Shown here piece after piece: positions 1-64,000 of a stretch of DNA of 64,000 bases. A program made the position numbers and the translations under genes. A model generated the notes under the pieces. It saw only the letters and a list, made by a program, of their open reading frames with translations. It did not search any database and was not told where the DNA came from. The stretch is from assembly GCA_039566865.1 (NCBI GenBank), contig CM076955.1, positions 19,389,501 through 19,453,500 of the forward strand, in the 5' to 3' direction. This DNA comes from Aurelia coerulea. Its lineage: Eukaryota > Cnidaria > Scyphozoa > Semaeostomeae > Ulmaridae. How positions within the stretch are numbered: the stretch's first letter is position 1; every line of letters starts with the position of its first letter.

Positions 1-354
1 AAAGTTTACAAGTGACAGATTGACAAATTCAGAGTGACAAATTTTACAAGTTTTACTAAGGATTGTGTCCTACTACGAATAGCCTCACTCCCTTGATTCA
101 CTAAGCAGAAACAAAAACGGTTCAACTGATTGGGTCAGCACTAGACTTTTCACTTCCTTGAACTTATTTGTCACTATAACTACTGAAGCGACAACAACAA
201 GATCAATTCAATTCAATGCACGAAAGTGAAGGGGCTTGAATCGTAAGTCTAGGTCTAGTGTCCCCAACAATCTCCCCCATTAAGAAAAGGAATTCTGTGT
301 TGGATGGACAACTGATCACCTGTTTCGCAAACAGCCTATGAAGGGAAATTTTCT

Positions 355-1440
355 CAGGAAAAAACCGGAGTAATCTTTAATAAGAAACCGCTTATAAGAA
401 AATCAACTCTCAGATCGCCAAAAAAATAAAAAATTCCAGTACTGGGAAAATCTCATTCAAAGGAATTTTACTCCAATTTCACTAGTTTCCTATATCATAT
501 TACTCGGAAGGTACTCAAGTCTTCAAAAAATTCTTTTTTTAAATGTTCAGGAGGGCACAGAAGTAACAATGAAGATTGTTATGGAATTTGTAAATAACTC
601 GTAAGAAACTCTGAGCAGGGGAGACCGGGGCTAGTTGTGAAATTTTTCAGAAAAATAAACAGTGAATAAAATCTGTCTGCTAGTATAATCTCGAGTATAA
701 TCCTACTTCTTACGTCAAATAAACTCAAAATCAGGGAAAATATGATAAAAAAAACGCAAAATTAGATAAAGTACATTTCATTCACTATTATTTCATCATT
801 TGCACACCAGATGTCTTAGCTGCTTTCGCTGATCTGAAAATCTTGAAAATCAACTGCTTAATGCATCAGTTTCAATAGATTTGACTCTCAGTCAACTCTA
901 ATTCTATATCACAACCATATCGAAAAATTGTTTTTTTTACCGAATAGCTTTCAGAAAGAACTTACTTGTATTTTGGTGGATTTTTTGTTTTTTTTACAAC
1001 TTGCCCCAAAGCGACAAGGTGTGAAAATGCACTGTTCTGGAAAAATGCATTTGAATATAGCATTCAAGCTCGATTTCAGGAGAAACAATACATATTTACT
1101 CCAATATTGCATAGGAATTAGGAATTCCCACTAACTACCGAACGCTGCAGAACGAAATGTTCTGAAATCCAAAAATTTACTGTCAGGCCAAAAAATGGGG
1201 ATAGCAGTGGAAAAAAAATAGCCACCGGCAAGAACGATAAGAACCACTGTTTACATTGAAGGTACTAACAAGACTTTCATTCACAAGCTGGTAAGCACAG
1301 CTTTAATAGCGGCAAAGAAATACCATTTGTTACAACTTGCCCCTATTACTTCTAGCCCTGGTCTCCCCTATTCAAAATCTGATAATTTAAATAAATGTCC
1401 AGTCCCGGCTCAAATTCTTAGCTTCCTATGAAAAAATCTC
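355..1440. mobile_element. TATAAGAAAC-family MITE split by a second element
   Basis: The flanks (355-616 and 1370-1440) match successive parts of the MITE intact at 47326-47682. Inserted between them at 617-1369 is a 753-bp element with inverted ends AGGGGAGACCGGGGCTAG and CTAGCCCTGGTCTCCCCT. The block lies 3' of the last recognised FAM227 exon. Confidence 0.65.
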
Positions 1441-1578
1441 AGTGCATTTTTTCTATCCAATTACAACTTTTACAAGGACAAATTATTTAAGACACTACAT
1501 ATGAATTGCTCTCTAACACTACAAGACAAGGACGATACCAAAAGTGCTGAAAGACATATAGTTACCGACTTCACTTAC

Positions 1579-4500
1579 ATTTCGTTGTGCCGTTCAAATG
1601 AAGTTTCTCTCCTTTTCGCATATCAGCTGGTTCTAATCCTTCAAAATTCCACTTTTCAAATGTTCTGGGTGGTGGTTGTGTACCTGAAATCGGAAGCAGA
1701 AGTTTATTAAACTAAAACAACGGGACAGTACGCTACTTTCATTTCCAATAATGCTTTGTTTGACTCTTATTATACTGGAACGGAAAGCACGGCTTGTTCC
1801 AGCTTCAGGCAAGGACACCTACCTTGTAGGAACTGTGTTTATTCCCAGTGCTGTTTCGTGACAAAATACACAGAGTAATTGGTATCCTGTTAATAATTTA
1901 GAATTTTTTTGAAAGAATTGTCAAATGCTCAAATTTTCAAATTCTAACGTCTGTTAGTGTTGACCAATCAAAAATCACGCTATCTGGTTCCCTGTGGTCA
2001 TCTCGTATAAAAGTTGATCTCGTATTACATCACCATCGGAGCTCGAAACAACAAAGTTATTCATACGTCATCTTGACCTTGACAGAACAGACTCTGTGCA
2101 CTGGGTCACGATAACAGCACTGGGAATAAACACAGTTCTTATAAGGAAGGCACCCCCGCCCTTGCTTCAGGCCTTCTTTTGCTTTGGTTTTCATCTCCTA
2201 AATTGAAAATTTTGTCAAACTGAATTTGATTTTCGAATTCTTTGCGTACGATATGAAATAAAAGGACAAGATAACATTTGGCGGGGAACTGTTTGCATGG
2301 AAAAAGTTTCCCAAATTTCTCCCCGAAGTTTGCCAATTTTCCCTGCCAAGGCTTCCCTTAAAAACAAATGACACGGAGATATAAGGCAACTTAAGTTTGG
2401 GGCCTGGGCAATCTAATTATAGCCTATTGTATTCCATTGTACTTGATGATCTCGAGAGATTATTAAAACAATTTGACAAATGAACACATGTGGCGTTCTT
2501 TTGTTCTATTTTCAAACTAGACGCTATATATCCGTCATTTAGGCTAATTTCCAGTCAGCAGAAGTTTCCAAACGAGCGGATCAACGTCCTCCCTAGGCCT
2601 TTTGTTATAGTGACAAATGTCCCTGAGGACATGGTTGCGGACAGATATTCCATTGTTTACAAGAGGAAATGGTGCCTTAAAGTTGAATGAAAAGTTACGA
2701 CGACCGGGAAGATTCACATCTTGGCAGGGGATAGATTTTGCTTCATTTACCGGGGTTGAATGTGCCAGACCACATAGATGATCGTAAATATCACCCAAGG
2801 AAAATTATAGATATGTAATTACCAGTTATCCATAGATGAACAACCAATATCAAGTCATCTTTGAATTTATCATCAAATTGGCGATATGAAGTTGGGAAAG
2901 CTTGACATAACGTTGCATAAACCGATTGTGCCAGGAGGTCTGGATATCGCTGAAATAAATGCGGAAAATGAATACACTGTGAATTCATCATGATAATCAT
3001 CATTAACACGATGATGATGATGATGATGATGATGTCACCAACGAAGGAAAACAAATCAATATATCACAAACAAAATGATGAATTAGAATAAGAATAATTT
3101 AAATTAAACATTGCCTACAGCCCGTGATGTTACAGAAAATTTGGGCCTACTATGTTAAGTGCATGGCACATCCAGGCATGGGATCTCTAGTTTAGCGTCC
3201 CTTCTGAAGGAACGCTAAATTGGAAGGTTGCCCATCAAGATTTTGATCTCACTTTACCACATCATCACATCATCGAATGTGTTTAGGCTAAACACAGCAT
3301 AGCTAATGGTAATTTTGCACAGAGAATAGTAACCCAAAGTATCTGCGATAACCTTGGTGATCGAAGCTTTGGTGGACGATTTAATCTAGTTTTCGGACGC
3401 CGAATATTTGAAGGTTTTAATGGATATCGAAAGTTCCATCTCATTTCATAGCCATAGACAAGAAAACACTGCAATGAAACTTACGTGGAAGCTGCGATGA
3501 AACTGGCCGCCATTAAAAATCAAAGGCTATATTTACGTGCGCGGGTTGTCCCGTACTTTCCAATTGTTGACAAAAATCTTATATTGCCCCTTTGACTTCA
3601 TAAGCCGAGAATAAAATGTTGACTTAGATGCCTGACAAAAGATAGTTGATATTAAAGGTATTTTTCTGACTGTATTTTGAAATTTGTAGCCTTACTTTGT
3701 TGATCAAAAATGTAAATAAATCTTTAAATCAATATATTCCACAGAGTTCTTACCAAGAAAATAGTGTCCTCATATTTTGCGCCAATCCATTTGATTAAGA
3801 GTTTTGTAAAATTTTGAGATATGCGATTATAAAGCTTCTCTTGGCACATTGGTAAAGGCTGAAATATAGAAAAAGATGACGCATAAAGATTCAATCGACC
3901 CAATGACCCAGTATTAAAAGATCGAACAACGCTGTTTGGTAAGAAAATGCATACACGTTTGACAGTCTGAAGCTATGAAACCATTTTTCAGATTCCTGTA
4001 ACCTGTGCAGCTAACCAAGGCCGCCTAACTTGCAGGAACTGTGTTTATTTCCAGTACTGTTTTCATGACATAGTACACAGAGAAATTGCTGTCCTGCCAG
4101 AATGATATGAGTATGATTTTGTGGCTTCAAATTCCGGTGTTGATGTAATATGAGATCAACTGTTACACGAGATGACAAGGGAATCAGACAGCGTGATTTT
4201 TGATTGGTCAACACTAACAAAGGTTAGAATTTGAAAATCACTGTGATTAACAGGACAGCAATTACTCTGTGTACTATTTCACGAAAAATGTACTGGGAAT
4301 GAACACAGTTCCTACAAGGTAGACGCTCTTCAGCTAACATGCCAACTTAGAAAAAGAACTTAGAGTTCGTAAAAATCAGGGAGCGCCGTGGTCAAAGTTA
4401 ATAGCAATGCAGCCTCACGATAGAAGAAAATACAAGAAATTCAATCAAATCACGATCGAATCGCGGCCTAGGCTTTCTTCAACAGTCACTCCTCAAAAGT

Positions 4501-7500
4501 TAAATGCAATAAAAATCACTTCAAGCAGATAGTTAATCAACAAAATCTATTATAAATGCGAAAAAGAAAGTTCAGTGTACTGTACCTGAGGTAAATTATG
4601 GCAAATTAGGGTCAGAAGTAGAGTTAGTTAGGGTTCAGTTAGGGTTAGTAGAGTATTTGGCAAAATACGTTCCTAAGAAATATGGTATATAAAGCTGGTC
4701 CACTAAAGTGCATTCTTCCCTTTTAAAGCAACAATTTCACTGTTTTCAAGACCACCTACCACAGCAACTTCGTTCAAATCTAATCAATTGCGTCAATCGA
4801 ATCAAAAGTTTTAAAATCATTGTCCTTTGCCAAATCTGGCAATGTGATTAGTTTAACTGGAAACTGGATTAGTTTAACTGGATTAGTTTAACTGAATATT
4901 GTATGGGCATAAACAGCTAAATAGGGTTAAGATTTTCAGAGTAATATTTTGAGTCTTTGTTGACCAAAGAGACGACAACGAGTAAAAGAGCACAGGGAAA
5001 CAAAGGGCTCTCATAGGTAATAAGTGTAGACTACAGGGTACGGGTGATTAATGAGTATCAACGGAATTTCTAAAAAACCTTTCTTACAACATACCTGGTA
5101 TTTCTCACAAAAGTACCACCAAAATGTGTCCTAAAAATAATAACTTTGCATTAATCAATGAATCAAAGCAGTCATAAATAATACAAATGTCAGGCATTAC
5201 TAAAGGCTATAATTCAATAAAAATATGTTCGTTGCGTGTGGTACTATAGCAATTTAAATGATAATATCGTAAATAAATGATTCAAGTACAACAAATAGAT
5301 TAGATGTTAAAAAACACGACGTTTCGAGAGTATAATCAAGTGACTCGAAATCAATCGAGCCAAGCAAAGAAAAGACAAAGTTCGGACGCTAAGCGCTATC
5401 TCAAATAAGCCACGGGGTTGCAATTTATTCTTAGTAAGTATGTTCTGTTATTGTACAATTTTAGATTGATATACCGGGTGTCTCAGAAAAAAGTACCCCT
5501 TTTTGACTGAAAATAGGAACCAAGCAATAAGATATCATTGCTCCCCGACTTCACAGCTAAATTTATCAATGTTCAACTTAGATTCACGTACCTTGCATTT
5601 AGAAATCGTCCACCAAACACCGGAGATACAGGTTCGCAAAGTCAAAATTTACAGTGCACCCAAAACCAGAGGTTTTGAAAAAGGACCTAGTCATGATTTG
5701 GATTGTGGACATTTTCCAAAGTACCTGTAGATTTAAGTTTCTGTGTTTTGCCTTTGAAAAGAATAAAAGATGCATGGACATGGCGCTGATTAAACAAATA
5801 TAGTAAAAATGTGGTAAGAATGATAAAGTTGTGCCACATCTCCAAAATAAGCGTGCACGTGCTCCTTTTCCTCTTCTTTAATACAAAACACTTGGGATCG
5901 AATGCAATGCAAGGACCGTTTCCTCAAAAGAAAAGTCACTTCAAGAACAATTGAAGTAATTCAAGGTATAGATCTTTTCAAAAATAAAAGTAAAGGTCAA
6001 AGTCGAAAATTCGTTTGCAAAATGCCTGCTTGTTGTCAAATTATGGCTAGGCCATTTCTCAAAACCTCTGGTTTCAAGTGCACTTCAAATTTTGACCTTG
6101 AGAACTCATATCTCCGGTGTTTGGTGGTTGATTTTAAAATGCAAGGTATGTGCATTTAAATTGAAGACCAAAAAATGTAGCCATGAATTCAAAAAGTCCC
6201 GAAATATTATCGTTTTGTTGCCTTGTTGAGTCAAAAGGGGGTACTTTTTTTTGAGACACCCGATATAAAAAGATAATAAGATGTCACTCGAGATTTGCGA
6301 TAACGCAAAATTGATCATAAAAAACACGTCATTTGTTTTATTCGCGGAAATGTTCACATTACATCTAATTCGAGACAGACTTTAATCAGCAAAGAGCATG
6401 TCAATAGCAATAACTGCAAACAATTAATTTCAGTTACCTTGAGCATGGCTTGAGACAGTCTTGAGTAATAAAATCTTTTAAAATCTCGCTTGAAAGTTGG
6501 CTGAAAGAAAATTAACGCAAACAATTTTCATAGATTCACAACTCAGAGACAAATATACCGTACTACAGCGAATAAATTTGAAGGCAAAAACACCGCAATA
6601 AGACGAAAAAGCAACAGCAAATGAGATGCTGGTAAGGGATCTTTATGGGAACGATAATTCCACATTTGATTCTGGCCAATAATTTAATTGCAATTGAAAT
6701 TTGAATGATATTTCTGAAACTGACAATAGCATTTCATTTAAATTTCAATGGCAAGTAAATCATGGACTGGAATGGAACGTGGAATCCTCGTTCCATACAA
6801 AACCCCGTACCAGCATTTCTGCGTCTAACAGACGAGTGATTTTACAAAATAGAATGTTCACATTCAAGTTAGCCTTTGACTGATAGATTAACATTTCAGT
6901 TTTGAACATCAGCCATAAACTTTTTGTTCCACTGCCCGCCAAACATCTCAACTTTTTTTCGACTCACTTGGTATAATATGGCGGTAGCATAAAATTTATT
7001 AGTTCATCTTGCCTTTCAGTTTCTCGTAAAATCCATCAAATTGTATTAGCATTGTTTCATTGTTGTTTTGTAATAATTAATTGATCCAAAAAATGTTACC
7101 TTTCTTTTCAGGTCTTTCTGTGCTGCAGTAACAATCTTTAAGATATCAATGGCCTCAAACGAACACGGCAATGGAGTGATCTCATCTTTGTCATATCCTG
7201 GGAATGATTGCAATTCTACCAGCGCTGGCCTTTTGCTCAAATGTTGACTTGACTGCAATAAAGTATAAACCAAATGAATAAAAAAGGAATAATCCCTGTT
7301 TGAAGACCATTGCCCCCTGGATATTAAGGCAATCATATTGGCAAGTATATTACTCAATCCCCGGGGGTGGAGGGTACTTAGTGTATTTGTCCGACGGGGA
7401 TGTGCCGTTTTCTGTAGATTTTGTCAACACCGTGATCTGTAGAAAGAAGACGGTCAACTCCTGTAAAAGAACAACAACCAAAATTAACCTGTAACTAGAG

Positions 7501-10500
7501 AGAAAACTGCTGAATCCCGCAAGAGGAAAACGAACTGAACCGAGTCGAACCGGAACCCGCGAATCGAACTGACGAGTGTGCGACGAAACGTATTTTTGGT
7601 TATTCAACGAGTTACTAACTTATTTCTTTCCTTTCAGGTTTCAAGATTAACTCGTTTTTCTCTTGCAGGATTCAACAGTTTTCTCTCTAGTTAAAGGTTT
7701 CTTTTGGCTGTTCTTTTACAGGAGTTAACAGTCTTCTTTCTACAGTTTACGGTGTTTTGTTGCGTTTATGGGTTTAATACGATGAGTCCGTTATTCAAGG
7801 CTATTTCAAAATACTTTATCTCAAAATCCTTCAAAACAGGCATAAACTCCCTGACCGAAAATCTTATTGCGTTTCAGATCTTCAAAGATTTATGTTGGTT
7901 GTTGTTCTTTTACAGTTAACAGTCTTCTTTCTACAGATTACTGTGTTTTGTTGCGTTTATGGGTTTAATACGATGAGTCCGTTATTTAAGGCTATTTCAA
8001 AATACTTTATCTCAAAATCCTTCAAAACAGGCATAGACTCCTTGATCGAAAATCTTACTGTGTTTGAGATCTTCGAAGATTGAAAACCATCACTTTACAG
8101 TCAAAATGATACACGACTAAAAACTCTGGGAACATTTTGAAGCTATAATTTGGGACTGAAAGTAGCCAGCACGAAACGCATTTTCGGTTATTCCACCAGT
8201 TATTAACTTATTTCTTTCCTTTCACGTTCAAGATTAACTCGTTTTTCTCTTGCAGAATTCAACAGTTTTCTCTCTAGTTACAGCTTTATGTTGGTTGTTG
8301 TTCTTTTACAGTTAACAGTCTTCTTTCTACAGATTACTGTGTTTTGTTGCGTTTATGGGTTTAATACGATGAGTCCGTTATTTAAGGCTTGAAAACCATC
8401 ACTTTACAGTCAAAATGATACACGACTAAAAACTCTGGGAACATTTTGAAACTATAATTTGGGACTGAAAGTAGCCAGCCCTATATTAGGCAATACACCT
8501 TTTCCATTAACGGCCTCGTTTTTTACATTTCTGAAAATTTCTTCCTACAAAACTTTTGACCACGAATTTGGATTTTGCAGCCAAAGTTTAGTCTAGATGT
8601 AAATTTCGATAATCCTACTGTTCGTGATTTTGATCTGATGAGGATAATAAGTTTGAAAATCTATGAGGGATTTGACTGTGAAAATTGCTCAGGGTCTAAC
8701 TTTACACCCTCAGTCATTGTTTACGGTCAAGTCCCTTAAAAATTGTCAACTTTATTATCGTCATAAAATCAAAATTGTGAACACTGGAATTATAAAAATT
8801 AGCACCCACACTAAAATTTAGGTGCTGAATCTAAATCTGATGTCAGAAATTTCTTATGAAGAAATTTGGAGAAATTTTTGAAACTTTCCAAAACGAGGCC
8901 GCTTGGTTGAAAACGTGTATTCAGATAAAACATTTAACGGGTAGCCTTACTGAGAGAATCATTTTTTTCAATTGATTATAAAATCATAGAAAAAAAAATT
9001 TAATTCTCTCAGCAAGGCCAACCATGAAATGTTTTACTGAGTTACCTCATCAAGGGCTAGCTACTTTCGATCCTAGAACAAAAGACTTATAAATCAATAT
9101 TATTTGATGAATGAGCAACAAACCTCAGACATGCCAAGCATTGTTTGTGGTCTCTGAGAAAAAAAAATTATATGTAACTGTTCAAAAATGCTGAGATGTA
9201 CAATCAGGAATTCTGCACCAATTGGAATGAATCACCTCTCATATTGAAAACCAAGAGATAACTTAGCTGTAGAAATGATTTCACTAAAATCTGCCACATA
9301 GTTCTAGAGTTTTGGACAATCTTTGATAACTCTGAGAAACGCTAAAAATTGCAATCAACATTCATACCATTTTCAGAATTGATAACATGAAAATCTAAGG
9401 TACCCGTTCAGCTACAAAATAAAATCCTAAGGTCCATAATTTGTGATAGTATGATTTTGACAAATATTGATGCATTATTTTGGGACCTGGTATATAAACT
9501 CCAAATCATCAATGTTTACTGTATAATGTATACTGTATATTCGCTTTATGGACTTGATGTAGCTTTGCTGCAGTTGTTGTTGTTGTGATCTTATTTTGAT
9601 TTGATCACTTAATGTTACATTACATATAGATTACATAACTAAATTAGTTGTAATGTAACGTAATGTAATGTAACGTAAAGTAATGTAACATAAATGATCA
9701 AATAAAAAAAAGAGCGCAACAATAACAATTGCAACAAAGCTACTCAAGTCCATGAATACACCTGCAAAAGAAAAAAGAAATGCATCTTATTTCAGGGATG
9801 GAATCTCATGCCTAGCCCCTTACCTTTCTAAAACTTCTGCAAGAGGATGTAACTGTATTTGAATCTTCAAAGTTCGAACTCATGCCTAAAGGAAAGAAAA
9901 AATTTAATTTATGGATTTTGTAGAATTTTGTTAGATGTGAACAACAGTCAACAGTTACACAGCTTTAATGCCATTCAATCGAGCCTTGCGTATATAAATA
10001 TGTATAAAAATATCACTCGGTTCAGACCCGTTTATAAGATAGCTAAAAGGTCTATCCTTAATTTCAGAACACAAGAATGCACCCAATATCATGAGAAATA
10101 TCTTGAACATTAAATTAAAGCCTAATGCAATTAAAATTTTAGAAATAAATTGCATGACTTTTTCTGCATCATTTTACCACAGTGGATACATTCGTCGGAT
10201 TCACCAAGTACATTCTTTTTAAAATTTGCTAAAGAAAAACCAAAATCCTTTCTCAAAAGACAAAATTACCTCCCAGTGACTTCTTTGCTGCCAATCCATC
10301 TTTAAAATCAATTGCTGTTGACTTCTCAAATGCTTTATTGTGGATATTTTTCACACGAAGATTATTATGTTGATGTTTATCCACAATAAGGTCATAACTC
10401 ATAGAATTGTTTTTAAAATGATCCAAGCAAATGGATATATTTCCAATTTTTTCATCAAGTTGATCGATTCTGTGGATGTAAAATCCTTCTGAAACAAAGC

Positions 10501-12682
10501 ACAGAAATGAATTTGTTAGAAATAGTGGAATGTATGTATGTATGTATGTATGTATGTATGTATGTATGTATGTATGTATGTATGTATGTATAATTTCGCC
10601 AAAAGTTAACATTAAAATGAAACTAAGTTTATCAAAACGGAAAAATCTAATTACAGGCATGTGATATTAAGTAAAAACAAGAGTTAAAAACATTTAATCT
10701 AAAAACACCCCTGGTTAAAATGGCAGGGATAGCATTAAAAGGTCAGTGTGACCTTGTTTCCATAATGGTCTCTCCAAAGGTGTCAATAAAAGAAAAGTTT
10801 TCATAGAAGAAACGAAAATTCCGGAGGATCTTAAAATATAGATAATTTGTGCCTTTATGGATTTGAATAGTGCAATACCGAATCGAGCGTAAGAGAGGGT
10901 GTGCGGTGTCAGCAGTACACATATATGTCATCTTCCTCTCTTTGTATATTTTTGAAGAAATTTTCTTTGATCCTGTGTTTAGGAATTTGGTTGCTGATTT
11001 AAGATATCCCCTCCCTCCTCCTATTATCATTAACAGACATATAAAGTTTTCTAAATATTGTGTAATATAGCTTGTGAAGAATTTTATTGAGATGGACATT
11101 ATAAACAGAAAACCCTGAGCATGCAAAATTCATCTGTCAGGCTTTTTCCCTCTGATTGAGATTATCCAATGTTACACATAAGTTCCAAATCTTTATCTTG
11201 GCAAAGAAAGGTGGGTGTAAAATTCAATGACCTATTCCTTCTGATTGAATGGCTTGAAAGAAACTTTAGATACTTATTTTATCTATAATTCTATCGTTGA
11301 ACTTTTCAGAAATTTTGAATGTTTTTGGAAATTACAGCATATCTTACATTTCAACTCATCTGAGATGTGACTTCATCAAATTTCTATATCATAACCGAGA
11401 TGAGTGACAGACTTATTGATACCATATTGTAGGCATTCATAAACAATGGTTTTCTTCAAAATTATTTTGTGATGTCAAGCAGTTTAGAAATTACGATCAT
11501 GGTTTTGAGTTTTTTTGAAAATCTTTCTTGAATTCTTGAGAAAGGAGAAAACACTCTAATTTTGAAAATAATTGAAGGTTTCAGAAAATTGCAATGGTAG
11601 AATTATAGATAATTAGCTAAAGTTTCTTTGAAGTCATTCAGTTCAAAGAAATAGGTCACTCAATTTTACACTAGCCTTTTTAAAGATTTGGAACCTTTAC
11701 TCCAGTGTTAAAAGTTTTGAAAGATTAGACTGAAAAGATTAGAAGGTTTCATCCTATCTTGGTTAACTGTTACTTGATGACCCCCTCCCCTAATGGCCAA
11801 ATTCTGTTATCTGTGTGTGACAAATGGACTTTTGGATCAGCCCTGCAGACTCTATATTTTTGAATCAAAGATGACTGCCTTTTGGCTATTTTTTGTTCTT
11901 TCTGGATAGTTGAGACTTTGAATCCTGGGCCATTGACATGACACAAGCTTGGGGGCAACACGGCATGGTTTGCAATGCATACAGGCTTGCATGGAGAGTG
12001 TGGCACTTGCACACCCAAGAAAAACAATTGGGTATTCAAAACAGACAATATATAAACAATAGAGGACCCTCCTTGCACACCTGAGGTCTCAGCAAAAATT
12101 GACCCATGTGGCATACAGGAAACCCAATTTCCTAACTTTTTGGCTGTCATTAGAAGTTTATTTTTCAGAGAGTTTTCAGAGAGAATAAATTGTGGGTTCA
12201 TAAACCAGGATCTTGGTGTTGGTTTTGTGCAAATTGTACCCTGTCACTATTGAGATGTTCGAAATCGTCAGGCCAAGGCTGACTGAGCCGTGTATTGATG
12301 ATGATGTTGTGTTAGTTTTGTTTGAGGGCGTTATTCCGACATCTCTATTTTCCGACATCACTATTTTCCGATATGTTTATATTCCGACAACTCTGTATTC
12401 CAACATCTCGATATTATTTCCGACCGGGCCTAAAAATCTGCCTCTCTTATTGAAAGGAGGCTCTTTTTGATGAACTATACAGTATTATAGGCCTGGTTAA
12501 GTTTCACATTTGCATGGCAGAAGGTTTAGAAAGTCTGGCTCATGATTCATCTAAAAGCGGTTCTGAAAATTCATACATATATTACCATTATCAGCAGATA
12601 ATCTTTTAACCGTATTATTTCTTGAATTTTTCTTCTTTACTGCAGATTCACAATCGCTGTCTTCTGTATCGCTGTCCGCCAT
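1579..12682 (-). CDS. FAM227-family protein, nine exons, 3' end missing
   Basis: Exons on the minus strand: 12682-12586, 10488-10270, 9885-9824, 7252-7100, 6500-6438, 5130-5095, 3858-3754, 2949-2823 and 1683-1579. All have AG acceptors and GT donors, and phases agree at every junction, giving 322 residues so far. The start ATG at 12682 sits in a good context (CAGCAATGGCGG) and opens an acidic N-terminus (MADSDTEDSDCESAVKKK). FAM227 hallmarks follow in order: ALVELQSFPGYD, SRLSQAMLKDTFWWYFCEKY across exons 5-6, LYNRISQNFTKLL, YPDLLAQSVYATLCQAFP, DDKFKDDLILVVHLWITG, and a Pro-rich turn before FEKWNFEGLEP. The molecular role of FAM227 proteins is unknown. Exon 9 ends in phase 1, and I find no convincing exon 10 between 1578 and the window start, so the C-terminus is probably outside. 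Paralogue A or B cannot be assigned by eye. The gene starts 780 bp downstream of the SLC26 stop, in the same orientation. Confidence 0.86.
1812..2153. mobile_element. Palindromic MITE, CCTACCTTGTAGGAA family
   Basis: About 340 bp with inverted ends: ACCTACCTTGTAGGAACTGT on the left, a decayed partner ending near 2153 on the right. Other copies: 4017-4331, 29269-29612, 46583-46840 and 57050-57493. It lies in FAM227 intron 8. Confidence 0.7.
3010..3034. repeat. (GAT)n microsatellite
   Basis: Eight consecutive GAT units in FAM227 intron 7; the apparent poly-Ile reading on the minus strand is a by-product. Confidence 0.9.
4017..4331. mobile_element. Palindromic MITE, CCTACCTTGTAGGAA family
   Basis: A 315-bp copy in FAM227 intron 6; the right end reads CACAGTTCCTACAAGGTAGA. 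Confidence 0.7.
5474..6262. mobile_element. TA-flanked element with CCGGGTGTCTCA inverted ends
   Basis: The left end, CCGGGTGTCTCAGAAAAAAG, is mirrored at 6240-6262 (TTGAGACACCCG), and both ends abut ATA. The 789-bp interior encodes no transposase I can recognise. It lies in FAM227 intron 5. Flanking TA suggests a Tc1/mariner-type non-autonomous element. Confidence 0.7.
7346..8480. repeat. Cluster of duplicated and inverted 150-300 bp segments
   Basis: A segment starting AAGATTAACTCGTTTTTCTC and ending in a TACGATGAGTCCGTTAT block occurs two to three times in tandem (7628-7900, 7885-8130, 8195-8470) and once inverted at 7430-7545. A further copy lies at 31105-31300, in the adaptor intron. 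FAM227 intron 3. Confidence 0.65.
8490..8924. repeat. Inverted repeat, probable MITE
   Basis: CAATACACCTTTTCCATTAA followed by CGGCCTCGTTTT at the left is mirrored by AAAACGAGGCCGCTTGGTTG and ACGTGTATT at the right. Confidence 0.6.
8944..9024. repeat. Short hairpin
   Basis: TAGCCTTACTGAGAGAATC pairs with GATT-like TTCTCTCAGCAAGGCC around an AT-rich loop. Confidence 0.55.
9545..9756. repeat. Inverted repeat with internal TAATGTAACG tandem
   Basis: TATGGACTTGATGTAGCTTT on the left is mirrored by AAAGCTACTCAAGTCCATGA on the right. The middle has repeated TAATGTAAC units at 9648-9700. FAM227 intron 3. Confidence 0.6.
10530..10592. repeat. (TGTA)n microsatellite
   Basis: About 15 units, immediately upstream of FAM227 exon 2. 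It explains the HTYIHTYIHTY translation on the minus strand. Confidence 0.95.
10593..12585. other. FAM227 intron 1, no gene recognised
   Basis: The stretch is AT-rich. It contains short ATTCCGACATC-like direct repeats at 12335-12425 and a 143-codon open frame at 11770-12201 with no recognisable domain and no splice signals I trust. Confidence 0.6.
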
Positions 12683-13462
12683 TGCTGAAGTGGAGTCAAG
12701 AAGTCGTCACCAGGGTAACGGTCTCGTTTCCAAATTGAGCATCGAAAAATTTCGGAATCGACAGACCATTGGAGCGAAGAACTAAGGAAATTGAAGAAGA
12801 GGACCATATTCAATAGAAAAGCACTAAAGATAGCAACAGGGAGCTTTTTACTAAGATTCATTGCGCCCATTAATCAAATTCCTATAGAATTATTAGAGAA
12901 CCTTACTCTGTAGAAATCAAAGCATCTTGAAACTTTAAGATATGCACAGGGTGCCACTTATGTACGCCCAAGAATTTTGGGTGTACTTGAGAGCTGGAGG
13001 GTAGCAGATGTGTTTGGAAGCTTTCTTTAAAAAACGTTTCCTTCTTATTCCTAACTTTGCCTAAGGTTTGGGGGCCATTCTGGGCTTGCTCTAATAAAGC
13101 AAAACGAGATAAGTCATATAAACAACAAGTTTTCGCTATTTCTGGTGCCACTTGAAGATAAAGTTAAGAAAATGATACACATTTTTGATATACAAATTAG
13201 ATGATTTAGCAAATATGATATACATGAAAAGGCCTCTTTTTATACAAAATAAAGTGTCCTTTTCAGAATTGTTGCCTACAAGTCTACAAGTTATGACACA
13301 GACACATAATGTTTTTTTAAACGTATGCTGCTTAGTTTTGCAAATTTCAAACAACTTGTCTCAATTTTACTGTTGAATAAATTGTCACATGCCTAATTAA
13401 AAGTAAATGTGCTTTTAAGGTGAGTGCAGAAACTATTGTATTACATTGAATAAGTTACGATG
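12683..13462. other. Spacer between the FAM227 start and the SLC26 stop
   Basis: This 780-bp gap must hold the SLC26 3' UTR and the FAM227 promoter. I see no AATAAA on the minus strand and no TATA box at a fitting distance. Confidence 0.5.
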
Positions 13463-16400
13463 TTACACTTCTTCGTCTAGCTTCGGATACAAACGTCCAT
13501 GAAGGTTTGAGTCCATCTCATGGTTTTCACTACAGCTACCTGTCTCTCTGAACGATGTCATGTTGACCTCGATTTCTTCATCAAATGTGATTCCAATTTT
13601 CTCCAACACGATTCGTGGCCTCCCTTGGACGTTCCGGAACACCATCTTTGGTCCGGAGATTTCACCAGTCCTTAGAGCCAACCAGAATTGTTTCAATGCA
13701 GCCGCAGCAGTAGAATCGATCGTTGTAACTTGTTTCAGATCCAAAATGACAGCATTAGGCTTGAATTTTTTGCTATTGATGATTTTATCAAGCTTGGCAA
13801 TAAGTTGTTCTGCACTCGGATAATGAATTCCTTGGGAACCGACCTCAAGTACAACATTTGAATCTGTCCTTTCTTGGGACAATTTTAACTGGATAGTTTC
13901 GTACACGAAGATGCACAGTGCAACAACAACACCAGCGAGTATGCCAAGCTCCGTCTCATAGAAACAAAGAAGAAACGTCACTGCCATTGTTACCAGGTCG
14001 ATCTTCTTTGTTTTCCATAACAATGGAACAATATGATATTCGAATAACGGTATGACAGCAGCTATGATCATTGCAGACAGCGTTGCTTTTGGAATATATT
14101 TGAACCAAGGAGTGAGGAATGAGGCTGCTAGAAGGACGATTATCCCAGTGAAAAATCCTGAAAAGAAAGTTGATTCGTTTTGATAAAAGTAGCATCATGC
14201 ATGAGGCAAACAGAAGAGCGTTGTTTTTCGTTCATAAATCTCCTTCCCTAAAATTTTCGAAAATCAGCCTTTTTGGGCAAAAATCTGCCCTTAGTCAGGC
14301 AAACAAAGCGGGCAGTCCCACTAGATTTCATCTTCTTGCATTTCAGAGGTTTCTATATCGTCAGAAAGCAAAGCCTGAGCTAAGAAAAACATTATCTTGC
14401 CATTTGGTTCATAAATCTACGAGATCAAACTGAGCCATTCTACTTACAGTTTTAGACAAGGCCCACAGAACCTAATTTTGGAAACTCTTCATTTGAATTA
14501 AAATAATGTCTTGTAAATTACGAACAATCTCTTGAAATTAAGTGTAACCCTCAGTTAGGCAATAGAACTGTAGTTTTTCAAATCGTCGTTAGAGTTTTTA
14601 TATTGCAATTCTTTCAAGAGTGGAGACATTTTACTGACTCAAACGGTAGATTCAAAGCTATCTACCTTGCGTTAAACGTCCTAGCTTTTATCTCCTTCCC
14701 TATTTCCCAGATTTTCTAGCCTTGAAGCGTTGATTAGGATACGCACTTTACAAATCGGTTGCTAATTGCGAGAAATATGAAATGCCTACCTCCAAGTTGT
14801 GTTCTGACCGAACATTGTGAATTCAGAGCACTTCTGCTGAAACTTCCAGCCACTGGGAAGGCGGAGAAAAATGAGCCAATGACATTGACGATTCCAAGTG
14901 AAAACAATTCTTGTGTTACGTCGATCTTATAATTGCTCTTACGACTGAGGGTCTTTGCGACGGCGATCGTTTCGAGAAACGCAACAAATGGCGTAACCAC
15001 GCAACCAATCCCAAGGTGTTGTATGATACTGAGTTTGCTTGACACGATCGTTCCATTTGACATCAAATCAGAAATTGGTACCTGCAAGAAAAAAATACTC
15101 TTCTGACATCGGTCACAGATTTAGTTCTATTGGAAATCCAACAATTTTTAAATATTCACCAAGATTTGACAATGCTACCGGGTGCACCAAAAATGATCAG
15201 ACGATGAAAAATCGTAGTACCTAGAGACGCATAGAGAGGCCCAGAGAACGGAATGGCTTTGAACAAATCAAGGTTTGGCTGATAGCAGGAAGATTGAAAG
15301 AAACTAGAAAGAAACTACTTCGATACCTCATCCACAGAAATGAATATATTTTCCTCCCCTGTGGCATATATGCTGTATGTTGAAACATAACTGCGGTGTC
15401 TAACAGCCCATGCTCACCGGTTAGAATCGTATGAGGAAGTGGTGAATCTTTTACAAATGAATACGGATGAAAATTCCTTAGCGCAGCCAAAAGGGAATAT
15501 ATATGTTTCATGCGCTGTGTGTTACAACTGAGTAGAAAATCATTTGTTGTCTTGAAATAATTTGTTAACAGTTTTATTGACAATAATTCAGAGTTCTTGT
15601 AACTCAGTCAAACTCGTTATTCTCTGTTGCAAGTTCGTAAGAATGCTTACAATTTCCGGTAAAAGTTTCATTCAAACTGAGTATCCAAAATCTACACATT
15701 AACATGATGTGATGTAGTTTTAGCAACGGTTTCCCTTTTACTGGTTCATGGCTATGTAGTGGTGAAATGCAGCCAATCAAAATGCTGTATTCATTTGCCA
15801 CGTGATTCCTGTAACGCTGTTGCTAGAGAGCATGCGCACTAGGCAAGTGTGCAGATCACCGACCTCCTCATTTCAATCCTCCCCCCCCCCCCACTTAATT
15901 TGCCTTGGCCATGCCGCTGAATTCTCCTCAGTCGTCTTGCCATTCCCTTTTCGGTAGACTTGCCCCAAGTCTATCTCTTCAGTCTTCAGACTATTCTCTT
16001 CGATCCGCCATTCCATCATTCCGTCAAGAGAGCTCGACAGATGTACGATACGAATCGTCAAAGTTCAAAGCAACGGTCATCCCCCAAAAAGGAAACCTGT
16101 GATCATGCGCAGAAAGCATGTTTGGTTTTACGGAAAGGATGTGGGCGGATAATCCGGCCACAATTCAAACAAGAATTAGCAAAGAAACAAAGAGATTCTC
16201 GCGCATGGTAATAGGTTTCCCAGCTGTTGATCTGCTTTGAACTTTACTAGCATAACAAAAGGCTCAGACAAAAGGGGCAGTCCTCGGTATCCTCAACTAT
16301 CTCGCAGCGTGTTGGAATGGCAGATTCAGGAACTACCGAAAAGAGAACGGTATTAGACGGACTGAAGAGATAGCCTTGGGGCAAGTCTACCTTTTCGGTA

Positions 16401-17582
16401 GCTCCTAGAACCGCCATTCCAACATTCGTGCTTTGACGGAATGTTGGAATGGCGGATCCAGAAACTTCCGAAAAGGGAACGATAAGACGAACTGAAGAAA
16501 CAGATTTGGAGCAAGCCTAGTGGCTGCCAGGCAGGCACAGATGCCTTTTTTCCTTGCAATTTTGCCGAAAGTTCTCCATTTTAACATCAAAGTGGCACAA
16601 TGCCCCTCCAAGCTAAACAGCGTCCTTTCCTTCAGTAATTAAGTACACATACCTTAGGAGGTGGCACACCAGACGTCATCTCACCAGCCAGCATAAAGAC
16701 ATCTGTCAAGCCGAAACATTCAAACAAAATTTGCGACGATATGGTCGTGATTAAAACGGCGAGCGTGAATCTTGCAGTGCATATAAACCATAAAATTTTC
16801 TTGCACACAGCAGCAGAAGAACTGTTCACTCTTCTCTCCGAGTTCCAACGCCCAACTTTCCGTAAGACAACAAAAACTACCAGACACGTAAAACCGAGGA
16901 CGCTGTCTGCAATCCTTGCTTGTTTGATATTCGCGAAGTTGTTGTAGACGGTATGGAAGAAATTATCTCGATGAAGGGACAGACCAAACATCCCCTTGAG
17001 TTGAGAGACACCAATTTTGATTGCAGCTGCAGAAGTGAACCCAGCTAAGACTGGAATCGAGATGAAGTTTATCAGGAACTGTAAGCGAAATACAGACATC
17101 AGAATCAGGATAATACCAGAAAATAGGGACAAAGAAGTGGCATAAATGATTTTGTGTTCACCATCAAGGGTATATCTGTTCACCAACATGGCAACAAGAG
17201 CGGCAGGGCCTGTTTGAAGGTCTTTCGATGTGCCGAAAATGAAATAGATAAACACACCACAATAAGAAGCGTAAAGGCCATATTCTGGCGACAAGCCTGC
17301 AAGTGCTGAATAGGCCAAACTTTGAGGGACCAACATCAGGCCAACTGTTATTCCAGCTATTAGGTCGTAGTAAAGACTTGTTCTGTTGTACTTCGGCAGC
17401 CATTTTGTTATCGGCAGCTTCTTGCGGACGAATTTCTTGATTGCGCGTTTACGACCACTGCTATTTGATAAGCGATTCGATATTCGCTGTCGCAAGTTCT
17501 TGCGATCTTCTGTGTGACGGCTGCCTTCACCGTCCAAATTTTCAACGTGATGTCCATTCAGTGAAATTCGATGTTCCTTCAT
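13463..17582 (-). CDS. SLC26A11-like: SLC26A11-like sulfate/anion transporter
   Basis: Three exons: 17582-16653, 15081-14790 and 14157-13463 (stop TAA at 13463-13465). Junction phases are 0 and 1, and the product is 638 residues, close to the usual 600-640 for this subfamily. The N-terminal 60 residues are basic and polar. The SLC26 signature follows (YYDLIAGITVGLMLVPQSLA, then YGLYASYCGVFIYFIFGTSKD and TGPAALVAMLV). Exon 2 carries FLETIAVAKTLSRKSNYKID and NVIGSFFSAFPVAGSFSRSA, typical of the A11 branch. Exon 3 has the last membrane helices and a STAS domain from about residue 508, with DLKQVTTIDSTAAAAL near 547-562. The family exchanges or cotransports sulfate, chloride and related anions at plasma or lysosomal membranes; the substrate here is inferred. 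Intron 1 (1.57 kb) carries an inverted repeat. Just upstream of the ATG lies a short tandem repeat that may be promoter or 5' UTR. No clear AATAAA follows the stop. Confidence 0.95.
15949..16520. repeat. Inverted repeat in SLC26 intron 1
   Basis: TTTTCGGTAGACTTGCCCCA at the left recurs inverted and direct near 16370-16405. A GCCATTCCAACATTC motif is also repeated in both orientations. Probably a degraded foldback element. Confidence 0.5.
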
Positions 17583-17624
17583 GATATTTCAATGAAAGGG
17601 CGAAATTTGCGAGCTGAAAGATCA

Positions 17625-17717
17625 AGCTGTCGTAAATGCTACGTGATCAAGCTATCGTAAATGCTACGTGTCCAAAACTGTCGTAAATGCTACGTGTCCA
17701 AAGCTGTCGTAAATGCT
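17625..17717. repeat. Tandem repeat upstream of the SLC26 start
   Basis: Four units of 24-27 bp share GTCGTAAATGCTACGTG (one reads ATCGTAAATGCTACGTG). They lie 45-135 bp upstream of the ATG at 17582, so in its 5' UTR or promoter. Three of the four keep the ACGTG core. Confidence 0.75.
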
Positions 17718-18045
17718 AAAGCGAGGTGACTGGCGATATTCCTGAGCCTTCAGTGGCTAAACGCCTCAAAACGAGCTTCACAAACAGCATAAGATTCATA
17801 GCCTTCAGCAAGGTTCTAACACTCTAGCCATGAACTCGCATTCTCGGTCATAAATGGCCAGACAGCGCTTTTTAAGCGGCTATCATTCCATAATTACGCT
17901 ACCCAACCTATTATTTTCCTAGGTCATTGTGTCCCTTCAAAAATTTCCACCGCAACTTGGTTCGAATAAAAACGTTTGACCTTCATTAGCTCAGTCATAT
18001 AAAGAATCCCTCCTCCGACTAAGACAACTGCAATGAAAAATCAAC

Positions 18046-18285
18046 ATGTCTGAGTCTGATTCAAAAACAACTTGGTCAAGTCAAAAACTATGCTTTCTTT
18101 GCAAGCAAGAAAAAATTCGTAACTATCGACCCTGTGCTGGCAACTTCATTCATAAATTTCATACGACAATGAGATTCCTTGCGCAGTGCTTTAATGCTGT
18201 CTCATTGCTTTTACTCTCATCTCTGGACTCTGGTAAGCTTAAAACATCAACCAGTTATAACTATTCAGCTCAACGGTGTGACTAA
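18046..18285 (+). pseudogene. Cassette copy 1, short ORF of unknown family
   Basis: 79 codons starting MSESDSKTTWSSQKLCFLCK. The context looks like a promoter plus first exon, but no downstream coding exon is found on the plus strand before 24 kb. Whether it is expressed is unknown. Confidence 0.35.
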
Positions 18286-18576
18286 GTTGCTTAACACATC
18301 GATCGTACGAGACAGATAAATACCTTGTAAGGAAGGAAATCTATTCTAGGTTTGCAGATTGGATCAACTTTGTTTATAAGAGTGTTCGTACAATGAAGAT
18401 ATCTTCTTCGAAGAAAGTAAGCACTTTGTCAGATAACACGCTGTACTGCCCTCTTCTTGTTGTTTCTTCAAAAATTTCCAACGCAGCTTGGTTCGAATGA
18501 AAACTTTTGACCTTCATTAGCTCAGTTATATAAAGAATCCCTCCTCCGACTAAGACAACTGCAATGAAAAATCAAC

Positions 18577-18864
18577 ATGTCTGAGTCTGATTCAAAAACA
18601 ACTTGGTCAAGTCAAAAACTATGCTTTCTTTGCAAGCAAGAAAAAATTCGTAACTATCGACCCAGTACTGGCAATTTCATTCATAAATACACTCTTTTTT
18701 TTTATAAGAATATTGTTTATAAGAATATTCAGGCTCAGAATCATCCAAATTTTAAGAATATTATAAGAATATTGCTCAGCCTCAGCTCGCATATTTGTGT
18801 CTCATTTTCCGGCAGTTGCCTGTTTTGCGATATTCAGAACATTATTATTGTTACAATTGCTTAA
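18577..18864 (+). pseudogene. Cassette copy 2, interrupted by a MITE
   Basis: Identical to copy 1 for the first 29 codons, then one substitution (Cys to Ser), then a MITE entering at 18688 that supplies the rest of the frame. The reading past HKY is transposon sequence. Confidence 0.45.
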
Positions 18865-19053
18865 ATTTTTCTCTTGTTCGACCATTTATTCATAATGATA
18901 TGACACTTGTTTGAAATATGTTCCCCTGGAACCATACCAGATTTGAGAAAATAAGAATACTTTAAGAATATGTTAAGGCTCAAAATGAAAAATTACTTAA
19001 GAATATTGAGGCTGGAAAAAATTTATAGTATTCTTATAAAAAAAAGGAGTGTA
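18688..19053. mobile_element. MITE with TACACTC...GAGTGTA ends
   Basis: TACACTCTTTTTTTTTATAA at the left mirrors TTATAAAAAAAAGGAGTGTA at the right. It interrupts cassette copy 2 at a TA. It resembles the TATAAGAAAC family but carries ATAAGAATA instead. Confidence 0.75.
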
Positions 19054-19392
19054 TCCCAGGACAATGAGATTCCTTGCGCAGTGCTTTAATGCTGTTTCAT
19101 TGCTTTTTACTCTAGAAGCTTAAAACATCAACCAGTTATAACTATCCAGTTGTTTGAAATATGTTCCCCTGGAACCATACCAGATTTGAGAAAATAAGAA
19201 TACTTTAAGAATATGTTAAGGCTCAAAATGAAAAATTACTTAAGAATATTGAGGCTGGAAAAAATTTATAGTATTCTTATAAAAAAAAGGAGTGTATCCC
19301 AGGACAATGAGATTCCTTGCGCAGTGCTTTAATGCTGTTTCATTGCTTTTTACTCTAGAAGCTTAAAACATCAACCAGTTATAACTATCCAG
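18907..19392. repeat. 243-bp perfect tandem duplication
   Basis: 18907-19149 and 19150-19392 look identical base for base by eye. The unit spans the right part of the MITE and the flanking cassette, so it arose after the MITE insertion. Confidence 0.85.
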
Positions 19393-20555
19393 TTCAACTG
19401 TGTGGATAAGTTGCTTATCACATCGATCTTACGAGACAGATAAATACCTTGTAAGGAAGGAAATTTATTTTAGGTTTGTAGATTGGATCAACTTTGTTTA
19501 TAGGAATGTTCGTACTGGCAATTTCATTCATAAATTTCCTAGGGCAATGAGATTCCTTGCGCAGTGCTTGAATGCTGCCAGCTATAACTATCCAGTTCAA
19601 CTGTGTGGATAAGTTGCTCAACACATCGATTTTACGAGACAGATAAATACCTTTCAAGGAAGGAAATTTATTTTAGGTTTGCAGATTGGATCAACTTTGT
19701 TTATAAGAGTGTCCCTACAATGAAAATATCTTCTTCGAAAGTAAGCACTTTGTCAGATAACACGCTGTACTGCCCTCTTCTTGTTGTCCCTTCAAAAATT
19801 TCCAACGCAGCTTGGTTCGAATGAAAACTTTTGACCTTCATTAGCTCAGTCATATAGAGAATCCCTTCTCCCACCAAGACAACTTAAATGAAAAATCAAC
19901 ATGTCTGAGTCTGATTCAAAAGCAACTTGGTCAAGTCAAAACTATGCTTTCTCTTCACGCAAGAAAAATTTCGTAACTATCGACCCAGTGCTGGAAATTT
20001 CATTCATAAATTTCCTAGCACAATGAGATTCCTTGCGCAGTGCTTTAATGCTGTTTCATTGCTTTTTACTCTAGAAGCTTAAAACATCAACCAGTTATAA
20101 CTATCCCGTTCAACTGTGTGAATAAGTTGCTTAACACATTGATCTTACGAGACAGATAAATACCTTGTAAGGAAGGAAATTTATTTTAGGTTTGCAGATT
20201 GGATCAACTTTGTTTATAGGAATGTTCGTACTGGCAATTTCATTCATAAATTTCCTAGCACAATGAGATTCCTTGCGCAGTGCTTGAATGCTGTTTCGTT
20301 GCTTTTTACTCTCATCTCTGGTAAGCTTAAAACATCAACTAGTTATAACTATCAAGCTCAACTGTGTGAATAAGTTGCTTAACACATCGATCTTACGAGA
20401 CAGATAAATACCTTGTAAGGAAGGAAATTTATTTTAGGTCTGCAGGTTGGATCAACTTTGTTTATAAGAGTGTTCGTACAATGAAGATATCTTCTTCGAA
20501 GAAAGTAAGCACTTTGTCAGATTATACGCTGTACTGCCCTCCTCTTGTTGTCGAA

Positions 20556-21424
20556 AGGCGACTTCAAAATTCATACCATACTTTTTGTTTCATTCATTGA
20601 TGGCTTTACAAGAAATGTCTGTCGAATGAGCCACAAAAGCAAGGGCAAATTATCTAAAATCACCAAAATTTCCCCACCATCTTGGTTCCACCTTTGTCTC
20701 TCCAGATACCTTTAATCTACCCAGTCTTAGCAAAACTATTTCCACCTGTGTCCAAACTATAATAAACCAGTTTTTTAAACCAGTTTGCCTCAAATTGTCC
20801 TCAAGATACAAGAAATATTCTGGACAAACCGTGTAAGTGGTTCCACCCCTGTCCTCTTTCAGGCATAAGGAACCGTATATCCACACTATTTCAAACTGCG
20901 GCGTTTTTGTTCGGGATTTTTGTCCAGAATTACTTGAGAGATAAACCGTTTTTCTCAATGAAATGGGATAGGATCAGCAATTTCCAGGTTCAGGCATTAA
21001 AATAAACCCATTTTTAGGGACAGAGATCGCAAAATATAGATAGTCCATACTTGCAGTGTAAAATAAACTACTTTCCAAGACCTATAAAAGAACCTGGTTT
21101 TGAGGACAAACATTGTCGAATTAAGGACAAAATAAACCGATTTCTGGGACATACATAATACATAGGACCACTGTCTCCATACCTACATGCCCACCCTTGA
21201 ATTTCCTCACGTTATTCATCCTTAAATTCATTTGGTTTTCTCATATTTCTATTGGTTTTCTTCTCCATTTGAGTCAAGAATCAATTAAGTCACATTCTGA
21301 TGACGACATAAGTCAGACAGGCCCTAGTGTGCTAAATCTTCTCGCTTTTTGCATCCGAATCTTGTTACGATTTCTTGTTAGTATAAAATAGATTGCCTTG
21401 AATACGATCTTTCATGAAATACCA
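20556..21424. other. Spacer with degenerate AAATAAACC repeats
   Basis: A loose motif, (A)AAATAAACC plus about 40 bp, recurs on both strands between 20755 and 21145. No gene recognised. Confidence 0.5.
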
Positions 21425-21795
21425 TACGCGTATTTCTTTGTAAGAAACCGCTTATAAGAAACGATAGGCTCAATTTTTCGAAAGTACAGAAATAACCCTA
21501 CCTGAATTTAAAAAGCTAAGAAACATTTGTAATTTGCAGTTTTAATTTTCCTATCGCACTCAAAAATGTTGTGACACTGTACAGTCATAGCAACTGTTTG
21601 GACATTATTTTGAGTGCGAATTATGTTATTTACCTGTTTTGAGATTTTACTAAGTAATTTGAGAACCCTTTAGACAAAAAAAAAATAACTCTGCATTTCC
21701 AGCATCAAAAATATAAGAAACACGTAAGAAATTTTTGGAAGAAAGAGAGTCCAAAAATTTAAGAAACCTTAGTTTCTTATAAAAAAATATGTGTA
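21425..21795. mobile_element. TATAAGAAAC-family MITE
   Basis: TACGCGTATTTCTTTGTAAG at the left, TTATAAAAAAATATGTGTA at the right, flanked by TA. Shares its interior with 37375-37770. Confidence 0.7.
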
Positions 21796-22054
21796 TTCAT
21801 GAACAATTTCCATTTTGTCATCAAGTTGTAATTTGGTCCTGCAGTAGACTTGCTCCAAGTCTATTCAGTGGACTATCAGCATTAACAGAATATAATTACT
21901 CCTTCGCAGAGTCACCTTAGTAGCTTACGCCCCCGCAGGAGTAATTATATCCTTTTTTTTCTATCAAATCTTAAAAAGCTAAAAGAACTACAACAACAAT
22001 TCAACTGTGCCAATCATAGCAGAAAAAGACACAAGGTCATCGAGTTTCCACTAC

Positions 22055-22487
22055 AGTAAGAACCCGCAAAATAGAAACCACTTTATAAGAAACCTCAGGC
22101 TGATTTTTTTGAGAAATGGTGCCTTCATATAAGAAACTTCTCAGCCTGATTCTAAGAAGGTTTCTTATAGTAGGAACCCAAATAGTTTCACATTTAATGA
22201 TCTTTGTTAAAATTAGGTACCAAACATTTTGTAGAGATTTGATCCAAAAGCATCTCTATCTGTATACTTGATATGTTTGATGTGGTTGAGTAATCTTAGA
22301 GGTAACAAGAACATACCGTTCGATAGTGTTTGCTCTGGGTTTGTTTAACTATTTAAGGTGAAATCACTGATGGTTTCTTAACCATGTCATAAGAAACCTT
22401 TCAGCCTGTTGCCAGATTAATGGCCTTTTAAAAAGAAACTAAACAGGCTGTTTTGAAGAAATAGGTTTCTATTTTGCGGGTTCTTAC
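22055..22487. mobile_element. MITE with 25-bp perfect inverted ends
   Basis: AGTAAGAACCCGCAAAATAG plus AAACC at the left is exactly mirrored at 22464-22487. About 430 bp, non-coding. Confidence 0.8.
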
Positions 22488-22955
22488 TAGACTGATGATA
22501 TGGTCGTAGTTATCGCTATTGAAATACTGCCGGACGCTCCTAACTACGACTCATAATCAAACGCCATTATTTTGAAATTACATGACTGCCTCGTTTCGAT
22601 AAGGGCCTAGGCAGAAAAGTACAAACATTTGTAGTTTTCAAATGAAACACATTGATTTGAAAACTTCACAATAAATCAGTTAATGCTTAGCGAAAGCAGC
22701 AAAATAGTACCTACGTACAAAATTTGATATTGTCGCCAACTGTTTTCATGGTATTCTTGTTCATAAGACTTTATTCTGTCCGGCCAAGCTCCTTGAAACT
22801 CTGCTTTGAGCTTCGAGTTTCCGTTGGTCAACATCAATCAATCGAATTTGCAGAGATTCTAATGGCGTTGTATTTGGTTGTATACTTAGTACATGACTGT
22901 GTATAGCAGCCTCGTTCCCAAGGGCGTTCAAAAGTGAAAAAAGTCAGTCCAAAAA

Positions 22956-23129
22956 TAGACTCACGAAATAGTCCCAGTTATCGCAACAACAACAGCAACA
23001 TCAATGACAACAACAACAACAATATATACTTTTGCTCAAACTGTAGTTAAACTGTAGTTACTTTCAAACTGTAGTTATAGCGTCCATCAGCCTATCAATA
23101 GCAATAACTACGAACTTGCAATCAGTCTA
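22956..23129. mobile_element. Deleted copy of the TAGACT MITE
   Basis: Ends TAGACTCACGAAATAGTCCC and CAATCAGTCTA match the longer inverted copy at 28515-29091. CAACAA-rich interior. Confidence 0.65.
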
Positions 23130-23884
23130 CTGATGACACACAATGTTTCAAAACCAACAATAAAATAAAATTAGAGTGATTCTATAACAAGTTCCAACAG
23201 TGCAGTTCCTATGCAAACCAGGCCCGAAGCAAAAAGAACAGCTGAGCACGGTATAAATCTGTAAATATTAAATAGAATACCAATAGGAGAATCCAAAATA
23301 GTATGAAAATATTAAAACTTAATTTGCATTTATCATGTACACAAGAAAGATTTCGAATAAATTGGCAACATAAGAACTCTGATATAAATTACAAATTTAT
23401 TGATGAAAGATTGGTATAAACCTGATCTCAATGGCATAAAAAGGCATAACGAGATACATTTCTTAAATTTGATTCTTACGTATCGCTATGAAACAATACA
23501 TACATGAGGGTAGTGGCGTAGCCTGGGAGCCCAAGAGGTTCTCTCCTCGGGAGATTCTGATAGGAAGAACTCTTTCTATTCCCGTTTGAAGTAAACATTT
23601 TCATAACAATTAATTTTTCAGGGCAAGTTTCTGGCAGCATATCTTAGGGCCTTTTATTCTCCTTTCTCGGTCCCCTCCCTCTTTCTACGAAAGTGGCGAA
23701 ACTCTATCGAGGCGCTCAGTCCAATCAAACAATTATATCCAAAATTCCTCACAATGCAGATGTCAATCAAGACTATATTTGACAACGAGGCTGTACGAAT
23801 TCATGGTCTAATGTATCCAGCAACCACAAAGTAGTTTCACAAGCAACACTTGCACTAAAAGGTGCACAAAAACATTGAAATCTC

Positions 23885-24052
23885 TGAAAACTTCGGATTG
23901 TCCTAAAAAATGTCCCGTTAAGAGTTCCTTTGTCAAAATAAATAGTTTCTTAAGTTATATTTTCCCAGTACTGGAATTTCTTATTTTTTTGACGATCTGC
24001 GAGTTGAATTTATTATAAGCAGTTTCTTAAAAAAATACGTGTACATTGTTGT
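23885..24052. mobile_element. TATAAGAAAC-family MITE remnant at the adaptor 3' end
   Basis: Matches the right part of 45820-46176 (TTTTCCCAGTACTGGA, GCAGTTTCTTA, AAATACGTGTA). It supplies the likely poly(A) signal of the adaptor gene. Confidence 0.6.
24009..24014 (-). terminator. AATAAA poly(A) signal after the adaptor stop
   Basis: AATAAA lies on the minus strand about 80 nt after the stop codon. It is the first canonical signal downstream and sits inside a remnant of the TATAAGAAAC MITE family (23885-24052). Confidence 0.45.
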
Positions 24053-24094
24053 ATAAACATTACTTACAGATAATTTGATGGACAGTCTGTTATA

Positions 24095-25220
24095 TCATGA
24101 AAGGTATTCTAAAACATCGAGTCGCTTCATGCCTTCAAAAATCGTTCTCAGGTATTCAATTGAACATTTCTCTGGGAAACTTGATTCGAGGATTTGCAAG
24201 ACCTAAAATGGAATATCATTAACAATTAATGGTGGAGCAAATTTACAAAAAAGGAAGTGAAAGTTTATTGCATAAAGGAATAAATAATAAAAATAGATAG
24301 ATAAAATTAATTAATCAAATAAATAAAAACAGAATTATAAAAATTAAAATAGTTTGACTTTAATAGCAATTTTCTAAATTTGTTTTTGCTCATTGTTATG
24401 AGAAGGATAAAATCACATCTATCCCAAAAACATTGCCGTAAGTTTGAAAATCTTTCAACTCGTATTAGAGAAGGCAAAATCTGTTTGAAAACTTCTTTCT
24501 CTGATATCAAAGGAATGCCGAATAATGTTTTCATTTTCGTTTAATAACACTTTTAAGAGCCTTTAGGTTCACAGTTTCGAGGAAACTTTCTGAAATTTGC
24601 GACTACGGTTCTTATTTGCAGGTTCTTATTATCTCTCCCATAGTTAGCGATAAAAAGGGAAATAGGTGAAGCTGCAATTTTTAGCGCCAAGCGCTGGGAT
24701 CGCAGAAGTAGACAAGACCTAGTCAATTCCAACACCCCTTAAGTAGGGATGTGCCGAATTCCGGGGTCTAATTTTTCAATCAACTTGGCTTGGTTCTGGT
24801 CAAGCTAAGGGTATACGTTATGCAAGGTTTGTCTTGTCTCAAATCTTAATCCTTTGTCTTATGAATTATGGCTCGGAGCCAGATCATTCATTCAAAAAAA
24901 GCTGTTTTAAAGAAAGCAGTCTTTCTTGACTGACGGGGTAACCGTGTTTAAAGAATTTAAAATGAATGAATGCATGAACGAATGAATATGCTTATAACTA
25001 AATAGCCGCAACTTACTTCTTCCGTGTAGGAATCACATTTTGAATTCTCAATGATTCGAATTTCTCTAACATCTACACCAATGGCAGCAGCCAGCGCTTT
25101 CCAGTTGTTTTTTAGCGGTGCAGGAAGGTCGAGATCCTGACAAAGATTTCGGCGGTCTAATGCGCTTATTCCGAGGGTGGAGTGCTTGGGTGATGGCTTT
25201 TGACAAAAGCAACCAGCAGA
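24095..25220 (-). CDS. Adaptor exons 8-9: death domain and C-terminus
   Basis: Exon 8 (25220-25017) encodes 68 residues including LDRRNLCQDLDLP, NNWKALAAAIGVDVREI and CDSYTEE. Exon 9 (24202-24095) encodes VLQILESSFPEKCSIEYLRT, then IFEGMKRLDVLEYLS and the stop. This has the six-helix death-domain layout: helix 1 with RRNLC, the invariant Trp followed by LAAAIGV, a middle helix, VLQILES in place of the usual LL-x-x-W, and a closing L-x-x-hydrophobic helix. The match is closest in style to the UNC5 death domain, which also ends the protein. The protein ends just past helix 6, as in UNC5. Confidence 0.83.
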
Positions 25221-28200
25221 CTGCAAAAACGAATTAAAATTTAATCAAACAGAAAAACAGAAATATAAATGGGTGTTAAAGCACGGGCAGCGTCAAGATC
25301 AACTGTTGGCCTATAGGTAGGCCTATCTTAGTTTTGTCCGTTACGGCCTAATGCCCAAAATTCAACAACCTTCGCAACATACCTCCAGTTTTTTGTTGAC
25401 CAAAGCATGCTTAGCATCAATTAAATGTTGAAAGCACCATGTTTGTTCTTCATCTGTGTTCACCTGCTCTCGTATTATCGAAATTGTCAAGTCACACTGC
25501 AAGCGATCCAGCAACCCGCCATCACTCCTTAGGCCTCTGGCCTAGCTTGCAGTGTGACTTGACAGTTTCGATCACACGAGAGCAGATGAACACAGAAGAA
25601 GAACAAACATGGTGCTTTGAACATTTAATTGATGCTAGGCATGCTTTAGTCAACAAAGGACTGGAGGTATAAGTTTAAAGGCAGAAACACCGCAATGCGA
25701 CAAAGAACAACAGCAAATATGATAGAATTTATTTTATGCCAATATTTCGTCCTGGCATGCAGGACTTCTTCAGGGCTGTAATGTGAGGTATGTTGCAAAG
25801 GTTGTTGCTTTTTGGGCAGTAGGCCATAACGGACAAAAACCAAGATAGGCCTACCAATAGGCCAACAGTTGATCTTCAATTTGCCCGTGGTTAAAGGTAT
25901 GGTCACCAAAGCTTGGTTTATATCACCAGGTGAGCCAGAAAGAGTTCCCACATTCAAAAATTCATGGCACCAAGAGTACTATGATTCAAATCTCAGATAA
26001 AAGTCGAAAGACCAAAGAATCTTTGCGATTTTTCACTGATTTTTCACGAGTTTTTATGAGCGCTGGATATACAGGTCAACTCAACTTTACAGAACCTTCT
26101 CGGTGGTGATGTGCCTAAAAATGGGGCTAGGGTTGGTCCATAGTATTTTCAAACAAATACTGAAGATTTACAATCCAACAGCAATAAATGTGCAGAAGAT
26201 ATCTCTCACCCATGAAAATTTGTACTTTCTTTATTGTTTTTTACAATGAGCTTCTTTATGATTTGATCTTTGTCATATTCCACGAAAAATTTACAATACA
26301 TGTTACGGATTACTCTACCTACAAACCACTTTACAATACAACAAGGACGATACCATGAGGAGCAAAAAAGACTATGACTACCCCGTGGCATTATTAAGAA
26401 GAAGCTAAACAACATACAACTTTACATACATGCTACGAACTATTAAAAAAGAAAATGATAAATACTGAAATACTGAAATACTGTACTGGAGTCTATCTAA
26501 CATTACATGTCAGGTTGGGGCTGTAATAACCCAAAAAATGTCAAGAGCAAAACTCTTCTGTTCATTTTATTTGGATAACATACTTCACATCTAATGTGAG
26601 ACAGAATTTACAAACAAAAACAAAATTTACTGTAGATTCTCGGAGAGGGAAACTCCCTCTAAAGCATTCTTCTTCCGTTTCTTAACTTTTCTGGGCGACA
26701 TTCTGAGGTCAGAGCCTGGACAATCTGTTCCCTGCTCCCTTTCTGGGCAGACTATTTTTAGAAACAAGCGGTCGAGTTTAATTCGAAAGGTTCAAAAATG
26801 CAACGAGAGTTGATATGGATATCAATCATACCTCAGATCTTGAGAAGTTCTTCACAATCGAAATTTGTTGCGATGTGAAAGCTGAATTCTCGATGAATCT
26901 ATTCTGCAATGTTGGTGCAATGCATAAATCACATTTAAACATGTGCGCATTCTCATTGTTATGCAAGAACTGGAATTCAGTAACGATCCATTTTGATGGG
27001 CCTAATTTCTTCAGATCTGAGAATCTGAGAACCTGCAAGAAAGTAAAGTGTATCGATAAATCAGAAAACAGAGGATTTGCGATGATATGAATATAACAAA
27101 GGCAGATTTTGTAATACAATAGCAACAGTTGCGTTTGATTGACACCTCCATTCAAAGCGATTAGCAACTGCAGACAAAAGAAATTCTCTCAACCAGTAAT
27201 TCGAAACAAACAAAGCCGCTCAATTTTCCCCGAAATTAGTAGGGCAAACTCTCTCTCCTTGTGCAAGCGAAAGGTGGTTTGTAAGAGAAGTTATGTGCTA
27301 ATAACGAAAGAAGAAGGGTAAATCTAAAGTTCTGTTTGGCGGATTTTGTTTATTTGATTTAGAAGCCGAGCAGAAGGCATTGTAATTCTCGCGTATTTGG
27401 GGCTTAAATGAGACGATTACAAAACAGCTTCTGGATCAAATAAACAAAATCCGCCTAACGGAACTATAGATGTACACTTCTTCTTTCGTTATAAGCACAT
27501 AACTTCTCTTAAAACCACTTTTTGCTTGCACAAGGCGAGAGTTTGCCCTATCGAGCAAACTTTTGCGGCTTTGTTTGTTTTGCATTACTGGTTGAGACAA
27601 ATGAAATTCCCAAGAAACTAAGAAACATAAGAAACTAAACAGCCTGATTCAAAATTTTGAGTTTCTTGTATGCGGAGACGTACTGATTCACTTCTTATCA
27701 ATTATTTATTACTTACATGTGAGTTTTGGCTGATGACTTCAAATCCTTGACTGCATCCCTTGACACAAATTTCAATGTCCGAATTTGCATCCATCGATCT
27801 TGTTGCGTTCGTCATTTGACGTCTACCAAATTCGCCTTCGAGTTTACTCAATATCTGTGGACAAAAAAGTGTAGTTGCTTTCCTGCTTTCTTTGACAAAG
27901 CTGACAAACAAGGGCATACACAATAGAAACAGTTGCGTTTGATTGACAAAGCGATTAGCAACGAAATAAAAAGGGTAAATCTAAAGTTCTGTTTGGTGGA
28001 TTTTGTTTATTTGATTCAGAAGCGGAGCAGAAGTTGTTCGGAAGACGAGCTCGCTTTGCCCAAGGAAACTTATGTGTTCCACCGTGCAGTGGGTTTAAGC
28101 GCATGCGCTCGTCAGAGCTTCGACCCTAAAACGCTACTGCGCATGAGCTTTTACCTACTGCACGGGGGGGGGGGAACATGGGTTTCCTCGAGCAAAGCGT

Positions 28201-31200
28201 ATCTCGTCTCCCCAACAAGAAGGCATTGTAATTCTCGCGTATTTAGGGCTTAAATAAAACGATTACAAAACAGCTCCTGAATCAAATAAACAAATCCACC
28301 AAGGCGAGAGTTTACCCTGCTAGTTTCGGGGAAACTTTTGCGGCTTTGCTTGCTTTGAATTACTGGTTGAGGGAATTTCCCTTGTCTGCTGTCGCTAATT
28401 GCTTCGAATGGAGGTATCAATCAAACGCAACTGTTCCTATTGTAGTACAAAATCTGCCCTTGATAATGACGTCGTTGCAGAAATCAATGAAATTTGCAAA
28501 TCAAAGAATTTAGGTAGACTGATTGCAAGTTCGTAGTTATTGCTATTGATAGGCTGATGGACGCTATAACTACGACTCATGGACTTTCACATTGAAAATT
28601 GGGACGAAATCGTTTCCCTCGATTTCATGTGCGATATGGAAACCATAGCAAAGCTGTACGAAAAGGCGATAATGGCGGTGGGCCTAAATTGTCAGCTCAA
28701 TCGTCAGATAATAAAACGCCTCAAAATTCAAGTTTTGAGTGACGTTAGCAATGAACAAAAGCCACAAGTATTCGCATGCAAGTTTCTTTAATCTAAGAAC
28801 TAACAAACCTTTCAGTTTCAACAAGAATTTCCTCATTTTGAAGGCAATCTTCATCTAGCAATAGTGCACGCCAACACTCACAGCTCCTGAAATTCTCCAA
28901 CTACTGAAAAGAGGCCATTAACCTCGTTTCAAAGGGCACAGAAAAATCTGTGCGCCCATTGTTTATTTTCGTCCCACTTTTTTATGTGAAAGTCCATAAG
29001 TCCCAGTTTGAGCAAAAATATATATTGTTGTTGTTGTTATCATTGCTGTTGCTGTTGTTGTTGCGATAACTGGGACTATTTCGTGAGTCTAGAACATAGG
29101 TAAGAAAGAAAATGAGGTCGAACAACATACCTTGAAAGTATCAGTGTCTTCTCTCTGTACGATAATAACACCCACAGTCCAAGCACCGCCACAAACAATT
29201 TCACCGGCAAACATTGCGACAAATAGCTCAACTGATTCCTGAAAAGAAATTAATCCAAGTTCTAACTAAGGGCGCCTACCTCGTAGGAAGTGTGTTTATT
29301 CCCAGCACTGTACCCGTGACCCAGTACACAGAGTAATTGGTGAGCTGTGACCCAGTCCTGTTAAGGATTTTCAAATTCTAACGACTGTTGGTATTAACCA
29401 ATCAAAAATCACGCTGTCTGGTTCCCTGTGGCAAACTCGTTCACAGCTGATCTCGTGTTACATCAACACCGGAATTTGAAACCACAAAGTTATTCATACG
29501 TCATCTTGACCTTGACAGGACTGACTCTGTGTACTGGGTCAAAGGACGCCAATTACTCTACAGTACTGGGAATAAATACACTTCCTACAAGTGTACAAGG
29601 TAGGCGCCCTTCTTCTAACGTTTGAAATTTGGAGCATGCTTGATTGGTACGAATTCTGAAAACGGTAGACCAAGGTCTCGGAAGGTCTGGTAGACTCGTC
29701 ACTCGGAATTTGTGTTTGATTCACTCCAAAATTCTCAAGACGGTGAGATTTTTAGATCTTGGAAATGTTTGAGATTTATAGGATTTAAACAATTTTTAGA
29801 TTTTCAAAAAATGGTCAAAAGATTTCATTCAGAACCAGTGGCGTCGTGGCCGGGGGGGCCAGGGGGGGCCATGGCCCCCCCTGTGAAAATGTTGTCGGAA
29901 AATTCGTCAGTTTTTCATCCTTGTCGGAAAAATCGAAAAAAATTGAATTAATCCATTTTCCTCACATAGCTACTTTATGGCAATCCAAATGTGTACATGA
30001 AATATCACTTTTTCGATCGCAAAACGTAGTTTTTGATGAAAAAGTAGGTTTTTCGGCAAAAAACTAGGTCCCTCGTTCGTTTTTCTGCAAAAATTCCTTT
30101 TTCAATCGAAAGAAGTGTGTTTTCTGTTGGAAAAATAGACACATAGGCGCAAAAAGTTTCGGACGAATAAATTTCAGAAAATGCTTTCGGTCAAAACATT
30201 CTTGGACTTTTCCCCCGAAAATTTGGTCGTTTTACCAACATTTTAGTGACTAAAAACGACAAATTTACAATTTATTTTGCACGTTTCATACTTAAAAAAT
30301 GTCATGCATTTATGGTGTGTGCACTAAGCTTTCAATGAGTTGCTCGTCAGAATTTGCACAAGTGAATATTGTTGAGGAAGGTGGAAATGATTACTAAGAT
30401 GGGATTACTTTTAGTTTCTGTGATTGGATGCTTATAGAAATGAAGATTTATATCAAGCTATCACGTTGTTATCTAAAATTTGAAAACGATCTATTTTTCA
30501 GTGCTTTTGAGGTCCTTTTTTTCGAAATTTCCCATCAAAAACAAATAGTAGATTCTTCAAAATAGGGGCGTTTTGCAACGATCTAAAGGGCGTGGTCACA
30601 GAAAATTTTCCCGGGGGCAAGCCCCCAGACCCCCAGTTTTCCTCCCTCCTTGCGCATCTAGCTTCAGCCTCACCTCCAACACCAATCAAGTCTCGACAAC
30701 AGCCTCACCTCCAACAAGAATCGCCTCTTAACAGGACTGCTGCGTCCCTTTGAAAAATTCTTCGCTATTATGGAACTTTTATATGACAAAAGTTCTGAGA
30801 CATTTTGCCACTTTTTATACGTTATATTCCTGCTTAATTTTTGTCGGAAAAATGTCTCTTTGTCGGAAAATTCTGACCCTTGGCCCCCCCTAAAATCATG
30901 CTCCCACGACGCCACTGTTCAGAACGTTGTGGGGGGGGGGGGGATCTTGAATTTGTGAGATTTTCTAAGATTTTTAGAATTTGCTTTTGGATTTTCAAGA
31001 CTGTATGAAGATTTTTGAGATTTCTAGATTTCAGGGATATTCATTTATCAATAAACAAAATGTTGTTTTTTTATTGCAGTTACCTCAGTTACGGGTGATT
31101 TACTGACCTATTTCTTTCCTTTCAGGTTTTAAGATTAACTCGTTTCTCTCTTGCAGGATTCAACAGTTTTCTCTCTAGTTACAGGTTTATTTTAGTTGCT

Positions 31201-34200
31201 GTTCTTTTACAGGAGTTAACGGTCTTCTTTCTACAGATTAGGGTGTTTTGTTGCGTTTATGGGATTAATACGATGAGTCCGTCATTTAAGGTTATTTTCA
31301 AATGTTGTACCACAAATCATTTGTTTACAATAAACAAAAAACAACTAACCTGTGAGCCACGTCTGCTTTCATCATTAAAATTCTCGTAACCATGTGCCAT
31401 TTTTTCAGCTGAAGGGGAATACGATCGCGAGGGGATTGAGGGTGGGAGGAGCTGCTCACTAGAATTTCTTTTTGCAGGAATCCAATTTTCCCAGCCTGCC
31501 ATTCGGCGGGTTGGTGACATCCTTGAAATATCTATCGCTGCTGCCTTAAGTGTACAGTCATTGGAAGCTTGGCTTGGAGCTGGACTCGAACGCAGACTTG
31601 ACATTTGGCTGAAGCTTCCATTTGAACTCTGACTTGTTCCACTAGAATTTCGTCTCAGTCTGCAAGGCATATTGTCAGTCGGGCAGTAGCTGGGTTCTTT
31701 CTTATTAACAAGAGTAACATTTTCAAAATGATCAGCCACAGGTTTCCACGAGGCGCCTCTAGAAACAATTTCAGGAGGGCTTTCGTCAGTCAATATAGAG
31801 TCTTTATCTAAAGAGTCATTTCGTTCTCCCTTTGAAAGAAACGGCGACTCAGGTACGTTGATGTATCTCCTTGAAGGTACAACCGTTGATGAAATGGTCG
31901 GGAAACTATTTGTAGGCTCATCATTTGAAACAGTTTGGGGACTATTTGTAGGCCTATTCCTTGAAACGGCTTGGCTACCAGTTGTATGTCTGCTGGCTGA
32001 TATAGTTAGAGTACCATGCATTTGCTGGTTACTTAATGGCAGCCGATACTCGGCTGCCTGTTTCATCTCCTCCTGAATCTTACCACAGTTTTGTGCTTGG
32101 CATGCAATCCTCGAAGAACATTTACAACTAGCCTCGTCTTCTTCTAAGTTTACATATGACGCTGAAGGAGTAGCTCCTCTAGATATGATCTCACCAACTC
32201 TCTCTCCTGCCTCGTTTAGCTGCGCTGCTGCTTCGTTTAGCTGCATTGCAGCCTCGTTCTGCTTTTTTACATCAACATTTTCATACCCCATAGTCGATGA
32301 TGATTGCTGGAGCTGTTCCGAATCAAACAGAGGCTCAGTTACTTTAACATAACTTGAAGCTTTCGTAAGTTCAGGAGAATCAAAAGACCTGCCAGTTCTT
32401 AGCGACTGAGTAGAATTCCTCCTTGCTTCATCCTCAGTACGTGTACTAGCATTGCTTACACTTCTTTTGTGTAACAATTCTCTATTTTCTCTAGCAATTT
32501 TATCATTGAGTAATTCAATAGGAACGTAAGAAGTGTTTTCCTTCGACGAAAAGCTGCCCCTTTCCTTATGCCATTGCCCGTTGACATATCTATACAAGCA
32601 AGGGGCATAAATTCGATCTTCCTTAGCAATAGTCTTGTTACTGCTCTTATTCGCGCTTGAGCAGTCAAATCTTTTGTCCTTAAGCTGTGAAGAGCAGTAC
32701 CTTGAAGGCCAAACCGATTCTGTTGCATCAGCAATCAACGGAGTGGGTTTAACTACATTTGCATATTGGCAGTCACTGTCTGTGTTTGAACTGCAAGCAA
32801 CCGGTTCTCGATTCACTTTCGTAGGCCGAATCTTCGTAAGGTTCTCAAAAGACAACAAACTCTTTCTAATAACATCCACATGTTGTGTTCTGAACACGAA
32901 TTCATCTTGACACGCACCATTCCTGCTCTTGACTACCACTCTGTGAGCGAGGCCATTCGCATCAGCGAAGCATTGTACGCGATTTTTTGTCGAACTTTTG
33001 CAATATATCATTTTGTAGTCTGCCAGTTGCATTTGTTTGGTCAGGCAAATATATTTTGCTGTAATATGCATCGTGGCTTGGCCCTTGAAATGGGCTGGTT
33101 GGGATATTTCCACATCACACGAGTATACTGCGGAGAGTAAAAAGGACATAGATTGGTAAAGGTGAAGGTATGGGGGACGAAGTTTAATGTGCCTAATACC
33201 AATAATATTGTGCATATAATATTGTATATTTGATTCACGAGCTGTTTTGTAATCGTCTCATTTCAGCCCCAAATACGCGAGAATTATAATGCCATCTGCT
33301 CGGCTTCTGAACAAAATCCGCCAGACAGAACTTTAGATTTACCCTTCTTTCGTTACAAGCACATAACTTCGCTTAAAAACCACCTTTCGCTTGCACAAGG
33401 CGCGAGTTTGCCCTACTAGCTTCGGTGAAACTTTGTTTGTTTTGAATTACTGGTTGAGAGAATTTCCTTTGTCTGCAGTCGCTAATCGCTTTGGATTGAG
33501 GTGTCAATCAAACGCTACTGTTGCTATTGTATCACAAAATTTGCCCTCGTTCATGTGGATGTCTAAGTCGTACGAAGATTTTAAAATATTCGTTTGGCAC
33601 AGAAGTGAAAACTTCGTTGAGCAACGGAAAAGTATTACTAAGTAGTTTTGTCTCACACCGGCTACAGCATAGACAGCATAAAAATGCACTGTATCCATTT
33701 TCTTTTCTTTATTTCTCGAGAAAGTCCACTCGGAAAATCTTAAAACGAGCTAAAATCTCAAGCACATGTCCGTAACATTTTTACTTTGCAGCAATGACTT
33801 GAAAATGCTTTTGTAAATGCTATCCTCTTGGGAGGATGAAAAAGTCTTCCCTCTTGTATGAAAGACTAATTCAGGGGGATTCCATTCTCTCAAGGGGACC
33901 AAATACATGAATACATATCAGTGTCATTACTTTTAGGAAGGAAAAGCAAGGAATTTTGCACTTCATTTTCATTCCGACTTTGCAAGCTTCGGAATGGGGC
34001 TTTCTGCAGAAAATCTCCCACATCCACGGGAAGGAATGACCGATTAAAGCTGGGTAAATTACTGAATCTAATTGACCATATCGGCAATGAAACAAGACAG
34101 TTTTCAATATTACTGCTTTGATATTTAGGGGGGGGGTGTAGTATTTTCAAGAACGTCGTCGTGCTTCGTGCATCATTTCTTTACTTCACTTGGCATCATC

Positions 34201-37200
34201 CAACACAATTTTCAATACATACATTTATAAACTCGTTTCTTCAATGAACTCACCTTTCAAATTTTCTCGCAACTTCTGTTCCCAAGCTAAGAAATCACAA
34301 TTTTCATCGAATGATAGTAGAAGTGTTGGATTATTCTCCTTCGTGATCTGCGCCGTAGGCTCTGGGATCTTTGCGATATATAGAGATTTCCAGGCACCTT
34401 TTGGCCTGTGACGCAATATAATTGCCATTCCAGGTTCTGGCAGTTTGTGTGTGCACACATCTTTTCGAGATGAAAGACATCTGACGGCATCTAATTGAAG
34501 AGATTAAAGTTTAGGTAAAGAGAAAAGAAAGGGTGTTTCCATTTCGAAACCAGGGCCCGGTTGTTCAAAACTGGTATTAGGCTACTACCGGATTAGGGCT
34601 ATGCAAATGGCTACAGAATAATGCAATGCCTTTAATCCAAGATTATCGCTAATCGTGGTTTGAACATCCCGGCCCAGAATGCTACATGGAGCAGCATGAC
34701 AATGGGAGGACACGGGGCGCAACATCATCATCATCGATTTATTTAACCTAGGCAATCATAAGGAAATATAGCTAAATTACAGCTAATTTAGGCCTACTTT
34801 ACAAAATTTACGATTCCTTAAAATAAATAAATTAAAAATGTACAATGTATATTTATAAGATTAAAGTAATCAGACCTTCCCAAAGAGGTCCAGAGCGACG
34901 ACAATCCCTCAGAAAGACGCCGGACGGTCACGCCACGCAAGGGAACCCCAGACGCATACACTAAGCTACAGCCGCCGCATGGGAAACGACCACGAAAACA
35001 TCGCACCCATCCCCAACCGGAGGGCACACTGAGGACCAGAAAGGCCTACAACACGAGAGATGTCCATGCTGGGGGGACTCTGGCACCTATGGGCCCATCA
35101 GCCGACACCGGACCTTCCCATATATAGATAGGGGAGTGGCGTTATGCCACCAAAATAGTCTCTGTGCATGCTTATAACTCTGCTCATGCTTGAGTAAAAA
35201 TCTAAATTATATTGAAGCGACCGAGCGTTTCCTATGAATAGAAAATATTCATTCACATTGCAGAGGTTGAAGTGATAGAAAAATATTACTTTAGTTGAAC
35301 CTTTCTACCAGTTTAACCTTTGGATCTATAGTTTCTGTTTTGGCCCGCAAAGGATCCTGGGTAACAATGGCTCTTTAATGACAACAAACAAATCTTAGCC
35401 AATTGTTTATGCATTAAAATTCGACATAACAAAGATGGAGTGGTAACGTCAGTTTCAACTTGAGCCCGTTTAGACTCGTTATCAGTCGTTTCCACTGGTG
35501 ATTTTTGGCCATTCAATCCCTGTCTTCGCCGTTTGAACGGTTTGAACTAGCGCCAAAAGGACAACACGTTGTTGTTGCAACCGAGTGAAAAGATATTTCC
35601 ACTAACGCACACGTGGATTTAAAGGGAATGTAAGCATATAAAAGTGGCTCAAGCCACTTGCGGTCAAATTCTAGCCTATCAGATACCAGGATTTCCTGTT
35701 GACGTAGATCAGCTATCCAAATCTCCTTGTACTTGGCGAGAAAGAAACTGAAATGTCAATAAAAGTTGGTTCCTCTATCATTAAAAGAGTAAAGAAGAAA
35801 AATTGTTGGGCGTTGTAATTGACCAAAAGCTAAATTTTAAGCAACACGTGAAAATGGTGTGCACAAAAGCAAGCCAGAAGCTACATGCTCTTGCAAGGGC
35901 CTCAGCGTATATGCCAGAAGAAAAAATTAAGGTTGTCATGAGGGCTTTCGTAATGTCACAGTTTAGCTACTGTCCATTGATATGGATGTTTCACGATTAA
36001 CTCTATTCACGAAAGAGCATTGCGAATAGCGTATCATGATCGGACCTCCAGTTTTGAAGAACTGTTAATTACAGACCAGTTGCTTGTCACTGAAATTTAC
36101 CGAACAAGAATGTATTTAAATCCTTGTTTTATGAGTGTAAATTTAGGTTATATTTAGGTTGATTATAATTATTACACATCTTTTGTATCGATAATGGTTG
36201 GCATTAATTAGCCTAGTGCTATATACCACGCCAACCTTAAAGAAATTAATTATTATTATTATTATTATTAAATATGGTGCGGCACGTGTATCGGCCAATT
36301 GTCTTTGTAAGGTTATTTTTATCAATGGCTTATATATGCTTAGATTCCCTTTAAAGATCCGTTTTAAAGTGGGTTATTTGGAACGTGACACACAAATGGA
36401 TATCTTTCAATCTGTTTTATATTAACCTGGGCTGTGTTACCCCTCTGAAGCATGTTGACATCGCTTCTGTTGGGTACAAATATTTTCTTTCCGGGAATGT
36501 ATGAAAAGGTGGAATGCCTCCAAACAGGAAAGTTTCCGTGGCCCACTGCAGAAATGAAGAAGAATGTGGTTAACTTTAAACTTGATAGGGAAAGCGTTTG
36601 TCAACACACCCTTTTGCGTCCAGGAAACGCTTTTTTATGCCCAGGAAACACCCTTATCTAAACTAAATCATCCAACAAATCTTCTTGTTGCGTGTAGTGC
36701 AATTGTACAATGATAAACAAGTAAATAAAGTAAAATATAAGCACTTTGATGCGATTATTTCAATTCGCACCAAAGTGCTTATATTTTACTTTATTTACTT
36801 GCAGGAACGCCGGAGAGGGGGGGGGGGCGCGGGGGGGCAAGCGCCCCTCCTGCCCTTTCCTAACGGGGGCAAGGGGGGCAAAAAGTGCCCTTTCAATGAA
36901 AAACAATAATTTATTCCCTTATCAGAAACACACCAGTAACGAAAAATGACTGGCAGTTGCAACTTCAAAATAAGCAATATGCGATTTTATGCGATTCGGA
37001 ATGAGGACATGTGGAGAAATAGCCGAAAAATTTTGTGAAAGAACATTATTAATGTTCGTTAAAACGTTTTTGATAGCATTTTAAGCCAATCTAAAGGGCG
37101 TGGTCACAAAAATTTTCCCGGGGGAGTACCCCCGGACCACCTAATTTTTAGGCTCGCTTCGCTCGCCTTCGGTCTCGATTGCCCTTACGTTCCTAGTCGC

Positions 37201-40200
37201 CCCCCTTGCCCTACCATCGCTCCGGCGTCCCTGTTTACTTGTAAATCATCCAACTGTCCAAAGCAGTTTCTCCACTGACTAGCAAGGGTGACTTATGTAA
37301 AATGAAGGATTATGTTTGAGACAGAGTGATTTGACAGCCTCGAGAATAGATTCCATATCTTCAATGCAGCTGACTACACTCATTTTTTTATAAGAAACTA
37401 AGGTCCGATGATATGATGGTAGGCAGTTTCTTAAATTTTTGGGGCATTTTACTAGTAAAAGTTTCTTGTGTGTTTCTTATACTGTTAATGCCGGAAGTGT
37501 AGAGTTCATTTTGTTTTGCCTAAAAGGCTCCCAAATTACTTAGTAAGATCTCAAAACAAGTAAATAACATAATTTGCACTCAAAATAATGTCCAAACGGT
37601 TGCTATAACTGTACACTGTCAAAGCATTTTTGATTGCGATAGGAAAATTAAAATTGTAAATTACAAAAGTTTCTTAGCTTTTTCAATTCAGGTAGGGTTG
37701 TTTCTTAACTTTCGAAAAATTGAGCCTACCGTTTCTTATAAGCAGTTTCTTATAAAAAGAAATTAGTGTATAATGTTTGCTTTCTCTGTTTATTTTATTT
37801 GCATTCTTTTGAACGACAAATCGTCTCTTCAGAAAGCTGAATCTTTCGTTTCACATAATTTTCCGTTGCTTAAGGAAATTCAATTATCTTCATAAATTTC
37901 ATAGAAGGATACAGGAAGCGAGTATCGTAGCTTCCATGGAACGGAATCCTGCTTCTGTGGAATTTCAAGGAAAAAATTTACTTCCAACAGTAAATAATGG
38001 CTGCGGTCACGTCACACTTAGCGTTTTTACCTCGTTGTATCTTTTCAAAGCAACGAGATAATTACTTGTTGGGGAGACGAGATACGCTTCGCCCGAGGAT
38101 TCAAAGCTCAACTGTGTCCATGTATGCTGACGATACCAGCCTTTCTTATCAATCTAAGGATTTGACTCAGCTGAATGAGGCCATGAATAATGATCTCAAG
38201 AGTCTTGAATCTTGGTTGAAGGGAAACAAAATATCGCTAAATGTCGCGAAAACTCATTCCATGCTCATTTGCTCCAAATCTAAACAGAATTTCCTAAAAC
38301 GATCCAATGGAAAATTGGATCTTAAAATTCAGGAAGACAGTTTAGAGGTAGTGGACAAGACAAAGTACCTTGGTGTACAAATTGATCAAAGCCTGGATTG
38401 GAAGGAACACATTAAATATGTCGCGTAGAAAGTTTCGAGGGCTATTGGTTTTCTGAAACATGCGAGGAGCCTCGTCCCTTCTACTTCCTTGATTAGTTTG
38501 TACAGAAGTATTGTGGAACCACATTTTCGTTATTGTTGCTCTGTTTGGGGCTGCTGTAGTTCCACAGAAAAAAGCCGCTTGCAGAAGCTACAAAACAGAG
38601 CTGCTAGAATAATCACTGGTAGTCGTTTTGATGCCTCCGCCATGCCCCTTATAAAAAGTCTTGGTTGGCAAACGATTGAGGAATTGATTGGTTCTGAGAC
38701 CAAAGTCATGGTGTTTAAGGCATTAAATGGTCTTGCTCCTCAATATTTGGCCGAACTTTTCTTGAAAAAGTCGCAGGGCTCCCTTCACACCCTCCGAAAT
38801 ACTTCTACTGACCTAAAGATACCATTAATGAAAAGTGGAAATGGTCAAAGATGTTTTTTCGTTCAGAGGAGTAAAATATTGGAACAGCCTCTTAGCTGAG
38901 TCGAAGCAAGCCGTAAAACTCAATATTTTTAAAGCAACAATTTAGGATATGTTTCTTTTTTGCACTTTTTGTTTTTTTTTCTTCTGTAAATTAGAACAAT
39001 TTTGTATTTTAGATTTTCATTTTGAAATCATATATTGTAATCATTTTAATAGTAGGTATATTCCATAAATTGTAAGATTTTTGACGGAGGGCCCCTTGCA
39101 AATCAGCCTTTGCTGAAGGGTTACCCTCCTATAAATAAATGAAATGAAAAAAAATGAAAAATGAATGAAATGAGGAAACCCATGCTTCCCCCCCGTGCAG
39201 TTGGTTAAAGCTCATGCGCAGTAGCGTTTTAGGATAGAAGCTCTGACGGGCGCATGCGCTTTAACCCACTGCACGGGGGGACACATAAGTTTCCTCGGAC
39301 AAAGCGATCTCGTCTCCCCAACAATTACGCTGTAATATGCGACCCCATTTTCAATTCACATACAATGCTGTTACGGGCTGTTACAGCGCTTTGGTCCCGA
39401 GAGCTGATTCCATAAGAAAACTATTAGATACAAAAACGACGGGGAAAACAAGATCCCAAGCTAAATTTTAGCGTTGTTTTGGAGAATAAATCAATCGTAG
39501 CCTTGTTTAGTTGTCACATGACTGTGTGACCGGGTGTCAATGTTCCGTTATATTGCTGTACTTTTTGGTAACAAAACAAATTGCCAGAAAGTGAAGCAAT
39601 TCTCATTACAACGGGAAAATTCAGTACAGTGTGACCGCAACCAATAGGTGTCCCTTAAAACAATCTCGGGGCTTGCACATCTTCACATTTTATCACTGCA
39701 TAATTCAAGCATCAAAACCCCGATCAAAACCAGTGCAGAGCCACGGGGGGCTTGGGCGCGACAAGTCCCCCACTTTCTTCTCTGAGATCAGTCTTGCAAT
39801 TAGTCTAAATCTATTCAGAACATGTCTAAGGCGGGGTTAGGTAGTTATATGCAGAGTTTTAAAGGGGCTCCGTCGTCAAAATGTAAACAAAACGATGATT
39901 TTTGACGTTTTTTGAAAGGTGATATCACAAAGGATTTTCGTATTTTTACAAAATGAAAGTTGCTATTTGGGCATTAATCATTGTACTTCACTATGGAACA
40001 AACCAAACATTCATATCTTCTACGATTGCTCGAATATAAGTGGATTTTTAACGGTCACTTTTTTGGTGGCTTGGGTGAAGCCACCAAACAAACTGCAGAG
40101 AACGATGGATGAACAATGGATAATCCCCGACACGTGCGAGTTTTCGGATTTGTTTACTGTTTGACGACGGAGCCCCTTTAAAAGACAAATAAGAATGTTT

Positions 40201-43200
40201 TCTGAGTGTAAAAAGGCGTTTCCTGAATATAAAAAGGGCGTGGTACTGAACTTTTTTCTAGGGAGCTGTGCCCCCAGACCCAATCTGCCTTTATCAAGGT
40301 TAGTATTTATAGCAAAATTTAAGCAAAGAGAAGAAACTCACATCTATGGCTGTCAATGTTGATCAAAATGCCTCGTTTCTCTTTGGGTTTTGCTTCAAAT
40401 GGCCACCATTTCACCTAGGGGGAGGAACGCCAGTAATAATTCTTCAGAAATTAAAAACAATCTTGAATGTAAAATAACCATAGCTGATGTTGCTGTTGTT
40501 ATGCATTCTGAAATGCTCAGGTAACTATGGAAACAGATCAAGCATGCGCGAGACGTTTGATTTGCTGCCAGTCTTCGTTCGGTTTCGATTCGGAACCACG
40601 ACAATGCGAATCGAAACCAAACGAAGACTTTGTAACAAGTCAAGTTTGAAGTCCGCGCCAGTTTTATGAACGTCCATTTGAATGGACGCGAGGTAATTAA
40701 GTGTTAACCCTTTACTACCTGGTGTCAGACAAAGTAGGTGAACAGACACATACTGCTTTGTTGGGGAGACGAGATACGCTTCGCCCGAGGAAACGCATGC
40801 TTCCCCCGTGCAGTAGGTTAAAGCTCATGCGCATTAGCGTTTTGGGGTTGAAGCTCTAACGAGCGCATGCGCTTTAACCCACTGCACGGGGGGCACATAG
40901 ATTTACTCGGACAAAGCGATCTCGTCTCCCCAACAATGCTTTTCTGCCATCTTAACAACTGGCTAGGGATGATCAAAGGGATTACACTTGAAAAAAGAAG
41001 GCTCGTTATTCTGCGAATCTTAGAGATAAATTCGAGATTAAAGGTGCTATTAGTGAAAGAATACGGTTTCCTGGCAATTTTTGAAATGCCAAGGCCGTTT
41101 ACCCCTCGCAAAACGGAGTTACGGCCCAAAATGGGGTAGGCCGAAATTTTCCTCATTTTCGCGGCCCCTGCGCTCTGCCTCTGGGGGCAATATTGAACCC
41201 CAAATTGTGTGCTTAGACTCGCAAGCGAGTTATCTCTAGTAAATTTTTTTCTGTTTCAAAATTTGTTGAGTAATAATCGAGCATCGGCTCCAAATGCAGC
41301 CTCGGGTCAGAAAATTGGGCCAGGTCGGCGCCGCCGTTCATACTGTAATGGAGAGGACTCCCCGGATTTCCGACTGTTACTAGGGCTGTCGGAATTGGCC
41401 GCGCTCGCGCCAATCCCTTTTTCTTTATTGGATAAAAGGGGGATGCTTGAATCACCTGCACTTATGAAACCTATTCTTATCTACACTCCAACTGCAAGGC
41501 TGTCCTGAGACCATGTGTCCTGAGCTTGTGGTTTGTTCACGATGGCTGACTCTACAATAATTCTCTAACACCTCATGCACAGTACCCTGGACAAATGAGA
41601 CGAAGAGACCATGACACCAACGGCGTGACAAGGGTAAATTAAGTGGGGGGAATCTAAAAGAGGGGGTCTTGGGGCGAAGCCCCAGGACAATTTTTGGGGC
41701 CACGCCCTTTACTTTGGCTTAGAATGCATCTCTCATGCTTGCCATTAGCTACAAGAGAACTTTGATAGTTTTGTGAACAGTTATCCTATGAATCAGAGCG
41801 CGAGGAAAATTTTTGAAGAAAGATCCTTTACTTTGGCTTAGAATGCATCTCCCAATATCATGCTTGCCAGTGCTAAAATGGAAGATTTAACATTTCTCCG
41901 AAAATTCTTACCCAACCTATACCCAGCTATTTTCTCTTCGGTTTTAAAGGAATCTCGAAGACCATCTTTCGACAATAGGGGGGGGGGGGCAATTGCCTAA
42001 ATCGAGTGTTCATTTTCTTTTTGAATTCAAATTTGTAAACTGATGATTTCTTGAAACTTTAAAAATCTGTATCTTGGCTCTCGTAGGTCCGATTTTAATA
42101 ATTCTTCTTTTTGAGAACTTTCATTTTTCGGCATTTATTACATTTGCTGGATCACTGTGAAATGGTGAAGCATTATGTCAAATCATGGTCAAATTGTAAA
42201 ACATGACTATCCCTGTAATTGCAAGGCATTGCTGACAAACCTGCTAACACACAATTTAATTGAACATTGAACAGACATTTTCATAAAGATTTCTGTCAAA
42301 ACACAGTCCTGCTTCTTAAGTGTCCATCATGGTTGCTTACGTTTTGTAGAATGACAAGGCCATTATTACATTTATACTTCCAATCATAAATTAACACAGA
42401 GCTTCCTGGAGATAACTCACAAATCATTAAGGGATCCCTTTGTTACACTTTCTTAATGAATTTGGGTGCTTGTTCGTAACTATGTGAAGTTTTAGATATT
42501 ATTTTTAGATATTGATTTTAATTGTACAGTGTACTTTGCACTAATGCTGGTAGCTCTGGTTTTGCCCTGACAGCAAAATTGAAGTTTGTTGATTTTTAAC
42601 TCTTCAATTAAGTCACCAAAAATTCTGAAAAATATATCAAAATTTAATCTAATGGTACTTAAAGGCATTGAGTCCATGTAAATAGCTGAGCGTTAACGCT
42701 ATCCTGAATTTTGCTGACAAACTGCTGATGGCCCTTTGTTATTGCATAATAGTGTTAAAGCCATTCGCAGTGGAGACCAAAGGTTTCTTAATCCTTGCAT
42801 TATCCTCGGGAATTTCTTTGGTTTAATTAGCGATTAAATCACAACTTTTGTTTTGTGATTGAAAAGAAGTTGATATTGGTCATCAGCACGCTATTTATGC
42901 GGACTCAGTGCCTTTAAGATGTCTGAGAAGACAATAAGAAACTTTTGAAATTTAAATCAAAGGATGTATTGCAAATAAGTCATTGAATCTTTATTCTTGA
43001 CCAAGTAAATAATTGTTTCATTTTTTGAGTGTGATTGAACTCTGTTTATTCCTATATGATGCTATAAATGTCAATACAATCTGTAGCAGAGACTACATGT
43101 ACATGAATTTAGGAAATGAGAAACAAATCAATGCAAAAAACCTTTCATGTTGAATTAAGGAACTTTACTGTACTAATGGCCTGATCCAAGTTTCTTGCAT

Positions 43201-45061
43201 AAAAAGTATCTAAAAAATTCTGTAAATAATGTCCAGCAGCACATTGGGGGATTGGGGATTAAAGAATAAAACAGCTTATGACAAGTGAAAGAAGTGATTT
43301 TCCAAAGCACAGGTGGGCAGCATGGTACAATGCGTTTCTGGTGTCATCCCCTTTTGTTTGTAAGAGGCTCTAGACCCTCCCATTCAACTGGTACTTTTTA
43401 TAGGTTTTGATCCATGGTTGATTCTTTTTTCCTTGGCAACAGCAAACATAAACAAGCACTTGTTTATTCTTTTCCTTAGAAAATTGTATTGCATGGAGTT
43501 TAAATTTTGTGCCGGCTCTTTGTTTGGTCTTAGAAGCTATATGATGGAGAAATTTCCAGCTTTTTCATTCGAAACTGATTATTTACCAATTTGGCATCTA
43601 AGATATTGTTGTTGATTTTCACAATGACAGGTAAATTTAGGCACAAGAGTTTTTTTTGCGTTTCTGAAGCTGTGGAACTTTTCTACCCCCACAGTGGATG
43701 TGGAAAGCAAGCATGGCCTGGTAAAAAATACTTGGTACAAAAAGATAAACATGTATTATTGGGATTCCAGTTCTAGAACTTGCAAAAAGCTTCTCATACT
43801 GGAAGAAAATTACTCCCATGCAACTCGACCCTCCCATGCAACAACTTTCTCTAAGGAAAAGAAGTTTGAAGGTGTTGTGGCGCAGTGGTTTAACCTCTGA
43901 CTTTGCAGCCAGATTAGTCAGGCGGAGTGGGTTCGATACCCGGTAGGAGCCCACCACTTGAGCGTCATGACAAGGGGTCGCAGACTCGATTAGGTCTGCT
44001 CTATTTCTGCGATCCCAACGCTTGGCACTGAAAAACACAACTTCACCTTCACCTTCAGTTTAAATTTTGTGCCTGGCACTTTTTATAGGTTTTGATCCAC
44101 ATTGATTCTTGCTTCCTTGGCAACAGCAAACATAAACAAGTGCTTGTTTATTCTTTTCCTTAGAAAATTGTATTGCATGGAGTTTAAATTTTGTGCCGGC
44201 TCTTTGTTTGGTCTTAGAAGCTCAATGATGGAGAAATTTCCAGCTTTTTCATTCGAAACTGATTATTTACCAATTTGGCATCTAAAATATTGTTGTTGAT
44301 TTTCACAATGACAGGTAAATTTAGGCACAAGAGTTTTTTTTAGCATTTCTGAAGCTGTGGAAATGTTCTACCCCCACAGTGGATGTGGAAAGCAAGCATG
44401 GCCTGGTAAAAAAATACTTGGCACAAAAAGATCAATATGTTCTAGAACTGGCAAAAAGCTTCTCATACTAGAAGAAAATTACTCCCATGCAACTCGACCC
44501 TCCCATGCAATGACATTCTCTTAGGAAAAGAAGTTTAAATTTTGTGCCTGGCACTTTTTATAGGTTTTGAACCAGGTTGATTCTTGCTTCCTTCGCAACA
44601 GCAAACATAAACAAGTGCTTTTTTATTCTTTTCCTTAGAAAATTGTATTACATGGACTTTAAATCTTGTGCCGGCTCTTTGTTTGGTCTTAGAAGCTCAA
44701 TGATGGAGAAATTTCCAGCTTTTTCAGCTGTATTATTGATTGGGATGGTGGCATCCCACCCAGTTCTAGAACTGGCAAAAAGCTTCTCAAACTAAAAAAA
44801 ACTACTCATGGAACGGCAAAGGTGATATCTACACCGTTTAAGACCGTTAGACAGTTACAGGACAGAGACAATGTCAACACTTGAATCAAATTGACAAACA
44901 AAGCGAAAATATTTTTTATCGAGGGCGACAAAAGAGCAATTTATAGTTAGGCCCTGAATAGGATGGTTGGCCCTCACCTTTCTCTGGCAACTGCTGGTAT
45001 CACCTTCAGCTCTGTGAACCAAGACCGCTTCCAAAATGATCTTCTCTCTATTTTCCGTCAT
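24095..45061 (-). CDS. DOK-like PH-PTB adaptor with UPA and death domain
   Basis: Nine exons: 45061-44978, 40414-40342, 34490-34254, 33127-31350, 29238-29131, 27854-27717, 27032-26832, 25220-25017 and 24202-24095 (stop TGA at 24095-24097). Lengths and phases (0, 1, 1, then 0 throughout) fit without adjustment and give 976 residues. Order of parts: PH-like region (about 1-131), IRS-type PTB (132 to about 232), a Ser/Asn-rich linker with six Tyr-x-Asn motifs (to 724), UPA (725-873), death domain (about 893-976). DOK, IRS and FRS2 proteins use PH and PTB modules to dock at receptor tyrosine kinases. UPA and death domains form the cytoplasmic end of UNC5 and part of PIDD1 and ankyrins. No signal peptide or membrane helix is seen, so a cytosolic adaptor is likely. 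Exons 3-9 are firm. Exons 1 and 2 rest on splice sites, phase and PH-like pattern. A split into two neighbouring genes is possible but nothing in the sequence calls for it. Confidence 0.8.
25286..25890. repeat. Large imperfect hairpin in adaptor intron 7
   Basis: The arms run 25286-25515 and 25540-25890 and pair almost throughout (for example GTCAAGTCACACTGCAAGC with GCTTGCAGTGTGACTTGAC). The right arm carries an extra segment of about 120 bp (25672-25792) bounded by GAGGTAT on both sides. Part of that insert (GGCAGAAACACCGCAAT) also occurs near 6580. Confidence 0.75.
26832..29238 (-). CDS. Adaptor exons 5-7: UPA domain
   Basis: Exons 29238-29131 (36 codons), 27854-27717 (46 codons) and 27032-26832 (67 codons) are all phase 0 at both ends. 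Read together they follow the UPA domain of UNC5-type receptors: a VELFVAMFAGEI strand, a second strand and turn (WTVGVIIVQREDTDTF), an LEGEFG turn, a strand pair around SDIEICVKGC, and a late strand with FKCDLCIAP. In the known families UPA follows a ZU5 domain. Here exon 4 joins exon 5 in phase with no ZU5-like exon seen between 29239 and 31349; that intron holds only repeats. UPA packs against ZU5 and the death domain in the closed form of UNC5. Confidence 0.75.
27112..27612. mobile_element. Palindromic MITE, CAACAGTTGCGTTTGATTGA family, copy 1
   Basis: Near-complete palindrome of about 500 bp in adaptor intron 6. Centre near 27360 with mirrored TTTGTTTATTTGAT / ATCAAATAAACAAA. Confidence 0.7.
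27922..28447. mobile_element. Palindromic MITE, CAACAGTTGCGTTTGATTGA family, copy 2
   Basis: A second palindrome in adaptor intron 5, interrupted at 28028-28218 by a GGGGAGACGAG-type foldback. A half copy lies at 33240-33532. Confidence 0.7.
28028..28218. mobile_element. Foldback element, GGGGAGACGAG family
   Basis: Inverted ends around GTGCAGTGGGTTTAAGCGCA and TGCGCATGAGCTTTTACCTA; it ends TCTCGTCTCCCCAACA. Other copies at 38067-39323 (split) and 40761-40936. Confidence 0.7.
28515..29091. mobile_element. TAGACT MITE, longer copy
   Basis: TAGACTGATTGCAAGTTCGT at the left and TTTCGTGAGTCTA at the right. The 70-codon open frame at 28579-28791 is inside it and has no recognisable domain. Adaptor intron 4. 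Confidence 0.65.
29269..29612. mobile_element. Palindromic MITE, CCTACCTTGTAGGAA family
   Basis: Ends GGGCGCCTACCTCGTAGGAA and TACAAGGTAGGCGCCC. Adaptor intron 4. Confidence 0.75.
29836..30917. mobile_element. hAT-like non-autonomous element with 8-bp duplication
   Basis: Ends CAGTGGCGTCGTGG and CACGACGCCACTG, flanked by the direct repeat TTCAGAAC (29828-29835 and 30918-30925). CAG-start ends plus 8-bp duplications are typical of hAT. No transposase seen. Adaptor intron 4. Confidence 0.82.
31105..31300. repeat. Copy of the 7.6-8.4 kb repeat segment
   Basis: Shares CTTTCCTTTCAGGTTT, AAGATTAACTCGTTT and TACGATGAGTCCGT with 7628-8390. Ends about 50 bp from the donor of adaptor exon 4. Confidence 0.65.
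31350..33127 (-). CDS. Adaptor exon 4: PTB domain and Tyr-x-Asn linker
   Basis: This single 1778-nt exon encodes residues 132-724. Residues 132 to about 232 match an IRS/DOK-type PTB: a VEISQPAHFKGQATMHIT opening, YICLT strand, RVVVKSRNG, EFVFRT, and a closing helix (VDVIRKSLLSF). Six Tyr-x-Asn motifs follow at Y253 (YANV), Y312 (YVNG), Y413 (YENV), Y456 (YVNL), Y553 (YINV) and Y712 (YENF); when phosphorylated, this is the consensus bound by the GRB2 SH2 domain. Other tyrosine motifs are Y332 (YVPI) and Y391 (YVKV). A seventh YENV-like site near residue 497 reads FENV. Two short internal copies, EIISRGA and EIVSRGA, suggest part of the linker arose by duplication. The linker is rich in Ser, Asn and Thr and is probably disordered. 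Confidence 0.85.
33240..33532. mobile_element. Half copy of the CAACAGTTGCGTTTGATTGA palindrome
   Basis: Contains GAATTACTGGTTGAGAGAAT and AGGTGTCAATCAAACGC, as at 28360-28430. Adaptor intron 3. Confidence 0.6.
34254..45061 (-). CDS. Adaptor exons 1-3, PH-like N-terminus
   Basis: Exon 1 (45061-44978) has an upstream in-frame TAA, an A at -3, and encodes MTENREKIILEAVLVHRAEG followed by DTSSCQRK up to GTGAGG. Exon 2 (40414-40342) follows a pyrimidine-rich CCCCCTAG acceptor and reads VKWWPFEAKPKEKRGILINI plus DSHR before GTGAGT. Exon 3 (34490-34254) ends with LLLSFDENCDFLAWEQKLRE and NLK. The pattern suits the second half of a PH domain: a VLV strand, a loop, an aromatic WW strand, a basic loop with KEKRG, later strands, and a C-terminal helix with the usual Trp. 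The first strand of a standard PH fold is not evident, so the domain may be shortened or an upstream exon may be missing. The introns are 4.6 and 5.9 kb and full of repeats. Confidence 0.62.
34690..35110 (-). mobile_element. Probable 3' end of a non-LTR retrotransposon
   Basis: A GC-rich block (34870-35110) stands out from its AT-rich surroundings. It ends on the minus strand in AT-rich sequence and a GATGATGATGATG tail, as LINE 3' ends often do. The open frame includes VRRLSEGLSSLWTSLGRSDY. No reverse transcriptase is seen, so the class is uncertain. Confidence 0.4.
35758..36170 (+). pseudogene. LINE reverse transcriptase C-terminal fragment
   Basis: Reads LLGVVIDQKLNFKQHVKMVC, ALARASAYMPEEKIKVVMRA and FSYCPLIWMFHD, then a frameshift and ERALRIAYHDRTSSFEELL. 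These are standard motifs following the RT domain of CR1/jockey-type elements. Short (TTA)n follows at 36246-36270. Confidence 0.8.
36718..36803. repeat. 30-bp-arm hairpin
   Basis: AAGTAAATAAAGTAAAATAT continuing to AAGCACTTTG pairs exactly with the right arm; the loop is about 23 bp. The right arm is the target of the adjoining hAT-like insertion. Confidence 0.8.
36802..37233. mobile_element. hAT-like element with 8-bp duplication
   Basis: Ends CAGGAACGCCGGAG and CTCCGGCGTCCCTG, flanked by TTTACTTG (36794-36801 and 37234-37241). 432 bp, G-rich interior, no coding capacity. Adaptor intron 2. Confidence 0.85.
37375..37770. mobile_element. TATAAGAAAC-family MITE
   Basis: TACACTCATTTTTTTATAAG to AAATTAGTGTA, flanked by TA; interior matches 21425-21795 inverted. 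Confidence 0.7.
38067..39323. mobile_element. GGGGAGACGAG foldback split by a LINE
   Basis: The left end (38067-38099, TTGGGGAGACGAGATACGC) and the rest (39171-39323) together match the intact copy at 40761-40936. The gap between is exactly the LINE at 38100-39170. Confidence 0.78.
38100..39170 (+). pseudogene. 5'-truncated CR1/L2-like LINE
   Basis: The frame opens with the RT catalytic motif MYADDTSLSY at about 38119. SLESWLKGNKISLNVAKTH, TKYLGVQIDQSLDWKEHI, an in-frame TAG near 38426, and RYCCSVWGCCSSTEKSRLQK follow. The 3' end carries a GGGTTACCCTCCTATAAATA block and a loose ATGAAATGAA tail. GAGGA flanks both sides, a short target duplication. Confidence 0.85.
39859..40182. mobile_element. 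TTAA-flanked MITE
   Basis: TTAAAGGGGCTCCGTCGTCA at the left mirrors TTGACGACGGAGCCCCTTTA at the right. TTAA duplication suggests piggyBac or Kolobok ancestry. It ends 160 bp from adaptor exon 2. Confidence 0.75.
40761..40936. mobile_element. GGGGAGACGAG foldback, intact copy
   Basis: A 176-bp palindrome running from TTGTTGGGGAGACGAGATAC to CGTCTCCCCAACA. Adaptor intron 1. Confidence 0.8.
41700..41880. repeat. Copies of the 123-bp tandem repeat
   Basis: CTTTACTTTGGCTTAGAATG and AGTTATCCTAT blocks, about 1.5 units, the same family as 62868-63400. Confidence 0.7.
41881..43389. other. Adaptor intron 1, no feature recognised
   Basis: AT-rich single-copy-looking sequence apart from a G-run at 41980. 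No exon with plausible splice sites found. Confidence 0.5.
43390..44800. repeat. Three tandem copies of a 475-bp unit
   Basis: ACTTTTTATAGGTTTTGATC occurs at 43393, 44078 and 44552. The first spacing is 685 because a SINE sits in copy 1; the second is 475. Copy 3 is truncated about 180 bp before the end of adaptor exon 1. The 60-70 codon frames inside are repeat sequence. Confidence 0.8.
43871..44056 (+). mobile_element. tRNA-derived SINE
   Basis: Pol III A box TGGCGCAGTGG (43878-43888) and B box GGTTCGATACC (43930-43940), a tRNA-unrelated body, and a (TTCACC)n tail. Flanked by AGTTTGAA (43863-43870) and AGTTTAAA (44057-44064). The TGC triplet in the anticodon position would fit tRNA-Ala origin. 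Confidence 0.85.
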
Positions 45062-45131
45062 GCTTGTTCTTGGAATCTTTTAAGACTGGTCATTCTGTGA
45101 TGAAAAATGCTGTAATGTAACTTCAATGCCA

Positions 45132-45147
45132 TTACGTCAATTTTATA
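45132..45147 (-). promoter_or_regulatory. TATA box and CRE-like site of the adaptor gene
   Basis: On the minus strand, TATAAAA (45147-45141) is followed by TGACGTAA (45139-45132), about 80 bp upstream of the ATG at 45061. That spacing would give a 5' UTR of roughly 50 nt. TATA function is inferred from position and sequence only. Confidence 0.5.
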
Positions 45148-45255
45148 GTCGCGCTATTTCAGGTTCCTTTCGGTTCCTCGTTCACAGACCTCTCCTAATC
45201 TACCGAAAAGCGCGGGAAATTGAAACATTCAAACGAAACGAGGGCACGCGTGTCT

Positions 45256-45672
45256 GTTTGTAAGAAACTCAATTCGGTAGTGCCTCGATGTATCACAGAA
45301 TGAAATTTAAACTGTGACTCTACACTGGTAATAGAATTTCATTCCAGAATGAAATTTCCTTCCAGAATAAAGAAAGAACTACTTGGATACCAAGTACAAA
45401 GAATAGATAATAAAAGTAAATAATATTTAACATAGGATTGATAACATAGAGAATAACACTTCTCATTTCGCCAAAAATTAAGGAACTCCAGAACTGGAAA
45501 ATATAAATTAAGGAACTATTAACTTAATAAATGAAATACGGAGTTTCTTGCAAGTTTCTTAAAGGTTCCATTCCACAATGATCTTCATTCTCCGACTACT
45601 CAAAATATGATAATTTTAAGAAACTTTCGGCACTGGCTCTGTCAAACTCTTAGTTTCTTATAAGAGATATGT
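45256..45672. mobile_element. Degenerate TATAAGAAAC-family MITE
   Basis: GTTTGTAAGAAACTCAA at the left, TTTCTTATAAGAGATATGTG at the right. It lies about 110 bp upstream of the adaptor TATA box. Confidence 0.5.
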
Positions 45673-45819
45673 GTATCCCTGGATCGGAAAATAATGCACA
45701 AATATACCTAGAAAAGCAATGGTACAGAGCTGAAATTCACACAAATTGATGTACAATCTATCTTTACAGTATATCCAAAATTTGCAGCAGTTGAATTGAA
45801 AGTTTTCACGTTCAACAAC

Positions 45820-46176
45820 TACACGTATTTTTTTATAAGAAACTAAGAATTTGGGCCAGCACTGGAAGTTTCTTAAAATTATCAGATTTTGAGTACTCAG
45901 AGTTTCTTATGAGTTTCTTAGAGGTTCCATAACAATCTTCATGTTCACTACCTGTGCCCTCGTGAACATTTCAAAACAAGGTTTTTTAAGCCTTTCCAAT
46001 GTTTAGATATTACTCAAGTACCTGACGAAAGTAAAGTAAAAACATGTTGAGGATTTCCTTTATCAAAATAAATAGTTTCTTAGCTTATATTTTCCCAGTA
46101 CTGGAGTTTCTTAATTTTTGGCGATCTGAGAGTTGAGTTTCTTAAAAGCAGTTTCTTATAAGAAAAAATACGTGTA
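45820..46176. mobile_element. TATAAGAAAC-family MITE
   Basis: TACACGTATTTTTTTATAAG to AAAAATACGTGTA, flanked by TA. Adjoins the 3' end of the LINE at 46190-48085. Confidence 0.8.
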
Positions 46177-46582
46177 TTTGTTTCGTGCCTCTTGATGGTG
46201 CAATTTTGACACTTTTCGTCTATGTGATCTGTTGGTAATTAGGGAGAGGTAATTTTCATATGTTATTTGAGATTTGTATGTTTTATATGATAAGGCTTTT
46301 GGGTAGCCTAGGCTAGCTTTTGGGCTGTCACTCAAGTGATTTTTCCACTGTATCTGATGCTCTTGTATAAGGGTTTCTTTTGTCGCATGTTTTGGGAGTA
46401 GTGTAATCGATTCAGTATTTAGGCCATCCTCTGTAAGGTCATCAGTCAAGTTATTCATGTAAGAGAGTCCTCCAGTTCAAAGGGATGCTGAGGGGGTAGC
46501 GACTTAGTTCATCGCGTACTAATGCATTTGTGGTTGATCTATTTACTCCCAGTAAGCGTTTTAAAAATTGTGTGTGTATTCA

Positions 46583-46840
46583 AGGGCGCCTACCTTGTAG
46601 GAAGTGTGTTTATTCCCGGTACTGTACGCGTAGTAATTGGTGTCCTATGACCCGGTCCTGTTAATCTTTATTTTCAAATTCTAACGCCTGTTAGTGTTGA
46701 CCAATCAAAAATCACGCTGTCTGATTCCCTGTGGCCAGATCGTATGACAGTTGATCCTCGTGTTACATAAACACCGGAATTTGAAGCCACAAAGTTATTC
46801 ATACGTCATCTCGACCTTGAGAAGACTGACTCTGTGTACT
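46583..46840. mobile_element. Truncated CCTACCTTGTAGGAA-family MITE
   Basis: The left end GCGCCTACCTTGTAGGAAGT is intact; the right end is missing. It interrupts the LINE after its catalytic motif. Confidence 0.7.
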
Positions 46841-47325
46841 GATTTGGTATTATTTTCATAGAACGTCATACATATTGATTTATCATTATTAACTTGGAGT
46901 TTCCATTGGTCACAATTAGATAAGCTATTCAAGCATTGTTGTAGACCATCGTGAGAAGATGAGAGAATGATTAGGTCATCAGCATGGACGAGGCAAGTCA
47001 TAGGCTCATGCCCGAGGTCTAACGGTTACTAAGTTCATTAGCTAGATCATTTATATAAAGGTTAAAGAGTATTGGACTTAACGGGCATCCTTGCTGGACT
47101 CCTTTCTTTAGGGCATTTGAAGAAATTAGTACATTGGTTGTTATATTTGACTGCACAGTCTGATTTATCGTACATGCATTGGATAGTTTTCAAGATGTTG
47201 CCATTAATTCCGTAATTTTGAAGTTCTTGAAAGAGGCCACGGTGCCATACGCTATTACAAATTATATTGTTCTCTTTCAGAAATGATTTAAGTCGGTTAT
47301 TTAGAAGGAGGCAGAGGAGTTTTAG

Positions 47326-47682
47326 TACACGTATTTTTTTATAAGAAACTGCCTGTAAGAAACTCAACTCTCAGATCGCCAAAAAATTAAGAACTCCAGT
47401 GCTGGGAGAATATAAGTTAAGAAACTATTTACTTTGATAAAGGATATCCTTGACATATTTTTACTTTACCTTCACTCGTTTCCTGTATCACATTACGTAA
47501 ACATTGGAAAGGGTTAGAAACATCGTTTTGAAATGTTTACGAGGTCACAGATAGTGAACACGAAGATTGTTATGGAACCTCTAAGAAACTCGTAAGAAAC
47601 TATGAGTACTCAAAATCTGACAATTTTAAGAAACTTTCAGTACGGGACCAAATTCTTAGTTTCTTATAAAAAAATACGTGTA
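47326..47682. mobile_element. TATAAGAAAC-family MITE, intact
   Basis: Perfect ends TACACGTATTTTTTTATAAG and CTTATAAAAAAATACGTGTA with TA flanks. Inserted in the RT frame of the LINE; the best copy for defining this family. Confidence 0.88.
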
Positions 47683-48441
47683 ATGCATACCAACACAGAT
47701 TCCACGGTAGTTATCTGGATTAGTCTTGCAACCTTTCTTGTATACAAGGAGTGATCAGGCCTTGGCACCAAAGGTTCACAGTATTAAATTTAGAGTATTT
47801 TTTTCTCAATTCTAGTTTAACTGTTGTCGTTGCTTTGTATATTTTAATATTTTATGATGATATATAAAAAAAAAAATTTAGAGTCATTTTGATTAATTCT
47901 TTCATTTCTGAGTTGCAATTTCTAATCATTTCGTTGCTTATTCCGTCAAAACCGTTGCTTCTTCTGTTTTTTAGTTTTGCAATTGTATCAATAAGTTCTT
48001 TGGTTTCAATCCAGCAGTGACAGACACTTCAAGGATTACCAAAGTTTCATCCCAATGCGCAGGATTTGAAAAAACCACGAGCTCAAACCGCACCCAATGA
48101 GATAAGAGCTCTCACATGACAAAGGATCGTTCTACTATAACAATAGTAGGCAGACCGCAAGGATGATGTAATCCTTGTATCCAATTACAATTTACACAGC
48201 TGTTGTTTTCGTAACCTGGATCACAAGGAACCAAGAAATCAAAACTGCAGCCTTCTTTGACATTCCTGGACCCCCTGTGGTACAGATAACAAAATGAAAA
48301 GGGACTTCTTCTGGAGATATTTTCATGACATCTGAAACATCTTTTCTTTATTATGTTAAAAATATCCAGCAACAAGCTCGTTGATATTTCTCAAGAAAAA
48401 TGGCTCAAAGACCTATTTGCCATGATATTGTAAGACCACTT

Positions 48442-49871
48442 ACAAGGGGGTCTTTCAAATATGAGTTCAATCACTATGCAGGATGGGCATGAACACATCA
48501 AATAGTTTCTTTGACAGCTAGATATGGCATGGACAAAACTCGTTGATACACCAACTTCTAATAAATGGCGACTACTCAAGCTATTTACACTAAAAATCCT
48601 TAATTAATTAACGTCTTTTTAACGGCTTCGACTTCACGGCTCAAACAGCTTTAACGACGGTTCTTGCGACTTGCGACTTCTTCGACTTCAACTTTACGGC
48701 TTAACGGCTAACGACAACAGTTCACGGCAAAACACGGCAAAAGTCTCTTCGCGAAGCCTTGCAACTTATTTTGTACGAAAAGGGCGAGCTCATTAACAAA
48801 ATTCCAAAAAAGGGCAAAATATTTACAACAACCACTAAGAGTTTAGTTTTTGTTTTCGATTGTCCAATGATATTTCTTCTTTCGCTATTGCACCACTACG
48901 GCGAAATGGTTGCACCACACTCATGAAATTATTGCACCACTACTACATTACGTCATTGACTAATGTTAGCATTCAAAAATGCGAAGGAGGCTCCTTGATA
49001 TAACATAGCTCCCCCCTTCAAGAGCAAGCCTCCTGGCTTGACCTACATAAAAGATGTGCCATCATGTTACCCCAATGGTTCTTTCTATATTCTTTCTTTT
49101 GTTTTTATCGAAACAACTCCTGTGTCTACAACTTCAATTACTTTTGAATTATTTTCCTCTGATCTACACTTCTCATTGCTGTCTCCAATTTCCACACTGG
49201 TTGTTACAACTTGCGAAACAATAACCTGTTCGTCAACAGGGCGTAAAGGTCCAACGCTGCTTTCATGGAGGCAGTGGGGCATAAATGTCCTTCTTGGATT
49301 ATCGAGCTACAAGGGGGTCTTTCAAATGTGAGTTCAATCACTATGCAGGATGGGCATGAACACATCAAATAGTCTCTTTGACAGCTAGATATGGCATGGA
49401 CAAAACTCGTGGATACACCAACTTCTAACAAATGGCGACTACTCAAGCTATTCACACTAAAAATCCTTAATTAATTAGCGTCTTTTTAACGGCTTCGACT
49501 TCGCGGCTCAAACAGCTTTAACGACGGTTCTTGCGACTTGCGACTTCTTCGACTTCAACTTTACGGCTTAACGGCTAACGACAACAGTTCACGGCAAAAC
49601 ACGGCAAAAGTCTCTTCGCGAAGCCTTGCAACTTATTTTGTACGAAAAGGGCGAGCTCATTAACAAAATTCCAAAAAAGGGCAAAATATTTACAACAACC
49701 ACTAAGACTTTAGTTTTTGTTTTCGATTGTCCAATAATATTTCTTCTTTCACTATTGCACCACTACGGCGAAATGGTTGCACCACACTCATGAAATTATT
49801 GCACCACTACTACATTACGTCATTGACTAATGTTAGCATTCAAAAATGCGAAGGAGGCTCCTCGATATAAC
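48442..49871 (-). mobile_element. Collapsed LTR retrotransposon
   Basis: Two direct repeats of about 563 bp (49871-49309 and 49002-48442 on the minus strand) flank only 300 bp. The repeat starts TGTTATATC, and the downstream copy is preceded by a polypurine tract (GAAGGGGGGAGC, near 49018-49007). That gives LTR identity and minus orientation. The 300-bp interior has one open frame of 65 codons and no primer-binding site, so nearly all of gag-pol is gone. A Cys-rich frame at 48375-48112 lies beyond the second repeat and may be more of the same family. Confidence 0.75.
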
Positions 49872-49884
49872 AATATTTGCCCTT

Positions 49885-51262
49885 GCACGGTCAGATTTTG
49901 TTGAATTCGATTCGTCGATTCAGTTTTTACTTCAGATTTGTCGAATTGACGTGAGGTTTTACACGGTCAGATTTAATCGAAGTGCATTCCCAAAACTTAG
50001 CAGAAAATGGACGAAGAAGTTTCTTCAGCAGCAATGATAATCGGTTTGGTGCTACCCTGGATCAGAGTATTTTTAGTATTTGTAAAAAATTAAAGTATTT
50101 GAAAAAAGTTGAAAAAATTAAAGTATTCGAAAAAAAATTATAAAAAAGAAAAAAGAAAAAAGGAGGAAGGAAAAATTTTTCCTTCCTCCCTTCTTTTCTT
50201 TTCTCTTTTTTTTATATTTTTTTTTCATTAAATTTTATTTATTTTTTATTTTTATTTTTTTCCATATACTAAAAATACTCTGATCCAGGGTAGTTTGGTG
50301 CTTAAAAAACGCAAAAATAAAAAAAAACATCGTACAAAATGGACAAAGGAATGGCTGTTACAACGCGCAGTGCATGGGACTTACGATCATATCTCCCTGC
50401 TTACGATGCTCTCTTAAAAGACTTGCATTTCACGGAGGAACAGGACTGTAACAATTACTTGAGGAAGACTAGTCTGTGAATTACAGCATGGACCAATATT
50501 CAATATTTGGGGTCCACAATTCTGAAAAAGGGAAGAATGGCGCAATTTGGCCCTGAAGTTGCGAATCATGAGATAAATGTTTTGGTATTATCTAAAAACT
50601 GAGAAAGATCAAGAAGCTTTAATTGAAATCATTCAAAAACATTTTAGGGGCCCCAGAAATAGATAGCAATATTTGGGGTCTCCAAAACATTAGACTCAAT
50701 ATTTGGGGTCCTCAAAACATTAGGCTTAATATTTAGGGGTCAGCAAAGAAATAGTGGCATGGACCCCCCCCCCGTATTGAAAGTTAGGGAGTACCCCCCC
50801 TGGGGAATAGAACAGGTCCGATTCTTGAAAAATCGAATTCGACCGTCTGACCATGGCATCAGTCATCCGATTTTATCTTTACACCCGGGGGGGGGGGAGG
50901 GTCACTTCAATAGGCAGATGACGGGGGTGTGCCATTTTAAAATCATACCCTAAAGTTCATGAATTTTTCAAAACCCATACCCCAAAATTAACGGGCCATT
51001 CAAAATAGCCCTAAAATTGTGACCAAAATTCGAAGTTCTAACTAAGTATCTTAAATTAGATCAAATTCAATACCCTGAAGCATTTTTCTCCCAAAATGAC
51101 ACGCTAAAATTTATGTTCATTTGTGATGTACCAAAAATGACACCCGAAAATGTTTTTCAGCCTGAAAAAAGGTACCCCAAAAATGGCACATTCCGTACTG
51201 CTACATATGGTAGTGATTTTGTCGAATTCGATGAATCTGACCATGTAAGAGTGGCTTTACAT
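49885..51262 (+). mobile_element. PIF/Harbinger fragment
   Basis: Outer inverted ends contain CACGGTCAGATT and AATCTGACCATG. A start (MDEEVSSAA at about 50009) is split by the MITE at 50051-50292. Beyond it the frame continues KKRKNKKKHRTKWTKEWLLQ, RAVHGTYDHISL, then after a frameshift LLKDLHFTEEQDCNNYLRK, which is the N-terminus of HARBI1-type transposases. The DDE domain is absent, replaced by G-rich repeat sequence. Confidence 0.72.
50051..50292. mobile_element. hAT-like MITE with 8-bp duplication
   Basis: CTACCCTGGATCAGAGTATT mirrors AATACTCTGATCCAGGGTA; flanked by GTTTGGTG (50043-50050 and 50293-50300). AT-rich interior. Interrupts the Harbinger frame. Confidence 0.85.
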
Positions 51263-52390
51263 TAATTTCATATTTCATTTTGATATTGCATGTTTCTATT
51301 TGATAAATAAAGCTTGTATCGATTTGATAAAGGAATGGCATTGACAGAGTGATGCCATACTGTTGTAATACCGTGGCTTCCCTTCATTTATGAACACGTG
51401 ATTTATGCTGTGCTTCTTATGACGTGTACAAGATATGGTACACGTGATATTAATCGTCGTATATGATGCCAGCTTCGTTCTTTCCATGGCGAGATAGCCA
51501 TGATTCACGTGTCACTATTTGGACTTCCTTGTCGTGACATTGACGATTGATAATGGTGATTGATGGCTGTCAAACGAAGAACAAAGAGAAGACCATATAC
51601 GGACTCGAACCATCGAGCTTTTCGGACCATGCTGACGCTCAATATTTTGTAGAGCACTGTGATTCGTGTATTTTTAATTAATATCCATATATGACTGATT
51701 TTAGGCGTTGACCAATCTTATGTTATCGTATGTTTTCCTTATATGAACTTTTTAGGTGTTACTATTGTTTTACCATTTTGGTATATAATATTTCGTCAGG
51801 GTGTTTTTGCGGAAGTCGAAGACGAAGTCGAATTTGAAGTAGAAATGACGAAGACGTGACGTTTGCCGAAATATTAGCCGACCCGACGACAACGCCGTGA
51901 CGAAAGAGTGTTTAGGTTTATTGCTTTATGAAGATAGTTAAGTAGGTTTTTACGATTAAAAGAGTTGTGTTGAAGTTTGAAGATTCGAGTGTCGTTTTTG
52001 AGAAGTGCCGAACTGTTAGCCGCCGCCGCCCGATTGCCGTTTTGGAAAGTTCTAGTTTTTGTTAAACTTCCTTCTTGTTCTTTGCCGCGAACTCAGGATT
52101 TTACATTCTATGTTAGGCCACGAAAACAGTGACTTAACAATACCTCCTTTTCCGCATCGACTCCTCATCTGCTCCTCTATAGGGGCCTCTGTGAAGGAGA
52201 CTGGATTCCATATAAAATGCGTCATGTGCCCAAGATAGTAGACTTCCTGTTTCTTTTAGCCAGCGTGCAGCCTCAAGAATGCTAAAGAGGATTGTTGAGA
52301 CTGCAAGCAGTGTAGTTCCTTTTTACTTCCTCCACTGTGTGTAATATTGTATCATTGGTTTTGTTGAGGATACTATGGCGGCTGATATGT
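51263..52390. other. Stretch without recognised gene
   Basis: Contains GAAGACGAAGTCG-like short repeats at 51817-51865 and a lone Pol III B-box-like GGTTCGAGTCC on the minus strand at 51608-51618, without a tRNA fold I can support. Confidence 0.5.
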
Positions 52391-52391
<1 letters not shown>

Positions 52392-52431
<40 letters not shown>

Positions 52432-52441
52432 TAACATCGAA
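52392..52441. repeat. (ATCGAAC)n minisatellite
   Basis: Seven units of a heptamer, one with a single substitution (ATCTAAC). Confidence 0.9.
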
Positions 52442-52673
52442 CTTTATCATTTCTTCGTGTGACGGGGGTTTACACTAGTCCGGGCCAGGTCAAAAATATA
52501 ATCCATTGTACTCGACAACTTTGACGCATCCGGTTTCTTTGTGTAGGTAAAGAAACAACGGGTTTGTGGGCGTTTCTTTAGCCTATTTATAGCGGTTACG
52601 AGATATAGCTATGTCTATTCCCTTTAACGACTTCAGCATTTCAGTATTTCCAATCCAATCCAATGTTGTCATT

Positions 52674-52756
52674 CTGGGTACCAGACTCTCTGACAGAAAA
52701 TTGAAATTTTATGTAATATGACCAATTTCATGTTAGAGAGTCTGGTACCCAGATAG
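52674..52756. repeat. Hairpin, CTGGGTACCAGACTCTCT family
   Basis: GGGTACCAGACTCTCTGACA pairs with ATGTTAGAGAGTCTGGTACC. A related hairpin lies at 58350-58412. Confidence 0.75.
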
Positions 52757-52811
52757 TAAAGGTACCTGGGGATGATGAGCGGCGAGCAAGGGTATACTTT
52801 TTCGGACTTTT

Positions 52812-53070
52812 AGTCTAGCCAAGGGTATACATTGTTGCAATTTTGGCCTACAACGGTCTAGCCAAGGGTATCATTTTTGACAATATTGGTCTAGCGAACG
52901 GTGATGATATCATATTTGGTACAAATTTGACGATATTCGTCAAGGAAATCGTCATAATTGGTCTAGCCAAGGGTACCACTTTGGTAAAAATTGGTCCAGA
53001 GAATGGTCAAATTGGTCTAGCCAAGGGTACCATTTTCGCAAAAATTAGTCTAGCCTACGGTACCATTTTG
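52812..53070. repeat. Imperfect tandem repeat, GTCTAGCCAAGGGTA
   Basis: About six units of 33-66 bp share ATTGGTCTAGCCAAGGGTAC. Confidence 0.75.
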
Positions 53071-53215
53071 AATATGCTCGCGATAGACCTCTACCCAAAA
53101 TTTGGCGAAAACCCCCCCCCCCCGTGCATCCAGGCTTGTTGGTAAGGGCCAGCTTTTAACTGTGCTGAGTCCCCTTAAACCAAACATTGCCTGTACTTGC
53201 CAAATCAATGCTTTC

Positions 53216-55633
53216 GATCAACCTCGTCCCCAGGGCCTTTTATCATATTGGGACAAAAGGCCCTGGGGACGAGGCACTGTGATCCAGACAGGGAATTAAT
53301 CCCAAAAAATGAAAATACGAGTATACACTATTTGAGGGTTTCATTATGGCGAAGAGACATTGAGCTATTCGATAAAACAAAAATTTCTTAAATCCGACTC
53401 ATAAATCCAGAGATATGATTTTTTAAAGTTTGACTAAATTGCGAACTGTTGTTTACATTGCAATTTCCGGCCTTTTGTTTGTGTCATCGTTGAAAACCCA
53501 TACATTCAAGTTCTTGTAACTCTTCAACAAATGCAGCGATTTTTTGACACTCTTTTTTATTTTACAGATAAACACCTAAGCTATCTAAAAATGCAAAGCT
53601 ATTTGCAAAATCTCAAGTTGGTATATCAATATTTGTCAAAATGGTGTATGACCTTTTTAAGCACAAAAACCAGGCAAATTATCAAAATTCCGTTTGTTAT
53701 AGTGAAAACAAAAAATCTAACTAAATCTAACTCTTCAAAAAAAATATCACAATTGAATATGATGTCTTGAGAGAATTTCTACCAAAGGATTCGTACAGCT
53801 TCGTACAGGAAAAAAAGTTATCACACATTTGGTATGATAGGCCCTTTTGGTTTAAAGTTGATTTTTTGGCAATGATTTTTGGCTTTGTACATGATTGAAC
53901 TGTTCTTCATACGAACAGTGTTTATGCAAACTACTTTCAACTATCTTAGCTTTACTTGAGTAAAGCTTGTGTCTCTAAAGTATTTAGTTTTTGGTCGATA
54001 ATCTAATTCTCATTGTACATGTCCTTGACAATGCCTCTTCTCGGTTTAGTGTATCGATCACCTCACTTTAATGATAATTGACTGCCTGATCTTGGTCGGC
54101 TACGTTTTTTAACTCGTTCATCTACTTCATCACTGAACACTCTTTCTTTTACACGCCAGGCTTCATCCTTGACTTTAACTTGATACAATTTTTGGAGTAC
54201 TAATTGAATTTTATATGCATCTTCCTTCAGCCCCCCTTTCCTCTATCAGTTTATCAGCTAGATCCTTGAATTTCGCAGTATATTTCGTGTTCTACTTCGT
54301 ACTTTTATCCTTTAAATCACCGTTTTCAACTATGAAATCATAAAGCTCGCCATTCGTTGTGATAAACGTGATTGATTTTGTGACACATAGCTATTGGAAT
54401 GGTTTAAAGACTACAGGCCAACAGTTTTGTGTTTTAACAGTCATTGTTTTATTTTGTGGTAGGAATTGACTTGGAAATTAACATAGAAAAAATTCTGCTT
54501 CTCAATGAGGCAAGTGAAACATACAGGCTTGGCTTGGGTCAGTCATAGTTACGAGAAAAATTTTTTTATTGTTTTGCAGTTTCATATCAGTTTATGTAAA
54601 GTTGCGTCATCCTCTAATTTGAGCACTCCCTGCATCCCATATACAGTATGGTGAGCTGTAGACACTCTCTATGCGTACTATCAAAGTTTAAAAGTTGAAT
54701 ATATATTTTGAAATAACGAGGTAAAGTTGCCTTGCCTTAAACAAAGAGGCATTTAAGGCGAATAAGTGAATGGAAAAGTAGTGATAGGGGAATGTAGGCA
54801 GTAGTTATGTTCCAATAAAAGTCGCCACAAGCATATCCGGACTATTGACGCCTCTTCCCTACCATACCGAAGCCCTTGAAGACTCAGTTAACATTTTCAT
54901 TGACTATGGAATCAAGATAAAGATAAAAACCGAGTCGACAGACAAGAAGCATGAAAATGTTATACCAGAACGAGATCTTTATCAACAGTTGGTCGTCAAG
55001 GTTTCAGTGAGTACTACCATAACCAAACACAAACTGAAAAGGACCTACCATACCAAAGTGTGATAACTTTTTTTCCTGTACGAAGCTGTACGAATCCTTT
55101 GGCAAAAATTCTCTCAAGACATCATATTCAATTTTAATATTTTTTTCGAAGAGTTAGATTTAGTTAGATTTTTTGTTTTCACTATAACAGACGGAATGTT
55201 GATAATTTGCCTGGTTTTCGTGCTTATAAAGGTCATACGCCATTTTGACAAATATTGATATACCAGCTTGAGATTTTAAAAAAAGCTTTGTATTTTTAGA
55301 TAGCTTAGGTGTTTATCTGTAAGACAAAAAAGAGTTTCAAAAAATCGGTGCATTTATTGAAGAGATACAAGAACTTGAATTTCTGGGTTTTCAACGATAC
55401 AACAAACAAAAGGCCGGAAATTGCAATGTAAACAACAGTTCGCAATTTAGTCAAACTTTAAAAAATCATATCTCTGGATTTATAAGACGGATTTAAGAAA
55501 TTTTTGTTTTATCGAATAGCTCAATGTGTCTTCGCCATGATGAAACCCTTAAATAGTGTATACTCGTATTTTCATTTTTTGGGATTAATTCCACGATTTC
55601 TAAAGAGCTGGATCACAGTGCGAGGTTGATTCT
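53216..55633. mobile_element. 2.4-kb element with ~600-bp inverted arms
   Basis: The arms 53216-53845 and 55041-55633 pair nearly throughout. The left arm also carries the hairpin at 53222-53275, absent from the right arm and so a later insertion. The 1.2-kb centre holds a decayed minus-strand frame near 54070-54290 with LADKLIEERGAEG and EDAYKIQLVLQKLYQVKVKD, then EAWRVKERVFSDEVDERVKK. These are charged and coiled-coil-like and lie in different frames. No transposase recognised. Confidence 0.75.
53222..53275. repeat. Perfect hairpin CCTCGTCCCCAGGGCCTTTT
   Basis: 20-bp arms with a 13-14 base loop, inserted in the left arm of the larger element; the right arm shows the uninterrupted site. Confidence 0.88.
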
Positions 55634-56236
55634 CGATGCTTTCATAACGTAGTGTCCAAGGGTGGGAAAGTGCTGTAAAATATTGACACCATATTTGTCC
55701 AAAGGAATTGGAAAACCGGTTCTTTTATCACAACGTATGGCTTTCCTGCCCAAAACAACGAGTTTTTGGGGCAAAGGTGAAGTTTTAAACGGGCAGTTAG
55801 ATGTGACGCTGTGCGGGACATTTTCAACGCATTTTTATGAAAAGTGCTTAGGCTTAGCATCGACTTTTCAATGGAGATTTTGAATGGGATTATCGCATAT
55901 TTCAATCCATCTCAATAGACATCGCTCTTGACAATCTCACGAATTTAATTGACAGATATTATTCGTCTATGTCGATTTCATGTATTTGCAAAGTTATTTT
56001 GTCGAAAACAGCAATCTTAATGTGACCCTTTTCTGGACTTTGTTTGACCAAAATGAAATTGTCAGGATGTGCAAAAAATTCAAGTTTCGCTACTTTTGGT
56101 CACTCATGGGTGGGCATGTCACACTGGGAACGATGGTCCTAGTTCACCACAAACAAATTTTGCGCCACCTTTGTCCCAAAAACTGGTCGTTTTTTATCTT
56201 CCTCCAAATGTCAATTTCCTTTGTTAAGAAATGCTT

Positions 56237-56690
56237 AAACCCCGGGGGGGGCACTCCCATACTTGACCTGACGGGATGTGCCGCTCAACAGGGTGTCCTT
56301 TTGCGGTAAAAATTATGCGACAGGGTGTCATTTTCTAGCGAAAATTATGCGACAGGGTATTATAATAGGTAAAAAAAAATATGCGACAGGGTATCACAAG
56401 CAAAAATTGCGTTCTACACCGTATTTGAGAGGCAAAATTTTTATGCGACAGGGTATCACAAGCAAAATTTGCGTTCTACACTGTATTTGAGAGGCAAAAT
56501 TTTTATGCGACGGGGTATCACAAGCAAAAATTGCGTTCTACACTGTATTTAAGAGGCAACATTTTTATGCGACAGGGTATACTTTTGGCCTATTTTCTAT
56601 GCGACAGGGTGCAGGGTGTGGAGAGGTTTTCCGCACACCCCCGTCACTTCCCTAGTCAAGTACCCCCCCACCCCGGGGCTTAAACTAACT
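56237..56690. mobile_element. TTAA-flanked element with CCCCGGGG ends
   Basis: TTAAACCCCGGGGGGGGCAC at the left and CACCCCGGGGCTTAA at the right. The interior has three to four copies of a unit of about 60 bp containing TATGCGACAGGGTATCACAA. No transposase. A partial relative lies at 7350-7400. Confidence 0.78.
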
Positions 56691-57049
56691 AAGGATAATC
56701 GGCTATCGCAATTGTCGATGAAATAAATCAAACTACTGAATGTTTTTCGACGTGAAGATTCAGAACTTTAAGCCTTCTTCATTGTATCAAGTCTATATAA
56801 CCAGAGTTTTTGAACTCCTTGCGTTGTTCATTACTCCAAAATTTAGAATCCAGTTGCTGTTGTTAAAATAACCCAAAATTTTTCTCCGGTTTGTTGTAAA
56901 AATTACTAAACCTGACAAAACATTCCTCCAGCTCAAAGCTGTGGAGCCGTGACTATTTCTGGATTCTGCTTTTGGTCTTATCTGATTCTGGATTCTGGCT
57001 ATCTGGATGCTGCTTTTAGTACATCTGTTTCAGAAACCAGATCAATTCA

Positions 57050-57493
57050 AGCCTACCTTGTAGGAAGTGTGCCCTGGGTACTGTAGAGTAATTGGTGTCC
57101 TGTGTACGCAGGGTACAGAGTGTCCTAGATACCGTACCGTGACTCAAGTCAGTACAACCAAGCAGTACACAGCGTCAGTCCTCTCAAGGTCAAGATTACG
57201 TATGAATAACTTTGTGGTTTCAAATTCCGTTGTTTATGTAACACGATATCATTTGTTATACGATCTGGCCACAGGGAATCAGAGAGCGTGATTTTTGATT
57301 GGTCAGCTCTAACCGACAAAAAGTAACTTTAAAAATCCCTGTAACTAGAAAAACGTAAGGGGCATACGAAACTTCCCCTAACTCCAGTTTCTTAGTGATA
57401 GTACACAGGATTAACAGGACTGGGTCATAGGACACCAATTACTACGCGTACTGTACCGGGAATAAACACATTTCCTACAAAGTAGGCGCCCTG
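57050..57493. mobile_element. CCTACCTTGTAGGAA-family MITE
   Basis: Left end GCCTACCTTGTAGGAAGTGT, right end TTTCCTACAAAGTAGGCGCC. Enlarged inside to 444 bp. Confidence 0.7.
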
Positions 57494-58349
57494 TGATATC
57501 ACCTTGCAAGCAAATCTTCAGAATGCCCTGGGTACCAGACTACATTTCTGGTACGCAGGGTAATCTGCAATTACCCTTTAAATTCGGGATGCCCGTTTTA
57601 AGAATTGCTCCCAAAATTAAGAAAACCCATTCCCATCACTCAGCAGCCGAGTTTCTAGCAGAAAATGAGTCTGCTAATGTATCACATAATTCCCTTTCTT
57701 TCTTTCTTTCTTCCTTTCTCCGTGTCCTCCCCCCTTTCCTCCTTCTCCCTCCTGTATTTATTGATCAAGAGCGAGACTTGGAGCAAGTCCACACATAAAA
57801 GAATAAGCTTTCCTTTTCAAATGACATGGAGCAAGTTGAAGAAAATTGATTTGAGGTCACGTTATCGAGAAAAAACATACAGATACGATTCATATTGCAG
57901 ACAAAGTAATACAGATGCACTCGGATATGAAATAAATTGAATTAAACTAACTAAGGATAATCAACTATCGCAATTGTCGATGAAATAAATCAAACTACTG
58001 AATGTTTTTCGACGTGAACCTCAGCGCCATATTAGGGCTGCAGCGGGTTCTCATTCAGGACGGGAAATATAGTGGTTTTTGCAAACCATCCCGAACCTCG
58101 TCCTCGAGTATAGACTGGTTAATTTCATGGTGTAGCATGAGTGATAGGACACCAAGAGTGTGTATCTCTGTGAAAGTTTTATCAGTAGCGAGCCTGCTTA
58201 ACCAATTGCTTTTTGTGTGTTTGCAAGTTATTTTACTTGGTAGTGAACCACCTTATCGCTGTTTTATGATTTTGCAATTTTCATTAGTGAGCCACCTTAA
58301 GTGCAGATCCACCTTAAGCGTAACTTAAGGTAGTGGTTGTTTCCCTACC

Positions 58350-58412
58350 CTGGCTACCAGACTCTCTAACATAGAAACAGAGTTTATGTAAGAGAATCTG
58401 GTACCCAGGGTA
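58350..58412. repeat. Hairpin, ACCAGACTCTCTAACA family
   Basis: TACCCTGGCTACCAGACTCT pairs with AGAATCTGGTACCCAGGGTA. Confidence 0.75.
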
Positions 58413-58499
58413 TTGTTTCTAAGCGTAACAAGAGATAGTGGGTATTTCATTCAGATCGGTGGAAAATTCGCGATTGTGCGGCTCAGCAAAAACTGATAC

Positions 58500-58572
58500 A
58501 TCCACTCTCCTTCACAGAGGATGTATTGCTGAGTGAACGGTTTGGTCTCAGCCTCTGCGAAGGAGAGTGCAG
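58500..58572. repeat. Hairpin CACTCTCCTTC
   Basis: CACTCTCCTTCACAGAGG pairs with CCTCTGCGAAGGAGAGTG around a 34-bp loop. Confidence 0.75.
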
Positions 58573-59039
58573 TACATTCTGTGAAACAAAAATTGATGAC
58601 GTTGGGTTGTCTTTTTGTCAAGGTAGCTACGAGATAAATTTAACGAAATTATTTAAACTTGCTGGCCTCTTATACGCTATCTCTGTAACATAATAATAAA
58701 GGACCTTTGATATGTGGAATATGGTAATAAGATAGAGACTCCTAAAATTGCCTATCTTTTTGATCAGTTGGACGGAAGGTCCATGGAGAAAATAACGGAA
58801 ACGTTGTCTGGGTCAAATGATAAGGCTTTTGTTTAATAATATTAATTTTACTTCATAATGTTACATTTAGCTACAGTTTAAGATACTTTAAGACCACTAA
58901 ATAGGGAAGCCTTTGAAAATAAATGTTTGGTTATACTTCAAAAGCTGATTTGTACATAACACAAATGATTTTCTATACAAAAGAAATACTTTTAACATCC
59001 TAATGCTTCCCGTAACTAGATCCTTTATGCTTTTTAGTG

Positions 59040-59445
59040 CCTTGGTATTTAATGTTTATAATGCTCTTAAAGTGTCTATGGATCACCTAAAAGTCTAGCG
59101 GAGGCATTGCTTCTACAGAAGGTTCGTTTTTAGGGGGTGACCCGGAGGGAGAGTGTTGTGACAATGAAAAGATAGCCTTGATATTTAATGTTTATAATGC
59201 TCTTAAAGTGTCTATGGATCACCTAAAAGTCTAGCGGAGGCATTGCTTCTACAGAAGGTTCATTTTTAGGGGGTGACCCGGAGGGGGAGTGTTGTGACAA
59301 TGAAAAGATAGCCTTGATATTTAATGTTTATAATGCTCTTAAAGTGCCTGTGGATCACCTAAAAGTCTAGCGGAGGCATTGCTTCTATAGAAGGTTCGTT
59401 TTTAGGGGGTGACCCGGAGGGAGAGTGTGGTGACAATGAAAATAT
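59040..59445. repeat. 136-bp tandem repeat, three copies
   Basis: TTTAATGTTTATAATGCTCT recurs at a constant spacing of 136. Copies differ at only a few positions; each contains GGGGGTGACCCGGAGGG. Confidence 0.88.
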
Positions 59446-59811
59446 TGACTCCAGGAACATACACGGGGTATAATTCGCAGAGGGGCACATTTAAGAACTG
59501 GAAGGCAACTTTTAAATGATGACTAAGAACACGGAAGGGAGATTTGAGACTAGAATAAGGCATCTTAGAAGACCAATGCCCCCTGTACCCCAGGTTCCGG
59601 CTTCTACACACAAATTTGAAACGAGAGGCATCGCTGCGTAGGAGCTCAGGCGCGAAGAACAGTTTGAATCTCATTTGAATAATGGCGACATTCAGTCCTA
59701 GCTTTTGATGAGAGAAGAACGCAGGAAAAGCAACATTACCAAGCTTTTCTCGCAAATCTGTGGAAGAGAAGCAACACAATGGGTACAAACACAATTTTGA
59801 TCATCATATAC

Positions 59812-60360
59812 CGGGTGCGCCAAAATAAACTATGCACGTTTGGCAGGCCACAAGGCTCAATTAGATACTGGGATTTTTGCAAATTTTTTCGTTTTCAGCT
59901 CTTAGCTAGAAGCGAGTCTATTAAAATTTTAGTTTTCGAAAGCACTAAAAACGATCAAAAAACATCGATCAAGTTTTCTAAAGACTCGACAAAAATGGAC
60001 CAAGAGAGCTTGTTCGTGGTGATTTGGGATTTAGAAATCGATTAATTCTAATCTGCTGTACGAAAGTTCGTACTAAATCCAATGCCCAAATCACCCTGAA
60101 AACGTTTTCTCTTTGTTCATTCATGTTGAGTCTTGTAAAACTTGATCGACGTTTTTTCATCGTTTTCAGTGTTTTCGAAAAAGAAAATTTTAAGAAATTC
60201 GCTTCTAGCTCTAAAAACTGAAAACGAAAAATTTGCAAAAAATCCCAGTATCTAATTCAGGCTTTCTGCTAAAGATCAAGTCATAAATCTTCAAAATCGG
60301 TCCAGTTTACGATTTATTGCGGCCTGCCAAACGTGTATAGTTTATTTTGGAACACCCGGT
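59812..60360. mobile_element. TA-flanked element with CCGGGTGCGCC inverted ends
   Basis: CCGGGTGCGCCAAAATAAAC at the left mirrors GTTTATTTTGGAACACCCGG (with one base less) at the right, both against TA. The 549-bp interior contains a second, internal inverted repeat. Confidence 0.78.
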
Positions 60361-61082
60361 AGGCCACATCAACGGTGCATTATTCCTGTTATTCCCAATG
60401 CTGTCTCTCAAAAAAGTAGGTTCTTGCACACGGAGATCTACTGAATGACACAGAGCAGCACTATGATTTCAAGGAACAAACGAAAATTCACAAAATGTAA
60501 TTAGTACAGTAAAAAGACACAGAGAACAACTCAATTCCAAACCGAGAAATAACTATAATGCTATTTCGTGGTAAGTTACCAAGCAGCCAATTTCTAGCCA
60601 AGAAACATCAAGGGTTATCTAATCCAGTTAAGCTAAACCCTTATCTAGAATCAACAATATCACATTTTAACTGTTGCTTAGGAATTCATGAGTTGATTAT
60701 ATTGTGTACACGAAGGGCCCACATGCACAGCAGAAATAGGGGGTTGGGCACAACGATATTAATGTATAAAAGTATAATGGGCAAACGCATAAACCGTAAT
60801 GCTTTCTTCTTAGCCTAACTAACGCTCTTAATTCTGGATCTATAAATAAAAGAATCAAATTGCCCAGAAAAATTCATTTGGTTTTTTATTTAGATATGAA
60901 ACAAGAAAGTTTTAACGAGGGGTGTGTGACATTTCCAACAAAGCGTATGAGATTTTTAAACAATAGGATTTTCACGGACTTTTGCGGATTTCTTGAAAAC
61001 GATAGGATTTCTGCCAAAGGTGTACGGGATTTTTAGAGAGCGATACGCCCCTCGAGTTCTAAGATCCATCGATAACATTACA
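60361..61082. other. Stretch without recognised gene
   Basis: AT-rich; the open frame at 60558-60818 has no recognisable domain. Confidence 0.5.
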
Positions 61083-61691
61083 CCGGGTGAGTCAAAAAAG
61101 AATCCCTGTTTGAAAGACCACAGATATCCCTCGATATAAAAACAATGCTGCCAAATACGTCATTCAATAGCGAACATGTTCAAATATATTCTAAATTTTA
61201 CTTACCTGAAATCGGCCACTCCGTTCTGAAATTTTAAGAGATTTTCTGGAGGAAGCCCGTCCAAGAAACTTTCAAAAACTGAATAAAATCACAAGCAAAT
61301 TTCTCGTACGCCTGAGTTGTGCATGCTTCGGTGCGTTTTATCCCTTTAGGAGATGAAAATGTCATCCCTGGGGGCAAAACAATTTTATTCCGGACGATTT
61401 CATCTTCTCAAGAGGATAAAGCACGTTGAAATGTGTTAAACTCATTGGGACAAGGCAGAAAGCTCGGGAAACGCTGGTCGTTGTTTTGAACCTGTTTTCA
61501 TGATTTCTGGAAAGAGCTTTCTGGAGAAAATCCCTTATAATTTCAGAATGGAGAGGCCGATTTCAGTCAGGTAAATGTTGAGATCCATTTGAACATGTCT
61601 GCTGTTAAATGGTATGTTTCCCAATATCATCATCTTGATATTCAGGGAATGGTGATTTTTCAAACATGGATTCTTTTTATTGACTCACACG
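61083..61691. mobile_element. TA-flanked element with CCGGGTGAGTCA inverted ends
   Basis: CCGGGTGAGTCAAAAAAGAA at the left mirrors a slightly decayed TTGACTCACACG at the right. The interior pairs in a long imperfect stem. A fragment of its TCCCTGTTTGAAAGACCA end lies near 7293. Confidence 0.72.
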
Positions 61692-62867
61692 ATATAAATT
61701 TGGTGATTTCATAAAGTTTCTACTTGGTCACCCAGTAGTGACAGAAGTAATACTGCCAATGAATGAAATAAACATACTGCGGAGGAGACCAAACCTGTGC
61801 GGGATTGGATTGATGCAGAAAGCAGAAAGGTATCTGTAGCAGTACGATTTCCCAGAACATGTTTACGGAAGTGTTTCTTGAATACTAATCACATTTGGTG
61901 TGTTTAATTAGATCTAGTGCATATTAGATCTTTAGAAAGGACTTCATCCACTGATAGTATTGGTAAAATACCCATGTTGTAAGAACCGGACCCTAAGACC
62001 CTAGGATCTCTGAGACCCTCGGACCTTTAAGTATCAAAATGAGAAGGACCCTTTACACCAGAGGGTGGGTGAGGGTGATCACCACAGACAAGACAAGCAA
62101 TAGACAAATGTCATTGAGGTGTCAAACAAAAGGTCGCAAATCGTATGAGCTTCCCCTCTTCCATCCCATGAACTTTCCTCGTTCAAAATTCAAACCAACG
62201 CCAGGACACCATTAATCATGCAGAAAGTCTTTGAAATAGCACGATAGGATACAATCAAAATAGTACTTCTACATGAGGGTACCCAATAGACCCCCTGATT
62301 CCCGAATTCCCGCTACGTTTTTAGCCCAATTCCCGATTCCCGACCATCGTTTTTAAGGAATTCCCGATTTTTGTTTAAACATGGTCTGAAAGTATATCGA
62401 AGTCAAAATTAATCATTTTCACGACTTATGGCGAAGACGAGAGGTCTGCGCTCTATTCATGGCTCGAATGATCAGGGGCGGAAATGCAAATTTTTTTGAG
62501 GGGGTGTGTGTTCAAAGGACAGAGTTTCTTCCACGAGGACCGATTTTTGCGAAATAAATGTTGTTACAAATGTATGAAAAATAAAGTTTTCCTTTCTGCC
62601 ATAATTTGCCGAAAATACACTATAACAGAAATAACGTTTTCCCAGCAATTGAAACATAATTAAGCAAACAGTTTTTGACATCAAGTTGTCTCTGGCTAGC
62701 ATCTTAGCCATCTGCCCTGAATGATCCAGTCAAAGGATCACAGAATATCCACGTTATTAGGCATGCAAGCTTGCTCATATGGAATCAATTAGCGGCGTGG
62801 CTAAGGTAAATTAAGGGAGGCATGGAAATGCAGGAGCCTGGGGGCCAGGAAAATTTTTGGGGCCACA
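61692..62867. other. Stretch without recognised gene
   Basis: Includes short CCCGATTCCCGA repeats at 62295-62370 and a segment (62770-62866) that resembles hAT subterminal sequence at 41640-41700. Confidence 0.5.
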
Positions 62868-63400
62868 CCATTTACTTTGGCGTAGAGTGCATCTCCCAAC
62901 ACCATGCTTGCCATTAGCAGCGAGGTAACCTTGATAGTTTTGTGACAGTTATCCTATAAATCGGAGCACGAAGAAAATTTTCGAAGAAACATCCTTTACT
63001 TTGGTTTAGAATGCATCTCCCAATATCATGCTTGCCATTAGCAGCGAGGAAACCTTGATAGTTTTGTGACAGTTATCCTATAAATCGGAGCACGAAGAAA
63101 ATTTTCGAAGAAACATCCTTTACTTTGGCTTAGAATGCATCTCCCGATATCATGCTTGCCATTAACAGCGAGGAAACCTCAATATTTTTGTGATAGTTAT
63201 CCTATAAATCGGAGCACGAAGAAAATTTTCGAAGAAACATCCTTTACTTTGGCTTAGAATGCATCTCCCGATATCATGCTTGCCATTAACAGCGAGGAAA
63301 CCTCGATATTTTTGTGATAGTTATCCTATAAAGCGGAGCACGAAGAAAATTTTTGAAGAAACATACTGTTACTTTGGCTCAGAAGGCATCCCTTACCCGA
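62868..63400. repeat. 123-bp tandem repeat, four to five copies
   Basis: TTTACTTTGGCTTAGAATGC (with GTAGAGTGC or GTTTAGAATGC variants) starts near 62870, 62994, 63119, 63243 and 63369. Neighbouring copies 3 and 4 are the most alike. Confidence 0.88.
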
Positions 63401-64000
63401 CTTATATCCAGCCATTTTCTCTAGTATGTCTTTCCTGTAAACTTAGTTTAACAAAAGACATCTAACACATAAATTTTTGCCTTTCGAGTATCGACGTCCT
63501 GAAAAATTCAGGTTCAAGTTCAGAGCCGGATCGGAACCGACTTTATCACTATAAAATAGCGATTGGGACCGAGTTATGAAATTATTGGGGGGGGGTGTCA
63601 CACCCCGCACACCCCCTCATTTGTGCTTTAACTTCCTATTTGGGTTTCTTACTGCAGAGATCAGTGCAAACGTAGGGCTTGTTGTGTTCTTCTAAATCTC
63701 TCCTCACTGCACCCGGTGGATGCAGTGCAATGTTAATGAACATATGATATCACGCTCATTCATGATTTTGCTGAAAAGGGGGTACATTTGAAGCCAAGTC
63801 TTATGACTTAGAATCTCAAAAATGGGGTATTCTATTGTTTTCTCCAAATTTTTCCTTGTGGTGAAAGTTGGTGCCACTCTGACTCTGTCCCTGCTCATAG
63901 TAAATTGCCACACAGTTGATGATATTGTATTTCATGGCCTGGGCTGACTTCATTTTCCATGCGTCTTCTCACTAGACTTATGACCTGCAGTCCTTTGTTT

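Follow-up and report, generated by a model that had tools for sequence, protein, structure and literature searches.

A predicted Aurelia coerulea protein joining a divergent DOK-like N-terminus to a C-terminal death domain

Results

A predicted nine-exon gene on the minus strand

The window analysed here, a stretch of 64,000 nucleotides of Aurelia coerulea DNA (assembly GCA_039566865.1, contig CM076955.1, positions 19,389,501 to 19,453,500), contains a predicted gene of nine exons on its minus strand, together with exons of a transporter gene and fragments of reverse transcriptase (Table 1). When joined, the nine exons give 2931 nt, which encode 976 amino acids followed by a TGA stop codon. 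The eight introns of the model are all of the GT-AG type with consistent phases, and the length of each of exons 5 to 9 is a multiple of three. The open frame that contains exon 4 is the window's longest, with 646 codons from stop to stop. An earlier sequence-only reading of this DNA had joined nine minus-strand exons in phase to a protein of 976 residues; our analysis confirms this structure, and the coordinates given at that time are exact.

Exon 2 was chosen by its splice sites and phase alone. A simple splice score places it second among 41 candidates and best of the three candidates of 73 bp; by a two-sequence PH profile that was itself poorly aligned, it ranks 126th among 295 candidates. 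Exon 1 is supported in the model by its reading frame and splicing, without comparative support.

Table 1 Features of the window and the residues that the predicted exons encode
Feature	Window position	Strand	Residues	Remark
Exon 1	44978..45061	minus	1-28	Start codon; first part of PH-like region
Exon 2 (73 bp)	40342..40414	minus	29-53	Least certain exon
Exon 3	34254..34490	minus	53-132	Remainder of PH-like region; followed by a phase-1 intron
Exon 4	31350..33127	minus	132-724	PTB-like domain (~132-232) and tyrosine-rich tail
Exon 5	29131..29238	minus	725-760	Start of the region earlier read as UPA
Exon 6	27717..27854	minus	761-806	Within region 725-873
Exon 7	26832..27032	minus	807-873	Within region 725-873; 94% identical in a relative
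Exon 8	25017..25220	minus	874-941	First part of death domain
Exon 9	24095..24202	minus	942-976 and stop	End of death domain
Possible polyadenylation signal AATAAA	24009..24014	minus		81 nt downstream of the stop codon; further copies in introns
Reverse transcriptase fragment	37994-38425	plus		Inside intron 2
Reverse transcriptase fragment	46795-47025	minus		Score below the Pfam cut-off
Repeated blocks	~43400-44800			In intron 1; near-identical, several hundred bases each (by eye)
Sulfate permease (SLC26-like) gene exons	13466-17588	minus		With STAS domain; adjoin the studied gene

A death domain at the C-terminus

As judged from its sequence, the predicted protein certainly ends in a death domain. 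The Pfam Death model (PF00531) scores 26.9 bits on the full protein and 32.2 bits on the C-terminal piece, for a cut-off of 22.6, and none of 1000 shuffles reaches the score of the alignment with the death domain of UNC5B. These profile and shuffle tests bear out the death domain that had been read from the letters. Compared with the death-domain exons listed for the same genome, the domain gives scores reached by at most 2 of 500 shuffles in 15 of 20 cases and fails in the remaining five; the closest of those listed lies on C2 and is also the one among them closest to UNC5B. A search of PDB chains ranks PIDD and UNC5H2 first or third, at E-values of 0.47 and 0.49, in the company of unrelated proteins such as glucose oxidase; with such high E-values and chance proteins alongside, we consider these matches weak. 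A search of the same genome (574 Mb, 294 contigs) with the C-terminal 252 residues returned the five exons of the window and one further match at E 7.4, on C14, which was judged from its reading frames to be due to chance.

The death domain studied here is interrupted by a phase-0 intron (window 25220-25017 / 24202-24095). Each of the 20 genomic death-domain matches listed lies in one open frame, and a search of this kind would overlook other death domains that are split.

The region between the tail and the death domain

Residues 725-873 had been named a UPA domain in the sequence-only reading, and this name did not survive our tests. The Pfam UPA model (PF17217) has no match in the 976-residue protein, with the control UNC5B scoring 199 bits, and neither local nor global nor profile comparisons of the region with the UPA of UNC5B rise above shuffles. 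By eye, the patterns EDT...LE...G and FxCxxC recall UNC5B, a resemblance that the statistical tests do not back. Across the whole of the same genome, the UPA model gives a single match, which is below the cut-off and contains stops. ZU5 gives seven matches, all on contigs other than that of the studied gene, and has no Pfam match in the studied protein. Since the UPA model is silent above its cut-off throughout the genome despite seven ZU5 matches, its failure here is not decisive, and the splitting of exons may hide any UPA. No convincing UPA exon emerged from the stretches examined around the ZU5 matches and 5' of two death-domain exons.

For want of a Pfam match and of similarity above shuffles, UPA is rejected for now as a proven domain. 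The label is best dropped for the present, and the claim suggested by the sequence becomes that of a fusion between a DOK-like protein and a death domain, in which region 725-873 appears constrained (94% identity in exon 7) and is of unproven identity. An AlphaFold model of exon 7 alone has a pLDDT of 48.6.

With regard to ZU5 in this genome, C17 carries two related frames, each a single exon, of 243 and 258 codons, which lie ~20 kb apart on opposite strands and share similar sequence around ZU5.

A divergent DOK-like N-terminus

The N-terminal part of the protein had been likened to the PH-PTB module of DOK adaptors. A profile built from four sequences, DOK7, DOK2 and the same-genome C10 and C12 genes, scores 13.2 bits against residues 1-241, a value reached by none of 2000 shuffles, the best of which scores 7.8; pieces of the tail and of the C-terminus, used as controls, are silent or ordinary. 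The match spans ~60 residues (103-164) across the junction of exons 3 and 4. Applied to separate parts, the same profile is matched by 7 of 2000 shuffles for the PTB alone and, weakly, by 62 of 2000 for the PH alone. A local alignment of residues 109-164 with DOK7, across the same junction, is equalled by 2 of 1000 shuffles, and neither a single-sequence DOK7 profile nor the comparison of the PTB with DOK5 is equalled by any of 1000. Against a six-sequence DOK/FRS profile the PTB ranks first among 2001, and hhalign gives the pair a probability of 8%.

Other searches were silent. The protein has no match to Pfam PH (PF00169) or IRS (PF02174), for which DOK7 as a control scores 23.5 bits, itself under the PH cut-off, and 31.0 bits, respectively; the IRS model has 14 matches in the same genome, none of them at the studied gene. 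NCBIfam returned nothing relevant for the protein, and PDB sequence searches with the N-terminus gave no match. There is no signal for the PTB against FRS3 (479 of 1000 shuffles) and none above shuffles for the PH against DOK2. Pairwise comparisons with the DOK genes of the same genome are equalled by 818 (C10) and 56 (C12) of 1000 shuffles, and those of the PTB with four same-genome PTBs and of the PH with two same-genome PHs fail. The AlphaFold model of the PTB piece shows strands followed by a long helix, which fits a PTB and carries no weight at a pLDDT of 37.5; with this model, Foldseek found no match at E ≤0.001. A global alignment of the PH-PTB part with DOK7 was equalled by 1, 4 and 0 of 1000 shuffles in three settings and was left uncounted, the printed alignment being out of register.

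The position of the intron before the PTB provides a separate line of comparison. In all five IRS genes examined, out of 14 matches (C12, C10, C6, C15 and a second C12 gene), a phase-1 acceptor lies just before PTB strand 1, as it does in exon 4; these sites were picked by hand from the DNA, without transcripts. In the DOK gene on C12, the split codon lies 10 residues past the last PH tryptophan, exactly as in the studied gene (the two contexts being WIETLRQNSS(A)RSFNV and WEQKLRENLK(V)YSCDV). In the alignment of the two, the introns interrupt the same residue. This C12 gene, within C12:14790001-14804000, is of the DOK type and has the PTB and a long tyrosine-rich tail on one exon, like the studied gene.

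Hence the earlier assignment holds in part. The DOK profiles, the DOK7 alignment and the intron before the PTB speak for it; the silence of Pfam PH and IRS and the absence of the RRYG motif speak against it. The sequence comparisons support an N-terminus that is related to DOK-type PH-PTB proteins and divergent from them.

The PTB pocket and the tyrosine-rich tail

The phosphotyrosine pocket of DOK/IRS-type PTB domains is marked by the RRYG motif and paired arginines. In the aligned PTB, KSST stands at the position of the DOK RRYG and R200 at that of the second arginine, and the motif with its paired pocket arginines is absent; with RRYG missing, the domain may not read phosphotyrosine.

The tail carries YxN motifs at residues 253, 312, 413, 456, 553 and 712 and a PxxPxR motif at 694. 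Six YxN motifs compare with 0.96 expected, and 6 of 20000 shuffles reach this count. Both the Y and the N are kept at six of six sites in both relatives found, as are 13 of the 14 tail tyrosines, in a tail that is identical at 328/472 and 339/483 positions (69-70%). The PTB-like part is identical at 98/109 and 64/71 positions. The SH2 domain of GRB2 prefers phosphorylated YxN, and these motifs suggest that GRB2-type SH2 adaptors may be recruited to the sites.

Relatives of exons 4 and 7

Two proteins of the protein database, P0002 and P0003, are related to exon 4 with 71% identity; P0001, also among the matches, is the reading of the window itself, and no exon 4 relatives beyond these two came from a profile search of the database. 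Exon 7 has one relative, P0004, with 94% identity over 67 residues and both exon borders conserved. None of these searches turned up a relative of exons 1-3, 5, 6, 8 and 9, which were not queried one by one against the protein database. The similarity of P0002 and of P0003 ends directly after ...RRGSQ, which is the predicted donor of exon 4. The contigs listed for P0002 and P0004 have the same length, 2,765,611 bases, which makes a shared contig in the second species very probable. The relatives of exons 4 and 7 thus probably lie on one contig, which is evidence of linkage and not proof of a single transcript.

Discussion

Proposed mechanism

We propose that the gene encodes one cytosolic docking protein of DOK-type PH-PTB descent which, with a death domain at its C-terminus, couples phosphotyrosine docking to death-fold assembly, and we give this reading slightly better than an even chance. 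The PH and PTB regions would place the protein at the membrane and in contact with a receptor or partner, and a tyrosine kinase would phosphorylate the six conserved YxN sites, which could then be bound by GRB2-type SH2 adaptors. Together with the death domain, the constrained region 725-873 would let clustered molecules engage death-domain partners, and phosphotyrosine docking would thereby be coupled directly to death-fold assembly. The output may be death, survival or immunity; both the output and the partners are ones that we infer. That a DOK-derived platform, phosphorylated by a kinase, nucleates the death-domain assembly, so that a natural single protein forms a direct phosphotyrosine-to-death-fold switch strongly constrained in at least two animal genomes, is a more tentative proposal, to which we give somewhat less than an even chance.

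The signal could also run in the opposite direction: the death domain would dock on a receptor or complex that contains death domains, after which the YxN tail would call in growth or survival signalling of the GRB2 type. The motifs do not set a direction, and a PTB without RRYG next to strictly kept YxN sites would suit such an arrangement; DOK-type PH-PTB modules, however, normally serve recruitment to kinases, and we regard the reversed direction as unlikely.

It is less likely still that the locus holds two genes, a DOK-like docking gene that would end shortly beyond exon 4 and a second gene, for the death domain, that would start near exon 5. Reading through the exon 4 donor adds ten further codons before a stop (window 31320-31349), the first two intronic copies of AATAAA, at 31191 and 31075, lie downstream of exon 4, and exon 5 contains an in-frame ATG. 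A shorter isoform with the docking tail and without the death domain could, moreover, coexist with the fusion. Against a division, the donor that follows RRGSQ marks the precise point at which both relatives cease to be similar, a pattern that splicing predicts and a conserved stop does not; exon 5 begins at a good acceptor and in phase; and the exon 4 and exon 7 relatives probably share a contig, though this speaks for linkage only. The sequence-only reading, in joining exons 4 and 5 in one gene, is thus backed by conserved exon ends and a probable common contig and is open to the objection that linkage leaves room for two genes; a single predicted gene is favoured.

That the N-terminus is not derived from DOK and resembles it by chance, the protein being a death-domain scaffold with a YxN tail, is the least probable reading and a distinctly improbable one: Pfam PH and IRS are silent, the profile match covers a short stretch and exon 2 is uncertain, but no shuffle reaches the four-sequence DOK profile score with its controls silent, the DOK5 and DOK7 comparisons beat shuffles, and the phase and position of the intron are independent evidence.

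Comparison with known systems

Docking adaptors and death-domain assemblies usually belong to separate pathways that are joined through several proteins. Searches of the open-access PMC literature, judged by titles and the opening of abstracts, listed no natural PTB-death or DOK-death protein, and a search by exact phrases returned no paper. PH-PTB proteins similar to Dok and IRS are already on record from cnidarians (PMC7260276), in an article whose consulted part contains no word beginning with "death", and an excerpt of another source records a separate coral IRS homologue (PMC10838073).

If the docking protein proposed here is real, the question of how growth-factor signalling became wired to cell death or immunity would be open to direct test, probably in a cnidarian. 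It would share with the DOK family (DOK7, DOK5, DOK2 and the C10 and C12 genes) the order of PH, PTB and tyrosine-rich tail, and with the C10 and C12 genes a single long exon, here exon 4, that encodes both PTB and tail. It differs from that family by its C-terminal death domain and by having neither a Pfam PH or IRS match nor the RRYG motif. The closest death domains tested are those of UNC5 and PIDD, of which UNC5B beats all shuffles; unlike these proteins, the studied one has no ZU5, no extracellular part and no LRR part, its UPA is unsupported, and it carries a DOK-like N-terminus instead.

According to the part of PMC7794386 consulted, UPA lowers the threshold for death-fold assembly in the UPA-CARD fragments of NLRP1 and CARD8. 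Were residues 725-873 a UPA, they could likewise lower such a threshold; NLRP1 and CARD8 differ, however, in their CARD and in the autoproteolysis of their FIIND, and UPA is unsupported in the studied protein. Adaptors have also been engineered in which a DED is combined with either a PTB or an SH2 domain so that kinase signals are turned towards apoptosis, as reported in the consulted portion of PMC2575513, and these chimeras embody the same idea of a phosphotyrosine module and a death-fold module in one adaptor. The Aurelia protein, if our reading is true, would be the natural counterpart of these phosphotyrosine-to-apoptosis adaptors: the chimeras are artificial and use a death effector domain, whereas the gene studied here is natural and would join a docking tail to a death domain.
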